From: Methylopila jiangsuensis
GTDB lineage: Bacteria > Pseudomonadota > Alphaproteobacteria > Rhizobiales > Methylopilaceae
NCBI RefSeq assembly: GCF_027922305.1
Contig: NZ_BSFK01000007.1
Span: forward strand, 248,001 to 312,000
DNA: 64,000 nucleotides
Direction of reading: 5' to 3'
The position numbers were made by a program, and so were the translations under genes. Position 1 is the first letter of the stretch. The number at the start of each line of letters is the position of its first letter. Under the pieces are notes generated by a model. The model ran no database searches. It saw only the letters and a program-made list of their open reading frames with translations, and was not told where the DNA came from. Positions 1 to 64,000 of the stretch are shown here, piece after piece.

Positions 1-177
1 CCAGAAGATCGCAGGGGGATAATAGATCGGCGTCCTGGCAAGCTCGAACCATGGTGTGCCGAGCTGGGCCTGATAGCCAAGTTGCCAGGCGACATATTGC
101 GTCGCGCCCCAGGTGGTGAGGAGGATGATCAGAAAGACGGTGAGGATCTGGCCCCAGAGGATTTTGGTGGCGGACAT
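1..177 (-). CDS. traG: TraG/VirD4 conjugal coupling protein, N-terminal 59 residues (partial)
   Basis: The minus strand encodes 59 residues beginning MSATKILWGQ and running off the left edge. They contain a hydrophobic segment around residues 11-22 and a run ending PIYYPPAIFW, typical of the N-terminal membrane anchor of TraG coupling proteins. Coupling proteins are inner-membrane ATPases that pass the relaxase-DNA complex to the type IV secretion channel. The ATG at 175-177 follows a good ribosome site, AAAGGA, about 7 bases upstream. The relaxase gene ends 30 bp upstream, the usual arrangement. The ATPase motifs lie outside the window, so the call rests on the N-terminus and context. Confidence 0.8.
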   Translation of the reverse strand, partial: MSATKILWGQILTVFLIILLTTWGATQYVAWQLGYQAQLGTPWFELARTPIYYPPAIFW

Positions 178-207
178 TCGCCGGGTCCTTTCTTGCTGCT
201 TGTGGTG

Positions 208-1971
208 CTAGAGGCCCAGGCCGCGCTGGCGGCCCAGGCTCCACTCGATGCCGCCATGCCCCTTGGCGACGCCGGCGATATGCTGGCCGAGCTTCTTTTC
301 GAGCGGCGGTGTCCAGGGCACGAGCTGGAAGCCGAGCCCATTGTCGATCATGGCGAAGCGGCCCGAGGTGAGCGCGATACGCTGGCGATAGACACCGGCG
401 ACATGCTCGCCGGCCTGCGCTTTCTGGTACGGCAGTCCGTGTTCGCTCTGGAGCTTCGTGCCAACGGCATCGAGCTCGCGCTGCCGCAGCGTATTGAGGA
501 GATCGCGTTGCAGCAGGATGCGTTGGCCATGCCGGTGGGCAAGGCCTTCATCGGCCAGATGCTCGGCGCGCGCCTGCATGGCGTCGCGCACCTCGGCGCC
601 GAAGCCTCCCATCGACATGGGCATCGCCTCGCGCTCAACCAGGCGATGATCCAGCCAGGTCGCGCCCGGCGCCGTGATCTGGCGGTTGAGATCGAAATCC
701 GATCGGTTGGCGAGCGCCAGCGTCGGCCGGGGATCGTCGGGGCCGCCGAAGCGACGTACCTCGACGATGCCGCCAATCGGGGGCGCATGCTCGAAGGCCT
801 CGATCCCGCGGAAGCGGACATGGTGCGCGCGGCCGTCCGTGCCGTCGATCACGGCATAGGCTTCGCCGGTCAGCTCGTCATGCAGGCCGCGATCGACCAG
901 GCGGCCAATAACGGGTGAACCCGCCCCGCCGCCGTCGATCGTGTAATCGCTGACGCCGCGATCCTGACCACGCTCGGTGAAGGCGCGGTGCATGGTCTTG
1001 ATGATGTCGCCGCGAATGCCGAGATCGCGCAGTGTGCGTTCGGCCTGCAACCCGACGGTCCATTCCCCTGGAGCGCCTTGTGCCGCGAGCTCCATCCTTT
1101 CGAGATGCTGGAGTCTGCCGATCATCAGGCGGCGCAGCGAGGGATCGGTCTTGCCGTTCGCCTCGGGGCGCAGGTCGATAAAGCCGGTCTCGTCGGCGGC
1201 GATGCGGATTTCAACATCGAGCCGTGTCCAGCGCTCGGCGGTGACTTCCTTTTCCAGCGCGTTGCGGATTTCATGTTCGGGCTTGGGGCCGAGCTCGATG
1301 GAGACAAGATCCTCGGCGCGGGAGCGCAGGCCGCGGCTGATGTAATCGCGCGAGATGACCAGATCGGCGCCGGTCTCGTCGACGCCGCGCACAAGCAAAT
1401 GCACATGTGGATTGTCGGTGTTCCAGTGATCGACGGCGACCCAGTCGAGCTTGGTGCCCAGATCCGATTCCATCTGATTGGCGAGGTCGCGGGTGAACTC
1501 TCGCAGATCGGTCATGTCCCCCGCGTCTTCGGGCGAGACGATGAATCGAAAATGATGCCGGTCATCCCTGCATCGGTCGGAGAAGGCGAGATCGTCGGCG
1601 CGCTCGTTCGTCGCGTCGAACAAGACCCCCTTCTCCCCGTCACGGCTGACGCCTTCGCGCTTCAGGTAGGACACATGAGCCGAGAGTGGCGCGGAGCGGA
1701 ATGACTTGCCCTGATGGCGGACCACGCGCGCCTTGATGACGACACGGCGCAAAGCAGTGAATATGCGCGAACGGCTGAAGCTGGTTCGTCCACGCCCGAA
1801 GGTTGAATGACCACGGCCGGCGCTTCTCTTGGCGGTCTGCCCTTCGCCAGAGCTGTGCCCGGCCTTCTTCGAAGCCCTCAGCACTTGATTGATGAAGCTC
1901 TTGGACTTGGGTGCGCGCGTGGATTTGATGCGTCCTGGGCGGACGCGGAAATCGCTGTCGCCCTCGCTCAT
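208..1971 (-). CDS. VirD2-like relaxase/mobilization nuclease (587 aa, DUF3363-type C-terminus)
   Basis: This is the relaxase that nicks the ICE at oriT and pilots the single strand into the recipient. In the 587-aa numbering, residues 181-191 read DHWNTDNPHVH, the metal-binding HxH signature of VirD2/RlxS-type relaxases. HHFRFIVSPED lies at 139-149, and Tyr102 in HVSYLKREG is the likely nicking tyrosine. The long C-terminal part resembles DUF3363. The open frame continues upstream of 1971, but MSEGDSDFRVRP is the family-like start and follows a GGGGGG-rich ribosome site, so I chose the ATG at 1969-1971. It is followed by traG. It may be the counterpart of RlxS of ICEMlSymR7A. Confidence 0.88.
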   Translation of the reverse strand: MSEGDSDFRVRPGRIKSTRAPKSKSFINQVLRASKKAGHSSGEGQTAKRSAGRGHSTFGRGRTSFSRSRIFTALRRVVIKARVVRHQGKSFRSAPLSAHVSYLKREGVSRDGEKGVLFDATNERADDLAFSDRCRDDRHHFRFIVSPEDAGDMTDLREFTRDLANQMESDLGTKLDWVAVDHWNTDNPHVHLLVRGVDETGADLVISRDYISRGLRSRAEDLVSIELGPKPEHEIRNALEKEVTAERWTRLDVEIRIAADETGFIDLRPEANGKTDPSLRRLMIGRLQHLERMELAAQGAPGEWTVGLQAERTLRDLGIRGDIIKTMHRAFTERGQDRGVSDYTIDGGGAGSPVIGRLVDRGLHDELTGEAYAVIDGTDGRAHHVRFRGIEAFEHAPPIGGIVEVRRFGGPDDPRPTLALANRSDFDLNRQITAPGATWLDHRLVEREAMPMSMGGFGAEVRDAMQARAEHLADEGLAHRHGQRILLQRDLLNTLRQRELDAVGTKLQSEHGLPYQKAQAGEHVAGVYRQRIALTSGRFAMIDNGLGFQLVPWTPPLEKKLGQHIAGVAKGHGGIEWSLGRQRGLGL

Positions 1972-2221
1972 GGGAGGGCCCCCCGAGACGGCGCGAAGGC
2001 GCACAGTGCCGAAAACAGCGTTGAAATCGCTGGGTAAAACAGCAGTCGCGGCACGCGACCCGACCGACCGGCACGCCAAAAGCCAAGCCATGTCAATGGC
2101 TTGTGCGAATATGGCGAGGCCCTTTTATCTCGCCGTCCTGCTGTCGTTGCTCTCTGCTCCTCCCACCCTTCCGCACAACGCTCTCTGGAACACGCCAAGG
2201 TGCGCCATGATGCGAACCGGC

Positions 2222-3007
2222 TCATTGCGGGTCTCCATCGTCGGCACGGGCAACGAAAATGCTGCCGCTTTGCACAGAATTGGTGGGACCTTCGCCCGAT
2301 GACGGCGCAGTCCGGGCGTCGTTTTCTTGCGGTTCGGATATCGTTTTGCGCGCATCCAGACCGTGGGCTGACGGCGTGACGAAGAGCGGAGCTCGCCGCC
2401 AAGCGTGCGGATCGGCGGCGGCAACAGCGACGGTCCCCGGTGCGGGTGGCGACAGGTTAGCCCCCCCGATCAATGGCGCGAGCGTGGCGACATAGGCGCG
2501 GGTTTCTGCCGGAAGGGGGCGGCCCGCGAGGTATTCCTCATAGCGTCCGGGTCCAGCGCTATAGGCTGCAAGAAAGCCCGGCGATCCGTAGCGATCGTAC
2601 ATTTCGCGCAGATAGGCCGTACCAGCGATGATGTTGTCGCGCGGGTCGAACGGATCGCGTCCAAGGCCATAACGGACGCGCAATTCCGCCCAGGTGGCGG
2701 GCATGACCTGCATCAGGCCCATTGCGCCCGCCGATGAGACGGCGCGCACGTCGTCGGCGCTTTCGACGCGGCGCACCGACCTGATCCAGTGTTCGGGAAT
2801 GCCGAAACGCTGCGAGGCTTCGGTCACGAAGGCGGCGTGAGGATCGTGGATTGGCTGCGCGATCGACTGAGCGCTCTGCGCCAGTACAGCGAGCGGCGGC
2901 GCGGCGGAAACAGACAGGCCGGAAAGGAGGAAGAGGATGATGCACCGGGCAGCGCGAGGCCGCCCGGTTAACATCGGCGATGCGGGGTTCGTGCGAGCGA
3001 TCCGCAT
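2222..3007 (-). CDS. VirB1-like lytic transglycosylase (261 aa)
   Basis: Predicted to cleave peptidoglycan locally so the conjugation apparatus can cross the cell wall. The N-terminus has a signal-like hydrophobic stretch at about residues 20-42. The SLT domain shows catalytic Glu82 in RRVESADD, the AMGLMQVMPATW motif at about 96-107, DPRDNIIAGTAYL, and AYSAGPG. The C-terminal 80 residues are low complexity and probably disordered. It starts at the ATG 3005-3007, 3 bp after the stop of the DUF736 gene, so the two are probably co-transcribed. A 250-bp gap separates it from the relaxase. Confidence 0.88.
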   Translation of the reverse strand: MRIARTNPASPMLTGRPRAARCIILFLLSGLSVSAAPPLAVLAQSAQSIAQPIHDPHAAFVTEASQRFGIPEHWIRSVRRVESADDVRAVSSAGAMGLMQVMPATWAELRVRYGLGRDPFDPRDNIIAGTAYLREMYDRYGSPGFLAAYSAGPGRYEEYLAGRPLPAETRAYVATLAPLIGGANLSPPAPGTVAVAAADPHAWRRAPLFVTPSAHGLDARKTISEPQENDARTAPSSGEGPTNSVQSGSIFVARADDGDPQ

Positions 3008-3010
3008 GCG

Positions 3011-3349
3011 CTATTCCCGTTCGCCGCGCTTCTGAGGGCGGCTCCAGTGCAAAGACCAGGAGGTCGTATCAGCCCCGTTCTGGAACAGGCGGGCACGGAT
3101 CGGCTGCGCAAAGCTGGGGTCGTCGATCAGCAGTGACAGATATTCGCCAGCCTTTTCGCTGGACTCCGTCCAAGCCGCGCCGATCTCCGGTGCGTTATCG
3201 TCCGCGCCGTGATGGACGCGGTAGCTCGGCGCGTTCTCGACGTCCGAAGGATCGACGGGAACGATGGTGATCTCGCGAAACAGGGTGAGCGTATGAATGC
3301 GGCCGGTGAAGCCAGATTCCTCGCGGGTGAACTCGCCGATTTGCGGCAT
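3011..3349 (-). CDS. DUF736 family protein (112 aa)
   Basis: A small soluble protein of the DUF736 family, found almost exclusively in conjugative elements of Alphaproteobacteria; its biochemical role is unknown. Recognisable family features are the N-terminal MPQIGEFTREESGFTGRI, the central YRVHHG, and GAAWTE...GEYLSLLIDDPSFAQPIRARLF. Length is close to the family norm of about 100-110. It lies between the traF peptidase and the transglycosylase in the same transcriptional direction, so it probably serves conjugation or element maintenance. Confidence 0.85.
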   Translation of the reverse strand: MPQIGEFTREESGFTGRIHTLTLFREITIVPVDPSDVENAPSYRVHHGADDNAPEIGAAWTESSEKAGEYLSLLIDDPSFAQPIRARLFQNGADTTSWSLHWSRPQKRGERE

Positions 3350-3417
3350 GGCGGTTTCCTTTCAAGATGCGGTGGAGAAGGATTGGGCGAGCACTACGCC
3401 CGCCTCAGGCTGGGCGA

Positions 3418-3963
3418 TCACCGCGTTGGCGCCCGCCATTCGAAGCGGCCGTGGCCGTCCTCGTCGGTCCACAAGGGAACCGCGCGGCCGATGACGGCGC
3501 TGGCCGGGATCGGGCCGAAATAGCGGCCGTCCAGACTGTCGGGAACGTCCCAGTTCATGAGGAAGATCTCGCCGTCCGCGACGATGCGGCAGCCCTGCCA
3601 ATCGGGGAGCGGTCGGTCGATGCGGTCGCGTTGGAGTGCCGTTCCCATCGCGACGCCGTCGACACTGATCAGGACGCCGGAGCGGCAGACGGTCTGCCCG
3701 GGAAGGCCAAGGACCCGTTTCAGGAGCGGCGTGTCGCGCGGCAGGTATCCGCCATCGGCGAGGAAGCTCGCAATCGGTTCCGGCGCAGCGACGGCGACCA
3801 GATCGGTGACTTCGAGCCGCTTTGCAGGTTCGACCGAATAGAAACCGATCGGGGTGCTGGCCGAGGCATTCCAGATGAGTTTGGTGGGGGCGTCGATCCA
3901 CGTCGTCACGGCGATCGCGCTGGACGCTACGAACGTCGCCATGGCCCATTTGAGGTCGGTCAT
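3418..3963 (-). CDS. traF: TraF-type S26 signal peptidase (181 aa)
   Basis: A membrane-bound serine peptidase of family S26. TraF members process and cyclise the conjugative pilin TrbC in RP4-type systems. Residues 5-22 form a single N-terminal membrane anchor. Ser36 in ASTPIGFYS is the expected nucleophile and Lys82 in LLKRVLGLPG the general base; C-terminal DSLDGRYFGPI matches the conserved DSRYFG-type box. The ATG overlaps the stop of the DUF2840 gene by 4 bp (ATGA), implying translational coupling. The pilin it would process is outside the window. Confidence 0.88.
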   Translation of the reverse strand: MTDLKWAMATFVASSAIAVTTWIDAPTKLIWNASASTPIGFYSVEPAKRLEVTDLVAVAAPEPIASFLADGGYLPRDTPLLKRVLGLPGQTVCRSGVLISVDGVAMGTALQRDRIDRPLPDWQGCRIVADGEIFLMNWDVPDSLDGRYFGPIPASAVIGRAVPLWTDEDGHGRFEWRAPTR

Positions 3964-4481
3964 GGCGCGATCCTCCGACGCTTAAGCCACGCCTGGTGCT
4001 GATCGCGCGAGTAGCGGCGTGCGTCCTGGCCGGCGCTCAGTCGGTTGTGTACATGCCGCCAATAGTCTGGCGCGGCTTCGGCCGGATCGAGCGAAAGGGC
4101 CTCGATCGCGTCGATGAGCTGCAGCACGCGTTCAACCTTCGGCCAGCTTTCGATCTTGAGCAGGATGTCGCCGCCGGGGCGTACAAAGGGCAGCGTCTGA
4201 TAGGCTTCGCCGGGCGTGATGGCGCGCACGATATCGATGCGCGAGATGATCGTGCCGAAGTCGTTGGACGCCCACCGGACGAAGGCGAAAGTCGTGCCGG
4301 GCCTGAAGGAGAGGACGCGGCGGCGGCGATCAAGGATCGTCTCCTGCACGTCTTGACCGAACCTGATCCAGTATTCGATCTGCTTTTCCACCCATGTCAG
4401 CTCGACGTGGGTGAGACGGTCGGTTTGAAAAGACGACGGCATCGAGCCGCCGCGCATGCGGGGGGCCGCGATGCCGGTCAT
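3960..4481 (-). CDS. DUF2840 domain protein (173 aa)
   Basis: A member of DUF2840, a family of unknown function that travels next to traF and parA in alphaproteobacterial ICEs. Recognisable stretches are HVELTWVEKQIEYWIRFG, RRRVLSFRPGTTFAFVRWASNDFGT and GDILLKIESWPKVERVLQLIDAIEAL. The ATG shares ATGA with the upstream RHH gene and its stop overlaps traF, so the three are translationally coupled. No catalytic motif is obvious. A role in transfer or partition is inferred only from context. Confidence 0.85.
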   Translation of the reverse strand: MTGIAAPRMRGGSMPSSFQTDRLTHVELTWVEKQIEYWIRFGQDVQETILDRRRRVLSFRPGTTFAFVRWASNDFGTIISRIDIVRAITPGEAYQTLPFVRPGGDILLKIESWPKVERVLQLIDAIEALSLDPAEAAPDYWRHVHNRLSAGQDARRYSRDQHQAWLKRRRIAP

Positions 4482-4732
4482 GACGGGTCTCCTGGCGATT
4501 GGGGGAATTCGCGCGCGAGCAATTCGCGAAGCATGTCGGCGACGGTGACGCCGCGTTGAAAGGCGGCGATCTTGATGCGACCGCGCACCTCCGGCGTAAC
4601 GTCGATGGTCAGCCTTGCGGTGAAGCCCGTGCTGGAAGCTGGACCGGGCGACCCCGGTTCAGCGGACTTGATCCAGTCGTCTGGATTGGAAGGCCGGGCG
4701 ACGAAGCCGCGCCGGGCGCTGGCTTTGGTCAT
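4478..4732 (-). CDS. Small ribbon-helix-helix partition partner of ParA (84 aa)
   Basis: The C-terminal half, TARLTIDVTPEVRGRIKIAAFQRGVTVADMLRELLAREFP, has the beta strand-helix-helix pattern of ribbon-helix-helix DNA-binding proteins. The N-terminal 35 residues look flexible and basic. Such a small protein directly downstream of parA (ATGA overlap at 4729-4732) is the expected centromere-binding partner in type Ib partition systems. It would recruit ParA to a parS site and may repress the operon. Function is inferred from fold pattern and position. Confidence 0.75.
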   Translation of the reverse strand: MTKASARRGFVARPSNPDDWIKSAEPGSPGPASSTGFTARLTIDVTPEVRGRIKIAAFQRGVTVADMLRELLAREFPQSPGDPS

Positions 4733-5367
4733 GGCGCCAACCTCCCGACTTCCGCAGTCAGGGCGGCGATCTCGCGCGCGGCCGCGCTATTGTCGTCGGC
4801 CTCAAAAACGAGGCGCCCGGACTGTGCTAGGTCGGCGAAGGCGACACGCTGGCCGATCGTCGCCGACAGCAGGGGCGGATCGTGGTCGGCCAATGTCTCG
4901 GCGGTCTCGCGGGCGATGACGGTGCGTGCAGCGCAGCGGTTGAGTACGAAGCGGGCCATGAGTTGCGGCCGATAGATTCGGGCCTCTGCGAGCAGCGCCA
5001 GCATTTCGGCCGAGGCCCAGCCATCGAGCGGTGACGGCTGCACAGGGATCAGGACAAGATCGGCGGCGAGCAGCGCCGAACGCATAAGACCTGCAACGCG
5101 CGGTGGTCCGTCGATGACGATGTGATCGGCGTCACGCGCGAGCTCGGGCGCTTCGCGATGAAGTGTGTCGCGCGCCAAGCCGATGACGCCGAACAGGCGA
5201 GGCAGGCCCTCGCGGGTGCGTTGCTGCGACCAGTCGAGCGCCGATCCCTGTGGGTCGGCATCGATCAGGGTGATGCGCTTGCCTTCACGCGCCCATTGAC
5301 CGGAAAGATGCAGCGCGAGCGTCGTTTTGCCGACGCCGCCTTTCTGATTGAGAAGCGCGACGATCAT
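4729..5367 (-). CDS. parA: ParA-family partition ATPase (212 aa)
   Basis: A Walker-type ATPase for segregation of the excised circular ICE. The deviant Walker A motif KGGVGKTT is at residues 9-16, Walker A' LIDADPQGSALDW at about 38-50, and VIDGPP (Walker B) near 88. It is short, without an N-terminal HTH, as in type Ib plasmid ParA/ParF. Its start overlaps the end of repA by 4 bp and its stop overlaps the RHH gene, giving a repA-parA-RHH block typical of a plasmid replicon. Its presence argues that the excised ICE is replicated and partitioned rather than passive. Confidence 0.92.
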   Translation of the reverse strand: MIVALLNQKGGVGKTTLALHLSGQWAREGKRITLIDADPQGSALDWSQQRTREGLPRLFGVIGLARDTLHREAPELARDADHIVIDGPPRVAGLMRSALLAADLVLIPVQPSPLDGWASAEMLALLAEARIYRPQLMARFVLNRCAARTVIARETAETLADHDPPLLSATIGQRVAFADLAQSGRLVFEADDNSAAAREIAALTAEVGRLAP

Positions 5368-6524
5368 TTCGCGCCTCCAGGCTCGTCGCCGAAGGTGCGA
5401 TGCGCGTGGCCGGAAGAGCGGTCCGTACAGGCGGAGCTACGAAGAGCCTGATCGGTTACATGCGCTTGAAGTGATGGCTTTTTGGCCTGGTTCGGCCGCC
5501 TTCCGGCGATGTTTTCCACATCGCGCGCGCGCTCTAAGAAGTTAGATTCTTGGTTAGACTCTAAGTTAAGGGCGCGATTTCGCTTTTTGTTTCCAGAGCT
5601 TACACCCTGTTTCGGTTCCCGATAGCACGAGCCTCCGGTTCCCGATAGCACGATAGGTCGGGTTCCTGATAGCACGAGGCCGTCCACAGGTTGTCCACAG
5701 GCCGCCGATGGTTCAAAAGCAAGCAGCAACCGGCCGCCGACTTCGACCTCAAGGAACAGCGAGTAGCCGGGCAATGGCTGGCGGCGAATGATGTCGCGCA
5801 GCTCGAACGCGAAGCGCTTGAATGGCGAAAGACTGCCGGATTTCTGATGCAGGTGGCGGAAGTCGAAGCGCCAGCCATTGCGTTGTTTGCCGCCATGCTT
5901 GCGCACAATGCGGTAGAGCCAGCGGTCGAGGCCTCCAGTGAGACCGAAATAGTCCCGGTCGATGGTCAGGACGAGCGCATCGTCGAGAACGGCGCGGTAG
6001 AACCAGTCCGGCACGATCAGCTCGATGCCGGCGGGACGCCCATGGCGATCGGTGCGCTCCTGCCATTCATTGATCCAGGAGAAACGGTGGCGGCGGCCTT
6101 CGGCCGCTTGCCGTATCGAGGTTGCGACCGTGGTCGACTGCAGCCGGTCGAGGGCAGCCTTGAGGCGCTGATAATCGCGCATCGATACGCCGCGGCCGAT
6201 GAAATTGAGGATCTCGTAGGGGGTGGCGGCCATCAGGCGCGAAGTGCGAAGACCTTTGTCGCGCGCTTCGACGATCTGGCTCGCCGCCCAGATGAGGATG
6301 TCGGCATCCCAGATTGTGGCCATGCCATGATCGGGAACCGCCTCGACGCGGATGCTCACGTCGCCGGCGACGAAATCGATCGGCGCGGTGCGGTGTGACT
6401 TGGAGAGGGAGAAGAACGGATAGGCCATGAGGTCCTGCGCGTCGCGGGGCGCGAAATCGCCAGGGAGCGCGTGGAACAGATCGAGTTGTCCGCGCTCCGG
6501 AGATGGGCGATGCCGCGTCGTCAT
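5364..6524 (-). CDS. repA: Replication initiator protein A (RepA/RPA family, 386 aa)
   Basis: Resembles the replication initiator A family of alphaproteobacterial plasmids and ICEs: QLDLFHALPGDFAPRDAQDLMAYPFFSLSKSHRTAPIDF at the N-terminus, DADILIWAASQI and YEILNFIGRG in the middle, then a winged-helix-like region containing FRHLHQKSGSLSPFKRFAFELRDIIRRQPLPGYSL. It should bind iterons and load the host replisome. Three 19-bp direct repeats and a DnaA-like box fall inside the coding region at 5612-5702, so the gene probably carries its own origin. The last ~110 residues, encoded over and after the iterons, are low complexity. The gene is 17 bp downstream of rdfS and overlaps parA. Confidence 0.85.
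   Translation of the reverse strand: MTTRHRPSPERGQLDLFHALPGDFAPRDAQDLMAYPFFSLSKSHRTAPIDFVAGDVSIRVEAVPDHGMATIWDADILIWAASQIVEARDKGLRTSRLMAATPYEILNFIGRGVSMRDYQRLKAALDRLQSTTVATSIRQAAEGRRHRFSWINEWQERTDRHGRPAGIELIVPDWFYRAVLDDALVLTIDRDYFGLTGGLDRWLYRIVRKHGGKQRNGWRFDFRHLHQKSGSLSPFKRFAFELRDIIRRQPLPGYSLFLEVEVGGRLLLAFEPSAACGQPVDGLVLSGTRPIVLSGTGGSCYREPKQGVSSGNKKRNRALNLESNQESNFLERARDVENIAGRRPNQAKKPSLQAHVTDQALRSSACTDRSSGHAHRTFGDEPGGAK
5612..5677 (-). repeat. Three iteron-like direct repeats inside repA
   Basis: Three near-identical 19-mers lie head to tail at 5612-5630, 5635-5653 and 5659-5677. On the minus strand the core is TCGTGCTATCGGGAACC; the third copy has A for G once. Periods are 23 and 24 bp, about two helical turns, as expected for iterons bound on one DNA face by an initiator. 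They are not multiples of three, so this is not a protein repeat. Confidence 0.8.
5612..5702. other. Candidate replication origin (iterons plus DnaA-like box) within repA
   Basis: Right after the three iterons lie two direct copies of GTCCACAGG at 5682-5690 and 5692-5700. TTGTCCACA at 5691-5699 is one mismatch from the DnaA consensus TTATNCACA. An iteron array beside a DnaA box is the layout of theta-type plasmid origins. No obvious AT-rich unwinding element is inside the coding region, although 5530-5580 downstream is relatively AT-rich. Confidence 0.55.
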
Positions 6525-6541
6525 TGAAAAGACCGCGCGGA

Positions 6542-6823
6542 TCAGCGGGCGTGACGGCCGGCATGGGATGCCGGTGCGGGCTCATGGCGTTTCGCGGGCA
6601 GCACGCTGCCCCGCGGATCGGAGGTGGACGTCACGGCGCCGCGTTCAGCCCATGCCTCAAGCTCATTGACGGAATAGACGACGCGCCCGCCAAGCTTGCG
6701 ATAGGCCGGCCCGGTGCCGTAGGTCCGGTGCTTTTCGAGAGTACGGGCCGAGAGACTGAGGAATTCTGCGGCTTCCTTGGTGCGGAGGAAGCGCGGCGGC
6801 AGGGTCGCGAGATTGGCGTTCAT
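6542..6823 (-). CDS. rdfS: RdfS-like excisionase (HTH, 93 aa)
   Basis: A small MerR/AlpA-type winged-helix protein: RFLRTKEAAEFLSLSARTLEKHRTYGTGPAYRKLGGRVVYSVNELEAWAE is the HTH_17 signature of recombination directionality factors. In ICEMlSymR7A, RdfS of similar size drives integrase towards excision and lies downstream of fseA, as here. It is 17 bp upstream of repA, so excision, replication (repA) and partition (parA) are probably expressed together. The GGAGG ribosome site abuts a strong hairpin at 6834-6880. A second AlpA-like gene next to the integrase (37334-37636) is the alternative excisionase. Confidence 0.75.
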   Translation of the reverse strand: MNANLATLPPRFLRTKEAAEFLSLSARTLEKHRTYGTGPAYRKLGGRVVYSVNELEAWAERGAVTSTSDPRGSVLPAKRHEPAPASHAGRHAR

Positions 6824-6833
6824 GGTGGCCTCC

Positions 6834-6880
6834 GTGGCTTTCGTTGGAGCCGCTGGCGATCAGCGGCGAACGAAGGCCAC
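6834..6880 (-). promoter_or_regulatory. Long hairpin abutting the rdfS ribosome-binding site
   Basis: GTGGCTTTCGTT (6834-6845) pairs with AACGAAGGCCAC (6869-6880) at 11 of 12 positions, and inside it GCCGCTG (6849-6855) pairs with CAGCGGC (6861-6867). In the rdfS transcript this stem ends directly beside the GGAGG site at about 6829-6833, ten bases before the start codon. It could limit ribosome access or stabilise the message. Confidence 0.6.
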
Positions 6881-6891
6881 GGTGGCGAAGA

Positions 6892-6937
6892 AGAATAGCG
6901 AAGGGGGAGTGCGAACTTGGGGGGGCCTAATTCGCAC
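6892..6937 (-). promoter_or_regulatory. rdfS: Candidate rdfS promoter with dyad operator
   Basis: GTGCGAA (6909-6915) and TTCGCAC (6931-6937) form a perfect 7-bp inverted repeat with half-site centres 22 bp apart, two helical turns. A -10-like TATTCT lies on the minus strand at 6892-6897, with no good -35 at the normal distance because the dyad occupies that region. This is the arrangement of an activator-dependent promoter; FseA is the natural candidate activator by analogy with ICEMlSymR7A. Confidence 0.5.
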
Positions 6938-6958
6938 ACCTTGCCCTAGTAGCGCAGG

Positions 6959-7730
6959 TTACGAACGACGGCGGTGACGAAGAAGCTTGCGGTAACCGCC
7001 GTCGATCATCGCGAAGCCGTCCTTGACCAGATCGAGGACAGCGTCCCGGAGCGCGGACGTTTTCCATGGGTCGCTGGCAACGCGTTCAACGCCGAAAATC
7101 GCTTCGGCGATCTCGCGATAGTCGGCATTGTGCAAACGGCCGTCAGCGGCGCGGAGCATGTTTTTGAGACGACGGCGCTGCTGCGCCGTCATCCGGCTGT
7201 CCTGTGACACAGGCAGGCCGTGAAGGCTTCGCCAGAGTCTGATCAGTGACTGGACACGATCCAGGCTGTGGGCGTCGAGCGGAATGATGGCGGCGATGGA
7301 CTGCGTCGGCTCGAGACCCGCTCTCGCGACAAGGTGCAGGCGACCGCTTCCGGTGAGAACCGATATATGCAGTCCTTCCTCTGAACTGCGGCTGATTTCC
7401 GAGCGAATATCCTCGAAAATGCGAGGGCTGACCTGCTCAATTTCCGGGGCGGGTCCGATATGGACTACGCTGGTGTCAGCTTCCGGCGTCCAGAAAACCG
7501 GTTGTTCGAGTGCATTCAGGCTGGGCCTGGCGGGGAAATCGGAGACCCCAGCGACCGCCGATCGCTTCGGTCTCAGGCCCGAGTTCGGAGGCCGTGCGGA
7601 TGGAGTTTGCGTAGTCGCGCTGGTAATCGAGATTGCGCCGAAGGCACTCCCACGCCAGTGCATTCACATCTGCCCGATCGAGATAGTCGTATGTAGTTGA
7701 TGATCGCCATTCTCTTGTATCGGGCGTCAT
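6959..7730 (-). CDS. fseA: FseA-like excision activator (DUF6499 + DUF2285) encoded in two frames
   Basis: The first frame starts at the ATG 7728-7730 after GGGGAGGA and encodes MTPDTREWRSSTTYDYLDRADVN..., a DUF6499 domain; it would stop after 84 residues at 7476. The second frame, ending at 6959, encodes FPARPSLNALEQPVFW... and a C-terminal DUF2285 domain (about 190 aa) without a good start of its own. The 772-nt span equals 257 codons plus one base, so a single +1 shift yields a 256-aa protein. In ICEMlSymR7A the equivalent genes msi172 and msi171 are fused by programmed +1 ribosomal frameshifting into FseA, which activates rdfS. Position just upstream of rdfS and downstream of a qseM-like gene supports this. 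A sequencing error or true pseudogene is the alternative. Confidence 0.8.
7529..7538 (-). promoter_or_regulatory. fseA: Candidate +1 programmed frameshift site (TTT CCC C GCC)
   Basis: In the fseA message codons 65-66 are TTT CCC (7538-7533), followed by C at 7532 and then GCC (7531-7529) in the new frame. A proline tRNA on CCC can slip one base forward onto an identical CCC, a classic +1 slippery arrangement. The fused reading RFP-ARPS joins the two domains without gap. The next zero-frame codon is CGC, not a stop, so shift efficiency may be low. Confidence 0.65.
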
Positions 7731-7799
7731 TTAATCCTCCCCGTTCAGCGAATACGCGTACAGAGCGAATTGATTCCGGGGATTCTATTTCTTGGGAAG

Positions 7800-7823
7800 G
7801 TTGCAAGGCGCAACAGGCGTTGC
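7800..7823. promoter_or_regulatory. Inverted and direct GTTGC repeats between qseM and fseA
   Basis: GTTGC (7800-7804) and GCAAC (7810-7814) form a dyad with 5-bp spacing, and GTTGC recurs at 7819-7823. They lie in the 112-bp gap upstream of fseA, about 70 bp from its start. This is a plausible regulator site for the fseA promoter. I see no canonical TraR box (tra box) here. Confidence 0.35.
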
Positions 7824-7842
7824 ACTTGAGACAACACGGGAT

Positions 7843-8106
7843 CTAATGAGGCCGGCCGCGCCTGAGCTGCCGGTAGCCATGCTCGGTCATCCAGTGTGCG
7901 CGAGCCAGATGGCTGTCGTGGACGCGGCGAGCGCGGTCCGGCTCAGTCCTTGGACAGATGCCGAAAAGAACCTCGGCCGCTTCCCGCCAGTCTGCTCCAT
8001 CTGCCTCTGCGTCCAGCAGACGAGCATAGAGTTTGATGTGCTGTCGGTCATATTCGGTGAGCGACAGCATGGAAGGGGCTTCGTCGAGGAAATCAATTGT
8101 GGTCAT
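7843..8106 (-). CDS. qseM: QseM-like antiactivator (stand-alone DUF2285, 87 aa)
   Basis: A short DUF2285 protein: DWREAAEVLFGICPRTEPDRARRVHDSHLARAHWMTEHGYRQL aligns by eye with the C-terminal domain of the neighbouring FseA (DYREIAEAIFGVE...RDAVLDLVKDGFAMIDGGYRKLL). In ICEMlSymR7A the equivalent QseM is an antiactivator that binds both TraR and FseA and blocks transfer. Size and position immediately upstream of fseA fit. The ribosome site is weak, suggesting low expression. Assignment rests on family and synteny. Confidence 0.78.
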   Translation of the reverse strand: MTTIDFLDEAPSMLSLTEYDRQHIKLYARLLDAEADGADWREAAEVLFGICPRTEPDRARRVHDSHLARAHWMTEHGYRQLRRGRPH

Positions 8107-8200
8107 TAGTCGGCACGTGACACTCTGGGATGGCGGTTGCTATTCTTAAGCACCATTACAGCGCGACGATGACAAGCGGGAGGCGGTAGAAGGGTGGGAA

Positions 8201-8461
8201 TTACCGGACTCTGCTGCGTTCGGCTGCTTCGTGCACATCGACAAGCATAACCCCTTCGTTGCGGCCCGATCTGATGAAGGCGATTCCTTCGGCCTCAAGC
8301 GCTCTGCGGACCTGGTCGCTGGTGCTTTCATACACACGCAGTTCAGCGGCCGACTCCATGCGCTTGAGCGCCGTCAGCGAAACCTTGGCCTTGTCAGCGA
8401 GCATCTCCTGTGTCCAACCCAGTAATGCGCGCGCGGCCCGTGTTTGTCGGGAAGTGATCAT
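8201..8461 (-). CDS. qseC: XRE-family HTH regulator, QseC-like (86 aa)
   Basis: TRAARALLGWTQEMLADKAKVSLTALKRMES is an XRE/Cro helix-turn-helix at residues 7-37, followed by a short C-terminal sensor-like region (IAFIRSGRNEGVMLVDVHEA). Position upstream of qseM matches QseC of ICEMlSymR7A, which controls qseM and its own gene. The ATG at 8459-8461 follows GGGAGG by 9 bases and sits inside a perfect 18-bp palindrome, suggesting autoregulation. If not QseC, it is still the probable local repressor of this control cassette. Confidence 0.7.
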   Translation of the reverse strand: MITSRQTRAARALLGWTQEMLADKAKVSLTALKRMESAAELRVYESTSDQVRRALEAEGIAFIRSGRNEGVMLVDVHEAAERSRVR

Positions 8462-8471
8462 GCATGATCAC
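8454..8471. promoter_or_regulatory. qseC: Perfect 18-bp palindrome over the qseC-like start codon
   Basis: GTGATCATGCATGATCAC is fully self-complementary and contains the start codon of the HTH gene. A dimeric HTH repressor bound here would block translation-initiation DNA and elongation from the promoter at 8510-8515. Autorepression is inferred. Confidence 0.6.
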
Positions 8472-8509
8472 CTCCCACCGTGCGTCAACGTCACGCCAGA
8501 ACTACGGCT

Positions 8510-8515
8510 ATTATA
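8510..8515 (-). promoter_or_regulatory. qseC: -10 element of the qseC promoter
   Basis: The minus strand reads TATAAT at 8515-8510, a perfect -10 hexamer about 50 bp before the start codon; no clear -35 is present at 16-18 bp. It would give a short leader containing the GGGAGG ribosome site and the palindrome. Confidence 0.5.
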
Positions 8516-8703
8516 GACGGAGTTGGAGTGGAAAGCGACCCAGAATCGGTGTTCCTAGAGATTTGACGTCTGGTCAGCGGCGGGGGCGATTCGGGCAGTG
8601 CTGGGTTCTCTCCAAGCCAAGGCGAGCAGGAGAGATTGTTCGAGGCTTATCGTGCTGCCGGGAGACGACGACCCATGCCAGGAACGCCAGACAATTAGGA
8701 AAT

Positions 8704-8725
8704 CCCGGCGGCTTGCGCCGCCGGG
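8704..8725 (-). terminator. Hairpin downstream of ssb
   Basis: CCCGGCGGC (8704-8712) and GCCGCCGGG (8717-8725) form a 9-bp stem with a GCAA tetraloop in the ssb transcript, 16 bp after its stop. The following ATTTCC is a weak U tract, so termination may be partial. Confidence 0.55.
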
Positions 8726-8740
8726 CTCCCGGTATCCCGC

Positions 8741-9142
8741 TCAGAACGGGATGTCATCGTCGTCGATGAACTTGCCGTCTTCGTTCTGGGTCTGCTTTGC
8801 CCGGCTGAGGAAGTCCACCGTCTCGGCGATGATCTCGCAGCCGTAGCGCTCAACGCCCTGCTGATCGGTCCACTTGGTGTAGTGGATGCGGCCGCGAACC
8901 AGAACCTTCATGCCCTTCTCGCAATGCTGCTGGATCGTCTTACCGAGGCCGTTGAAGGCGGTGATCCGGTGCCATTCGGTGTCCTGGACGCGATAGCCGT
9001 CCTTGTCTCGGACAACCTTGCCTTCCGAGTAGCGGGGGCGCGAGGTGGCCAGCGTGAAGTGGGTGATCGAGGTGCCGCTCTGGGTGTTGCGGGTTTCGGG
9101 GTCCTGGCCGATGTTGCCGGCAAGAATGACGATGTTCTGCAT
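8741..9142 (-). CDS. ssb: Single-stranded DNA-binding protein (133 aa)
   Basis: An OB-fold SSB: MQNIVILAGNIGQDPETRNTQSGTSITHFTLATSR, WHRITAFNGLGKTIQQHCEKGMKVLVRGRI and the acidic C-terminal tip DDDDIPF that recruits replication and repair proteins. It would protect the transferred strand during conjugation. The frame is open upstream, but the ATG at 9140-9142 begins the conserved sequence and follows GGAGA. At 133 aa it is shorter than a chromosomal SSB because the Gly/Pro linker is nearly absent. Confidence 0.95.
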   Translation of the reverse strand: MQNIVILAGNIGQDPETRNTQSGTSITHFTLATSRPRYSEGKVVRDKDGYRVQDTEWHRITAFNGLGKTIQQHCEKGMKVLVRGRIHYTKWTDQQGVERYGCEIIAETVDFLSRAKQTQNEDGKFIDDDDIPF

Positions 9143-9849
9143 TGTAAGTCTCCGTTGCTTCTCGAAGGGACCATCCCTCCGACGAGACCCGGCCAAGGCC
9201 GTCGGGAGACGCCAGCAAGTGCCGCCTTGGCGGCACCTCGCCCTTAAGGCCCGGAGTGGAGCGGGCAGCCGCGCTTGCGCGGCAACACGGTCCGGAGCCG
9301 CGGGGGTTGCGGTCGGAAACCGAACGGACTTAGGGGATCAGTCAGTCGGAGGGATTGGCGCCTCGGAAAGCTCACACCGGGGACGCACAGCAGAACCGTT
9401 CGTCCTTCCCGGCAACGAGGGCACTACAGGCCCCGATATGAAACCCGCATCAGAGCGGGGTGCGCGCCGCCGGGATCGCCGTCACGAGCCGCAGCACGCC
9501 GCCAGTCGGAAGGCGAGCCGGGACCAGGACGAAACGGCTATTGGGCTCGAGGATGTATGGCGTTGTTCCACCCCGTCGGCCGAAGGTGCGATCTAGTGAA
9601 TTGCAGGGCTGGAGAGCATGAAGGTGTTCGCGGACGCCACGACACGGAGGGGAACGAAGCAGAGAGTGGCGACCTTGCTAAGGCTGGGAGGGTATCAGCC
9701 GATGACCGACTTCCACAGCGGGGCCAATCGGAGCGAAGACCCTGGCCCTTACAGCGCCGGTGGCGCCATTCCTCAGAGCAGGATGCCGGAAGCCCAACAG
9801 TGCAAACCGGCGCAGATTTTTTTGTGACGAGCGGCGATTCGCGATCGCA
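9143..9849. other. 707-bp region without a recognisable gene
   Basis: I find no convincing coding region. The part next to ssb is rich in short GC hairpins: GGGACCATCCC (9167-9177), TGCCGCC/GGCGGCA (9220-9235), and GCCGCG/CGCGGC near 9270-9285. The first is also found upstream of the small gene at 19800-19964. The stretch 9310-9849 shows nothing I can name. It presumably includes the ssb promoter. Confidence 0.4.
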
Positions 9850-10266
9850 TCAGCGAGACAGGACGCCTGTACCGAGCGCATTGAGATTGAGCATCGCCGC
9901 TATGCCGATGAAGAGACCGCCGGCGCCGCCGAGCAGGTTCAGCATAATCGTCGAGTCGACGAAATTCTTCGTGACGCCATGCACGAGCGCATAACCGGCG
10001 ATCATCGCCGGCACCGCGAATACGGCGAGGGCGATAAGCCCCAAGGCCGGGTTCTTGGCAAAGCCTACGACGGCGATGACCAGCGCCACGGATAGCAGCG
10101 CCGCGCCGAGGGCGGCGAGCGCCGACAGCAGGAAGCCGGCCTCCATTCCATAGACATATTGAAAGGCCGTCAGCCCGACCATGAACGGCAAGGCGTAGAT
10201 GGCAAAGTTGTAGGCGATGACGCAAAGCGCGATCGTCAGGGAGATGGCAAGCAGGATGAGGGTCAC
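9850..10266 (-). CDS. Small integral membrane protein of unknown function (138 aa)
   Basis: Very hydrophobic, with about four membrane spans (residues 3-25, 43-62, 64-82 and 95-130), including a Gly/Ala-rich last span LLGGAGGLFIGIAAMLNLNALGTG. Translation most likely begins at GTG 10264-10266, 5 bp after GGAGG. I do not recognise a family with known function. It is flanked by ssb and DUF2493 genes of the ICE backbone, so it may act in mating-pair stability or exclusion, which is only a guess from position. Confidence 0.7.
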   Translation of the reverse strand: MTLILLAISLTIALCVIAYNFAIYALPFMVGLTAFQYVYGMEAGFLLSALAALGAALLSVALVIAVVGFAKNPALGLIALAVFAVPAMIAGYALVHGVTKNFVDSTIMLNLLGGAGGLFIGIAAMLNLNALGTGVLSR

Positions 10267-10430
10267 GGCAGCCTCCGCATGAACGATTGAGGATCACCAC
10301 AGGCTGCCGGATAATACGCTCCGCCTGCGACTATGCCAGTTCGCCGTTGCTGCAAATATTCTTCAAGAAAGCCATCAACCTCGTGTTCAGTCAAGTAGAG
10401 GCGGCTGGCAGGCCGCCGAGCGGCGGCGCT

Positions 10431-11366
10431 TTACGCGCCGCCGTCGAACTTCATGACTGGAATGCCGAGCTTGCGCGCCTTATCCGCAAGGTTCTCCTGA
10501 ATCCCGGTGCCGGGGAAGACCAGGACGCCGACCGGCAGGACATCGAGCATGGCGTCGTTGCGCTTGAAGGGCGCGGCCTTGGCGTGCTTCGTCCAGTCGG
10601 GCTTGAAGGCGACCTGCGGCACCTTGCGACTGTCAGCCCAGCGGGAGGCGATCAGTTCGGCGCCCTTCGGCGAGCCGCCGTGCAGGAGCACCATGTCCGT
10701 GTGCTTGGCATGAACCTGATCGAGCTTCGTCCAGATCAGGTTGTGATCGTTGAAGTCCGCACCGCCCGTGACGGCGACTCTGGGACCGGCGGGCAGCAGC
10801 ACCTCGGTCTCGGTCCGGCGCTTAGCGGCGAGGAAATCGCGGCTGTCGATCATTGCCGAGGTGAGGTTGCGATGGTTGACCATCGAACCGCTGCGCGGCC
10901 GCCAGGGCGTGCCGGTGTGGTGCTCGAAGGCGTCCGCCGAGAGGTCGCGGAAGAGTTCCATGCTGTTGCGCCGTTCGACCAGGGTCTGTCCCTCCGCCGT
11001 GAGGCGTTCGAGTTCGACGCTCTTGACCTCGCTGCCATCCTGTTCCCGCTGAAGGCGGCGCTGCCCCTGCTCGTTGTCGTCGAGTTCGCGTTCGACCCGG
11101 TCGGCGGCGCGATGGAAGAGATTGACCGTCGACCAGAGGAGATCGTCGAGATCGGGTTCGAGGCGGGTGTCGCCGAGCGTCGAGACGAGGGCGTCGAAGA
11201 TGTCTGCGACGGCTGCGGCGACGGCGTTGCCCTCCGGTAGCGGACGCGGATCGGGTTCGTCCTGGAAAGCGCGGTAGCCATAGAGCTGGAGTTCGGTGAG
11301 GACGTGATCGGTGGGGGATGAGGTGTGGAACGGCTCGAAGCCTGCGTCATCGTCTTCGTTCATCAT
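10431..11366 (-). CDS. DUF2493 (SLOG-like) domain protein (311 aa)
   Basis: The C-terminal ~120 residues (RVAVTGGADFNDHNLIWTKLDQVHAKHTDMVLLHGGSPKGAELIASRWADSR) match DUF2493, a Rossmann-like SLOG-superfamily domain. The Gly-rich VTGGADF and LHGGSPKGAE loops are those expected to bind a nucleotide ligand. The N-terminal half is helical and charged. The family is common on ICEs and phages; its role is unknown, although SLOG proteins are often linked to nucleotide signalling or DNA uptake. Start chosen at ATG 11364-11366, 8 bp after AAGGA; the next ATG codon is the alternative. Confidence 0.85.
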   Translation of the reverse strand: MMNEDDDAGFEPFHTSSPTDHVLTELQLYGYRAFQDEPDPRPLPEGNAVAAAVADIFDALVSTLGDTRLEPDLDDLLWSTVNLFHRAADRVERELDDNEQGQRRLQREQDGSEVKSVELERLTAEGQTLVERRNSMELFRDLSADAFEHHTGTPWRPRSGSMVNHRNLTSAMIDSRDFLAAKRRTETEVLLPAGPRVAVTGGADFNDHNLIWTKLDQVHAKHTDMVLLHGGSPKGAELIASRWADSRKVPQVAFKPDWTKHAKAAPFKRNDAMLDVLPVGVLVFPGTGIQENLADKARKLGIPVMKFDGGA

Positions 11367-11697
11367 CGGGAGCATCCTTCGTCTGGAGACCGCGCCCATC
11401 GCGGCCTTCGCAGGCGTCGAAGCTCACGGGCGGGACGGCCTGGCAGCCCTCGTGCTCCCGCGAGGGCCTTGATGGCCAAGCCGGCTATTTTGCTTCGCGA
11501 TGCAAAGGCGGGGCTTGCCCCGCCGGCGGAAAATAGCCGAAAGCGCAGCGCCATTGCCCGGCTGGCCCGTTTGTGAGCCGATCGCCCCCTCAGAAGGCCG
11601 TGGGCGCCCTCTCCGACGCGGGAAGGGTGTTCCCGATGATGACTGGAGACGGCAGGCGGAGCCTTTCAGTGCTTTGCCCCATCCCCCGCCGATCCTC
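11367..11697. other. 331-bp intergenic region with a large palindromic structure
   Basis: Between the Toprim gene and the DUF2493 gene. It holds no gene I can support. Its main feature is a branched inverted repeat at 11483-11538: outer arms GGCTATTTT and AAAATAGCC pair perfectly over 9 bp, and inside is GGCGGGG (11507-11513) paired with CCCCGCC (11518-11524). It could be the leader of the DUF2493 transcript or a terminator for the Toprim gene. Confidence 0.5.
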
Positions 11698-12735
11698 TCA
11701 CCCCTCCATGAACCGGCTGACGTCCACGGGATGAAGCTGATCCTTCAGGGCCGCCCGGAGGGCATCGACGCCGCGCCAGCGCAGATCCTCGTTGAAGTCC
11801 TCGCGCGCTGGCGACATCGCAACCGCTTCGATCCCGACGCTCGCAGCTCGGGCGATCAGGCTGTCTCTCGCGCCGTCCCCAGCCGGATCACGATCGCGAA
11901 GGACATAGAGCCTGCGTAGCGTCGCCGGGAACAGGATGGCGGCGAGGTGTGCGGCCGAGAGCGCCGCCAGCATCGGCATGTGCGGCAGAACCTGACGGGG
12001 CGACAGCACGGTCTCGATGCCCTCTCCGGCGACCAGCACATCGCCGGCAACGCCAAAGCGGACGCCGTGTCCGAGAAGGTCGCCCATCGCCCGCCTCGGC
12101 GTTTCGACAGGCGCCTTGCCCGAGCCGTCCGGGGCGAGCCAGGTGCGGTGCGCGCCGGTCTGTCGCCCGTCAAGGTCGGTGACGGACGCGATCATCGCCG
12201 GCCAGATCTCCGTGGGCGAAGGCTCGTCGGGCCGGTAATAGCACCGGGGATGGTAGCGCAGTGCGGTGCCGCCGATGAGCGACGTGATTGCCCGCCCGCT
12301 GAGGTAGGTCGCCGCGAGCGTGCCGGGGATCGGCTGCGACATGGCGAACAGCCGCCGCGACGCTTCGGGCGAACCGACGGCAATGCTCGATGTCCTGCCG
12401 GTCGGTGTCCCTGTCTGTTCCGGCGAGGGATGCGGGAGACTGAGGAAACGGCGCGCTTCCTCGGCCACATCCTTGAAATCGACGAGGCCAAGCGCCTCGC
12501 GGATGATGTCGAGCAGATCGCCATGGTCGCCGGTGGCGGCGTCGGTCCATTTCCCGGCCGGACCTTTGGGGGTGTCCCTGAGCCGGACATAGAGGGAGCG
12601 GCCGGGGCTGTTCTGCGCGTCCCCGACCTGCCAGTAATTGCCTGCCCTCCGACCGGAGGACAGGTATTCGCGGCAGACCGCCTCGGCCTCGCGGCCGAGG
12701 CGATGCGCCAGTTCTGAGGCGTGACGCGAAGCCAT
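11698..12735 (-). CDS. Toprim-domain DNA primase-like protein (345 aa)
   Basis: An ICE/plasmid-type primase-like protein. The N-terminal part (YWQVGDAQNSPGRSLYVRLRDTPKGPAGKWTDAATGDHGDLLDII) resembles the non-catalytic domain of TraC-like proteins. The central region TYLSGRAI...LRYHPRCYY precedes a Toprim domain with GEGIETVLS (catalytic Glu) and YVLRDRDPAGDGARD (DxD). Toprim domains hydrolyse or form phosphodiester bonds in primases and topoisomerases. No zinc finger or helicase domain is present, so it may work with a partner. It begins immediately after the stop of the methyltransferase/helicase gene, with which it is surely co-transcribed. Confidence 0.85.
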   Translation of the reverse strand: MASRHASELAHRLGREAEAVCREYLSSGRRAGNYWQVGDAQNSPGRSLYVRLRDTPKGPAGKWTDAATGDHGDLLDIIREALGLVDFKDVAEEARRFLSLPHPSPEQTGTPTGRTSSIAVGSPEASRRLFAMSQPIPGTLAATYLSGRAITSLIGGTALRYHPRCYYRPDEPSPTEIWPAMIASVTDLDGRQTGAHRTWLAPDGSGKAPVETPRRAMGDLLGHGVRFGVAGDVLVAGEGIETVLSPRQVLPHMPMLAALSAAHLAAILFPATLRRLYVLRDRDPAGDGARDSLIARAASVGIEAVAMSPAREDFNEDLRWRGVDALRAALKDQLHPVDVSRFMEG

Positions 12736-15700
12736 TTATGCGGCCTCCCGTTCGCCGATGCGTTCGACCGGCCAGCGGTCGAAGAGCTTGCCGATGATTA
12801 CCGGCCCCTGAGCATCCACCGGCACGAAGAAGCGCAGCTTCCACGAGATGATCTCGTGATAGAGGCCATAGGCCGTGAGGCGCTGGCGCATCGTGTCGGT
12901 GAAGCCGGTGAGTTCGATGCGCAGCGCGCCCATGACGCGGACCCGGCGAAGCTGAAGGCCCTCGGCGAGATCGAGGATCGTCTTTCCGTCCATAAGGGCG
13001 GTGAAGGCATCCTCCGGCGTGATCGACGCGACGCCGGTCGCGGTCGCGTGGGCGACCCAGGCAGGCGAAACGCGGCGGCCGATGATCCGCTCGCCAGCAT
13101 CGGTCTGGAGCCGATAGACGCGGGTGGATTCGTTCGGCAACCGCTTCCAGATAGGCAACAGGAGACCTGTCACCATATGCAGGGTGCTGTCGGAAAACTC
13201 CGGCACCTCGGCAATCTCGGCATTCCAGGCAGAGGCGAAGGCGTCCCGGTCGGCTTCGACCCAATGGGTCTCGGGCATGGTCTTGACCGGGATGTTGTGC
13301 GCTTCCATCGGCCGGATCAGCCGGACACGGCGCTCGATCTCGCCATCGTCCAGCATGACGCTGGTGGTCGGAACCTGCACGGCGGCGCGGCCCGACCGCT
13401 CGTTGACCAACAGGACCGCGCGCGGATCGTCCAGGTTGCCTATGGCCTCCGCCAGCGTGACCGGATGGTTGCGCTTGCGCTCGGTGATGGTCAGCAGGCG
13501 GGTCTGGGCGCCGGTGCGCGGGTGCGTATAGATCGTCTGGCGGTCGGTGACGACAAAGCTCTCCGCTCGCAGCGTCTCCAGCCCGGCGTCATAGGTGCCC
13601 GACGCGATGGCGCCCTCGATGCGCGCCGTCAGAAGTTGCTCGAAGGCGGTGAACAGCACGCCCTGAAGCTCAATCGTCAAGGCCAGCAGCCGGTTCAGGA
13701 AGGTCGTGATGGCTGGGAGGTCATCCTTGATGCCGTTGGAGTCCATCAGCTTCAAGCCGGTGGCGCTCTCAAAGCGGTCGAGCGAGCATCCCTCGACCTT
13801 ACCGCGCACCAGCAGGAGATAGAGCTGGCGCAGCGCGTCGCGTGCGTAATGGGACTCCAGGTTGTCTTCCGGTCTGAACAGTCCCTGACCGCCGGTCTGT
13901 CGCTGGCCGCGCGTGATCGCGCCCAGGGTGTCGAGACGGCGGGCGATGGTCGAGAGGAAGCGCTTTTCGGCTTTGACGTTCGTGGTGATCGGCCGGAACA
14001 GGGGCGCTTGCTTCTGGTTGGTCCGGTGCGTTCGGCCAAGCCCCTGGATCGCAGTATCGGCCTTCCATCCGGCTTCGAGCAGGTAATGGACGCGCAACCG
14101 CGTGTTCCGGGCCGACAGTTCGGCATGATAGCTGCGGCCTGTGCCGCCGGCGTCGGAGAACACCAGAACCTGCTTGCCGTCGTCCATGAACGCTTGGGTT
14201 TCGGCCAGGTTGGCCGAAGCTGCGCGGTTTTCGACGACAAGGCGATCAACAGTGACGCCCTTGCCAGCCTTGCGGATGATGCGCCGCGACCGGCCCGTCA
14301 CTTCAGCCACGGTATCGGTGCCGAAATGCTGGATGAGCTGGTCCAGCGCACCGGGGACCGGCGGCAGGCTGGCGAGCTTTGCGATCAGTTCGTCGCGGCG
14401 GGCGACCGCTTCACGGCTTTCGACGGGCTGGCCGTCGCGCATGACGGGCCGCGACGACATATTGCCCTCCGAGTCGGTGAACGGCTCGTAGAGCTGCACC
14501 GGGAAAGAATGGGCAAGGTAGTCCAGGACATATTCCCTCGGGGTGATGTCCACGCGGACGTCGTTCCATTCCTCGGTCGGCAGCTCGGCCAGCCGGCGTT
14601 CCATAAGCGCCTCGCCGGTCGAGACGATCTGGATGACGGCCGAATGGCCCGCCTCCAGATCGGCTGCGATGGAGCGGAGCAGCGTCGGGGTTTTCATGCT
14701 GGTCAGGAGGTGGCCGAAAAACCGCTGCTTGGCCGACTCGAAGGCCGAGCGCGCGGCGGATTTCGCCTGCCGATTCAGGGTGCCGGTGCTGCCGGTGATA
14801 TTGGCCGCTTCCATCGCCGCATCCAGATTGTTGTGAATGATGGCGAAGGCCCCGGCATAGGCATCGTAGATGCGGGTCTGTTCCGGGGTCAGCTCATGCT
14901 CGACCAGCTCGTATTCGACGCCGGCGAAGGACAGCGACCGGGCGGTGTAGAGGCCGAGGGCGCGCATGTCGCGGGCCAGAACCTCCATCGCCGCGACGCC
15001 GCCGCCCTCGATGGCCTCGACGAATTCGGCCCGCGTGGCGAACGGGAAATCCTCGCCGCCCCAAAGGCCAAGGCGCTGGGCATAGGCGAGGTTGTGGACC
15101 GTAGTGGCGCCGGTCGCGGAGACATAGACGATGCGGGCATCCGGCAGGGCGTGCTGGAGGCGAAGCCCGGCTCGGCCCTGCTGGCTGGCGGCGACATCGC
15201 CCCGTTCTCCCTTGCCGCCTGCGGCGTTCTGCATCGAATGCGCCTCGTCGAAGATGATCACTCCATCGAAATCCTCGCCCAACCATTCGACGATCTGCTT
15301 GACGCGGGAAACCCTATCGCCGCGGTCGTCGGAGCGTAGCGTGGCATAGGTCGTGAACAGGATGCCTTCGGGCAGCGTCACGGGCTTGCCCTGCGGGAAG
15401 CGCGACAGCGGCGTAACCAGGAGGCGCTCCATGCCGAGCGCAGACCAGTCGCGTTGTGCGTCTTCCAGCAATTTGTCGGATTTGGAGATCCAGACGGCCT
15501 TCCGGCGGCCCTGCATCCAGTTGTCGAGGATGATGGCGGCGGATTCCCGACCCTTGCCGACGCCGGTGCCGTCACCGACGAAGAAGCCTTGCCGGAAGCG
15601 GACGGCGTTCTTGGCGTCCTCGGCCGCCGCGCTGACCACATCGCAGGTCTCGTCGACGGTCCAGGCCCCGGCGAGATGGTCGGCATGGGCCTGGCCGGCA

Positions 15701-17082
15701 TAGATGACGGTCTCAAGCTGCGCGTCGGACAGAAGACCGAGAATGATCCTCGGCAGATGCGGCCGGTAGTTGGGCTTCGGCGGGGCGACGCTCGCCATCG
15801 CCGCCGACTGGACGAGCTGGGTTGGATGAGGCTGGGCGCCGGGAATACGGATGACCTGAAGCGCGTATTCCTCATAGATGGCGTCGGTGATGTGGCCGCC
15901 CTCGGCCGGCTGCCAATCGACGATCTCATAGTCGAGCGGTGCGGCTTCCGGTTCGGTCTGCGGCGCCGGGCGGGCGGCTTTCGCCGTGGCGGCGATATAG
16001 CCGCGCACGGTGCGAGGCGTAGGCGCTGCGGCAACCGGAACAACGACTGAAGGATCGACAGGCTGACGCGCGGGCAGGCTCGCGCCGATCCAGACCATCA
16101 GTGTGGCGGCATCCGGTGCGGCGCCGGGAGAGGTCGGGAAGACTGCCGGATCGTCGGCGGGCAGCTTGTCGATGACGGTGATCCGGGTATCGATCGTCGT
16201 GCCATGCTTGGCATAGACAGAACCATCGACTGCGGCGGAGAAGACCACGCGACCGCGCTCCTGCAGCCGGACGAAGGCCGGGGTCCAGGCAGGATTATCG
16301 GGGGCGAAGCTCGCGCCGGTGATCGTCACCAGCCGCCCGCCGGGCGCAAGGCGCGCAAGCGCCGAAGCGACGTGGCGGAAGGCGGCATCGGCGACGCGGC
16401 CCTGGACATTCGCCAGCGCCGAGAACGGCGGGTTCATCAGCACCACGGACGGGACCAGGGCGGGATCGAGGTGATCGTCGATCTGCGCCGCGTCGAAACG
16501 CGCGACGGACAAGGCGGGAAAGAGGGAAGTAAGAAGACCGGCGCGCATCTCGGCCAGCTCGTTGAGGACGAGCGCGCCGCCAGCGATCTCGGCCAGGATG
16601 GCGAGCAGTCCGGTCCCGGCCGAGGGTTCCAGAACCCGGTCGGCGGGCGTGATGGCGGCCGCGGTCGCCGCTGCCAGCCCCAGCGGGATCGGGGTGGAGA
16701 ATTGCTGGAAGGTCTGCGCCTCCTCCGAGCGGCGTGTATGGGTCGGCAGCAGCCCGGCGATCCGCGTCAGCAGCGGCAGGCTATCGGCTGGCGAACCGGC
16801 TTTACGCAAAAGCGCCTTTCCGTACTTGCGCAGGAACAGGACGATCGCGGCCTCGCAGGCGTCATAGGCGGTTTTCCAGTCCCAGGCGCCAGCGGTATCG
16901 GACGCGCCGAAGGCGGTTTCCATCGCGCTGCGAAGCGTGGCGGCGTCGATGCGCTGGCCGCGCTCGAGGTGAGGCAGAAGAAGACCTGCCGCCGAAAAGA
17001 CGGACGTGGCGGCATGGCTGTCGGGGACAAGCGGAAGCGGCCCGGCGACCGATGCCGCCGCAGATGCGGAAATCATGTTCAT
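12736..17082 (-). CDS. Methyltransferase / strawberry-notch-family helicase fusion (1448 aa)
   Basis: A giant two-part protein. Residues ~125-330 are an N6-adenine-type methyltransferase with QQFSTP near 127, SAM motif VLEPSAGTGLLA at ~150-161 and catalytic NPPF at ~217-220. Residues ~430-1000 are an SF2 helicase of the strawberry-notch type: Walker A-like GDGTGVGKGR at ~503-512, DEAH box at ~612-615, and helicase-C signatures QVLVFSDAGGTGRSYHAE and QGLGRTHRTNQ. The C-terminal 350 residues are unassigned. Such proteins are common on alphaproteobacterial ICEs and large plasmids, and I infer a role in protecting incoming DNA from restriction. Start ATG at 17080-17082 with GAGG upstream; a second ATG is two codons later. 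Confidence 0.85.
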   Translation of the reverse strand: MNMISASAAASVAGPLPLVPDSHAATSVFSAAGLLLPHLERGQRIDAATLRSAMETAFGASDTAGAWDWKTAYDACEAAIVLFLRKYGKALLRKAGSPADSLPLLTRIAGLLPTHTRRSEEAQTFQQFSTPIPLGLAAATAAAITPADRVLEPSAGTGLLAILAEIAGGALVLNELAEMRAGLLTSLFPALSVARFDAAQIDDHLDPALVPSVVLMNPPFSALANVQGRVADAAFRHVASALARLAPGGRLVTITGASFAPDNPAWTPAFVRLQERGRVVFSAAVDGSVYAKHGTTIDTRITVIDKLPADDPAVFPTSPGAAPDAATLMVWIGASLPARQPVDPSVVVPVAAAPTPRTVRGYIAATAKAARPAPQTEPEAAPLDYEIVDWQPAEGGHITDAIYEEYALQVIRIPGAQPHPTQLVQSAAMASVAPPKPNYRPHLPRIILGLLSDAQLETVIYAGQAHADHLAGAWTVDETCDVVSAAAEDAKNAVRFRQGFFVGDGTGVGKGRESAAIILDNWMQGRRKAVWISKSDKLLEDAQRDWSALGMERLLVTPLSRFPQGKPVTLPEGILFTTYATLRSDDRGDRVSRVKQIVEWLGEDFDGVIIFDEAHSMQNAAGGKGERGDVAASQQGRAGLRLQHALPDARIVYVSATGATTVHNLAYAQRLGLWGGEDFPFATRAEFVEAIEGGGVAAMEVLARDMRALGLYTARSLSFAGVEYELVEHELTPEQTRIYDAYAGAFAIIHNNLDAAMEAANITGSTGTLNRQAKSAARSAFESAKQRFFGHLLTSMKTPTLLRSIAADLEAGHSAVIQIVSTGEALMERRLAELPTEEWNDVRVDITPREYVLDYLAHSFPVQLYEPFTDSEGNMSSRPVMRDGQPVESREAVARRDELIAKLASLPPVPGALDQLIQHFGTDTVAEVTGRSRRIIRKAGKGVTVDRLVVENRAASANLAETQAFMDDGKQVLVFSDAGGTGRSYHAELSARNTRLRVHYLLEAGWKADTAIQGLGRTHRTNQKQAPLFRPITTNVKAEKRFLSTIARRLDTLGAITRGQRQTGGQGLFRPEDNLESHYARDALRQLYLLLVRGKVEGCSLDRFESATGLKLMDSNGIKDDLPAITTFLNRLLALTIELQGVLFTAFEQLLTARIEGAIASGTYDAGLETLRAESFVVTDRQTIYTHPRTGAQTRLLTITERKRNHPVTLAEAIGNLDDPRAVLLVNERSGRAAVQVPTTSVMLDDGEIERRVRLIRPMEAHNIPVKTMPETHWVEADRDAFASAWNAEIAEVPEFSDSTLHMVTGLLLPIWKRLPNESTRVYRLQTDAGERIIGRRVSPAWVAHATATGVASITPEDAFTALMDGKTILDLAEGLQLRRVRVMGALRIELTGFTDTMRQRLTAYGLYHEIISWKLRFFVPVDAQGPVIIGKLFDRWPVERIGEREAA

Positions 17083-17205
17083 GGAGGAGACCTCGGGAGA
17101 GCAGGACAGGATTGACCCGCGCAGCGCTCTCTCTCGACCGCACAGGCTCAAACCCGTCCCGGCCTCCTCTGACTCTCGAAAGGTGGGCCGTGGCTGGCAT
17201 GCAAA

Positions 17206-17233
17206 AAGCGCCCTGCCGAATGGCAGGACGCTT
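17206..17233 (-). terminator. Rho-independent terminator after the 214-aa unknown gene
   Basis: On the minus strand AAGCGTCCTGCC pairs with GGCAGGGCGCTT (one mismatch) around an ATTC loop and is followed by TTT (17205-17203). It lies 8 bp past the stop at 17241 and separates the unknown-gene operon from the helicase gene. Confidence 0.75.
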
Positions 17234-17240
17234 GCCTGGT

Positions 17241-17885
17241 TCAGCCGAAGCGACGGCCCGTTGCCGTGAACGTGTATTCGTTGGCGGCGATGACCTCATC
17301 GACGGCCTCGTCCGTGGTGAGATATTCGTGTTCACGTTCGAGCTGCCGATAGAGCCAACGGGCCAGGTCGCGCAGCGCCTCGGCCACGGCGTCTTCCGCA
17401 TCGGCCGTCATATCCTGATAGGTTGGACTGTCGCGCTCGACCGAGATCGTCATGCAGTATTCGTGGTAGTAGTGACCGCGATGGCTCGCCTCGGCGCGAA
17501 GCTGGTAGAAATTACGCCGCTGGACCGCCTGAAGTGCATCGGCGATGCGGTGCAGTTCGGCGTCTTGCGGCGCGTGTTCCCTGATCCGGCGCGGGGCGTT
17601 TTTCCGGTAGGAATAGAAGGTCTCGAAGCAGGCGCCGTCGCCCTGGCTCCAGAACCCCCGAAACCAGATGCAGGGCTTCTGCCGGGAGCCGACGCCGTTG
17701 AGCCGCATGCTGCGGGTTTTCAGCCGAAGGCCGAGGATTTCCGCGATCTGTTGGAAATCCTCGTAAACGGCATCATACCAGTCGTAGTCGAAGCCGCCTT
17801 CGCGATACCAATCGCGGGCCTTCTCCTTGGCGGCGTCAGCAAGCTCGTCGAGCTGATAGACCGTGGTTTCGATGACCTTACTCAT
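17241..17885 (-). CDS. Conserved ICE protein of unknown function (214 aa)
   Basis: Begins MSKVIETTVYQLDELADAAKEKARDWYREGGFDYDWYDAVYEDFQQIAEILGL. A central CIWFRGFWSQGDGACFET motif resembles a GFWSQGDGA-type motif I know from phage and plasmid proteins of unknown function. Homologues have sometimes been labelled antitoxin of a stability system, but I see no support for that here. ATG at 17883-17885 overlaps the end of the upstream gene by 8 bp. It is the last gene of a five-gene unknown operon and is followed by a terminator. Confidence 0.8.
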   Translation of the reverse strand: MSKVIETTVYQLDELADAAKEKARDWYREGGFDYDWYDAVYEDFQQIAEILGLRLKTRSMRLNGVGSRQKPCIWFRGFWSQGDGACFETFYSYRKNAPRRIREHAPQDAELHRIADALQAVQRRNFYQLRAEASHRGHYYHEYCMTISVERDSPTYQDMTADAEDAVAEALRDLARWLYRQLEREHEYLTTDEAVDEVIAANEYTFTATGRRFG

Positions 17886-18294
17886 CTGAGCCGCCTCCAT
17901 CGAGAACCTGGGCGAGCCAGCCATCGGTGTAGGTCCATGCCACCGTCTCGCCGGTGGCGAGGTCGAGGACATGAGCGCCGCCGCCGAAACCGTCGAGGCG
18001 TGGCCGCGAGCAGGTGTTGGCGTATTGGAAGCCCCAGAGACCACTGAGGCGGAACTCGGTCGCGCAGATCTTCACGAACCGGAGCAGACGCTCGGGATCG
18101 CCTGTCTGGTCATCGCGCATCCAAAGCCGGGCACCCCCGTGCTCCGGCTGGATCGATAGGAGAAACCCCTCGGACGGCGGTTCGTCGGAAGCGCCTTCCT
18201 CCGAAAGCTTGTTGTAGAGGTCAAGCGCTCGGGCGGCATTATCGGGCGTGCCGACGTCAAGCAGGCACGAGAAATGGGTAAAGTAGTTGGCCAT
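17878..18294 (-). CDS. Conserved ICE protein of unknown function (138 aa)
   Basis: Starts MANYFTHFSCLLDVGTPDNAARALDLYNKLSEE and ends with ANTCSRPRLDGFGGGAHVLDLATGETVAWTYTDGWLAQVLDG. The sequence is acidic, soluble-looking, and suggests a compact alpha/beta fold. I recognise the type from alphaproteobacterial mobile elements but no function. The open frame extends upstream, but the ATG at 18292-18294 starts the conserved sequence, after a GGAGCC-like ribosome site. It overlaps the next gene by 8 bp. Confidence 0.78.
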   Translation of the reverse strand: MANYFTHFSCLLDVGTPDNAARALDLYNKLSEEGASDEPPSEGFLLSIQPEHGGARLWMRDDQTGDPERLLRFVKICATEFRLSGLWGFQYANTCSRPRLDGFGGGAHVLDLATGETVAWTYTDGWLAQVLDGGGSDE

Positions 18295-18316
18295 GTCAGG
18301 CTCCTGAAACGAGAAA

Positions 18317-18336
18317 GCCCGGCGCGATGGCCGGGC
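18317..18336 (-). terminator. Hairpin between unknown genes (attenuator or weak terminator)
   Basis: GCCCGGC (18317-18323) and GCCGGGC (18330-18336) form a 7-bp stem; on the minus strand it is followed by TTTC. It lies between the 64-aa and 138-aa genes and may reduce read-through. Confidence 0.4.
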
Positions 18337-18368
18337 GAGGTTCAAGGGATGGACGCGGTGCGGAAGCG

Positions 18369-18563
18369 TCAGAGGCGGAACTGCGCCACAAGCCGCTGGG
18401 CATCGGCATGGTGGCGCAGCATGTCGCGATAGAACCGCTTTCGCGCGCCCCGCAGTGCGGGATCGCGCCGGGCCGATAAAGCCAGCTTGCAGCGCGCGGC
18501 GCGGATTACGGCGCGCTGGCTGTCCCAGACCAGGATGTCGAGGCGCAGGTAGGTCGCATACAT
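18369..18563 (-). CDS. Small basic protein of unknown function (64 aa)
   Basis: MYATYLRLDILVWDSQRAVIRAARCKLALSARRDPALRGARKRFYRDMLRHHADAQRLVAQFRL: strongly basic and helical, with no recognised domain. ATG at 18561-18563 follows GGTGGTGG; a GTG three codons upstream is possible. It begins 9 bp after the stop of the 133-aa gene. Its Arg-rich composition could suit nucleic-acid binding, but this is not shown. Confidence 0.65.
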   Translation of the reverse strand: MYATYLRLDILVWDSQRAVIRAARCKLALSARRDPALRGARKRFYRDMLRHHADAQRLVAQFRL

Positions 18564-18572
18564 CGCCACCAC

Positions 18573-18974
18573 CTAGACGTTGATGCGTTCGCACAGAGCG
18601 TCGATACGAGTCGGATCGAGGCCGGTATGCGCGCCGTCATTGGTGACGATGTTTTCGAGCGCAGGTTCGAGATCGCCGCGCCCAAGGGCGAGCTGGAGGA
18701 GGCGCAGCCCCGCCAGCAAGGCGTCGCGCTCCTGGGCGGTGACGCCGATGTTCAGGAAGGCCTCTACGGCTTCACCGTCTTCGAGGAGGCGAACGCCGCT
18801 ATGCTCGTCGATCTCGTAATCGTCGAACTCCTGCACATAGCCGGTGGGGAGCCATGCGCCTTCGTAATGAACGCTCCGGACGAGACTTCGCGCCTCTTCG
18901 GGCGTGTCGGCCTCTAGGACGGTTTCGTAATAGACGAAGGCGTCGTGGCCTTTGCTGACGACGAATTTCGGCAT
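18573..18974 (-). CDS. Conserved ICE protein of unknown function (133 aa)
   Basis: Two parts are visible. The N-terminal part MPKFVVSKGHDAFVYYETVLEADTPEEARSLV has the pattern of a small beta-rich domain. The C-terminal part (ERDALLAGLRLLQLALGRGDLEPALENIVTNDGAHTGLDPTRIDALCERIN) ends in a TN.G.H..L....ID.LCERIN pattern that I recognise from short phage and plasmid proteins of unknown function. The product may therefore be a fusion. A hairpin at 18996-19019 precedes the gene. Confidence 0.75.
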   Translation of the reverse strand: MPKFVVSKGHDAFVYYETVLEADTPEEARSLVRSVHYEGAWLPTGYVQEFDDYEIDEHSGVRLLEDGEAVEAFLNIGVTAQERDALLAGLRLLQLALGRGDLEPALENIVTNDGAHTGLDPTRIDALCERINV

Positions 18975-18995
18975 GGGAAAACTCCATAGGTGAGA

Positions 18996-19019
18996 ACCCG
19001 GCGAAGCGAAGCGCCGGGT
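18996..19019 (-). terminator. Hairpin in the gap between the 185-aa and 133-aa unknown genes
   Basis: ACCCGGCG (18996-19003) pairs perfectly with CGCCGGGT (19012-19019). On the minus strand it is followed by TCTC, not a real U run, so it is more likely a processing or attenuation element than a full terminator. Confidence 0.35.
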
Positions 19020-19046
19020 CGGATGGGTGGAAATCGGGGGATGGGA

Positions 19047-19604
19047 TCAGGCGGCCTGTGGCAGCCGGAGCAGATCGGCGGCGGCCTCGCGCCAGAAGGG
19101 GTCGACCAGGCGTGCTTCGAGCAGGCCTGCTTGGTGGCGATGATTGCGGGCAGCACGCTGCTCGCCCCGGCCGGAGGCGGCGAAAGCCAGTCCGCGCAGG
19201 CGGCTGGCTTCGGTCACGATCCGGCGGGCCTCGCCGTCGCTGGCGACGGGCTGTTGCCAGAGAATGATCCCGGCGCGGATTTCGCCGGCCAGAACCAGAT
19301 TCTGATCGTTATCCTGGATGACGGCGAAGCGTGGATGAAAGCGCAGCGTCTTATCTTGTCTCACGCCAATGCCGCCGCGCCTGACCGAAACGGCCGCGAA
19401 GCTGGTGGCGTTCTCCAGCGACGGGCGGTCGCCGAGAAAGACGCTGCGGTCGAAGCTGTCGGCCTCGTCGGTACCGACATAGCGGGCCGTGCCGATGCAG
19501 GTGATGCGCAGCGGCAGCTTCGCGGCAAGGCGCAGCCGGGGCAGGATCTGATGCGCGAGGATGTCGCCGACCGGGGCGAAGGTGGTTTGAGGTGCAAGGG
19601 CCAT
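19047..19604 (-). CDS. Conserved ICE protein of unknown function (185 aa)
   Basis: Starts MALAPQTTFAPVGDILAHQILPRLRLAAKLPLRITCIGTARYVGTDEADSFDRSVFLGDRPSLENATSF and ends FWREAAADLLRLPQAA. No catalytic motif or membrane span is visible. The ATG at 19602-19604 was chosen because it lies 12-18 bp after the structured leader shared with parB and ardC and its GGAG ribosome site. That shared leader places it under the same control as partition and antirestriction genes and is the best clue to its role. Confidence 0.75.
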   Translation of the reverse strand: MALAPQTTFAPVGDILAHQILPRLRLAAKLPLRITCIGTARYVGTDEADSFDRSVFLGDRPSLENATSFAAVSVRRGGIGVRQDKTLRFHPRFAVIQDNDQNLVLAGEIRAGIILWQQPVASDGEARRIVTEASRLRGLAFAASGRGEQRAARNHRHQAGLLEARLVDPFWREAAADLLRLPQAA

Positions 19605-19619
19605 CGCAGGATGCTCCAG

Positions 19620-19687
19620 GACGGGCGCCGGGAGCTCTCTCTCCGGCAACCAACCCGTCACGGAAAACCCGTCCGCACTCTCACTCT
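19620..19687 (-). promoter_or_regulatory. Structured 5' leader RNA, copy upstream of the 185-aa unknown gene
   Basis: In the transcript GACGGG (19659-19654) pairs with CCCGTC (19625-19620), enclosing a second stem CCGGAG/CTCCCGG (19646-19641 with 19634-19628, one bulge). The upstream tail AGAGTGAGAGTG (19687-19676) is shared with the copies before parB and ardC. The Shine-Dalgarno GGAG follows the last stem immediately. Confidence 0.7.
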
Positions 19688-19799
19688 CCCTTGTCGGGGC
19701 ATGAGCCGGCGCCGCTGCCGGCGATGAGCGGTAGCGCAGCGCTGAAGGCCCGGACGCGATCTTGCGCTCCGAGCCGTCGGGGTGAGGCGCTGTCGCGCC

Positions 19800-19964
19800 T
19801 CAGCCGAATGGATCAAGTTCCAGCCTGACCATTTCTTCGTCGCCATCGAATTCGTCGGCGGGCATGGCGCCGTGAGTGCCGTCCCCGGCCTGGAAGACGA
19901 TGATCGAAACCATCAGCGTGGTGGCTAGGCTTGCGGCGAAGGCGGTGGCATTTGCATAGGACAT
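19800..19964 (-). CDS. Small single-span membrane protein of unknown function (54 aa)
   Basis: MSYANATAFAASLATTLMVSIIVFQAGDG has one hydrophobic segment (residues 8-25) followed by an acidic tail DEFDGDEEMVRLELDPFG. The ATG at 19962-19964 follows an AGGAGCC ribosome site. It is too short to classify. Its leader carries a GGGGGATGGTCCCCC hairpin (20004-19990) similar to the one before ssb. Confidence 0.55.
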   Translation of the reverse strand: MSYANATAFAASLATTLMVSIIVFQAGDGTHGAMPADEFDGDEEMVRLELDPFG

Positions 19965-20563
19965 GGTTCCGGCTCCTGTCTTGGGAGGCGGGGGACCATC
20001 CCCCGCGCGACAGGCGCCCGAAGTGTCTGACCGGCTCTGCAATCACCCTCGGGCGTTCGGACCTTTTCCGAATCCCCGAAGGCGGCACGCGCGCGTAAGC
20101 CGACCCCTTGCGGGTTGATTGACAAGGAGACGGATCGGACCAAGGTTTGCGAATGGAAGCGGGATGGTGTCCGGCATCAGACAGCAGCCGGATCATCAAT
20201 CTAGAGGGATGCCATTGCCCCGCACTTCCCGCCTAATGGTGAAGCGAAGATGTTTGAGGGTCTGAGCTGTCCGGGCACGAGCTTGGCCCGCTATGGCGTT
20301 GCATGGCGCCGAGGTCCACCGGTCGAATTGATGAGAATACTATGAGCGGCCGGTTGCGTCAGGATGGAATTCATACGCGCTCGAAGCTTTGATGCGGCCT
20401 CTTGTTGAGGTGAAACCATGAGCAGAAATGCACTTTTGCGGGCAACGATGAAGACGAACGAGAGCAGCCGATCATCCTGGCGTATGGCGATGGCGGTTAT
20501 CGGGGCGGCCTTCGGGGTTTGGACGAAGTCCGACACACCGAATCAACGAAGCGATCGACGCTC
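19965..20563. other. 599-bp region without a recognisable gene
   Basis: Besides the hairpin at 19990-20004 that belongs to the leader of the small membrane-protein gene, I see no convincing coding sequence. Short open frames here show no ribosome site or family resemblance. The region separates the minus-strand operon from the plus-strand gene at 20564 and presumably contains promoters for both. Confidence 0.35.
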
Positions 20564-20776
20564 ATGATGAGTGGCTATGTGACGGGTAAGTCCGCCAATG
20601 TCGGTGGAGAGCGACGGCGTTATACGGTCATTGAGAAGCCCGATGGGTGGTGCGTAAGCCTGAACGGGATGACAACAGGGGCGTTTCCGAACCGGGCCGC
20701 GGCTGCAACGGTGGCGAGGAGCCTCCAGCACCAAGCCGATAACCTCAATCACGTCTATGAGCGGAAATCCCACTGA
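20564..20776 (+). CDS. Small DUF2188-like protein (70 aa)
   Basis: MMSGYVTGKSANVGGERRRYTVIEKPDGWCVSLNGMTTGAFPNRAAAATVARSLQHQADN has the pattern of DUF2188-like proteins: short strands (YTVIEKPDGWCVSLNG) followed by a helix beginning with an aromatic/Asn-Arg turn. It is one of the few plus-strand genes in the element. Starts at ATG 20564 or 20567 with a weak ribosome site; a TTG at 20519 is less likely. Function unknown. Confidence 0.5.
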   Translation: MMSGYVTGKSANVGGERRRYTVIEKPDGWCVSLNGMTTGAFPNRAAAATVARSLQHQADNLNHVYERKSH

Positions 20777-20849
20777 GAGGGGAACCGGCTACCGCCATTT
20801 GACGGCCGGCTGGTAGATAAATGTCGGAGGTGGGAGTTCCCTGAAAATG

Positions 20850-20881
20850 AAAAAAGGCCCGACGACGGATCGCCGGGCCTT
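20850..20881 (-). terminator. Rho-independent terminator downstream of parB
   Basis: On the minus strand AAGGCCCG (20881-20874) pairs with CGGGCCTT (20861-20854) and runs into TTTTTT (20855-20850). It lies 55 bp after the parB stop. A second GC hairpin (about 20900-20925) lies between it and the stop. Confidence 0.8.
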
Positions 20882-20935
20882 GAAGCTGAAAATGAAGACG
20901 GCGGGGCGGCTTCGACCGCCCGCCGGGGTTTGGCG

Positions 20936-23083
20936 TCATTCCGCGGCGATCATCGCTGGCGCCTCGGCTTCCGGGTCTTCGGCGGTTTCCTCGTCCTCGT
21001 CCTCACAGGCAAGGAAGGCTGGGAGCGCAGTCTCGGCCTCGCCTTCCGAGGTATCGGATGTGGTCGGCTCGTCATGGTCGATCAGGCGCAGCGGCTCCGG
21101 TAGCCAGCCACTGTCGGCCAGCAGGCGTTCGGCCTCCTTGGCCATGTCGCCCTTCTTCAAGTGGTCGATGAGCTGGGCCGCGCGTTCGCCCGCGCCTTCG
21201 CGGACGGCCGCAAGAATGCGGGGCTTGGTGACGCGGCCGAGATAGTTCTCGACCGTGGGTCGGAAGCCGACGTCCACCATGTCGAGGCCGGTGGCGCGGG
21301 CCAGTCGATCGGCCTCTGCCATACGCCGGTCGAGGCCCGACTGCGACACGCCGCTGCCGCTGTAGGGATTCGGCCGTTCATAGAGGGCGTTGATCCCATA
21401 GCTGACGCAATGCGCGAGCAGCGCCATGCGGCTGGCGTCGTCGAGCACGGCGAGCCAGTCCCACAGCGCATCCTCATCGGCTGGTAGGTCAGCCTTCCAG
21501 TCCTCATGCCGCTGGATGACGGACTTGGCATAGGCCGTCTCGGCGAGATCCTTGCCCTGTTCGCGGAAGAAGACGTGATTGACGGACGCCTGCAGGCTGG
21601 CGCCGGAGGTGGCCGTCCGCTGGAAGGTGTCGCGCACGAGCTTGTGCAGCAAGGCGGTAAACGCGACCTGGGGATTGGCGCCCACGGCATCGCGGAGCGC
21701 CAGGGTGCGGTGCGCAGTCAGCTCGGTAACGAGCCGTTCGGGCAGCGGCTTGATGACGTCTTCCTCGTCGTCATCCTCCGGTTCGGCCGACTGGCCGCCG
21801 ATGGTGATGACGGCGCGCTGAACGGTGCCGGATGCCGCGACTTCGGTACCGGTGGCTTCGGCCTCGCCGTCGGGGTCCTCGACGCCGACCGGCGTCTCGT
21901 CCTCCGGGCGCACATAGCCGCGATCGACGACGGGCTCGCCATTGCGGTCGACGCTGATGAAGACGCCGCCACGCGCGATGTCGGCCGGATCGTAGATGAC
22001 CGGGCGCTTCTCGAAGGCTTCGAGCGCCGTCTCGATCTCGCCGAGACGCTGGTCGATCTCGTCCGGCAGCTCATCGGCTTCCGAGTATTCAGCCTCGATC
22101 CGTTCGTATTCCTCACGCAGGGCTTCTCGGGCCGCGCGCTCGTCATCGTTCAGATCGACGAGGGTGAAGTCGAGCGCCCGCAGCCCCTGATCGTAGCCAT
22201 AGGGCAGATCGGTATCGACGGTGATCCACTTCCAGCCCTCGGCGGCGATTTCCTCGGCGAGGGTCTTGAGCTTCTCCGCGACCAGGCGGTCGAGAAGCGC
22301 GGGGTCCTGAAGCCAGCCGCCTCTATCGGTCTGGAAGAGATCGCGCAGCACGCTGCCGCCCGCCTGCTCATAGGTTTCGATGCCGATGAACAGGGCGCGC
22401 TTGTCGGTGGCCGGCACCGTGGTTTCAGTGAGCAACTGGCGAATATACCAGGGTTGGCGATTGTGGGAGGTCTGGACCGTCTCCCAGACCTGCTCCTGGC
22501 GGGCATGGTCGGGATTGACGGTGAAGGCCATCAGCTCTTCGAGCTTCATGCCGTCCTCGGCATAGATGCCGAGGAGCGTGGGCGAGACAGAGGCCAGACG
22601 CAGGCGCTGCTTCACAACCTGCGCGGTCGTGAAGAAGGCGGCAGCGATCTCCTCCTCGCTCATGCCCTTGCGGCGCATGTCGTAGAAGGCCCGGAACTGA
22701 TCGAGAGGATGCAGCGGCACGCGCTGGGTGTTTTCGGCGAGGCTGTCGTCCTCGGCGAGAATCGACGTCGAGGGATCACGCACGACGCAGGGCACAGGCG
22801 CGGTCCTGGCGAGACGCTTCTGCTTCACGAGGATGGCGAGCGCCTGATAGCGGCGACCGCCGGCGGGAACTTCATACATGTCGGTCTCATCGCCCCTGGC
22901 GTCGAGGACCGGGCGGACATTGAGGCTCTGGAGGAGCGTGCCTCGGCGGGCGATGTCCTCGGCCAGTTCCTCGACCGAGACGCCGGCCTTGACACGTCGG
23001 ACGTTGGATTGGCTGAGCACGAGCTTGTTGAAGGGGATGTCGCGGGAAGGCGACAGGATGATTTTCTGGGCGGCAGTAGCCAT
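20936..23083 (-). CDS. Large ParB/Spo0J-family DNA-binding protein (715 aa)
   Basis: The N-terminus is a ParB/sulfiredoxin-like domain: SNVRRVKAGVSVEELAEDIARRGTLLQSLNVRPV, YEVPAGGRRYQAL, and LAENTQRVPLHPLDQFRAF (the ENxxR CTP/DNA-binding signature). An HTH with EEIAAAFFTTAQVVKQRLRLASVSP follows. The remaining ~500 residues are unlike chromosomal ParB, with a coiled acidic stretch (~330-370), a DxD/E-rich linker and an acidic C-terminus. Chromosomal ParB is about 300 aa, so this ICE form is more than double. No parA is adjacent, so it is probably not the partner of ParA at 4729; roles in nucleoprotein protection or gene control are possible. It has the shared structured leader. Confidence 0.88.
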   Translation of the reverse strand: MATAAQKIILSPSRDIPFNKLVLSQSNVRRVKAGVSVEELAEDIARRGTLLQSLNVRPVLDARGDETDMYEVPAGGRRYQALAILVKQKRLARTAPVPCVVRDPSTSILAEDDSLAENTQRVPLHPLDQFRAFYDMRRKGMSEEEIAAAFFTTAQVVKQRLRLASVSPTLLGIYAEDGMKLEELMAFTVNPDHARQEQVWETVQTSHNRQPWYIRQLLTETTVPATDKRALFIGIETYEQAGGSVLRDLFQTDRGGWLQDPALLDRLVAEKLKTLAEEIAAEGWKWITVDTDLPYGYDQGLRALDFTLVDLNDDERAAREALREEYERIEAEYSEADELPDEIDQRLGEIETALEAFEKRPVIYDPADIARGGVFISVDRNGEPVVDRGYVRPEDETPVGVEDPDGEAEATGTEVAASGTVQRAVITIGGQSAEPEDDDEEDVIKPLPERLVTELTAHRTLALRDAVGANPQVAFTALLHKLVRDTFQRTATSGASLQASVNHVFFREQGKDLAETAYAKSVIQRHEDWKADLPADEDALWDWLAVLDDASRMALLAHCVSYGINALYERPNPYSGSGVSQSGLDRRMAEADRLARATGLDMVDVGFRPTVENYLGRVTKPRILAAVREGAGERAAQLIDHLKKGDMAKEAERLLADSGWLPEPLRLIDHDEPTTSDTSEGEAETALPAFLACEDEDEETAEDPEAEAPAMIAAE

Positions 23084-23098
23084 CGTGGTAGTCTCCGC

Positions 23099-23165
23099 GA
23101 CGGGCGCCGAGAGCCTCTCTCTCGACCCGAACCCGTCACGAAAATCCCCACCTCCCTCTCACTCT
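23099..23165 (-). promoter_or_regulatory. Structured 5' leader RNA, parB copy
   Basis: In the transcript GACGGG (23137-23132) pairs with CCCGTC (23104-23099); inside, CGAGAG (23124-23119) pairs with CTCTCG (23113-23108). The AGAGTGAGAG tail is at 23165-23154 with one change. The loop stem differs in sequence from the ardC copy yet still pairs. CGGAGA (ribosome site) follows directly, 15 bp before the ATG. Confidence 0.72.
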
Positions 23166-23214
23166 GCTGGTCAGGCCTATCGTCTAGCCAGGGGCGAGAA
23201 CGGAACGGCGATGT

Positions 23215-23418
23215 TCAGGGCGCCCAGAAACCCGAAAGCCCGGAAAGCCGCAGAAGCGGCTTTGCGCCTCTGCAGATTGGAGGAGATCCCGGCTGAGACG
23301 ATGTAGACGGGAAAGGGCACGATATTGGGCCGACTTCGCCTTGCGCCGCCATCAGGGCCAGCGTGGTGGACTTGATACCGGCGGCGAGACTGAGGACGCG
23401 CAGGCGGATGTCAGCCAA
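23215..23418 (-). pseudogene. Remnant of a PAPS-reductase/FAD-synthetase-like gene
   Basis: The minus strand encodes MADIRLRVLSLAAGIKSTTLALMAAQGEVGP, recognisable as the N-terminal PP-loop (S-x-G-x-x-ST) of ICE-borne PAPS-reductase-like proteins, normally RVLSLGAGVQSTTLALMAA. After about 31 residues the homology is lost and the frame ends after 67 residues. The first Gly of the loop is replaced by Ala. It is a decayed gene between ardC and the parB leader, preserved probably because it is harmless. Confidence 0.6.
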
Positions 23419-23462
23419 CTACGCGGGGGCGGGAACGAAGCCCGGAAAGGCGAGCGCGTTCA

Positions 23463-24416
23463 TCACGCCGCCTCCCTCTCATCGTCGTTCTGGTCGATGC
23501 CGCCGGAATCCGGCAGGAAGCTGAGAAGCCAGTCGGCCGCCTTGCTGGCCTGGGAGGCGGCTCGGACGATGGCGCGATTGTCCTCGCGCAGGACGTCCAG
23601 CCAGGAGCCGATATAGTCGGCATGGCGGACGGTTGGAGCGATACCGAACGAGGCACAGCAGAAGGCCGCGTTGATCTCGGCGATCAGCTCCTCGAAGGCG
23701 TATTTCTTGGTGCCGAAGGAGCCGGAAAAATCACGGCCGAGGCGCGAGGGATGGCCCGTCGCGTGTCCGAGCTCGTGCAGGGCCGTACGGTGCCAGTTGA
23801 TCGGCTCGAAATACGCCTGCGGCGGCGGAACGACGACATAGTCATGCGTCGGGACATAGAACGCGCGGTTTCCGCCGATGCGGAAATCGATGCCGGTCGC
23901 CCGGATCAGGGCCTCGACGCGCGGCTCAATCAGGCCCAGTTCGGGCGGCGGTGCGACGGCGGCGACTTCCTCGGGCAGGCCATCGCATTGAGCAGCGTTG
24001 AAGACCGTGAAGCGCTTCAGGAACGGAATCGCCTGAGCGTCCCCGCCAGCCTCACGGGCGCGGCGCTTTTCGTCCTCGGGGGTGAAACGGTCGACATAGA
24101 CGACGGTTGTGCCGCGCTCGCCCTTCCTGACATTGCCGCCGAGGGAAAGCGCCTGGCGGAAGGTGAGCCAGCTCTGGCCGGGGAAACCATGCTCGATGAC
24201 GGCGCCCCAGAGAATGAGGACATTGATCCCCGAATAGCGCCGGCCTGTGGCGGCGTTCTGCGGCATGGCAAGCGGCGCCTTGACCGCGGCCGAGCCCCAG
24301 GGCTGAACCCAGGGGAAGCGGCCGGCCTCCAGTTCGTCGATGATCTTGTTTGTGATATCGTCGTAAAGGCTCGCCCGATCCGAGCCGGCGCGCGCGCTGC
24401 GATCCTGTCTGGACAT
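23463..24416 (-). CDS. ardC: ArdC-like antirestriction protein (317 aa)
   Basis: Two domains: N-terminal ssDNA-binding ArdC domain (SLYDDITNKIIDELEAGRFPWVQPW...GRRYSGINVLILW...SWLTFRQALSLGGNVRKGERGTTVVYVDRF) and C-terminal zincin metallopeptidase with HELGHATGHPSRLGRDF (HExxH zinc motif) and a downstream EELIAEINAAFCC. ArdC from plasmid pSa protects incoming single-stranded DNA from host restriction. It is expressed from a leader copy identical in architecture to that of parB. Length is typical. It is adjacent to the cargo region, a common insertion point. Confidence 0.92.
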   Translation of the reverse strand: MSRQDRSARAGSDRASLYDDITNKIIDELEAGRFPWVQPWGSAAVKAPLAMPQNAATGRRYSGINVLILWGAVIEHGFPGQSWLTFRQALSLGGNVRKGERGTTVVYVDRFTPEDEKRRAREAGGDAQAIPFLKRFTVFNAAQCDGLPEEVAAVAPPPELGLIEPRVEALIRATGIDFRIGGNRAFYVPTHDYVVVPPPQAYFEPINWHRTALHELGHATGHPSRLGRDFSGSFGTKKYAFEELIAEINAAFCCASFGIAPTVRHADYIGSWLDVLREDNRAIVRAASQASKAADWLLSFLPDSGGIDQNDDEREAA

Positions 24417-24429
24417 CGCGGTTCTCCGC

Positions 24430-24498
24430 GACGGGCGCCGGAGACCTCTTCTCCAGCCCTCAACCCGTCACGGCAAACCCGGTCCGCACTCTCACTCT
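24430..24498 (-). promoter_or_regulatory. Structured 5' leader RNA, ardC copy
   Basis: In the transcript GACGGG (24469-24464) pairs with CCCGTC (24435-24430); inside, CTGGAGA (24456-24450) pairs with TCTCCGG (24444-24438) with one U-G wobble that would be A-C on the other strand, which indicates the minus strand is the functional RNA. The AGAGTGAGAGTG tail is at 24498-24487. The ribosome site CGGAGAA follows directly. Confidence 0.72.
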
Positions 24499-24672
24499 GA
24501 AGGGGGCGTTGCGGGGTCTCCCCGCAGAAGGGGTGCGCCGGCAACGCAGTGCCGGCCAGGGGGAAGGCTTTCCCCCGTTAAAACCTGCTTCTGCGGAAGA
24601 ACTAACCGCCCCACACGTCAAAACGGCCACCGCCAGCCTCCGTACAAACCGCACGGCGAGAACGGCGTCGGC

Positions 24673-25464
24673 CTAATCCGTCGCACAGCCCTTCGCGGGT
24701 GCCTCCTGAGGATTGGGAGGTTCCTCGAACCTGATCAAGCCGAGATCCATAAGAATCTGGCGTCCGACGAAAAGCAGCTTCACTTCGTCGGGATTGAGGG
24801 TGTCCCCGGTCACGCTGTTCTCCACCTCGCCGGCCAGTTGGGCCATCATGAGGATGTAACTGACGTGAAGCGCATAAAAGTTGAGGGTGATTTCATGGTG
24901 GTAGATCGGTAGCAGCGAAGGACCGTCGTGCTCACCGATCGCCATAATAACGAAGTTTTTGAGCAGATTCGCGTGCGAGACATGGGCACCACCGCTGAGG
25001 TCGCCGTAGGTCCGCCCCATGTCACGAAGAACACCGATGGTCGCATGCGGCGTCTTTCCGTCCTTGCGCCGACCTACGGTGAATTCTTCGACAGCCGCGA
25101 TGATTTCGTGCTGCTGGCGCAGCAGCGTTGCGGCCTGAGGATAGAACCCTTCAACGATTGCCGTTTCACAGAGGTCGATCCCTTGGACAAAATGGGCGAT
25201 CAGCGCTGCCTGACCCTGTACGTCCTCACGATCGGCGGGAATTGGCTTTCCGGCTATTCGTGAGAGGAAGTTGACCAGAGCGTTGACCGCAGATGCGTGC
25301 GCTTGTGTAATCAGCCCCCATTCTTTTGAGTTTTTGAAGGCAGCGCGGTTTTGCTCTCGGCGCTTCATTTGTAACCCGCCATGTATCGCTACGGGGCCAA
25401 GCGTCTTTTCGCCGATTCCCTGCATCCGGCTCATCCAGTCTTCTCCGATGTCCCAATCACCCAT
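24673..25464 (-). CDS. Uncharacterised cargo protein (263 aa)
   Basis: Begins MGDWDIGEDWMSRMQGIGEKTLG. A helical middle (LIAHFVQGIDLCETAIVEGFYPQAATLLRQQHEIIAAVEEF) recalls HEPN/DUF5677-like all-helical proteins with many conserved His/Glu, but I cannot assign it. No membrane span. Start taken as ATG 25462-25464, 10 bp after GAGGA; a GTG six codons upstream is possible. Base composition is more AT-rich than its neighbours and it stands alone between ardC and dnaE2, so it is probably an acquired cargo gene, possibly a defence gene. Confidence 0.65.
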   Translation of the reverse strand: MGDWDIGEDWMSRMQGIGEKTLGPVAIHGGLQMKRREQNRAAFKNSKEWGLITQAHASAVNALVNFLSRIAGKPIPADREDVQGQAALIAHFVQGIDLCETAIVEGFYPQAATLLRQQHEIIAAVEEFTVGRRKDGKTPHATIGVLRDMGRTYGDLSGGAHVSHANLLKNFVIMAIGEHDGPSLLPIYHHEITLNFYALHVSYILMMAQLAGEVENSVTGDTLNPDEVKLLFVGRQILMDLGLIRFEEPPNPQEAPAKGCATD

Positions 25465-25543
25465 TTCTTTGTTGGTCCTCACTGCCCTGTTGTCTCAGAG
25501 ATGACTATTCAGTTGGAACGAGATTTCCCACTGGCGCTAACCT

Positions 25544-28500
25544 TTACTGAAAATCCCGCGTCTTCACCTTGATCGTATCGATGTGCAGGTCGGGTATGTA
25601 GATGTCGCGCGGTCGAACCGTTTTCGGCGGCTGACCGCGAGGGTCCGGGGTTGGCGAACCATGGTGGAATTCGTCGCCGCGCCCATGCGTCAATGGAAAG
25701 GCCGTGTCGCGCTCGCCAACGCTGGCCAACTCGGCGGAGAGATCGGTCAGCCTCTGGGCGACAAGATGGACCACTTCCCCCTCCCGCTGAACGCGCCCGC
25801 GCACCGCGATCATGCCGGCCGACAGAATGGTGCGGCGGTTCTGCTCGAAGACCTTGGGCCAGACCACGAGGTTGGCGATCCCGCTCTCATCTTCGAGCGT
25901 GATGAACATGACGCCCTTGGCACTGCCGGGACGTTGCCGCACCAGCACGATGCCGGCCGCCTCCAGCCATCGGCCGTCCTTTGCGTCCATCGCCTCCTGG
26001 CAGGAGACCACACGACGACGGCGCAGCTCCTGGCGCAGAAACGAGACCGGGTGGTCCCGCAGCGACAGGCTGACATGCCGATAGTCTTCGACGACTTCAC
26101 CGCCCGCCGTCATCGGGCGCAGGATAACGGCCGGCTCGGCGACCTCAGGCACGATTTCCGCCTCGCGGGCCGACGCGCCAGCGAAGAGCGGAAGCGGCTC
26201 GTCGCGCAAAGCCTTGATCGCCCATAGCGCCTCACGGCGCGTAAGACCGAAGGGCGGGCGAAACCCGTCGGCTTCGGCGATCTGCGTGAGCGCCGTAACG
26301 GGCACGCCGGCACGGCGCCAGAGATCGTCCACTGAGCCGAAGGGCTGGTCCGCCCTGGCCGTGACGATCGACGCGCCGTGGGCGTTGGCGAGCCCCTTGA
26401 CCATGCGCAGACCAAGGCGAACGGCGAACCGCTCATCGCTGCCGGTGGGCTCGAGCGTGCAGTCCCATCGGGAGGCGTTGGCGCAGACGGGGCGGATCTC
26501 GACGCCGTGATCGCGCGCGTCGCGGACGATCTGGGCCGGCGCGTAGAAGCCCATGGGCTGGCTGTTCAGCAGCGCGGCGCAGAAGATTTCCGGGTGCCAG
26601 CATTTGAGCCAGGCCGAGGCATAGGCGATCAGCGCAAAAGAGGCTGCGTGACTTTCCGGGAATCCGTAACTGCCGAAGCCCTCAAGCTGCTTGAAGGTCT
26701 GCTCGGCAAACGCCTGCTCGTAGCCGTTGGCGACCATGCCGGCGATCAGCTTGTCACGGAAGCGCGAGACGCCGCCGGTGAACTTGAAGGTGGCCATCGA
26801 CTTGCGGAGCATGTCGGCCTCGCCGGGGGTGAAGCCGGCGCATTCGATGGCGACACGCATCGCCTGTTCCTGAAAGAGCGGCACGCCGAGCGTCTTGCCG
26901 AGCACTTTCTCCAGCTCAGGCTTCGGATAGTGGACGGGCTCGAGGCCCTCCCGGCGGCGAAGATAGGGATGCACCATGTCGCCCTGGATCGGACCGGGCC
27001 TGACGATCGCGACCTGGACGACGAGGTCATAATAGGTGCGCGGCTTCAGGCGCGGCAGCATCGACATTTGTGCGCGGCTCTCGATCTGGAAGGTGCCAAG
27101 CGTGTCCGCCTTGCGGATCATCGCGTAAGTGCGCGGGTCCTCGGCCGGGATGGAGGCAAGGTCGAGATGGACGCCCTTGTGCTCAGCCAGGAGGTCCAGC
27201 CCTTTCTTCATGCAGGTCAGCATCCCGAGCGCCAGGACGTCGACCTTCATGAACTTGAGGGCGTCGATATCGTCCTTGTCCCATTCGATGACCTGCCGGT
27301 CCTTCATCGCAGCCGGTTCGATCGGCACGAGGTCGTCGAGCCTGTCATGGGTCAGCACGAAACCGCCAGGATGCTGGCTAAGATGGCGCGGCGCGCCTAT
27401 GAGCTGCCGGGCGAGGTCGAGCGTCAGGCGAAGCCTGCGATCGGCTAGGTTGAGGTTCAGCTCCTCGACGTACTTCTGTTCAACGCCTTCCTCCGACCAG
27501 GCCCAGACCTGCGACGACAGGGTGCCGATCAAATCCTCGGGGAGGCCAAGCGCCTTACCGACATCCCGCAGCGCGCCCTTGGTGCGATAGCGGATGACGG
27601 TCGAGCAGAGCGCGGCGTGGTCGCGGCCGTAGGTGTCGAACACCCACTGCATGACGATCTCGCGCCGCTCGTGTTCAAAATCGACGTCAATGTCGGGCGG
27701 CTCGCGCCGCTCCTCGCTGACGAAGCGCTCGAAGAGAAGATCGTTCCGGCCGGGATCAATCGACGTGATGCCGAGGACGTAGCACACCGCAGAGTTGGCG
27801 GCTGATCCACGGCCTTGGCAAAGGATGTCCTTCGATCGCGCGAAGCGGACGATCGAATTCACGGTCAGGAAGTACGGCGCGTAGTCGAGCTTCTCGATCA
27901 GCCGCAGCTCGTGTTGAAGCGCGGCGGTCACGCTGTCAGGCACGCCGTCCGGATAGCGCGCGGCGGCGCCTTCCCAGGTGAGCTTGGCCAGTGTCTCCTG
28001 CGGCGTAAGGGCAGGATCGTCGCGCTCCTCGGGATATTGATAGGCCAGCTCGTCGAGATTGAAACGGCAGCGGTCGGCGATCTGCAGGCCTCGGGTGAGC
28101 GCCTCGGGGTAGCGGCCGAAGAGACGGTGCATCTCCTCGGGCGGCTTGATGTAGCGGTCGGCATGACGCTCGCGGCGGTCGCCGATCGTGTCGATCGTGA
28201 CGTTGTGCCGGATGCAGGTGACGACGTCCTGGAGGGTGCGGCGGGCCGGCTCGTGGAAGAGGACGTCGTTCGTTACCACGGTCGCGACCCGGATTTGGGC
28301 GGCGAGGTTGGAAAGCTCGTGAAGACGGAGCTGATCGTTGGGGCGGCGACGCAGCGTCAAAGCCAAGTAAGCCCGATCGCCGAACGCATCGCGCAAGCGG
28401 CGCAGCCGAAGGCCGCATTCCTCGTCCGCGAGCTCCGGCACGAGCACGGCGATCAAGCCTTCGCCGTAGGCGACGAGGTCCTGCCATTCGAGCACGCACT

Positions 28501-28816
28501 TCGCCTTTCCGCCGCGCCGCTTGCCGAGCGACAGCAGCCGGCAGAGACGGGAATAAGCGGGTCGGTCGGTTGGATAGACCAGCACCGACATGCCGTCGGT
28601 GAGGTCGAGACGGCAGCCGACAATTAGGCGAACCCCGGTTGTCTTCGCCGCTTCATGAGCCCGGACGATGCCGGCGAGCGAATTCCGGTCCACCACGGCC
28701 AGCGCTTCGATCCCGGCGAGCGCGGCTTGGGCGAACAGCTCCTCGCAAGATGAGGCCCCCCGGAGAAAGCTGAAATGCGAGGTGACCTGAAGTTCGACGT
28801 AGCGGGGCTCGCTCAT
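25544..28816 (-). CDS. dnaE2: Error-prone DNA polymerase DnaE2 (1090 aa)
   Basis: A C-family polymerase alpha subunit of the error-prone DnaE2 (ImuC) class. The N-terminal PHP domain begins [26 protein letters not shown]. The polymerase core has [18 protein letters not shown] and the catalytic acidic motif [16 protein letters not shown], and the C-terminal OB-fold ends in [13 protein letters not shown]. With ImuA and ImuB it forms the mutasome for translesion synthesis and damage-induced mutagenesis. The frame is open upstream but the ATG at 28814-28816 overlaps the imuB stop (ATGA). Length is close to that of chromosomal DnaE2 (about 1,080). Confidence 0.95.
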
Positions 28817-30333
28817 CCGAAGACCCCGTGAATGAACCAGCGGTGCGAGCCTGTGGCGACATCTTCGCCATCGCCGGCGCGGAACAGCCAGTAGCGTTCG
28901 CCGGCATCGTCCTCGACCCGGAAATAGTCGCGGACGGCAACCAGCTCGGCATCGCGCTTCCACCATTCGCCGAACACGCGCTCCGGCCCGTCGCCACGCC
29001 GAAGGCGGCGGCGGATGCCGCGCCAGGTGAACGACACCGGCGGATGGTCGGGAAGCAACGCCACGGTCTCGACCGGCTCAGGGGCCGGCAGAAGCCGGGA
29101 GGGCCGCGGCCAATGGCCGGGCCAGCCCGCTCCCGTGTCGGCCGCCATCGCCGGGATACGACAGACAGACCGCTCCGGAACATCGCTGGCGACCGGTGCA
29201 AGCCGATAGAGGGCACGCTCGCCCACGCGGTTCATCAAGGTATCAATGAGATCGGAGACGTCCGGGGTGCTCTCCTCGACCAGCGAGCTGACGATCTGCT
29301 TGCGCTCAAGCGGCTCAGCGACGCTTGCGGCGAGGGTCATCACCTCGATGCCGAAGCCGGGCGAGATGGTCTCGATCTTGTCGCACAGGAGGCGCGTCAG
29401 CCGCTTCGCATCGCGGACCGGCGTGGCCATGCCGACCCGCACGGCCTGGGCCCGGCTATCGACGCGGTGGCAGATGAGATCGAGCCTGCGTGCGCCGAGG
29501 CCGCCTTCCTCCAGACGTTCGCAGAGCTGGGTGACAAGCTTGCCGATGTAACGGGCGATGGTCTCGGCCGCGCCGATCGGCTCGGCGAAGGCCCGGCGCA
29601 CCTCGATGAGATCGGCCGGACGGACCGGCTCGATGAGTTCGGCCGCAATGCCCAAGGCCTGGTCCAAGCGTCGGCCGAGTTCGGGGCCGAAGCGAAGGGT
29701 GAGCGGCGCGCGCGGCTGCGCCAGAAGGTCGCCGACCGTTCGGAAGCCGAGCGTGCGAAGCGCCGCGATGGTGGGAGATGGAATGCGCAACGCCTCTAGC
29801 GGCAAACGCTCCAAGATGGGCGAGCCGTGGCCCTCGGGCGCGATGACAGCCGGCTGCGCTGAAAATCGGGCCAGCGCATGGGCTGCTCCCCAGGTGTCGG
29901 CTATCGCGACTCTCGCGGAGATCCCGGACATGGCGAGGCGCCCGATCAAGCCGTCCAGCATGACAGTCTCCCCGCCGTGGAGATGATCCGCGCCTGTCGA
30001 GTCAATGATGAGGCCGTCGGGCGGATCGGGGGCGACGATTGGCGCATACCGGAGAAGCCATACCGCGAGACGCTCAAGCGCCTCGGCGTCGGCAGCGGGA
30101 TCGGCATCCTGCACGAGGAGACCCGGCACCAGGACTTGCGCCTTAGTGACGGGCATGCCGGCGTGCAGGCCGGCGGCCTGGGCCGCAGCATTCGCCGCCA
30201 GCACCACCCGCCTGTTCCCGTCGCGGCCAATCAGGACGAGCGGCGCCTCAGCCGGAGGCGCCGCGTCGCCAGCCTTCCGCCGAAGCCGGTCCGTGGACCA
30301 GTTCGGCAGGAAGAGCGAGACGACCCGTGTCAT
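28813..30333 (-). CDS. imuB: ImuB, catalytically inactive Y-family polymerase homologue (506 aa)
   Basis: A Y-family protein that bridges DnaE2 to the sliding clamp. It starts [19 protein letters not shown]: where active Y-polymerases have DxDxFFxxVE the sequence is PNWSTD, so the catalytic acid is missing, as in other Imu[12 protein letters not shown]-type motif ([15 protein letters not shown]) and the HhH region [24 protein letters not shown] are visible. ATG at 30331-30333 lies inside imuA, which it overlaps by 86 bp. Part of the SOS-regulated imuA-imuB-dnaE2 operon. Confidence 0.92.
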
Positions 30334-31000
30334 CGCACGCCTCCAACTCGAAATCGGCACTTTCGCCCGCTCGCGCGCGGATGAGTTCAACCAGCCAGCG
30401 GGCGCGGCCTACGCCGGGAACAGGCAGCGGCGTCGAGGGCAGCGCGGACACACGCCAGCGCGTCATCGCCGCGGTCGGCTGGCCAAAATCCGTTGCCTCT
30501 GTCTGTCGCCGCCAGCGCCGCAGGGCGATCCCGAGCGAGCCCGTACCTTCGGCCGCCAGTTGCAGCCGCCGCGACGCTGTCATGGAAAGACGGGCGACCT
30601 CGCCGATCACGGCTCCGAGGCCGCCGTGGCGCAGTCCTTCCTCCATGCAGGCGAGCACAGTCTTATCGTCGCCGGCTTCGAGATAGATCACGCGGTCGCT
30701 TGCGAGGCCTGCTTGAGCGATGGCCGGAGCGAACAGGTCCGCGCGCGTGATGCACCAGAGGATCTTGCCCTTGGTGCGGGCGGCGAGGCCCGCGCTGAAC
30801 GAGGCGGCTGCCGCCCCGTCGACCGCGCCGTTACCGCCGCCGGCTATCTCATGCAGGGCGCCGAGCGCGAGACCACCGCCAGGGAGTCGTGAATCCACCT
30901 CGGTGATCCCGAAGGGGAGTACCGATTTGGCGCGCCGGCTTCGGCCTTGGATCTTCTCGATCTGCGCGCGCAAGGACTCTATGGCGGGCTCTGGCCGCAA
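30248..31000 (-). CDS. imuA: ImuA, RecA/SulA-like mutasome protein (250 aa)
   Basis: The first gene of the mutasome operon. It shows the ImuA pattern SVLPFGITEVDSRLPGGGLALGALHEIAGGG, similar to the N-terminus of RecA/SulA-like proteins, and a C-terminal [37 protein letters not shown]. No intact Walker A (GxxxxGKT) is seen; GGGGNGAVDG replaces it. Starts at TTG 30998-31000 with AGGA close upstream, since no in-frame ATG fits the family. A LexA box lies 38-52 bp upstream. Confidence 0.88.
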   Translation of the reverse strand: MRPEPAIESLRAQIEKIQGRSRRAKSVLPFGITEVDSRLPGGGLALGALHEIAGGGNGAVDGAAAASFSAGLAARTKGKILWCITRADLFAPAIAQAGLASDRVIYLEAGDDKTVLACMEEGLRHGGLGAVIGEVARLSMTASRRLQLAAEGTGSLGIALRRWRRQTEATDFGQPTAAMTRWRVSALPSTPLPVPGVGRARWLVELIRARAGESADFELEACDDTGRLALPAELVHGPASAEGWRRGASG

Positions 31001-31037
31001 GCTTCCTGTTGACCTCCGGGAGCAGGTTCTGCATCAT

Positions 31038-31075
31038 GTTCTCTATTTGTTCTTACGTCCCGTCTTCCGAGTCAA
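31038..31075 (-). promoter_or_regulatory. imuA: SOS (LexA) box and promoter of imuA-imuB-dnaE2
   Basis: GTTC-N7-GTTC, the alphaproteobacterial LexA box, is perfect at 31038-31052. On the minus strand TTGACT (31075-31070) is a good -35; 17 bp further is GAACAA, so the -10 region coincides with the box and LexA would occlude RNA polymerase. The operon is therefore damage-inducible. Confidence 0.8.
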
Positions 31076-31099
31076 GCGGCTTTCTGCCGTGGAGGGCGG

Positions 31100-32026
31100 C
31101 TACGACACCTTTTCGCGAAGCCATGACGATAGGCCCGCGTCGAGAATCATACGGGAGAGCTTCTGCGGTCCGAGAAGAACGACGCCGGCAGGAGCATCGT
31201 CTTCCGGGATATCTCCGGTGTGCCAGACAAAAAACATACGGTCGTATGCGTCAGCTTGGCTGAGCCGCGCCGCGTAATCACGCAGCCCGCTCGGGGAAGC
31301 TTGAGATTTGACTTGAACGAACGCTCGCTCTGCGGTGCTCGGGAGGATGAGTTCGAGGTCCACGGTCTTCTGCGTGCGACCGACTTGGCTCAAGCGTCGC
31401 CAACCGCTGGTCGAGAAGACAAGATCGACAAGAAGCTCGAAGTCCTGCCATGTGAGCAGACGCATGAGGCCAACGATCGCAGCTAGCAGCACCCGCTCGG
31501 CTTCCTCGGCAGCCGCTACCTCAGGAGCAAGCTCGTCGTTCAGTCTGCGCAATACATAGTCGCTGGCGCGAACATCGCAGATAGTCCCTCGAAACATCTG
31601 GACCTTGAGCAGTCTACCTGAGAGCCGATCTGCTGAAAGGACGGTGCCGCCGGCGCTGGTGCTGTGCCATCCGTCTAGTGTGGTGCGGCGATGGCTACGG
31701 TCTTCCAATAACTCGACCTCGCCGCCGGGACGGCACCAATAAAGCAAGCCTCCAACGAAGGTGATGAAGATCGACCGGTCGTCGGCTTCATAGAAAGCCC
31801 GAATTTGATTGACGTCACGAGTGGCGGCGCCAGCGTCACCACGAATAGCTTTCATCGCTTCCCATACACCCTGCCATTCACCTTTGGAGCAGAGTTCGTG
31901 AGGCGCTTCCCGATAGCCAAACCGTATGACGCTGTCGCGCAGACTTTCGGCCTCCCAGTCTCCGCCTCGCCCGAGCTTGATGTAGTAGATTTTCGAGGCT
32001 GTGATCGGATGGGATTTGGCCGCCAT
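31100..32026 (-). CDS. Restriction-endonuclease-like (Mrr-type PD-(D/E)xK) protein, third gene of the R-M locus (308 aa)
   Basis: The C-terminal half has a nuclease-fold pattern: DFELLVDLVFSTSGWRRLSQVGRTQKTVDLELILPSTAERAFVQVKSQ. The Glu before the core helix, the Asp of VDLEL and QxK (VQVKS) fit an Mrr-like catalytic triad. The N-terminal half (KIYYIKLGRGGDWEAESLRDSVIRFGYRE) is unassigned. ATG at 32024-32026 is preferred over a TTG upstream. It lies 84 bp after res in the same orientation and is probably co-expressed; whether it is a second nuclease, a type IV enzyme or a specificity factor is not clear. Confidence 0.65.
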   Translation of the reverse strand: MAAKSHPITASKIYYIKLGRGGDWEAESLRDSVIRFGYREAPHELCSKGEWQGVWEAMKAIRGDAGAATRDVNQIRAFYEADDRSIFITFVGGLLYWCRPGGEVELLEDRSHRRTTLDGWHSTSAGGTVLSADRLSGRLLKVQMFRGTICDVRASDYVLRRLNDELAPEVAAAEEAERVLLAAIVGLMRLLTWQDFELLVDLVFSTSGWRRLSQVGRTQKTVDLELILPSTAERAFVQVKSQASPSGLRDYAARLSQADAYDRMFFVWHTGDIPEDDAPAGVVLLGPQKLSRMILDAGLSSWLREKVS

Positions 32027-32110
32027 CAGGTTAGGACCCGTTGACAAGACGTCTACGCGGGGATGCGCAGCGCCCCGGATGGAAGCAAGAGACAATGTCC
32101 TGCTGCGGCT

Positions 32111-34444
32111 TCAAAAGGTGAGTGCCTTCTTGACCGCGGCACGCTCGTCTTCCGCATGTTGAGCGTGCAGCTTGCCAGCTTTCCAGCTCCACACCGTAAA
32201 GCCTATCCCGCTCAGCTTGGTGATTTGGCCGGAAGGAGACACTTGGGCTTCTCCTTCCGACACTAGGCGAAGTACGACTTTGGCTGGTTCGCCCAAAGTG
32301 TCTATTTCAAACAGCTTGCCTAGCGTCGCATCCGTGAGGAGGTGATCGCCCTTCGTGTCAATGGCGACCACGGTTTTGTCGACCCACACCAAGAAGTCGG
32401 GCCAGTACGTTGAGGCCGACGCGAGATCTAACAGTGGCAAATAAAAGCCGCTGTTACGCGGATTGCGTGCCCACACTCGCTGCGACTTATCAAGCGCGCG
32501 CGCGAAGCGAAGTTCGAGGGGATTTAAGCCAGAATAGCGGCGATGCAGGGATTTGGAGAATTCTACGGCATCTGCTTCGTCAACAAGGACTGGTCCCACC
32601 GAGTACGGGGCGTCAAAGTCATTCTGAAAAATGCGTGAGTTCGATATGTAGCAATCGACAACATCTCTCGCGATTGACCGAATATGGTCGGCTGCCGGGC
32701 TTGTGAGCTCGACAAGAGCGTCGAACTTTGGAAGCTCGATATCGACGAGATTGATCGGTCCACCGGCTCTCCTAAGGGCACCGGAATAAAGGCGCTGAAG
32801 CTCGCGCCGAAAAATCGCACGCGCCGTCACGCGATTGCTGTGTTCGACTTCGACCCAGTCATAGGTGGCTTCATTGCCGGTCCCGATCTCTTGCAGAACC
32901 AGCATGCGACTACCTTGGCCGATGGTGTTCTCACCACCAGATGAAAAGTTCATCATTTTCGAGATAATCGCCGCGATAGGATCCTTTGCATTTGCCGACA
33001 GAATGCCAACAGTCGGCACTGTGCGCGGCGGCTCCGGCATGAGCTTTTCAAGGATGCGACCTCGCCCATCCTTCTTTATGCTTAGGCTGATGGCGGGATG
33101 CTCATTGAGCAGTTGCGTTCGAACATCATCCAATATCTCGTCAAAAACGCCCCGCTCATCGGAGCGAATGTAGAAATGCGCGGTATTGAGAATGGGGTTC
33201 TGATAGTGCTCGGCTCCGGGTTGGCGCAGGACGCGACCGATCACCTGAGTGATCTGCCGTGCTGAGGCCATCTCCTTGTCAATATAAGCGAAGCCGCATG
33301 TGGGATCATCCCAACCTTCTTGCAGGCCGAGGTTGAAGATGACGTGCTCGAAGTTGCCTTCTAGGAAGGTGGTATAGTCGTTGTCTCCGCCAGAAAGCAG
33401 ACGAAGTGACGGCGGCGGTGGAAAGCCTGGCCCAAACTTCAGTTGGCTGTAGATAACGATCTTAGACGGATCAATCCCGGCATTTTCTACGAGGTGGCGC
33501 CAAATAAGGATCGGTCGAGCCTGACGATCTGCGAAGGGGCGCTTGACGTCCTCGCTTATAGGGACGCCGTCGACCGTATTTGTGCTGCAGACGTAGATTG
33601 CCTTCGGCCTGAAGGGGACGGGAAGGGAGGCGGACGCCTCTTGAGCATCTCCCATGTCAGCCAGCATTGCGTCGATAGCCGTTTCCATCGGAGTGACGTA
33701 ACCGCCAATCGCGATGCGCTCCTTAACCAACCCGGCATCAACAACGGCGCGGCTTGAAACGGCGGTAGTAAAGCGCTGCTCATTCCAGCCGCGATCATTG
33801 CGAAGGCGGGCAATCGTATTTTCAAGCTGGCCAGGTAGCGCCATAGTCGCGCTTGCTGAGATCAGCGCGTCCGGCGAAAGCTCGAGGAGCCGTCTAGTTT
33901 GGAGATCCGAGAGGTTGTGACCTTCGTCGTAGACTACAATTAGCGGACGGCGCAGCCCGCCGTGTGTCCGTCGCTTCGCTATGAGGGACCAGAGCGATTC
34001 AGAGGCCAAGTCGAGTTGTGCCTGGTAAACGCGCCGGTCTCCTCCCTGACTGTCTTCAACCGCAAATTTGCCGACCGTCGCCACCAACAGAAGCGGCACT
34101 GAGTCATCTTCGAGGTCGCTCGGAGCCACCTGTAGAAGCGGCTTCACGTTGAACCCCGGCAGATTGTCAGCGTACTTCCCCGAGGAAAGGTTTGCGTACG
34201 CCTGTGAAACGACGATCCGGCCTTTAGATATCCAGAGAACGACGGGCTGGATCGGAAGCCGATCGCGAATCTGCGCGATGGCCTCAGCCAAGATCAGGGT
34301 CTTTCCGCTACCGGTGATCGACACCAACGTCTGAAGGAATGGAACCGTCGTTTGACGATCTACCATCAAAGGATTTGCGGCGTACTCGGCAAACCGTTCG
34401 GCTATCTGGCTAGACGCCTCTTGCTGAAAACTGAAGGCGTCCAT
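32111..34444 (-). CDS. res: Type III restriction enzyme Res subunit (777 aa)
   Basis: An SF2 helicase-nuclease. Walker A SITGSGKT at about 42-49, DEGH (motif II) at about 173-176, SASAT (motif III), and motif VI QVIGRVLRQPGAE. The C-terminal nuclease domain shows PD...DxK in YWPDFLVWVDKTVVAIDTKGDH. It cuts DNA together with Mod when two inversely oriented unmethylated sites communicate. The start ATG shares its A with the mod TGA (TGATG), showing coupling. Lower GC than the ICE backbone, in line with separate acquisition. Confidence 0.9.
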   Translation of the reverse strand: MDAFSFQQEASSQIAERFAEYAANPLMVDRQTTVPFLQTLVSITGSGKTLILAEAIAQIRDRLPIQPVVLWISKGRIVVSQAYANLSSGKYADNLPGFNVKPLLQVAPSDLEDDSVPLLLVATVGKFAVEDSQGGDRRVYQAQLDLASESLWSLIAKRRTHGGLRRPLIVVYDEGHNLSDLQTRRLLELSPDALISASATMALPGQLENTIARLRNDRGWNEQRFTTAVSSRAVVDAGLVKERIAIGGYVTPMETAIDAMLADMGDAQEASASLPVPFRPKAIYVCSTNTVDGVPISEDVKRPFADRQARPILIWRHLVENAGIDPSKIVIYSQLKFGPGFPPPPSLRLLSGGDNDYTTFLEGNFEHVIFNLGLQEGWDDPTCGFAYIDKEMASARQITQVIGRVLRQPGAEHYQNPILNTAHFYIRSDERGVFDEILDDVRTQLLNEHPAISLSIKKDGRGRILEKLMPEPPRTVPTVGILSANAKDPIAAIISKMMNFSSGGENTIGQGSRMLVLQEIGTGNEATYDWVEVEHSNRVTARAIFRRELQRLYSGALRRAGGPINLVDIELPKFDALVELTSPAADHIRSIARDVVDCYISNSRIFQNDFDAPYSVGPVLVDEADAVEFSKSLHRRYSGLNPLELRFARALDKSQRVWARNPRNSGFYLPLLDLASASTYWPDFLVWVDKTVVAIDTKGDHLLTDATLGKLFEIDTLGEPAKVVLRLVSEGEAQVSPSGQITKLSGIGFTVWSWKAGKLHAQHAEDERAAVKKALTF

Positions 34445-36444
34445 CACATTTCCTGCTCAGACGAGTTGTACTCATCATTCTCATCCAAACCGAGGTGCGC
34501 GAGGATGCGGTCCGGTATCTTCCAGAAGCGCACGTTAGGTGACTGAAATGTCTCGTACCTTGCATAAACGTGGTACGGAGGCTTCACACCCGCTCGCTTC
34601 CCCTCCGTCACGACGGTCTTGTAGGTATTGAGGTCGAGAGAGCCGACCGGACCCCCGTTGTCCCAAATCAAAAAATAGCCCTCACCCGCATCGTCGGTCC
34701 CGATGAGGTACTGGTAGCCCGCACCATCAAAGAAGCTCAAGCTCGGAGCGCTTCTGCGCTGCGTTTCCCAGTGGGACGTAAGCACAATGTCGATCAACTC
34801 GCTTCGCTGCATCGATAGAACCGTACGCGCGTCGATCGTCTTCGTTAGCAGCCTATATTCGAAGCCGCCGCCGAGCGGTTCTGCTCGGCTTCCATCTGGC
34901 CGTTCGCCGGTTATGGCATTGTGCAAGCGCTTCCATGTAAGAGTGCGAGCGTACTTATCGCCGTTTTCGGGGGCACCTTGCTCAATCAAGATGAACCGTC
35001 GGTCCGCTTCCTGCTCCTGGTTGAGCTCTAGCACTGCATGTGCCGTCGAACCGGAGCCGGCGTACGGGTCCATTACGAGACCGGCGGGCGGACACCAGAT
35101 CTGAATGATCTTCTTTAGCAAGCGCAGTGGCTTGACTGTATCGAAGCCGTGATCCTTCCCAACCACAGCGTCGAGTTCACGTTTTGCCAGGTCTGTATGG
35201 CCGGACTCGCCGTGGGCCCAAGCCACTGACCCGATCTCGAAGGGGTCATCGTACTGCTCTTCGTCCCAGAAGGTCGTGGGGACTTTGCCCTCCTTGATCC
35301 GATGAAGATGATTCTTTAGCCGAGGCCGGCCGTATCCGGGCCGGCGAGCCTTATCGTCGCGGAAGTATAGCTGGGGCCAATTCCCCGCTTCTCGGCGCCG
35401 TTGGGCTTGAATCGCCGCCTTCTTAACGACTGGGTCCTTGGCGGGGTCATAGTTTTCAAGCCGCGTCCCCGCACCCTTCAGGACGAGTGCCTTTCCTCGG
35501 CCATCCCCGAGGTCTTTTTCGACGTATTCGCTACCCCACTCAGCAAGCAGCTTACGCGCCTCCGCCTTTGTGAAGTTGACCCAATGTGCGCGTGCCTCGG
35601 GCAATTGCCCATCGAATCTGTATTCGCCGTTGGGATAGTGAAGATATCCGGTGACCGGAGACTGAATTGCGTAGGCGGTCTTGTCACGATGCTGCCGCGC
35701 CGTCGGATCGCTGGGAATCCAATCGCCGTCAGGGTCATCGTCCAGATTGCGGACCACCCCACGATCCAAGTCGATGCGGCCAGTTTTTGCCCGTGTGCGA
35801 TCTTTGGCATAAACGAGGACGTACTCGGTAGTCTTCGAGATCGTCTTAGCGTCGTTCTTGGGAGAGTACGCCTTCTGCCAATTAATAATTCCGAGCCTAT
35901 TCTCCTCACCAAACACTTCATCCAGCATCATTCCGAGATGATATAGCTCGTTGTCGTCTATGCAGATCGCAAGAACGCCCGATGGCTTCAGCATCGCCTT
36001 CATCACCTGAAGGCGAGGCATCATTGCCTTGATCCACTTGGTATGGCGCGACCCATCTTCGCGGCCAACAAGCGTACCGAGTTCAGGATCGTTAGGATCA
36101 CTATCCCAGCGATCATTGTACCGGAAATATTGTCCGGTATTATAGGGTGGGTCCGTGAGAATAAGGTCGACCTCGCCGCGATACTTATACAATGTCACCA
36201 TTGCTTGAAGGTTTTCGCCTTCAATCAAAAGGTTTTTCGCTTGGTCGATCGCAGGCCCGACATGCAACCGCGGCTCGCGCCGCGTGACTCGAGGACGCAC
36301 TCGGCGGTAAATTTCCAGAGCTGTGCGCTTTCCATGGAAGCTCAACGCGACGCCATGTGAAAGGAGTCCGCGCACGATTCTTTCAAGGTCATCTCTGTCC
36401 AGCTTGGCTAGTTCGCTGCCAAGAGCGTCATTCTCAATGTCCAC
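34444..36444 (-). CDS. mod: Type III DNA-methyltransferase Mod subunit (666 aa)
   Basis: A beta-class adenine methyltransferase: catalytic DPPY at residues 98-101 (ILTDPPYNTGQYFRYNDRWD) precedes the SAM-binding motif MDPYAGSGSTAHAVLELN near residue 445, the order used by Mod subunits. The large region between (about 170-400) would be the target-recognition part. It methylates one strand of an asymmetric site and is needed for Res activity. It starts at GTG 36442-36444, 6 bp after GGAG. No phase-variable simple repeats are visible in it. Confidence 0.92.
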   Translation of the reverse strand: MDIENDALGSELAKLDRDDLERIVRGLLSHGVALSFHGKRTALEIYRRVRPRVTRREPRLHVGPAIDQAKNLLIEGENLQAMVTLYKYRGEVDLILTDPPYNTGQYFRYNDRWDSDPNDPELGTLVGREDGSRHTKWIKAMMPRLQVMKAMLKPSGVLAICIDDNELYHLGMMLDEVFGEENRLGIINWQKAYSPKNDAKTISKTTEYVLVYAKDRTRAKTGRIDLDRGVVRNLDDDPDGDWIPSDPTARQHRDKTAYAIQSPVTGYLHYPNGEYRFDGQLPEARAHWVNFTKAEARKLLAEWGSEYVEKDLGDGRGKALVLKGAGTRLENYDPAKDPVVKKAAIQAQRRREAGNWPQLYFRDDKARRPGYGRPRLKNHLHRIKEGKVPTTFWDEEQYDDPFEIGSVAWAHGESGHTDLAKRELDAVVGKDHGFDTVKPLRLLKKIIQIWCPPAGLVMDPYAGSGSTAHAVLELNQEQEADRRFILIEQGAPENGDKYARTLTWKRLHNAITGERPDGSRAEPLGGGFEYRLLTKTIDARTVLSMQRSELIDIVLTSHWETQRRSAPSLSFFDGAGYQYLIGTDDAGEGYFLIWDNGGPVGSLDLNTYKTVVTEGKRAGVKPPYHVYARYETFQSPNVRFWKIPDRILAHLGLDENDEYNSSEQEM

Positions 36445-36555
36445 CCATCACTCCAATCACGCATCGAGACACCACCCGACGCCAGCTGTGTTCTTATTTC
36501 GTTCTCGACTATCCGGCGACGTTTGATCCGGTTTAGCGCCTGGTCGGAGGCAGCG

Positions 36556-36951
36556 CTAACGCGATGTCATGCGGGCCCCAGGATGTCGTTTTCGAGGCCG
36601 GGATCGTGCCGATGGAGCCGAGCGCAGGGGCGATAGCCCGATGTCACCTAATGTTTGCAGGTTGATTATCGGGCGAGAAGGGAGCCTCACTGTCAGTTCA
36701 AGCTTGCCTCCGACAGCTTCCACGTAACTGCGAAGCGTCGAGAGGTACATGTCGGTTTGCTTTTCGAGCTGAGAGACGGACGGCTGCCTTATGTTCAGCG
36801 CCGACGCGATGTCCGCTTGAGCCTTGCCTGTAATACGACGGAGTTCGCGCAGGCCATCAACCTCCTGCTTCAACTCGTGATAACGAGCTTCAATCGCTTC
36901 CTGCTCGTCAGCCGGCAACGCTGCCACGATTTCAGTCAAGCTACGGCCCAT
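36556..36951 (-). CDS. HigA-like antitoxin (XRE HTH, 131 aa)
   Basis: A DNA-binding antitoxin: EQEAIEARYHELKQEVDGLRELRRITGKAQADIASALNIRQPSVSQLEKQTDMYLSTLRSYVEAVGGKLELTVRLP contains the HTH (residues ~38-70) and the typical LRSYVEAVGGKLEL dimer segment of HigA2-type antitoxins. It would neutralise the toxin encoded just upstream and repress the operon. Its start overlaps the toxin stop by 11 bp. The C-terminal ~35 residues are basic and look unstructured. Confidence 0.85.
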   Translation of the reverse strand: MGRSLTEIVAALPADEQEAIEARYHELKQEVDGLRELRRITGKAQADIASALNIRQPSVSQLEKQTDMYLSTLRSYVEAVGGKLELTVRLPSRPIINLQTLGDIGLSPLRSAPSARSRPRKRHPGARMTSR

Positions 36952-37321
36952 TTCGTTTGCTTTCCTTAGCGGACTTCAGGCTTTCCAGATGCTCGGAAAA
37001 CCGTAGATCCGCCTTTGCGATCAGCGTCCTGTAGAAGCGCTTCTGACTGACGCCAGATTTGTCGCCCGCTACAAGGACGATGGCCTTTCGCTTGGGATCG
37101 AAGGCGAAGGCCGCACGCCATTCGCCATCGCCGCCCTCGAACCGCAGCTCCTTCATATTGGGGTGTTTCGATCCCTTGAGCGTGTCGGCGTGAGGCCGGC
37201 CAAGCTGCGGACCGTAGTCGGCCAACAGCCTGGCGGCGGCGATCAACGCGACGCGGACGTCACGCTCAAGAGTCAGAACCTCCGCCTCGAAGGCTGGGTG
37301 GAATTCGACCTCCCATTCCAT
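36941..37321 (-). CDS. HigB/Gp49-like RelE-family toxin (126 aa)
   Basis: MEWEVEFHPAFEAEVLTLERDVRVALIAAARLLADYGPQLGRPHADTLKGSKHPNMKELRFEGGDGEWRAAFAFDPKRKAIVLVAGDKSG fits phage-derived Gp49-like HigB toxins, mRNA interferases of the RelE superfamily. The basic ELRF, WRAAFAFD and LVAGDKSG segments form the usual active face. Toxin-first order is normal for higBA. The start codon lies in a 20-bp palindrome. In an ICE the pair probably promotes retention. Confidence 0.88.
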   Translation of the reverse strand: MEWEVEFHPAFEAEVLTLERDVRVALIAAARLLADYGPQLGRPHADTLKGSKHPNMKELRFEGGDGEWRAAFAFDPKRKAIVLVAGDKSGVSQKRFYRTLIAKADLRFSEHLESLKSAKESKRNGP

Positions 37322-37339
37322 ATAGGTTGGAACCTATAT
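37320..37339. promoter_or_regulatory. Perfect 20-bp palindrome over the toxin start codon (probable antitoxin operator)
   Basis: ATATAGGTTGGAACCTATAT is fully self-complementary and includes the toxin start codon. On the minus strand TTGACC (37347-37342) lies 17 bp from TATATG. HigA-type dimers bind palindromes of this size, so autorepression is likely. Confidence 0.65.
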
Positions 37340-37636
37340 TCGGTCAATGGGGAGGATACGCGGGGCGGCAGGCGAAGCCGTCGTCGCGCGCCGGCAGCTC
37401 TCGGCCCACGCGTCGAGATCGTCGACCGCATAGCGCACCCATTTCCCGAACTTGTGAAAGACGGGACCGCCGCCCAGCGAACGATAGCATTCGAGGGTGT
37501 GAGCCTCGATCGCCAGGTAGCGCGCGGCGGCCTCCGTATCGACAAACCGAATCGGGCCGGCATCGTCGACGAACTTCGCGCGCCTGAGGATATCAGGCGT
37601 AGGCCACCGGCGTTGAGACTGTGACTTCTCAGCCAT
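37334..37636 (-). CDS. AlpA/MerR-like HTH protein overlapping the integrase gene (100 aa)
   Basis: RFVDTEAAARYLAIEAHTLECYRSLGGGPVFHKFGKWVRYAVDDLDAWAESCR is an HTH_17/AlpA-type DNA-binding domain, usual for excisionases or integrase regulators. The ATG at 37634-37636 overlaps the integrase stop by 8 bp, so both come from one message. It could be a second directionality factor beside RdfS or a regulator of the integrase. The N-terminal 35 residues are a basic extension. Confidence 0.78.
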   Translation of the reverse strand: MAEKSQSQRRWPTPDILRRAKFVDDAGPIRFVDTEAAARYLAIEAHTLECYRSLGGGPVFHKFGKWVRYAVDDLDAWAESCRRATTASPAAPRILPIDRI

Positions 37637-39044
37637 GGGTCGCCTCCTTCGCCTCGGCGCGCTTGGTGCCGGGAGGAACGCCGCGGTTCTCGCCGCTGCG
37701 GTGGCGATACGGTCGATAGTTTCCGACGCGTGTGCGCGAGGTATAGGCCCCATCGTCGAAGCCAAGCGGCTTGCCGTCCGGCCCGGTCGGCGCCAGCTCG
37801 ATCTGAGTTGGTGGTGCGATGGTCGGCTGCTCGGGCGGCACGACAATTGGCGCTGGAGCCGGGGCAGGCTTGCCACCCACCACCGACAGGCGCCGCTGAG
37901 CCACCGCCTCGGCCGCTGCCCGTACCGGGTCATCCTCGGTATGGACGTACTTCATGAACATCGTGACGGTCTTGTGCGCCGTCAGCGCCATCCCGACCTT
38001 CACCGGGACGCCGGAATTGGCGATGTCCGTGGCCGAGCGGTGGCGAATGCCGTGGGTGCCGATATGCGGCAGCCCGGCGCGCTGCAGGATGCGACGCCAG
38101 CCCTGATAATAGGTGTGCTTCGACATCGGCAGGTTGGGGTCGAAGACCGACGGGCAGACAAACGCCGACTCTTCCAGCCGGGGCGCGGTTTCGAAGAGCC
38201 GGATCGCCTCGGCGCTCATCGGCTTGGACATGCCCCCGGTCTTGCTGTCGGGCCAGACGACGCGGTGATTGTCGAAATCGATCCACTCCCATTCGAGATT
38301 GAGGATCTCGGACATGCGCGCCGCGAATTCGAACTGGAGCCGGATCGCGAGAAGGATGAAGGGATGCTCAAGACCCTCCGCCTCAGCGCGCGCGAGGTAG
38401 GCGAAGAGCTTCTTCATCTCGCCGTCGGTGATCAGCCGGGTCTTTCCCCGTTCCGGGAACTTCGGCACGTGGCGGCATGGGTTCGACCCATCCGGGCGCA
38501 TGCCCCAGACCTCGGCCATGTTGAACATCTTCCGCACGGCCGCGAGAACGCGGTTGGCGTTGGTCGGCTTCTTCGACATCTTCTTCATCAGGTTCGAGAT
38601 GTCGGCGCGCGTGACGTCAGGCACCTTCAGTTGGCCGAGCACCGGGATGATGTAGCGCTTGCCGTAGCCGCGGTTCGAATGGACGGTGGACGGCTTGTTG
38701 CGGGTCTCCGAGTAGTCGGTGATGAAGCGGTCGAAGAGTTCCTTGACCGTGGGCGCCTGGCGGGCGGTCGCCCGTTCGGCGCTTGGATCGACACCGCGGC
38801 GGACTTCGGCCAGCCAGTCCTGGGCGATCCCCCGAGCCTGCTCGACGGTAATCTCACCGTAGCGGCCGATAGCGGGCTTTCGGCGCTGCCCATTGTGGGC
38901 AACATAGGCGACCATGAAAATCTTGCGGCCAGTCGGGGTGACCTTGACAAGGAACCCAGGTATCGTCGTATCGCGGAGTTCGTAATCGCGCTCCTTCGGG
39001 GTTGCGGCGTCGACAGCGGTCTTTGTGAGCTTGATTTTGGGCAT
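37629..39044 (-). CDS. int: Tyrosine integrase (471 aa)
   Basis: A P4-type tyrosine recombinase that integrates the ICE at tRNA-Leu. The N-terminal DUF4102-like arm-binding domain starts MPKIKLTKTAVDAATPKERDYELRDTTIPGFLVKVTPTGRKIF. Catalytic residues are Arg243 (FAARMSEILNLEW), Lys268, His331 and Arg334 (THGIRHRSATDIANS), His357 and nucleophile Tyr366 (TMFMKYVHTE). The last ~95 residues are a Pro/Ala/Val-rich extension ending in a basic tail, longer than usual for the family. The start codon is 178 bp from the tRNA fragment, the usual place for a P4-like integrase at an att site. Confidence 0.95.
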   Translation of the reverse strand: MPKIKLTKTAVDAATPKERDYELRDTTIPGFLVKVTPTGRKIFMVAYVAHNGQRRKPAIGRYGEITVEQARGIAQDWLAEVRRGVDPSAERATARQAPTVKELFDRFITDYSETRNKPSTVHSNRGYGKRYIIPVLGQLKVPDVTRADISNLMKKMSKKPTNANRVLAAVRKMFNMAEVWGMRPDGSNPCRHVPKFPERGKTRLITDGEMKKLFAYLARAEAEGLEHPFILLAIRLQFEFAARMSEILNLEWEWIDFDNHRVVWPDSKTGGMSKPMSAEAIRLFETAPRLEESAFVCPSVFDPNLPMSKHTYYQGWRRILQRAGLPHIGTHGIRHRSATDIANSGVPVKVGMALTAHKTVTMFMKYVHTEDDPVRAAAEAVAQRRLSVVGGKPAPAPAPIVVPPEQPTIAPPTQIELAPTGPDGKPLGFDDGAYTSRTRVGNYRPYRHRSGENRGVPPGTKRAEAKEATHG

Positions 39045-39222
39045 TCCTAACCTCCGTTGAGGTCGGATTTCAGGTGCAGAATAGGTGCACCTAGAAAGCC
39101 AACCGTAGCGTACGTCCGGCTAGGTATGTGTGCTCTGAGAACCGAAAAAAGCTAGTGCTGACAATCGGTTATCGGGAAAACGGATACTGCCGGATACACA
39201 AAGGATAGGGCATATCCGGTCT
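39045..39222. promoter_or_regulatory. Integrase upstream region with repeated CGGATA motifs (candidate att arm sites)
   Basis: Between the integrase and the tRNA fragment CGGATAC occurs at 39181-39187 and 39191-39197, with TATCCGG at 39214-39220 as an inverted partner and TATCGGGAAAACGG nearby. Short repeats near an att core often are integrase arm-binding or excisionase sites. The integrase promoter must also lie here. Confidence 0.35.
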
Positions 39223-39277
39223 CTCAAAATCCGCCATCCTCACAGATATGTCGGTTCGAGTCCGACCGCCCGCACCA
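39223..39277 (+). other. attR: 3' fragment of tRNA-Leu(CAA)
   Basis: The plus strand carries the 3' part of a class II tRNA: anticodon loop CTCAAAA (39223-39229, anticodon CAA), 3' anticodon stem TCCGC, a long variable arm with ATC/GAT stem, T-arm GTCGG TTCGAGT CCGAC (39250-39266), acceptor strand CGCCCGC (39267-39273), discriminator A and encoded CCA (39275-39277). The sequence upstream does not complete the 5' half (no GCGGGCG, no matching anticodon stem), so this is the duplicated attachment end. The functional tRNA should be at the other end of the ICE, left of the window. Confidence 0.82.
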
Positions 39278-39349
39278 TCTCCTTATCCCTGATCCGACGT
39301 CGTCCGAAGCGGCCGTTCCCGTTCGGGGAGCCGTTCCGGCGAAGCGGCG

Positions 39350-41656
<2,307 letters not shown>

Positions 41657-41765
41657 CGCAGAGTCCTTCCGGTCGAATTGTAGTGAAGTCGACCGGAGAT
41701 GAGCCGCACAGACCGAATCGACTTCGCTATTAGAATCAATGCGGAGCGTGTCTGTCCAGCGCGAA

Positions 41766-41780
41766 TTAACCGACGATTAA
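41766..41780 (-). promoter_or_regulatory. CtrA box upstream of the PleC-like kinase gene
   Basis: TTAA-N7-TTAA, the full CtrA consensus, at 41766-41780, about 110 bp before the kinase start codon and inside the 248-bp gap after pepN. CtrA is the master cell-cycle regulator downstream of PleC/DivK, so a feedback loop is implied. Confidence 0.7.
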
Positions 41781-41904
41781 TTACTTTGCCTGGCGCGGCG
41801 GGAAACGTGAGTCCGCAGAGTCACTTGGGCCGGGATCACATCTGCACAAGCGGTGGAAGGCGCCGCCGCGACGGGGCGGCGGCGTCTCCGTACGGCGATC
41901 CGCG

Positions 41905-44538
41905 TCAGCCGAGCGCGCGGCGGGCGATGTCGCCCACGTCCGGCGACAGGCCGGGAGCCGCGGCGACGCCGCGCAGCGCGTCCTCGGCCCTGGCGCGGCG
42001 GCCGGGCTCCAGCGCCCGCCAGGTCTTGAACGCGCCGAGGATGCGTGCGGCGACCTGGGGGTTGATGCGGTCGAGGACCAGCGCCGTCTCGGCTACGAAG
42101 GCGTAGCCGGCGCCGTCCGCGCGGTTGAACTGGGTCGGGTTGCCGCCGAAGGCGCCGACCAGCGAGCGCACCCGGTTGGGGTTGCGGATGTCGAAGCGCG
42201 GCCCCGCCATCAGCGCCTTCACCCGGTCGAGCGTGGCGGGCAGGGGCGTCGCGGCCTGGATCAGCAGCCACTTGTCCATCAGCAGGGGATCGTCGCCGTA
42301 ATCCGCCTCGAAGGCGGCGAGGGCTGCGGCGCGGGCGTCGCTTTCGTGCAGCGACAGGATCTGCAGCGCCATGATCCGGTCGGTCATGTTGGTGGCGCCG
42401 TCGTAGAGCGCCTTGGCGCGGGCGACGCCCTCGGCCGCGCCGTCGGCGGCCAGCAGGTCGAGCGCCGCGATCTTCAGCGCGCGCCGGCCGGCGGAGGCGG
42501 CGTCGGGGGAATAGGCGCCGGTCTCGGAGAGGCGCTCGTAGGCCGCGGCCGCCGCGTCGCCGAGGCGGGCGGCGAGATCGCGCTTCAGCGCCCGGCGGGC
42601 GGCGTGGATGGCGTCCGGGTCCACCTCGTCGCCGATCTCGCGGGCGACGTCGCCCTCGCTCGGCAGCCCCGCCACCTGGGCGGCGTAGGCGTGGTCGGTC
42701 TCGTCCGGGGCGAAGGCGCGGCCGATGGCGTCGGCGATGCGCGGCTCCTCCGGCTGGGGACGGCTGGCGCGCAGCGCTGCGACCCGCGCCACGAGGTTGC
42801 GCAGCGCCACCGTCTGGCCCGCCTGCCAGCGGTTGAACGGATCGGCGTCGTGGGCCGCGAGGAACAGATAGTCGTCGTCCGTGAGGTCGGCGGCGACCTT
42901 CACCGGCGCTGAGAAGTTGCGGAACAGCGAGGCCACCGGCCGCGCGGCCACGTTCTCGAACGTCACCCGGGTCACGGGCTCGGTCAGCTCGATCACGGGG
43001 CTCGCGGCCGCGCCGCCGACGGTGAGCGGCAGGTCGGCGCCGTCCGGCCCGACCAGGCCCACCACCATGGGAATGACGGCGGGCTGCTTCACCGGCTGGC
43101 CGGGGGTGGGCGGCACGGTCTGCGCCGCCTCGATGGCGAAGGTCTTCGCGGCCGCGTCATAGGCGGTGCGGATCTCCACCGTCGGCGTGCCCGCCTGCCG
43201 GTACCACAGCATGAACCGCCCGAGGTCGCGGCCCGAGACCTCGGCGAAGCAGGCCACGAACTGCTCGATGGTGCAGGCTTCGCCGTCGTGGCGGTCGAAA
43301 TAGAGGTCCATGCCGGCCTTGAAGGCGTCCGGCCCGATCAGGACCTTCAGCATGCGGATGACCTCGGCGCCCTTCTCGTAGACGGTGGGCGTGTAGAAGT
43401 TGTTGATCTCGGCGTAGGCCTCCGGCCGCACCGGGTGGGCGAGCGGGCCGGAATCCTCCGCGAACTGGGAGGCGCGCAGGTTGCGCGCGTCCATGATGCG
43501 CTTCACGGGGCGCGAGCGGGTGTCGGAGGTGAACTCCTGATCCCGGAAGACGGTGAGGCCTTCCTTCAGGCAGAGCTGGAACCAGTCGCGGCAGGTGATC
43601 CGGTTGCCGGTCCAGTTGTGGAAGTATTCGTGGGCGATGATCGCTTCGATGTTGGCGTAGTCGCCGTCGGTGGCGGTTTCAGGCGACGCCAGCACGTATT
43701 TGTCGTTGAAGACGTTGAGGCCCTTGTTCTCCATCGCCCCCATGTTGAAGTGGGAGACGGCGACGACCATGAACACGTCAAGGTCGTATTCCCGGCCGAA
43801 CGCCTCTTCGTCCCAGCGCATGGAGCGCTTGATGGCGTCCATGGCGTAGGCGGCGCGGTCCTCGCGGCCGTGCTCCACGAACACCTTCAGCGCCACGTCG
43901 CGGCCTGAAGCCGTGACGAAGCGGTCCTCCACCACGCCGAGATCGCCCGCCACCAGCGCGAACAGGTAGGACGGCTTCGGGTGCGGATCGCGCCACACCG
44001 CGAAGTGGCGGCCGTCGCCGGCGTCGCCGGTCTCCACGAGGTTGCCGTTCGACAGCAGGACCGGCGTCTCCGCCTTCGGACCCTCGACGCGGGTGGTGTA
44101 GACCGCGAGCACGTCCGGGCGGTCGAGGAAATAGGTGATGCGGCGGAAGCCCTCGGCCTCGCACTGGGTGGTGTAGGCGCCGTTGGAGCGGTAGAGCCCC
44201 ATCAGCCGGGTGTTGGCGGTGGGGTCGATCTCGGTGACCACGGTGAGCTCGAACGGCCCGCGCGGCGGATTGGCGAGGGTCAGCCGCTCCGGCGCGGCCT
44301 CGATGGCGTCGTCGTCGAGCGGAACGCCGTCGATCGCGACCGAGACCAGCTTCAGCTCGTCGCCGTCGAGCACGAGCGCAGCCCCCTCGCGGCCGTCCGG
44401 GTTCGGCCGCACCTTCAGCGTCGCGGTGACGCGGGTGGCGACGGGATCGAGCCGCACGTCCAGATCGACCGTGTCGATCAGGAAGTCGGAGGGACGGTAA
44501 TCGGCGAGGCGAACGAGCTGGGGATCCTCGGCGCGCAT
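41905..44538 (-). CDS. pepN: Aminopeptidase N (877 aa)
   Basis: An M1 zinc aminopeptidase of the PepN class that removes N-terminal residues from peptides in the cytosol. Substrate motif GAMEN at about 267-271; zinc ligands His303, His307 (HEYFHNWTGNR) and Glu326 (LKEGLTVFRDQEF). N-terminal beta domain begins LADYRPSDFLIDTVDLDVRLDP; C-terminal helical armadillo-like domain is complete. Length matches E. coli PepN (870). The ATG at 44536-44538 lies 89 bp after the secreted-protein gene. Confidence 0.97.
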   Translation of the reverse strand: MRAEDPQLVRLADYRPSDFLIDTVDLDVRLDPVATRVTATLKVRPNPDGREGAALVLDGDELKLVSVAIDGVPLDDDAIEAAPERLTLANPPRGPFELTVVTEIDPTANTRLMGLYRSNGAYTTQCEAEGFRRITYFLDRPDVLAVYTTRVEGPKAETPVLLSNGNLVETGDAGDGRHFAVWRDPHPKPSYLFALVAGDLGVVEDRFVTASGRDVALKVFVEHGREDRAAYAMDAIKRSMRWDEEAFGREYDLDVFMVVAVSHFNMGAMENKGLNVFNDKYVLASPETATDGDYANIEAIIAHEYFHNWTGNRITCRDWFQLCLKEGLTVFRDQEFTSDTRSRPVKRIMDARNLRASQFAEDSGPLAHPVRPEAYAEINNFYTPTVYEKGAEVIRMLKVLIGPDAFKAGMDLYFDRHDGEACTIEQFVACFAEVSGRDLGRFMLWYRQAGTPTVEIRTAYDAAAKTFAIEAAQTVPPTPGQPVKQPAVIPMVVGLVGPDGADLPLTVGGAAASPVIELTEPVTRVTFENVAARPVASLFRNFSAPVKVAADLTDDDYLFLAAHDADPFNRWQAGQTVALRNLVARVAALRASRPQPEEPRIADAIGRAFAPDETDHAYAAQVAGLPSEGDVAREIGDEVDPDAIHAARRALKRDLAARLGDAAAAAYERLSETGAYSPDAASAGRRALKIAALDLLAADGAAEGVARAKALYDGATNMTDRIMALQILSLHESDARAAALAAFEADYGDDPLLMDKWLLIQAATPLPATLDRVKALMAGPRFDIRNPNRVRSLVGAFGGNPTQFNRADGAGYAFVAETALVLDRINPQVAARILGAFKTWRALEPGRRARAEDALRGVAAAPGLSPDVGDIARRALG

Positions 44539-44627
44539 GGGCGTTCCTCCGTCAGGCCTTGAAAGCGAGCGGGTTGTTTAGGCCCGCCCGCAAGGCCCGC
44601 GCAAGGCCGCCCCGCCCGGAGGCGCGG

Positions 44628-46498
<1,871 letters not shown>

Positions 46499-46528
46499 CG
46501 CCCGACGGGCCGACGGTCTGAAAATGTG

Positions 46529-46560
46529 AAGGCCCGCCGTTCCGACGGCGGGCCTTTTTC
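46529..46560 (+). terminator. Rho-independent terminator of aatA
   Basis: AAGGCCCGCCGT (46529-46540) pairs with ACGGCGGGCCTT (46545-46556), 12 bp with a TCCG loop, followed by TTT (46557-46559). It ends the aatA transcript 31 bp after the stop. Confidence 0.92.
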
Positions 46561-46671
46561 GTTCGGCGCCGCGCAGGCGGAAGGCCCAGCCGGCGCGCCA
46601 GCGCTGACGGTCCGGAACGCTTTCCGGCCGCCGCACGTTTCGCCTGCAGCGAAAGCCAACGGGAGTACGTC

Positions 46672-47190
46672 ATGTCGATCGGTCTGAAGAGCCTTGCGGC
46701 GGTGGCCGCGCTGGCGACCGGATGCGGGGCGGCGCTCGCCGCCGATGCGGTCCATCCCTCCGTGGTCATCCAGAAGGAAGCCCGTTCCGGCGTTCAGGTC
46801 GGCGTGCTGAGCTGCAAGTCGCCGGGCTCCATCGGCTACATCCTCGGCTCGTCCAAGGAGCTGGCCTGCGAGTACCGGCCCGCCGGCGCCCGTTATCCGG
46901 TCGACGCCTATCTGGGCACGCTGGGCAAGATCGGCGTGGACGTGGGCGCCACGGGACCGAGCGTGCTGCAATGGGCCGTGGTCGCCCATTCGGACGCCAT
47001 CGGGCCGGGCGATCTCGCCGGCAGCTACCGCGGCGCGTCGGCGAGCGCCGCGGCGCTGGTCGGCGGCGGCGCCAACGTGCTGGTGGGCGGCTCCCGCTCC
47101 ACCATCTCGCTGCAGCCGCTGAGCCTCGAAGGCCAGACCGGCATCAGCGTCGCGGCGGGACTGTCCACGCTGCGTCTCGACCCGATCTGA
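46672..47190 (+). CDS. DUF992 domain secreted protein (172 aa)
   Basis: A periplasmic protein of DUF992, frequent in Rhizobiales and of unknown function. Signal peptide MSIGLKSLAAVAALATGCGAALA; mature sequence contains VQVGVLSCKSPGSIGYILGSSKELACEYRP and YLGTLGKIGVDVGAT...LQWAVVA...GDLAGSYRGASASAAALVGGGANVLVGGS, the family hallmark. Starts at ATG 46672 after GGGAG. It is monocistronic, followed by a palindromic repeat. Confidence 0.9.
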   Translation: MSIGLKSLAAVAALATGCGAALAADAVHPSVVIQKEARSGVQVGVLSCKSPGSIGYILGSSKELACEYRPAGARYPVDAYLGTLGKIGVDVGATGPSVLQWAVVAHSDAIGPGDLAGSYRGASASAAALVGGGANVLVGGSRSTISLQPLSLEGQTGISVAAGLSTLRLDPI

Positions 47191-47224
47191 GCGACGGCGG
47201 CCGCCGCTCACCGCGGGCTCTCTA

Positions 47225-47333
47225 CGTATGCCCGCGCCTTCGCGCGGGCATCCATGACTTGCCCTTGGGGCGCAAACGTCGACGTCCAAGTCGTGGATGC
47301 CCGAGGCAAGCTCGGGCATGACGGTTGAGATGC
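47225..47333. repeat. Bipartite palindromic intergenic repeat, copy 1
   Basis: Two hairpins, ATGCCCGCGC/GCGCGGGCAT and ATGCCCGAG/CTCGGGCAT, flank an inner inverted repeat CCATGACTT...AAGTCGTGG. The same three-part design in the reverse hairpin order occurs at 58900-58996. It lies between DUF992 and msrP. Confidence 0.75.
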
Positions 47334-47437
47334 CGGCTTTACGGCGGAACCGCCCCCATCGCGGCCCGACGTGTCATCCTTCCGCCGCTCTCGGCCGTAA
47401 ACATCGGACCAGACCGCCGGCGGGAGGACCCCACCCT

Positions 47438-48427
47438 ATGCACATCCTGCGCAAACCCTCCTGGGCGTTGCCCGACAGCGCGGCGACGCCCGAGGAGGTG
47501 GTTCTCAGCCGCCGGGCGCTGTTCGGCGCGGGCCTCGCCGGCGCCGCGGCGCTGGCGTCGTCGCCCGCGCGCGCCGGCTGGCTGTTCGGCGGAAGCGAGG
47601 CGCCCGTCGCCCCCGAGCCCGATCCGAGCGCCGGTCTCTACCCGCTCAAGCGCAATCCGGCCTATGCGCTCGACCGGGCGGTGACGCCGGAGGCGATCAA
47701 TCTCGGCTACAACAACTTCTACGAGTTCGGGACCAGCAAATACATCGCCGACGAGGCGCAGAAGCTGCGGCTGCGGCCCTGGACGCTGAAGATCGGCGGG
47801 TTGGTGGAGCAGCCGCGCGAGGTGGGGATCGACGACCTGCTGAAAGCCCTGCCGCTGGAGGAGCGGCTCTACCGCCACCGCTGCGTGGAGGCCTGGGGCA
47901 TGGCGCTGCCGTGGAGCGGGATTCCGTTGAAAAGCTTCGTGGACTGGGCGCGGCCGCTTGGCTCGGCGAAATATGTGCGCTTCACCACCTTTCTGGACCC
48001 GGAGGTGGCGAGCGGCCAGCGCAGCCCGCTGTATGACTGGCCCTATGTGGAGGGCCTGACCATGGCGGAGGCCGCCAGCGAGCTCGCGTTTCTGGCCACC
48101 GGCGCCTACGGCAAGCCGCTGGCGAAGCAGATGGGGGCGCCGCTTAGACTGGCGGTCCCGTGGAAGTACGGCTTCAAGTCGGTGAAGTCGATCGTGGCCA
48201 TCGACTTCGTGGAGCAGCGGCCCAGCACGCTGTGGGCCGCGGCGGGGCCGCGGGAGTACGGATTCTGGGCCAATGTGAACCCGGAGGTCGCCCATCCCCG
48301 CTGGAGCCAGGCGCGGGAGCGGGTTCTGGGGACCGACGAGACCCGTCCGACGCTGCTCTACAACGGCTACGGCGAACAGGTGGCGGGGCTGTACGCCGGG
48401 GTGACGGGCGAAAAACTGTTCATGTGA
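47438..48427 (+). CDS. msrP: Protein-methionine-sulfoxide reductase catalytic subunit MsrP (329 aa)
   Basis: A periplasmic molybdoenzyme that reduces methionine sulfoxide in envelope proteins. A twin-arginine signal is visible in LSRRALFGAGLAGAAALASSPARA (residues 23-46). The molybdopterin ligand Cys149 lies in YRHRCVEAWGMALPWSGIPL, and GAPLRLAVPWKYGFKSVKSIVAIDF is the conserved C-terminal signature. ATG 47438 chosen for GGGAGGA upstream. The heme partner msrQ, usually next door, is not seen; the next gene is unrelated. Confidence 0.93.
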   Translation: MHILRKPSWALPDSAATPEEVVLSRRALFGAGLAGAAALASSPARAGWLFGGSEAPVAPEPDPSAGLYPLKRNPAYALDRAVTPEAINLGYNNFYEFGTSKYIADEAQKLRLRPWTLKIGGLVEQPREVGIDDLLKALPLEERLYRHRCVEAWGMALPWSGIPLKSFVDWARPLGSAKYVRFTTFLDPEVASGQRSPLYDWPYVEGLTMAEAASELAFLATGAYGKPLAKQMGAPLRLAVPWKYGFKSVKSIVAIDFVEQRPSTLWAAAGPREYGFWANVNPEVAHPRWSQARERVLGTDETRPTLLYNGYGEQVAGLYAGVTGEKLFM

Positions 48428-48508
48428 CGGCGGATTGAACACGCGCTGCGTCGTTTCGACGATTGTCGAGCGCTTGCATCGCACGCCCGCGCAGACCACA
48501 GTCCGCCC

Positions 48509-49522
48509 ATGCGCGCATGGGTGTTGACCGATGGGAAAGCCGGCGACGAGCAACCCTGCCTCGGGGTCGCCGAAGCCGTCGCCGATCGCATCGAGCGCCG
48601 CCGCGTCCATCCCCGCGCGCCCTGGGTGTGGCTCGCGCCCTGGGGGCCGCTCGACCCCCGCGACGCGCCCGACCGCTACGGCAGCCCCATCGCGCCCGCG
48701 GCGGGGGAGGGCTGGCCCGATCTGGTGGTCGCGGCGGGCCGTCGGGTCGTGCCCCATCTCAGGCGGGTGAAGGCCGCGTCCGGAGGCAAGACCATCACCG
48801 TGTTCCTGCGCGACGCCCGCGCCGGCTGCGGGATCGCGGACATCGTCTGGGTTCCCGAGCACGACCGGCTGCGCGGTCCGAACGTCATCGTCACCCCCAC
48901 CAGCCCCCACCGCATCCGGCCCGTGCGTCTGGCGGCCGCGCGCGGCGCGCCGCCGCTGGTGGACCCTTCGGTGGTCGGTCCCCGGGTCGGCGTGCTGCTC
49001 GGCGGCGACACGCGGCACAGCCGCTTCACGGACGAGGACATCGACCGGCTGGTGGCGGGACTGACCCGGCTCAAGGCCGACGGCGCGGTGCTGATGGCGA
49101 CCGCCTCCCGCCGCACGCCTCCGCGTCTGGCGGCCGCGGTGGAGGGCATAGCCCATCATCTATGGAACGGAACCGGGGATAACCCCTATATCTCGTTGCT
49201 GGCGCAGTCGGAGGCCCTCGTCGTGACGGCGGATTCCACCAATATGGTGGGCGAAGCGGTCGCGACCGGCGCGCCCGTCATGGTGTTCGAGCCCTCGGGC
49301 GGGCGTCGCAAGACGCGCGTCTTCCTCGACCGCCTGACGGAGCTCGGCGTGATCCGGCCCTTCCGGGGGCGGATCGAGCGCTACGCCTACGATCCGATCG
49401 ACTCCACGCCGGAGATCGCCCGGGCCATCGAGGCTCTGGCCGCGACGCGCCACATCCTGCGCAGCGACGCCGCCGCCGAATGGCCGGCGCCGTCGCGCGA
49501 AACGAACGGACGAACGAAATGA
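48509..49522 (+). CDS. ELM1/GtrOC1-family protein (337 aa)
   Basis: A member of the mitochondrial-fission ELM1 family, probably glycosyltransferase-like (GT-B fold), with MRAWVLTDGKAGDEQPCLGVAEAVA, GGKTITVFLRDARAG, LLGGDTRHSRFTDEDIDRLVAGLTRL and ADSTNMVGEAVATGAPVMVFEPSGG. Bacterial members have unknown physiological role. It ends in a 4-bp ATGA overlap with trxB, so the two are co-expressed. Confidence 0.85.
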   Translation: MRAWVLTDGKAGDEQPCLGVAEAVADRIERRRVHPRAPWVWLAPWGPLDPRDAPDRYGSPIAPAAGEGWPDLVVAAGRRVVPHLRRVKAASGGKTITVFLRDARAGCGIADIVWVPEHDRLRGPNVIVTPTSPHRIRPVRLAAARGAPPLVDPSVVGPRVGVLLGGDTRHSRFTDEDIDRLVAGLTRLKADGAVLMATASRRTPPRLAAAVEGIAHHLWNGTGDNPYISLLAQSEALVVTADSTNMVGEAVATGAPVMVFEPSGGRRKTRVFLDRLTELGVIRPFRGRIERYAYDPIDSTPEIARAIEALAATRHILRSDAAAEWPAPSRETNGRTK

Positions 49523-50490
49523 CCAACGCCCCCGCTCCCCGCCATGAGCGCCTCATCATCCTCGGCTCCGGCCCGGCGGGCTGGACCGCCGCGGTCTACG
49601 CCGCCCGCGCCATGCTGCAGCCGCTGGTGATCTCCGGCCTGCAGCCGGGCGGCCAGCTCACCATCACCACCGACGTGGAGAATTACCCGGGCTTCGCCGA
49701 GCCGATCCAGGGGCCGTGGCTGATGGAGCAGATGCAGACTCAGGCCGAGCGCATGGGCGCCCGCACACTCTTCGACCATGTGGCGAAGGTGGATCTGTCG
49801 CGCCGGCCCTTCGCGCTGGAGACGGAGTCGAACGGCGTCATCACCTGCGACGCGCTGGTGGTGGCCACCGGCGCCCAGGCCAAGTGGCTCGGCCTCGACA
49901 GCGAGGAGCGCTTCAAGGGCTACGGCGTCTCCGCCTGCGCCACCTGCGACGGCTTCTTCTTCCGCAACAAGCAGGTGGTCGTGGTCGGCGGCGGCAACAC
50001 CGCGGTGGAGGAGGCGCTGTTCCTCACCAACTTCGCCTCCAAGGTCACGGTGGTGCACCGGCGCGAGAGCTTCCGGGCGGAGCGCATCCTGCAGGATCGG
50101 CTGTTCGCCCATCCCAAGGTCGAGGTGATCTGGAACGCCACCATCGCCGAGGTGCAGGGCGGCGGGCAGCCGCTCAAGGTGGAGGGCGTGAAGCTGGTGG
50201 ACGTGCGCACCGGCCAGCCGAGCGCGATCGCTTGCGACGGCGTGTTCGTGGCCATCGGCCACGCGCCGGCGACCGAGCTGTTCCGCGGCCAGCTCGACAT
50301 GAAGCCGTCCGGCTATCTCGCCGTGCGGCCGGGGACGTCGCTCACCAACGTGCCGGGCGTGTTCGCGGCCGGCGACGTGGCGGACGAGACCTACCGGCAG
50401 GCGGTGACCGCCGCCGGCATGGGCTGCATGGCCGCGCTCGACGCCGAGCGGTTCCTTGCGGCCGACGAGGCGGCGCGGCACGCGGCCTGA
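49519..50490 (+). CDS. trxB: Thioredoxin-disulfide reductase (323 aa)
   Basis: An FAD/NADPH flavoenzyme that reduces thioredoxin. FAD motif ILGSGPAGWTAAVYAARA, redox pair Cys140-Cys143 in CATCDGFFFRNK, NADPH motif VVGGGNTAVEEALF, and C-terminal GVFAAGDVADETYRQAVTAAGMGCMAALDAERF. Length normal. It starts inside the end of the ELM1 gene and is followed, as in rhizobia, by an LsrB/VtlR-type LysR gene. Confidence 0.97.
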   Translation: MTNAPAPRHERLIILGSGPAGWTAAVYAARAMLQPLVISGLQPGGQLTITTDVENYPGFAEPIQGPWLMEQMQTQAERMGARTLFDHVAKVDLSRRPFALETESNGVITCDALVVATGAQAKWLGLDSEERFKGYGVSACATCDGFFFRNKQVVVVGGGNTAVEEALFLTNFASKVTVVHRRESFRAERILQDRLFAHPKVEVIWNATIAEVQGGGQPLKVEGVKLVDVRTGQPSAIACDGVFVAIGHAPATELFRGQLDMKPSGYLAVRPGTSLTNVPGVFAAGDVADETYRQAVTAAGMGCMAALDAERFLAADEAARHAA

Positions 50491-50577
50491 CGCGATCGAT
50501 CCCGGCGAGGCGGCGCGTGGCCGCCCCGCCGCCCGCCCATCAACAGCGGCGCAGGGGCTGCGCCCGAAGGGGGACGA

Positions 50578-51468
50578 ATGGACTGGGACAAGCTGCGCAT
50601 CTTCCACGCAGCCGCGGACGCCGGCAGCTTCACCCGCGCGGGCGAAACGCTGGGCCTCAGTCAATCGGCGGTCAGCCGCCAGGTCTCGGCGCTGGAGCAT
50701 GACCTCAAGGTGCCGCTGTTCCACCGCCACGCCCGCGGCCTGATCCTGACCGAGCAGGGCGACCTGCTGTTCCGCACCACGCAGGACGTGTTCTCGAAGC
50801 TCGAGGCCGCGCGCTCCACGCTGGCCGACAGCCGCGAGCGCCCGAACGGCGTGCTGAAGCTCACCACCACGGTCGGCTTCGGCGCCGGCTGGCTGACGCC
50901 CCGGCTCGGGGAGTTCATGGACCTTTACCCGGACATCCAGCTCCAGCTCATCCTCACCGACGACGAGCTCGACCTGTCCATGCGCGAGGCGGACGTGGCG
51001 ATCCGCCTGCGGCAGCCGACCCAGCCGGACCTGATCCAGCGTCGGCTGTTCACGGTGCACTATCATGTCTTCGCGGCGCCCTCGTACATCGCCCGCCACG
51101 GCCGCCCCGCCACGATCGAGGACCTCGACCATCACCGCCTGATCGAGTTCGGCGGCCCGATCCCGTCCTTCCTGCAGAGCATCAACTGGCCTCTGACGGT
51201 GAACCGCCCGGCGCGCGAGCCGCGCTCCGCCTGCCTCACCATCAACAGCGTCGCGGCGATCAAGCTGGCGGTGGAGTCCGGCGTCGGCATCGCCGTGATC
51301 CCGGATTACTTCGTCGACGCTTCGGAAAGCCTCGTCCGCGTGCTGGAGGAGGCGGAGATGCCCACGCTCGAGGCCTATTTCGTCTATCCGGAAGAGCTCA
51401 AGAACGTGGCGCGCATCAACGTCTTCCGGGACTTCCTGATCGCCAAGGCCCAGCGCTGGGCCTATTAG
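50578..51468 (+). CDS. lsrB: LysR-type regulator of the LsrB/VtlR group (296 aa)
   Basis: An LTTR with N-terminal HTH MDWDKLRIFHAAADAGSFTRAGETLGLSQSAVSRQVSALEHDLKVPLFHRHARGL, nearly the LsrB/VtlR signature. The effector domain spans residues 88-296. In Brucella and rhizobia this regulator controls the AbcR small RNAs and redox/envelope genes, and lies next to trxB. The synteny here is the same. Only one cysteine (in ACLTINS) is visible in the effector domain. GGGGGA ribosome site precedes ATG 50578. Confidence 0.85.
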   Translation: MDWDKLRIFHAAADAGSFTRAGETLGLSQSAVSRQVSALEHDLKVPLFHRHARGLILTEQGDLLFRTTQDVFSKLEAARSTLADSRERPNGVLKLTTTVGFGAGWLTPRLGEFMDLYPDIQLQLILTDDELDLSMREADVAIRLRQPTQPDLIQRRLFTVHYHVFAAPSYIARHGRPATIEDLDHHRLIEFGGPIPSFLQSINWPLTVNRPAREPRSACLTINSVAAIKLAVESGVGIAVIPDYFVDASESLVRVLEEAEMPTLEAYFVYPEELKNVARINVFRDFLIAKAQRWAY

Positions 51469-51519
51469 CCCCATGGACGCTTGATCGAGCGCTCACTTGG
51501 GCGCAGGTTTAGCGAGGCC

Positions 51520-51657
51520 GATGTGAACGCCTTGCGCTATCCCCCCTTGCGCGCGTTTTCGGAGGCCATTTCCCGGAAGCGACGGGCGTGTGGCCCCCCG
51601 CACCACGTCGTTCCAACCTCGAAGCCGGACCTGCGTCACCGCAGGTCCGGCTTTTTT
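51520..51657 (+). ncRNA. Candidate AbcR-like small RNA
   Basis: The 154-bp stretch after lsrB has C-rich anti-Shine-Dalgarno-like motifs TATCCCCCC (~51539-51547), CATTTCCC (~51568-51575) and GGCCCCCCG (~51592-51600), and ends in a strong intrinsic terminator at 51623-51657. In Brucella and Agrobacterium the AbcR sRNAs are encoded directly next to VtlR. I infer an AbcR-type sRNA by this synteny; exact 5' end is not determined. Confidence 0.5.
51623..51657 (+). terminator. Strong intrinsic terminator
   Basis: AGCCGGACCTGCG (51623-51635) pairs perfectly with CGCAGGTCCGGCT (51640-51652) around TCAC, followed by six T (51652-51657). It is 155 bp past the lsrB stop. Confidence 0.93.
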
Positions 51658-51686
51658 CGTGGACGCCGCCCGCGCGAAGGCTGCGC

Positions 51687-51715
51687 TTGAGTCGAAGCCG
51701 GTCGCCCGCTACACC
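51687..51715 (+). promoter_or_regulatory. lrp: Promoter of the lrp gene
   Basis: TTGAGT (51687-51692), 17-bp spacer, TACACC (51710-51715). The start codon is about 43 bp further. There is no clear Shine-Dalgarno before ATG 51758. Confidence 0.45.
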
Positions 51716-51757
51716 CGAACGACGCTCTTTTGCGTCGCAACATCGGACATTCGTGAC

Positions 51758-52234
51758 ATGCGCGGCCGCTTCGACGCGATCGACCTCAAAATCCTCGCCG
51801 AACTGCAGGCGGACGGCCGCATGACCAATGTGGAGCTGGCGCGGCGGGTCGGCATTTCCGCGCCGCCCTGCCTGCGCCGGGTGCGCGCCCTGGAGGAGGC
51901 GGACGTGATCCGCGGCTACCGGGCGCTGCTGGACGAACGCCGGCTCGGCTTCGAGGTCACCGCCTTCGCCATGGTGCAGCTCGCCGGGAATTCCGAGGCC
52001 GATCTCGCCGCCTTCGAGGCGCGGGTGCGGGACTGGCCGCAGGTGCGGGAGTGCCACATGCTCTCCGGCGAGGTGGACTTCATGCTGAAATGCGTGGCGA
52101 AGGACCTCACCAGCTTCCAGAGCTTCGTGATCGAGCTCACAAGCGCGCGCAACGTGAAGACGGTCAAGACCGCGCTCGCCTTGGGCCAGACCAAGAACGA
52201 GGCCTCCGCGCCGTTCGACATCACGGAATCATGA
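51758..52234 (+). CDS. lrp: Lrp/AsnC-family transcriptional regulator (158 aa)
   Basis: N-terminal HTH: FDAIDLKILAELQADGRMTNVELARRVGISAPPCLRRVRALEEADVIRGYRALLDERRLGFEVTAF; C-terminal RAM ligand domain with VRECHMLSGEVDFMLKCVAKDLTSFQSFV. These regulators sense amino acids and often act on nearby or global targets. In Sinorhizobium an lrp gene is also neighbour of trxB-lsrB, so synteny supports the family. Frame is open upstream, but ATG 51758 fits the family start. Confidence 0.93.
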   Translation: MRGRFDAIDLKILAELQADGRMTNVELARRVGISAPPCLRRVRALEEADVIRGYRALLDERRLGFEVTAFAMVQLAGNSEADLAAFEARVRDWPQVRECHMLSGEVDFMLKCVAKDLTSFQSFVIELTSARNVKTVKTALALGQTKNEASAPFDITES

Positions 52235-52326
52235 GCGCCGCCTGACGAGGGATCGGATTTCATCCTCGGCCGTTGTCCTCCAGAACGCGCTGCGCATCCG
52301 GCCGGCGCCGCCCATCTGGAGGCCCC

Positions 52327-52503
52327 ATGACCGACCACACCCACCAGTACGCTCCGCCCCCCGGCACCAAGACCGAGGTTCTTGAGCCGGTGGAGGCCAA
52401 GCAGGCCACCAACAAGCCGCGCAACATGCCGATGGTGCTGTCGCTGAGCCTCGCCGGCGCGGTGATCGCCCTCGGCGTGATCTGGATGCTGTTCCTGAAA
52501 TGA
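52327..52503 (+). CDS. Small single-span membrane protein (58 aa)
   Basis: MTDHTHQYAPPPGTKTEVLEPVEAKQATNKPRNMPMVLSLSLAGAVIALGVIWMLFLK: soluble N-terminal 33 residues and one C-terminal membrane span (34-57), a tail-anchored layout. No family recognised. It ends 6 bp before the convergent ribD stop. Confidence 0.6.
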   Translation: MTDHTHQYAPPPGTKTEVLEPVEAKQATNKPRNMPMVLSLSLAGAVIALGVIWMLFLK

Positions 52504-52509
52504 GCGCGT

Positions 52510-53616
52510 TCAGGCGCGCGTGAAGCGGCGCCAGACGTCCGGACCGATCGTCCGCTCATCGACGGGCGCGAAGCGCTCGGACGCCGTGATCGCCGCCAGC
52601 GGCAGGGCGTCCAGCGCCGCGATGGCGTCCGGGCCAAGCGGCGCCGGAGCCTGGCCGAGGACGACCTCGTCCACGAGATCGGCGCGCAGAAGAGCGGCGG
52701 CGAGCGTCGGGCCGCCCTCCACGAACAGCCGCGTCACGCCCTGGGCGCCCAGAAGCGCCAGGGTCTCCGTGAGGTCGACGTGCCCATTCGCCCGCGCCAC
52801 CCTCAGAACCATGACGCCGCGGGCGACAAGCTGGCGTTCCCGGTCCGTCGGGGCGTCGGCGGCCGAGATCACGGTCGTCGGCACGGCAGACGCGCTGGCG
52901 GCGAGCTTTGACGCCGGCGGCAGCTTCAGGTCCGAATCCAGCGCCACGCGCGACGGCGACCGGTCCGCCAGTCCCGGCAGACGGCAGGTCAGGTCGGGAT
53001 CGTCCGCCAGAACCGTGCCGATCCCCACCATGATCGCGTCCGACTGCGCCCGCAGCATGTGGACATAAGCGCGGCTCAGTTCGCCCGTGATCGCCACCGG
53101 CCGCCGTCCGGCGAGCCCGGCCTTGCCGTCGGAGGAGACCGCAAGCTTGAGCGTCACATGAGGGCGGCCGCGCACCACCCGCGACACATGGCCGGCGTTC
53201 AGCTCCCGGGCGTCGTCGCCGCCGACGCCGAACGTCACCGGAACGCCGGCCTGCCGCAGCATCGCGAAGCCGCGGCCGTTCACGCGCGGGTCGGGGTCTG
53301 CGGCCGCGACCACGGCCCGCGCCACGCCCGCCGCGATCACCGCCTCGACGCACGGGGGCGTGCGGCCATGGTGGCTGCAGGGCTCCAGCGTCACGTAGAG
53401 CGTGGACCCGCGCGCGCGATCGCCCGCCTGCGCCAACGCCATGGCTTCGGCGTGGGGGCGTCCGCCGGGCTGGGTCCAGCCGCGTCCCACCACGGTCCCG
53501 TCGCCGGTTCCGGGCCGGACCAGCACCGCCCCGACGGACGGGTTCGGCGCGGTGCGGCCAAGACCCCGGCGGCCGAGCGCGACCGCCACGCTCATCCAGC
53601 GGGCGTCGGCGCGCAC
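52510..53616 (-). CDS. ribD: Riboflavin biosynthesis deaminase/reductase RibD (368 aa)
   Basis: A bifunctional enzyme of riboflavin synthesis: N-terminal deaminase with the zinc motif HAEAMAL...LEPCSHHGRTPPCVEA and TAPNPSVGAVLV; C-terminal reductase with RPHVTLKLAVSSDGKAG, DAIMVGIGTVLADDPDLTCRLPG and LFVEGGPTLAAALL. I chose the GTG at 53614-53616, 6 bp after GAGGCGGGC, because it restores DARWMSVAVALGRRG; the ATG at 53595 would cut the family's start. 16 bp after nrdR, in the glyA-nrdR-ribD operon. Confidence 0.92.
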   Translation of the reverse strand: MRADARWMSVAVALGRRGLGRTAPNPSVGAVLVRPGTGDGTVVGRGWTQPGGRPHAEAMALAQAGDRARGSTLYVTLEPCSHHGRTPPCVEAVIAAGVARAVVAAADPDPRVNGRGFAMLRQAGVPVTFGVGGDDARELNAGHVSRVVRGRPHVTLKLAVSSDGKAGLAGRRPVAITGELSRAYVHMLRAQSDAIMVGIGTVLADDPDLTCRLPGLADRSPSRVALDSDLKLPPASKLAASASAVPTTVISAADAPTDRERQLVARGVMVLRVARANGHVDLTETLALLGAQGVTRLFVEGGPTLAAALLRADLVDEVVLGQAPAPLGPDAIAALDALPLAAITASERFAPVDERTIGPDVWRRFTRA

Positions 53617-53632
53617 GCCCGCCTCGTCCGCG

Positions 53633-54109
53633 TCAGCGGGTGGGGGAGGGGTCGTCGACGTCGCCGGCGAGTTCGTCCAGGAGGGTTTCAAAGTCTTTGG
53701 CTTCGCGGAAGTTCTTGTAGACCGACGCGAAGCGCACATAGGCCACGTCGTCGGCGCCTTTCAGCGCCTCCATGACATACTGGCCAATCGTCTCGGAGGA
53801 AATCTCCGGTTCGCCGCCGCTTTCCAGCCGCCGGGCGATTCCGGACACCATCTGCTCGATGCGCTCCGGCTCCACCGGGCGCTTGCGCAGGGCGACCGCG
53901 AGCGAGCGGTGCAGCTTGTCGCGGTCGAAGGGCGCGCGGCGCCCGGAGCGCTTCACCACCGTGAGCTCGCGCAGCTGCACGCGCTCGAAGGTGGTGAAGC
54001 GCTGGCCGCAGACCCCGCACACCCGCCGGCGGCGGATGGCGGCGTCGTCCTCGGCGGGACGGGAGTCCTTGACCTGCGTGTCGGCCGCGCCGCAGTGCGG
54101 ACACCGCAT
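53633..54109 (-). CDS. nrdR: Transcriptional repressor NrdR (158 aa)
   Basis: A zinc-ribbon/ATP-cone regulator of ribonucleotide reductase genes. [45 protein letters not shown] is the zinc ribbon with four cysteines and [27 protein letters not shown] begins the ATP-cone. Length slightly above the 150 typical because of a C-terminal acidic tail. Located between glyA and ribD, the usual alphaproteobacterial order. Confidence 0.97.
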
Positions 54110-54134
54110 GTGTCGGACTCCCGCCCCGGCGCGA

Positions 54135-55442
54135 TCAGTCGGCGTAGAGCGGGAAGCGGGCGACCAGATCGGCCACCTGAGCCCGGACCTTGCCCTCGAC
54201 CTCGGAGTCCTCGTCCACGCCCTTCTGGGCCAGCACGTCCAGCACGGTGGCGATCATGTCGCCGATCTGCTGGAACTCCGCCACGCCGAAGCCGCGGGTG
54301 GTGCCCGCCGGGGTGCCCAGGCGCACGCCCGAGGTGACCATCGGCTTCTCGGGGTCGAACGGGATGCCGTTCTTGTTGCAGGTGATGTGCGCGCGGCCGA
54401 GCGCGATCTCGGACACCTTGCCCGTGAGCTTCTTCGGGCGCAGGTCCACCAGCATCAGATGGGTGTCGGTGCCGCCGGAGACGATGTCGAAGCCGTGGCC
54501 CTTCAGGTTCTCGGCCAGCGCCTTGGCGTTGGCGATCACGTTCTGGGCGTAGAGCTTGAACTCGGGCTTCAGCGCCTCGCCGAAGGCCACCGCCTTGGCG
54601 GCGATGACGTGCATCAGCGGGCCGCCCTGCAGGCCGGGGAACACGGCCGAGTTGAACTTCTTGGCCAGATCCTCGTCATTGGTGAGGATCATGCCGCCGC
54701 GCGGGCCGCGCAGCGTCTTGTGGGTGGTGGTGGTCACCACATGGGCGTGCTCGAGCGGGTTCGGGTGCTGGCCGCCGGCCACGAGGCCCGCGAAGTGGGC
54801 CATGTCGACCATGAACTTGGCGCCGACCGAGTCCGCGATCTTGCGGAAGGCCGCGAAGTCGATCTGGCGGGGATAGGCGGAGCCGCCCGCGATGATGACC
54901 TTCGGCTTGTGCTGCTCGGCGAGCTGCGCCACCTCTTCCATGTCGATGCGGTGGTCGTCCTTGCGGACGTGGTAGTTCACCGCGTTGAACCACTTGCCCG
55001 AGACGGCGGCCTTGGCGCCGTGGGTCAGGTGGCCGCCGGCGGCCAGGTCGAGGCCGAGGAAGGTGTCGCCCGGCTGCATCAGGGCGTAGAACACCGCCGT
55101 GTTGGCCTGCGCGCCCGAATGGGGCTGCACGTTGGCGAACTGGGCGTTGAACAGCTTCTTGGCGCGGTCGATGGCGAGCTGCTCGGCCACGTCCACGTAC
55201 TGGCAGCCGCCGTAGTAGCGACGGCCCGGATAGCCTTCGGCGTACTTGTTGGTCAGCACCGAGCCCTGCGCCTCGAGCACCGCGCGCGAGACGATGTTCT
55301 CGGAGGCGATCAGCTCGATCTCCTCGCGCTGGCGGCCGAGCTCGGAGGTGATCGCGTTGGCGAGCTCCGGGTCGACCTCGGCGACGCTGGCCGAGAAGAA
55401 CCGGCTTTCGGTCTCGCGGGTCTTGCCTTCGGTGATGGACAT
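54135..55442 (-). CDS. glyA: Serine hydroxymethyltransferase (435 aa)
   Basis: PLP enzyme converting serine and tetrahydrofolate to glycine and 5,10-methylene-THF. Visible are [36 protein letters not shown], the PLP lysine in [16 protein letters not shown], and [14 protein letters not shown]. Length normal. ATG at 55440-55442 follows AGGAGGAA, an optimal ribosome site, which excludes the longer upstream frame. First gene of glyA-nrdR-ribD; no riboswitch seen in the 270-bp gap shared with the divergent membrane-protein gene. Confidence 0.97.
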
Positions 55443-55714
55443 AAGACGGCTTCCTCCTGATGGGCGAGCGTTCGCCGGAGCGCGTTTCCCCGCGCCGTTG
55501 CGCCGGCGTACGCAGCCGCGGCCTTGTCCGCCCTTAAACGGGCGGTCCCGCCGCGACGCATGTTCGACTGGGATGCCTAACATACGTCGGAAAGTCAGGC
55601 CAAGCGGACCGGCGGGAGCGGCGCATCTTGGTCGCATAAGACTTTGGGCGGGTATAATACGCGCCGGCGCCAGCTTGACACTGGGCGGACACGCGGAAAA
55701 CGGGAGCGCGATTG

Positions 55715-56425
55715 ATGCTGGACTCGGCTCTGATGGCCGCGCGGCAGATGTTTACGCCGGAGTTCCGGGCGGTGCTGATCAAATCGCTCGGGCTGACGCT
55801 GCTGGCGCTCGCGCTCGGCTGGATCGGGCTGCAGGCGCTGATCGACCATCTGCTGACGCTTGAGCCGGGCTACCTGCGCTCCGGCGCTCAGGTTGTGGCG
55901 GGGCTCGGCCTCGCGTTCGGGCTGCTGTTCCTGATCACGCCGGTCACGGCGGCGGTGGCGGGCCTGTTCCTCGACGACGTGGCGGCGGTGGTGGAGCGCA
56001 CGCATTATCCGCAGGATCCGCCCGGCGTCGCGCCGCCGGCGCTCCGGGGCGCGCTGATGTCCGCCCGCTTCGGCGCGCTGGTGCTCGCCATCAACGTCGC
56101 CATGCTGCCGCTGCTGTTCTTTCCCGGCGTCAATCTGGTCGCCTGGGGGCTGGTGAACGCCTATCTGCTCAGCCGGGAGTATTTCACGCTCGCCGCGCTG
56201 AGATTCCGGCCCGAGGCGGAGGCGGCGGCGTTGCGCCGCCGTCACAGGGGGCGGGTGTTCGTGGCCGGGCTGGCGGCGGCGGCGCTCGCCATCGTGCCGT
56301 TCGCGAACCTGCTGACGCCGCTGTTCGCCACCGCGTTCTTCGTTCATCTTCATAAGAAGATCGCGGCTCTGGACGCCCGGCGGCTTGGAGCTTCCGCCGC
56401 GCCGGAGCGGCTCGGCTCATCGTAA
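55715..56425 (+). CDS. EI24/CysZ-like membrane protein (236 aa)
   Basis: A multi-span inner-membrane protein of the EI24/CysZ family: hydrophobic segments at about 24-48, 60-90, 128-160, 187-215. Motifs [11 protein letters not shown]-type ([19 protein letters not shown]), [20 protein letters not shown] and [19 protein letters not shown] match the family. CysZ members take up sulfate, but here a different substrate is possible. The start is ATG 55715 with GGGAGCG upstream; a TTG one codon earlier is not needed. Divergent to glyA. Confidence 0.83.
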
Positions 56426-56469
56426 ACGCCCCTTAAACCTGCCGCATTCAAAGTCCATCCGGATTCTCC

Positions 56470-58803
56470 ATGAGGACGGCGGCCGGCGAACGGCCGCTGC
56501 GGCGTGATGCGTGGCGGGGTGCGGCGGGTATGGCGATCGGACGACGGTCCGCGGGGCAGGAACGGCGCGAGCCGCGATTCGACGCGCATCCCGAGGCGTC
56601 CTTCGACGTGAGGCTGTCGCCGGGCGACCGGCCGAGCCATGCCGGAGCCGGGCCCCGGCGCGAGCCGGGCTTCGGTCCGGACGCCCGTCCCGAGCCGGAC
56701 ATGCCGGACGGCCGGCGCGAGCCGTCGTTCGGATCGGCCGGCCCGGCGGAGCCCGAACCCCGCGAAAAACTGTCCTACTGGAGCTGGGTCATGGGTCGTA
56801 GCCGTCCCTCCCGCGCCCGCTCCGGCGGCCCGTCCGGCCGTCCGCCGCGCAAGCGGCGCAGCCTGATCGGCCGGCTGTTCTCGTTCCTGCTGGTCATGGG
56901 CGTGCTGGGCGCGCTCGCGGGCGGCGGCGTCATCGCCTATTACGCCTCGGGCCTGCCGCCCATCGACAAGCTCGAAGTGCCGAAGCGGCCGCCCAACGTC
57001 ACCATCGTCAGCCTGGACGGCAGGCCGCTCGCCAACCGCGGCGAGACCGGCGGCGCCAACGTGCCGCTGTCCGAGATGCCGGCCTATGTGCCGCAGGCCT
57101 TCATCTCCATCGAGGACCGGCGCTTCCGCGACCACTGGGGCGTGGACTTCATCGGCCTCGCCCGCGCCATGGCCACCAACCTGCAGCACGGCACGCTGGT
57201 GCAGGGCGGCTCCACGCTGACCCAGCAGCTCGCCAAGAACCTGTTCCTCACGCCCGAACGCTCGCTGGAGCGCAAGGTGCAGGAGGCGGTGCTGGCGTTC
57301 TGGCTGGAGCGCAAGTTCGGCAAGGACCGCATCCTCGAGATGTATCTCAACCGCGTCTATTTCGGCGCGGGCGCCTATGGCGTGGAGGCGGCGGCCCAGC
57401 GCTATTTCGGCAAGTCCATCCGCAAGGTGAACATCTCCGAGGCCGCGACGCTGGCGGGCCTCGTGAAGGCGCCGTCGCGGCTCGCGCCGACGCGCGATCC
57501 CGAAGGCGCCCGCGCCCGCGCCGATCTGGTGCTCTCGGCCATGGCCGACGAGGGCTACATCTCCCGCGACGAGGCCAACCGCGCCTTCCGCGTCTCGCCG
57601 CCGTCCCCCGCGCCCAAGCCGCAAGGGGCGGTGGGCTATGTGGCCGACTGGATCATGGACCAGCTCGACGGGCTGGTGGGCGTCTATGACGAGGACCTCA
57701 CCGTCGAGACCACGCTCGATCCGAAGCTCGAATCGGAGGCCGAGAAGGCGCTGTCGGAGGCGATCGCCAAGCGCGGGCCGGCGCTGAAGGTCAGCCAGGG
57801 CGCGCTGGTGGCGCTGGCGCCGGACGGGGCGGTGCGGGCGCTGGTGGGCGGCCGGTCCTACGCCGAGAGCCAGTTCAACCGCGCGGTGTCGTCCAAGCGG
57901 CAGCCGGGCTCGGCCTTCAAGCCCTTCGTCTATCTCGCCGCGCTGGAGCTCGGCATGACGCCGGACACGGTGCAGGTGGACGCGCCGCTGAAGCTGAAGG
58001 GCTGGAACCCCGAGAACTACAACCGCCGCTACGGCGGCCCCATGACGCTGACCAGCGCGCTGTCCCACTCCGTCAACACGGTGGCGGTGCGGCTCGGGGT
58101 CGAGGTCGGCCCGCTCAACGTCATCCGCACCGCGCGGCGCGTGGGCATCACCTCGGATCTGGCGCCGAACCCCTCGGTGGCGCTCGGCACGTCCGAGGTG
58201 ACTCCGCTGGAGCTCGCCGGCGCCTATGCGCCCTTCGCCAACGGCGGCATGGCGGCGAAGCCCTATGTGGTCCGCCGGGTCGTCGCCTCAACCGGCGAGG
58301 TGCTCTACAACCGCCGCCCCGAGGCGCCGCAGGAGGTGGTGGACATCGAGCGCGTGGGCATGATGAACGCCATGCTGTCGGAGACGGTCCGCTCGGGCAC
58401 GGCGCGGGGCGCCTCGCTGCCGGGCTGGCCGGCGGCGGGCAAGACCGGCACCAGCCAGGATTTCCGCGACGCCTGGTTCGTGGGCTACACCTCCCACCTC
58501 GTCACCGCGGTCTGGCTCGGCAACGACGACAATTCGCCCACCAAGAAGGCGTCCGGCGGCGGCCTGCCGGTGCAGATCTGGAGCCGCTTCATGACGGCGG
58601 CCCACGCGGGCGCCGCCGTGGCCTCCCTGCCGGGCGACTGGCGCCCGCAGGTGGCGGGCTATGGCGAGGGCCAGCCCGGCGGCGAGGTCTACGAGGACGG
58701 TCCGCCCCCCGGCGACGGCTGGGTGGAGGAGCGCGTGGCGCGCGAGCGCCCGCGCGCCAGCGAGCCGCTGGGATTCCTGAAGCGCCTGTTCGGCGGGTAC
58801 TGA
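56470..58803 (+). CDS. Class A penicillin-binding protein, PBP1A-like (777 aa)
   Basis: A bifunctional peptidoglycan glycosyltransferase/transpeptidase. A long Arg/Pro-rich cytoplasmic tail (1-130) precedes a membrane span at ~136-158. GT51 domain: EDRRFRDHWGVDFIG, GGSTLTQQLAKNLFLT, FGKDRILEMYLNRVYFGAGAYGVEAAAQRYFGK. Transpeptidase: SxxK in KRQPGSAFKPF, SVN in SHSVNTVAVR, KTGTS near the C-terminus. The N-terminal tail is unusually long; a start further in (for example at MGRSRPSR near residue 107) cannot be excluded. Confidence 0.93.
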   Translation: MRTAAGERPLRRDAWRGAAGMAIGRRSAGQERREPRFDAHPEASFDVRLSPGDRPSHAGAGPRREPGFGPDARPEPDMPDGRREPSFGSAGPAEPEPREKLSYWSWVMGRSRPSRARSGGPSGRPPRKRRSLIGRLFSFLLVMGVLGALAGGGVIAYYASGLPPIDKLEVPKRPPNVTIVSLDGRPLANRGETGGANVPLSEMPAYVPQAFISIEDRRFRDHWGVDFIGLARAMATNLQHGTLVQGGSTLTQQLAKNLFLTPERSLERKVQEAVLAFWLERKFGKDRILEMYLNRVYFGAGAYGVEAAAQRYFGKSIRKVNISEAATLAGLVKAPSRLAPTRDPEGARARADLVLSAMADEGYISRDEANRAFRVSPPSPAPKPQGAVGYVADWIMDQLDGLVGVYDEDLTVETTLDPKLESEAEKALSEAIAKRGPALKVSQGALVALAPDGAVRALVGGRSYAESQFNRAVSSKRQPGSAFKPFVYLAALELGMTPDTVQVDAPLKLKGWNPENYNRRYGGPMTLTSALSHSVNTVAVRLGVEVGPLNVIRTARRVGITSDLAPNPSVALGTSEVTPLELAGAYAPFANGGMAAKPYVVRRVVASTGEVLYNRRPEAPQEVVDIERVGMMNAMLSETVRSGTARGASLPGWPAAGKTGTSQDFRDAWFVGYTSHLVTAVWLGNDDNSPTKKASGGGLPVQIWSRFMTAAHAGAAVASLPGDWRPQVAGYGEGQPGGEVYEDGPPPGDGWVEERVARERPRASEPLGFLKRLFGGY

Positions 58804-59263
58804 GCGCGGGCGGGACGCAGGCGGGGCGTGCCTGAAGCCCACCCCTCCGTCATGCCCGGCTCATGCCGGCCATCAAGGACTCGAACCCGCCCCCCCTGCC
58901 GTCATGCCCGAGCTCGCCTCGGGCATCCACGACTTGGGCTCGCAAGCCCTCGCCGAACGAAGTCGTGGATGCCCGCGCGAAGGCGCGGGCATGACGTGGA
59001 GGGGCGGCGCGCTTGGGCGATGTCCGGCCGGACCTGAGGCCGCCAGAGCGACCGAGCGCTCGCGCGGCGCGTGAGCCGTCCGTCGCAAACATGGTTTCCG
59101 TAAGGTTAATCCCGTCACATGGCCCGCGCGCCAGTCGGGCGCGCCTTTGCAGGACGCCTTCGGCGAGCGGACCCGGCGCCTCCCGCGGCTCGGCGCGCCG
59201 GGCGCCGGACCCGGCTGATCGGGGGCCGGATCCGCCGTGATCTAAGGCCACGCGGCGCGCGGT
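58804..59263. other. 460-bp convergent intergenic region with palindromic repeats
   Basis: Between PBP1A and the SDR stop codons. It contains the second copy of the bipartite palindrome (58900-58996), a degenerate third half copy at 58848-58875 (ATGCCCGGCTCATGCCGG), and no gene I can support. A GC-rich short frame from 59119 looks spurious. Confidence 0.5.
58900..58996. repeat. Bipartite palindromic intergenic repeat, copy 2
   Basis: ATGCCCGAG/CTCGGGCAT hairpin, then CCACGACTT paired with AAGTCGTGG (perfect 9 bp), then ATGCCCGCGC/GCGCGGGCAT-like hairpin. Hairpin order is the reverse of copy 1 at 47225-47333. Confidence 0.78.
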
Positions 59264-60061
59264 TCAGGCCGGGCCGCCCTTCTGGCCCTGCAGCTCGTGC
59301 GCGATCCGCCGCAGCAGGCCGCGGGACAGGAAGCGGGTGGCGAAGGCCGAGAGCTTGGGCAGCGCGCCGGGGATGACGATGGCCTTGCGGGCCTGAAAGC
59401 CGTCGAAGCCCGCTTTGGCGACGTCGGCGGCGGACACCACGCCGGTCTTGAACAGCTTCACATTGGAGGCGCCCGCCACCTGGCCGAACTCGGTGGGGGA
59501 GGGACCGGGGCAGAGCGCGGTGACGGTGACGCCGCTGCGGCGGGTCTCCTCGTAGAGCGCTTCGGAGAACGACAGCAGATAGGCCTTGCTGGCGTAATAG
59601 ACCGCCATCTCCGGTCCGGCCTGGAAGGCGGCGAGCGAGGCCACGTTCAGGATTCCGCCGCGTCCCCGCGCCAGCATGCCCGGCAGGTAGAGGCCCGCGA
59701 GCGCGGTGGGGGCGTTCACGTTCACCGCCAGCATTTCGAGCTGCCGGTCGTAGGGCAGGCGGGCGAACGGCCCGAGCAGGCCGAAGCCCGCGTTGTTCAC
59801 CAGCACGTCCACGATGTGGCCGCGGCGGCCCACCTCGATCGCCAGCTCCTTCACGCCGTCGGGTTTCGCGAGGTCGGCCGCGACCGCGCTCGCCGCGATC
59901 CCGTGGCGGGCGGACAGCTCGTCGGCCAGCGCCTTCAGCCGGTCCTCCCGCCGGGCGGCGAGCACCAGATCGTCGCCGTTGGCGGCGAACAGGCGCGCGA
60001 GCTCCAGGCCGATGCCGGAGGAGGCTCCGGTGATCAGGACGGTGCGTCGGGAGGCGGTCAT
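59264..60061 (-). CDS. Short-chain dehydrogenase/reductase (265 aa)
   Basis: Classical SDR: nucleotide motif TGASSGIG at ~11-18, NNAGFG at ~89-94, catalytic Ser in NVASLAAF, and YYASKAY (Tyr-x-x-x-Lys). The C-terminus has family-atypical [36 protein letters not shown], typical for the SDR subgroup acting on lipid-like or ketone substrates, often annotated YdfG/DltE-like. Substrate unknown. Divergent from carB with 187 bp between. Confidence 0.9.
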
Positions 60062-60248
60062 GAGCGGCGTTTCTCCGGGGACGGAACTCGGCGGGCGCGC
60101 CTTTGGGCGAGATGACGCCTTTCCTGCGCCGCCGCGACTGTGTATTGCACGGCTTCAGCCACGATACCTGCTCCCAGAGAGCCGCGCGCGCCCTCGCGCG
60201 GGGACACATGTCCCGAGCGCCGAACGCACGGACCCGGAAAGCCGACCC

Positions 60249-63575
<3,327 letters not shown>

Positions 63576-63714
63576 GGCGGCCGACCCCCGGCCGCCGCTC
63601 GTCAGCGTCCGGGACCGAAGCCGACTGAATGCGGCGCTCTCCCGGCCAACCGTCAGCCGCTCCCCGAGGCGAATCCGCCCCGGGGCCGCAAGCGGTTATG
63701 CAAGAGAGACTGAA

Positions 63715-64000
63715 ATGGACAAGATCCCGATGACCGCCGCCGGCCTCGTCGCGCTGGAGGCGGAGCTCAAGCACCGCGCCTCCGGCGAGCGTCCGCGCAT
63801 CATCGCCGCGATCGCCGAGGCCCGGTCGCACGGCGACCTGTCCGAGAACGCGGAATACCATGCGGCGAAAGAGCAGCAGAGCCTGAACGAGGGCCGCATC
63901 GCCGAGCTGGAGAGCACCATCGCGCGCGCCGAGATCATCGACGTGTCCAAGCTCAAGGGCGACACCATCACCTTCGGCGCCACCGTGACGCTGGTGGACG
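63715..64000 (+). CDS. greA: Transcription elongation factor GreA, partial (first 95 residues)
   Basis: Begins [21 protein letters not shown], with [34 protein letters not shown], the acidic-tip coiled coil of GreA (DxxE residues at the tip in GDLSENAEY) that inserts into the RNA polymerase secondary channel to stimulate cleavage of backtracked RNA. The frame continues past the right edge. ATG 63715 is preceded by GAGAG. It follows carB, the common alphaproteobacterial order. Confidence 0.95.

Follow-up and report, generated by a model that had tools for sequence, protein, structure and literature searches.

The window analysed here, a 64,000-nt stretch of a contig from Methylopila jiangsuensis, contains on its minus strand a complete fseA gene (6959-7730) that is divided between two reading frames and that, judging by its sequence, is an FseA-family activator of the known +1 frameshift kind. 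The zero-frame ORF (7476-7730, minus) has a good ribosome-binding sequence, GGGGAGGATTAAATG, just 5' of its start, begins with the ATG at 7730 and ends after 84 aa at a TGA stop (7478-7476). It encodes the Msi172-like DUF6499 half of FseA (PF20109, E 2.8e-23), including a motif, AWECLRRN, that corresponds to the AWEFLRRN-like N-terminal motif of the family. The Msi171-like part, comprising the middle domain and DUF2285 (PF10074, E 6.4e-35), is read in the +1 frame from 7535 to 6959 (minus), within a mechanically delimited ORF of 6959-7663. The two profile matches, together with the reading of the frames, confirm the claim of the preliminary description that both halves lie in different frames, with an offset of +1; the span that it gave, 7476-7730, holds the DUF6499 half and not the whole gene. 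At the junction, the minus strand reads CGC TGG GGT CTC CGA TTT CCC C GCC, in which TTT occupies 7538-7536 and CCCC occupies 7535-7532. Skipping a single base joins the 65 codons from the ATG through the TTT to 191 further codons, which confirms the proposed fusion of 256 aa. The occurrence of both domains and of the same +1 offset also supports the proposed relationship with FseA from ICEMlSymR7A, encoded by msi172-msi171.

As anticipated, an rdfS-like excisionase/RDF gene (6542-6823, minus; HTH_17, PF12728, E 1.5e-10) is located directly downstream of fseA, and a similar gene occurs downstream in 72 out of 97 +1 loci; we name it rdfS by its position and fold family. A perfect inverted repeat, TGCGAA-N15-TTCGCA (6910-6936, minus), precedes the rdfS ATG by 87-113 nt and resembles the FseA box, for which PMC10359603 describes a pair of hexamers with 15 or 16 bp between them. 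Counting the near-copies of the window, 12 of the 72 loci contain a perfect repeat ending 84-91 nt before rdfS, and 29 a repeat with up to one mismatch, and no other 8-nt bin outside 72-95 nt before rdfS exceeds four loci; we consider the repeat in the window a putative box. On the other side of fseA, a gene for a putative QseM-like antiactivator (7843-8106, minus) encodes 87 aa with a lone DUF2285 (PF10074, E 7.8e-8), which matches the 'Quorum sensing master protein' in PDB 7uqt over 75 residues (E 2.3e-18) and has a net charge of -2, versus +5 for the DUF2285 of FseA. Of the 100 +1 loci, 67 have a QseM-like match within the 1500 nt upstream. The XRE-type HTH gene at 8201-8461 (minus; PF01381, E 8.4e-6) is, from its position, a candidate QseC-like regulator.

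The genes that follow around fseA code for a replication initiator, a ParA-type protein, a DUF2840 protein, an S26 peptidase, an SLT protein and, in the same element, a DUF3363 relaxase-type protein (208-2091, minus; PF11843, E 1.6e-88). Conjugation genes (TrbI, TrbG/CagX, VirB8, TrbL, TrbE, TrbB-type and TraG) are found left of the window, in L163, and an integrase gene occupies positions 37629-39044, so that the set typical of an ICEMlSymR7A-type ICE, with a trb-type T4SS, a relaxase and an integrase, is present. A tRNA-Leu gene (L162:8908-8992) was rejected as the attachment site, with no stretch of at least 14 of its bases recurring in the window. Within 3962-10683, a region of 5-6.7 kb around fseA recurs with 97.2-99.96% identity in records from Devosia, Pseudochelatococcus, Hephaestia, Enterovirga and Brevundimonas (L003-L007), and this shared sequence points to recent transfer between orders. 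The element region also contains an ArdC-type anti-restriction gene and a DNA polymerase III alpha-type gene (23463-24416 and 25544-28966), as well as a DNA methylase gene (PF01555, 34444-36444) adjoining one for a ResIII-type protein (32111-34447), a pair that likely represents type III restriction-modification cargo.

According to PMC10359603, there are 4709 FseA homologues, of which about 61% are split via a conserved +1 frameshift. Among the matches listed in our search, 133 distinct DUF6499+DUF2285 pairs show an offset of +1 in 100 cases, a count that is not an estimate of the frequency of the split form because lower-scoring matches were sampled incompletely; about 18 lower-scoring places, most in long open frames, were left out, as were five DUF6499 matches lacking a partner in the available DNA and exact duplicates (e.g. 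L005, identical there to L004). The shared offset supports a programmed +1 frameshift, as first suggested. Homologues with unbroken frames do exist and make up 31 of the 133 pairs, and the remaining two (L007 and L071) show the third offset.

To compare junctions, we used as an anchor the first codon, W, of the motif WG[LIVMAF], by which 97 of the 100 +1 loci were alignable. All 97 have an in-frame TTT, at codon 5 in 95 loci and at codon 6 in two. C follows it in 92 loci and T in five, with CCC as the next codon in 48 loci and CGC in 34. The three unanchored loci, read by eye, show TTT-C (L134 and L135) and TGT-C (L022), the latter being the single exception among the 100 distinct +1 loci; in the other 99, TTT precedes C in 94 and T in five. 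TTT occupies codon 5 in only one, and codon 6 in two, of 26 anchored one-frame homologues. The best-supported reading of these junctions is that tRNA-Phe would move from UUU to UUC, at a proposed UUU-C slip site located at 7535-7538 (minus) in the window, with an upstream Shine-Dalgarno-like GGGG helping.

The preliminary description had instead placed the slip on CCC-C, with Pro-tRNA re-pairing one base downstream. Pro-tRNAs are prone to +1 slips, and CCCC does occur in the window (7532-7535, minus; L001) as well as in nine more of the anchored +1 loci (L003, L004, L006, L008, L012, L013, L059, L063 and L106). The window peptide is the same whether the slip is at UUU-C or at CCC-C and, because of this, the product does not separate the two. 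Four of these ten loci, however, are the window and near-copies of the same element, and CCC-C is absent from 87 of the 97 anchored +1 loci. Besides, a slip by Pro-tRNA is impossible in the 34 loci with CGC after TTT, and the relatives L009, L061 and L066 read TTT CGC. The CCC-C site is thus probably wrong as the place of the slip and we consider this reading unlikely, although CCC-C could add extra slippage in the window element.

In one locus, L130, the junction reads TTT TGA and, as in prfB, a stop codon immediately follows the slip codon. In four others (L024, L027, L082 and L083), the zero frame stays open beyond the DUF2285 domain and, therefore, an early zero-frame stop is no part of the switch there.

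Codon usage around the UUU-C site was evaluated in 61 +1 loci with less than 70% DUF2285 identity to one another. Glycine is encoded by GGG in 46/61 (background 0.143), leucine by TTG or TTA in 34/53 (0.146), arginine by CGA in 27/34 (0.099) and phenylalanine by TTT in 59/59 (0.292). Binomial P values for this bias are too small, because the loci and the background codon counts share ancestry, but its size is plain, and such strongly biased codons show that the junction is selected at the nucleotide level. The GGG codon forms part of a Shine-Dalgarno-like stretch coding for WG, with the family form TGGGGG, which reads TGGGGT in the window (7545-7550, minus). We scored its duplex over the 15 nt before TTT against the 16S anti-Shine-Dalgarno. 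The mean for the +1 loci was -8.60, versus -6.04 for synonymous draws, none of 200 being as low, and -5.97 for the 26 one-frame homologues. The window stretch is weak in comparison with the family mean, its duplex of -5.9 being no better than in the one-frame homologues. PMC10359603 describes an SD-like UGGGGG beside WGL and suggests that it stalls translation. A downstream stem-loop was rejected as a stimulator, since the 60 nt examined in the 61 loci showed no excess structure (mean z 0.09, SE 0.11).

Protein conservation also changes frame precisely at this TTT, being in frame 0 up to it and in frame +1 beyond it. Just before it, W and G are each present in frame 0 in 59 of the 61 loci; after it, frame +1 shows P at +4 in 51 loci and W at +15 in 49, with no comparable conservation in frame 0, and the columns next to W in frames 0 and +2 echo its codon. 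In the one-frame homologues, codon 8 is Asp in 18/26 and codon 9 is Pro in 22/26, and the split loci have, in the +1 frame, Asp (28/61) and Pro (51/61) in the same places. This matching spacing implies that skipping one base after TTT would cost no residue and would restore the ancestral spacing.

These data also bear on whether the two halves are made separately and then associate, without any fusion. PMC9601964 argues so for the homologues of A. caulinodans, proposing two ORFs without frameshifting, and according to PMC10359603 the domains are in contact within FseA. However, conservation in the +1 frame begins at the very codon after TTT, no start codon in that frame is conserved across the 61 loci, and five of them lack any ATG, GTG or TTG in the interval from the junction to DUF2285. 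Nucleotide-level selection on the junction codons and the natural one-frame fusions in 31 of the 133 pairs also count against separate synthesis. A separately started second ORF was thus rejected, and we regard the absence of fusion as very improbable.

An error of sequencing, or decay of the gene, would accord with an offset of a single base, and extra frame changes do occur in the family. A scan of genome contigs with the window gene retrieved seven relatives. Four near-copies (L003-L006), from Devosia equisanguinis, Pseudochelatococcus lubricantis, Hephaestia caeni and Enterovirga aerilata, show 97.2-98.9% identity to it across 812 aligned bases with zero gaps, which makes a sequencing error very unlikely as the source of the frame offset in the window; the +1 offset is, moreover, common to the 100 distinct pairs mentioned above. 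We thus give almost no credence to error or decay. The copy in Brevundimonas diminuta 470-4 (L007, 3001-3703) is 99.9% identical and keeps the junction, and its DUF2285 falls in the third frame because of an extra single-base gap downstream. L071 likewise keeps the TTT-C junction and has a further single-base frame change downstream; the two could be either broken copies or assembly errors. Transcriptional slippage, for which there is nothing beyond the frame offset itself, is equally hard to credit, because the conserved site consists only of TTT-C, with no long homopolymer, and TTT coincides with a zero-frame codon in 97/97 loci.

Returning to ribosomal slippage at UUU-C, we consider it very probable that a +1 slip from UUU to UUC makes a 256-aa FseA that activates rdfS and that is restrained by the QseM-like protein. 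Ribosomes would start DUF6499 at the ATG at 7730, and most of them would be expected to reach the stop at 7478-7476. A minority would stall while UUU occupies the P site and the GGGG located 6 nt upstream is paired to the ribosomal anti-Shine-Dalgarno; tRNA-Phe would then slip to UUC, and the +1 frame would be read on through CCC GCC. The resulting FseA would bind the inverted repeat before rdfS and induce the rdfS operon, thereby triggering excision, and the QseM-like protein would bind DUF6499 and hold FseA back. The two frames and how they are conserved, the site, the codons under selection and the neighbouring genes are observed here; that slippage occurs in M. jiangsuensis, at what rate and with which tRNA, is inferred, as are the functions assigned to the FseA box, RdfS and QseM, by homology with R7A.

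The input to this switch appears to differ from that in R7A. PF03472, the LuxR/TraR signal-binding domain, had no match in the M. jiangsuensis genome (18 contigs listed as 100% complete), with a positive E. coli control, and PF00765, for LuxI/TraI-type synthases, had none either, a result of little weight because no control matched. The lack of any LuxR/TraR-type match in this genome makes R7A-type quorum control unlikely, and the circuit in which TraR drives fseA probably does not apply here. From the excision control carried over from R7A in the preliminary description, FseA, rdfS and the frameshift hold, and the quorum input is not to be presumed.

A tree built quickly from 100 split and 31 one-frame sequences (131 rows, with L007 and L071 left out), based on 146 columns and with long branches and many open forks, required at least nine state changes, four of them forced by starred branches; repeated changes between split and one-frame fseA are only a lead. 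It is conceivable, although we hold it only tentatively and think it rather doubtful, that in this FseA/QseM switch without quorum sensing the rate of UUU-to-UUC slippage is a main gate on transfer, set by a weakened SD-like stretch and possibly supplemented by CCC-C, and that the split and one-frame states of fseA interchanged several times, as if frameshifting were tuned or dropped when elements move to other hosts.

In all, the window extends the known FseA kind by one more element, whose +1 frameshift switch is clear. It also puts names to testable nucleotides, UUU-C rather than CCC-C, preceded by selected GGG, TTG and CGA codons, which opens the mechanism to single-codon tests. The joint presence of FseA and QseM in a genome where no LuxR-type receptor was detected raises the question of what else induces transfer.

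The prfB gene (RF2) of E. coli undergoes a +1 frameshift by a one-base slip in the P site, with an SD-like stretch upstream. The fseA junction resembles it in both the upstream stretch and the proposed P-site slip, and differs in that nearly all loci lack a stop codon in the A site, TTT-TGA being found only in L130, and in that GGGG is 6 nt from the slip codon, versus 3 in prfB. RovC of Yersinia (PDB 6xz5), after which PF10074 is named, belongs to the same domain family, but its sequence match to the window is not significant (E 0.18) and, unlike FseA, it regulates a type VI secretion system. Compared with ICEMlSymR7A, the M. jiangsuensis genome has no PF03472 receptor, the window fseA is directly upstream of rdfS, and the box lies farther from the rdfS ATG than the hexamer at 62-67 in the logo published in PMC10359603. 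QseM itself (PDB 7uqt) has its likeness in the 7843-8106 product, with no TraR target found here. The window element and ICEMlSymR7A have in common an FseA that combines DUF6499 and DUF2285 with a +1 offset and WGL beside the site, rdfS with an inverted-repeat box, and a QseM-like antiactivator.
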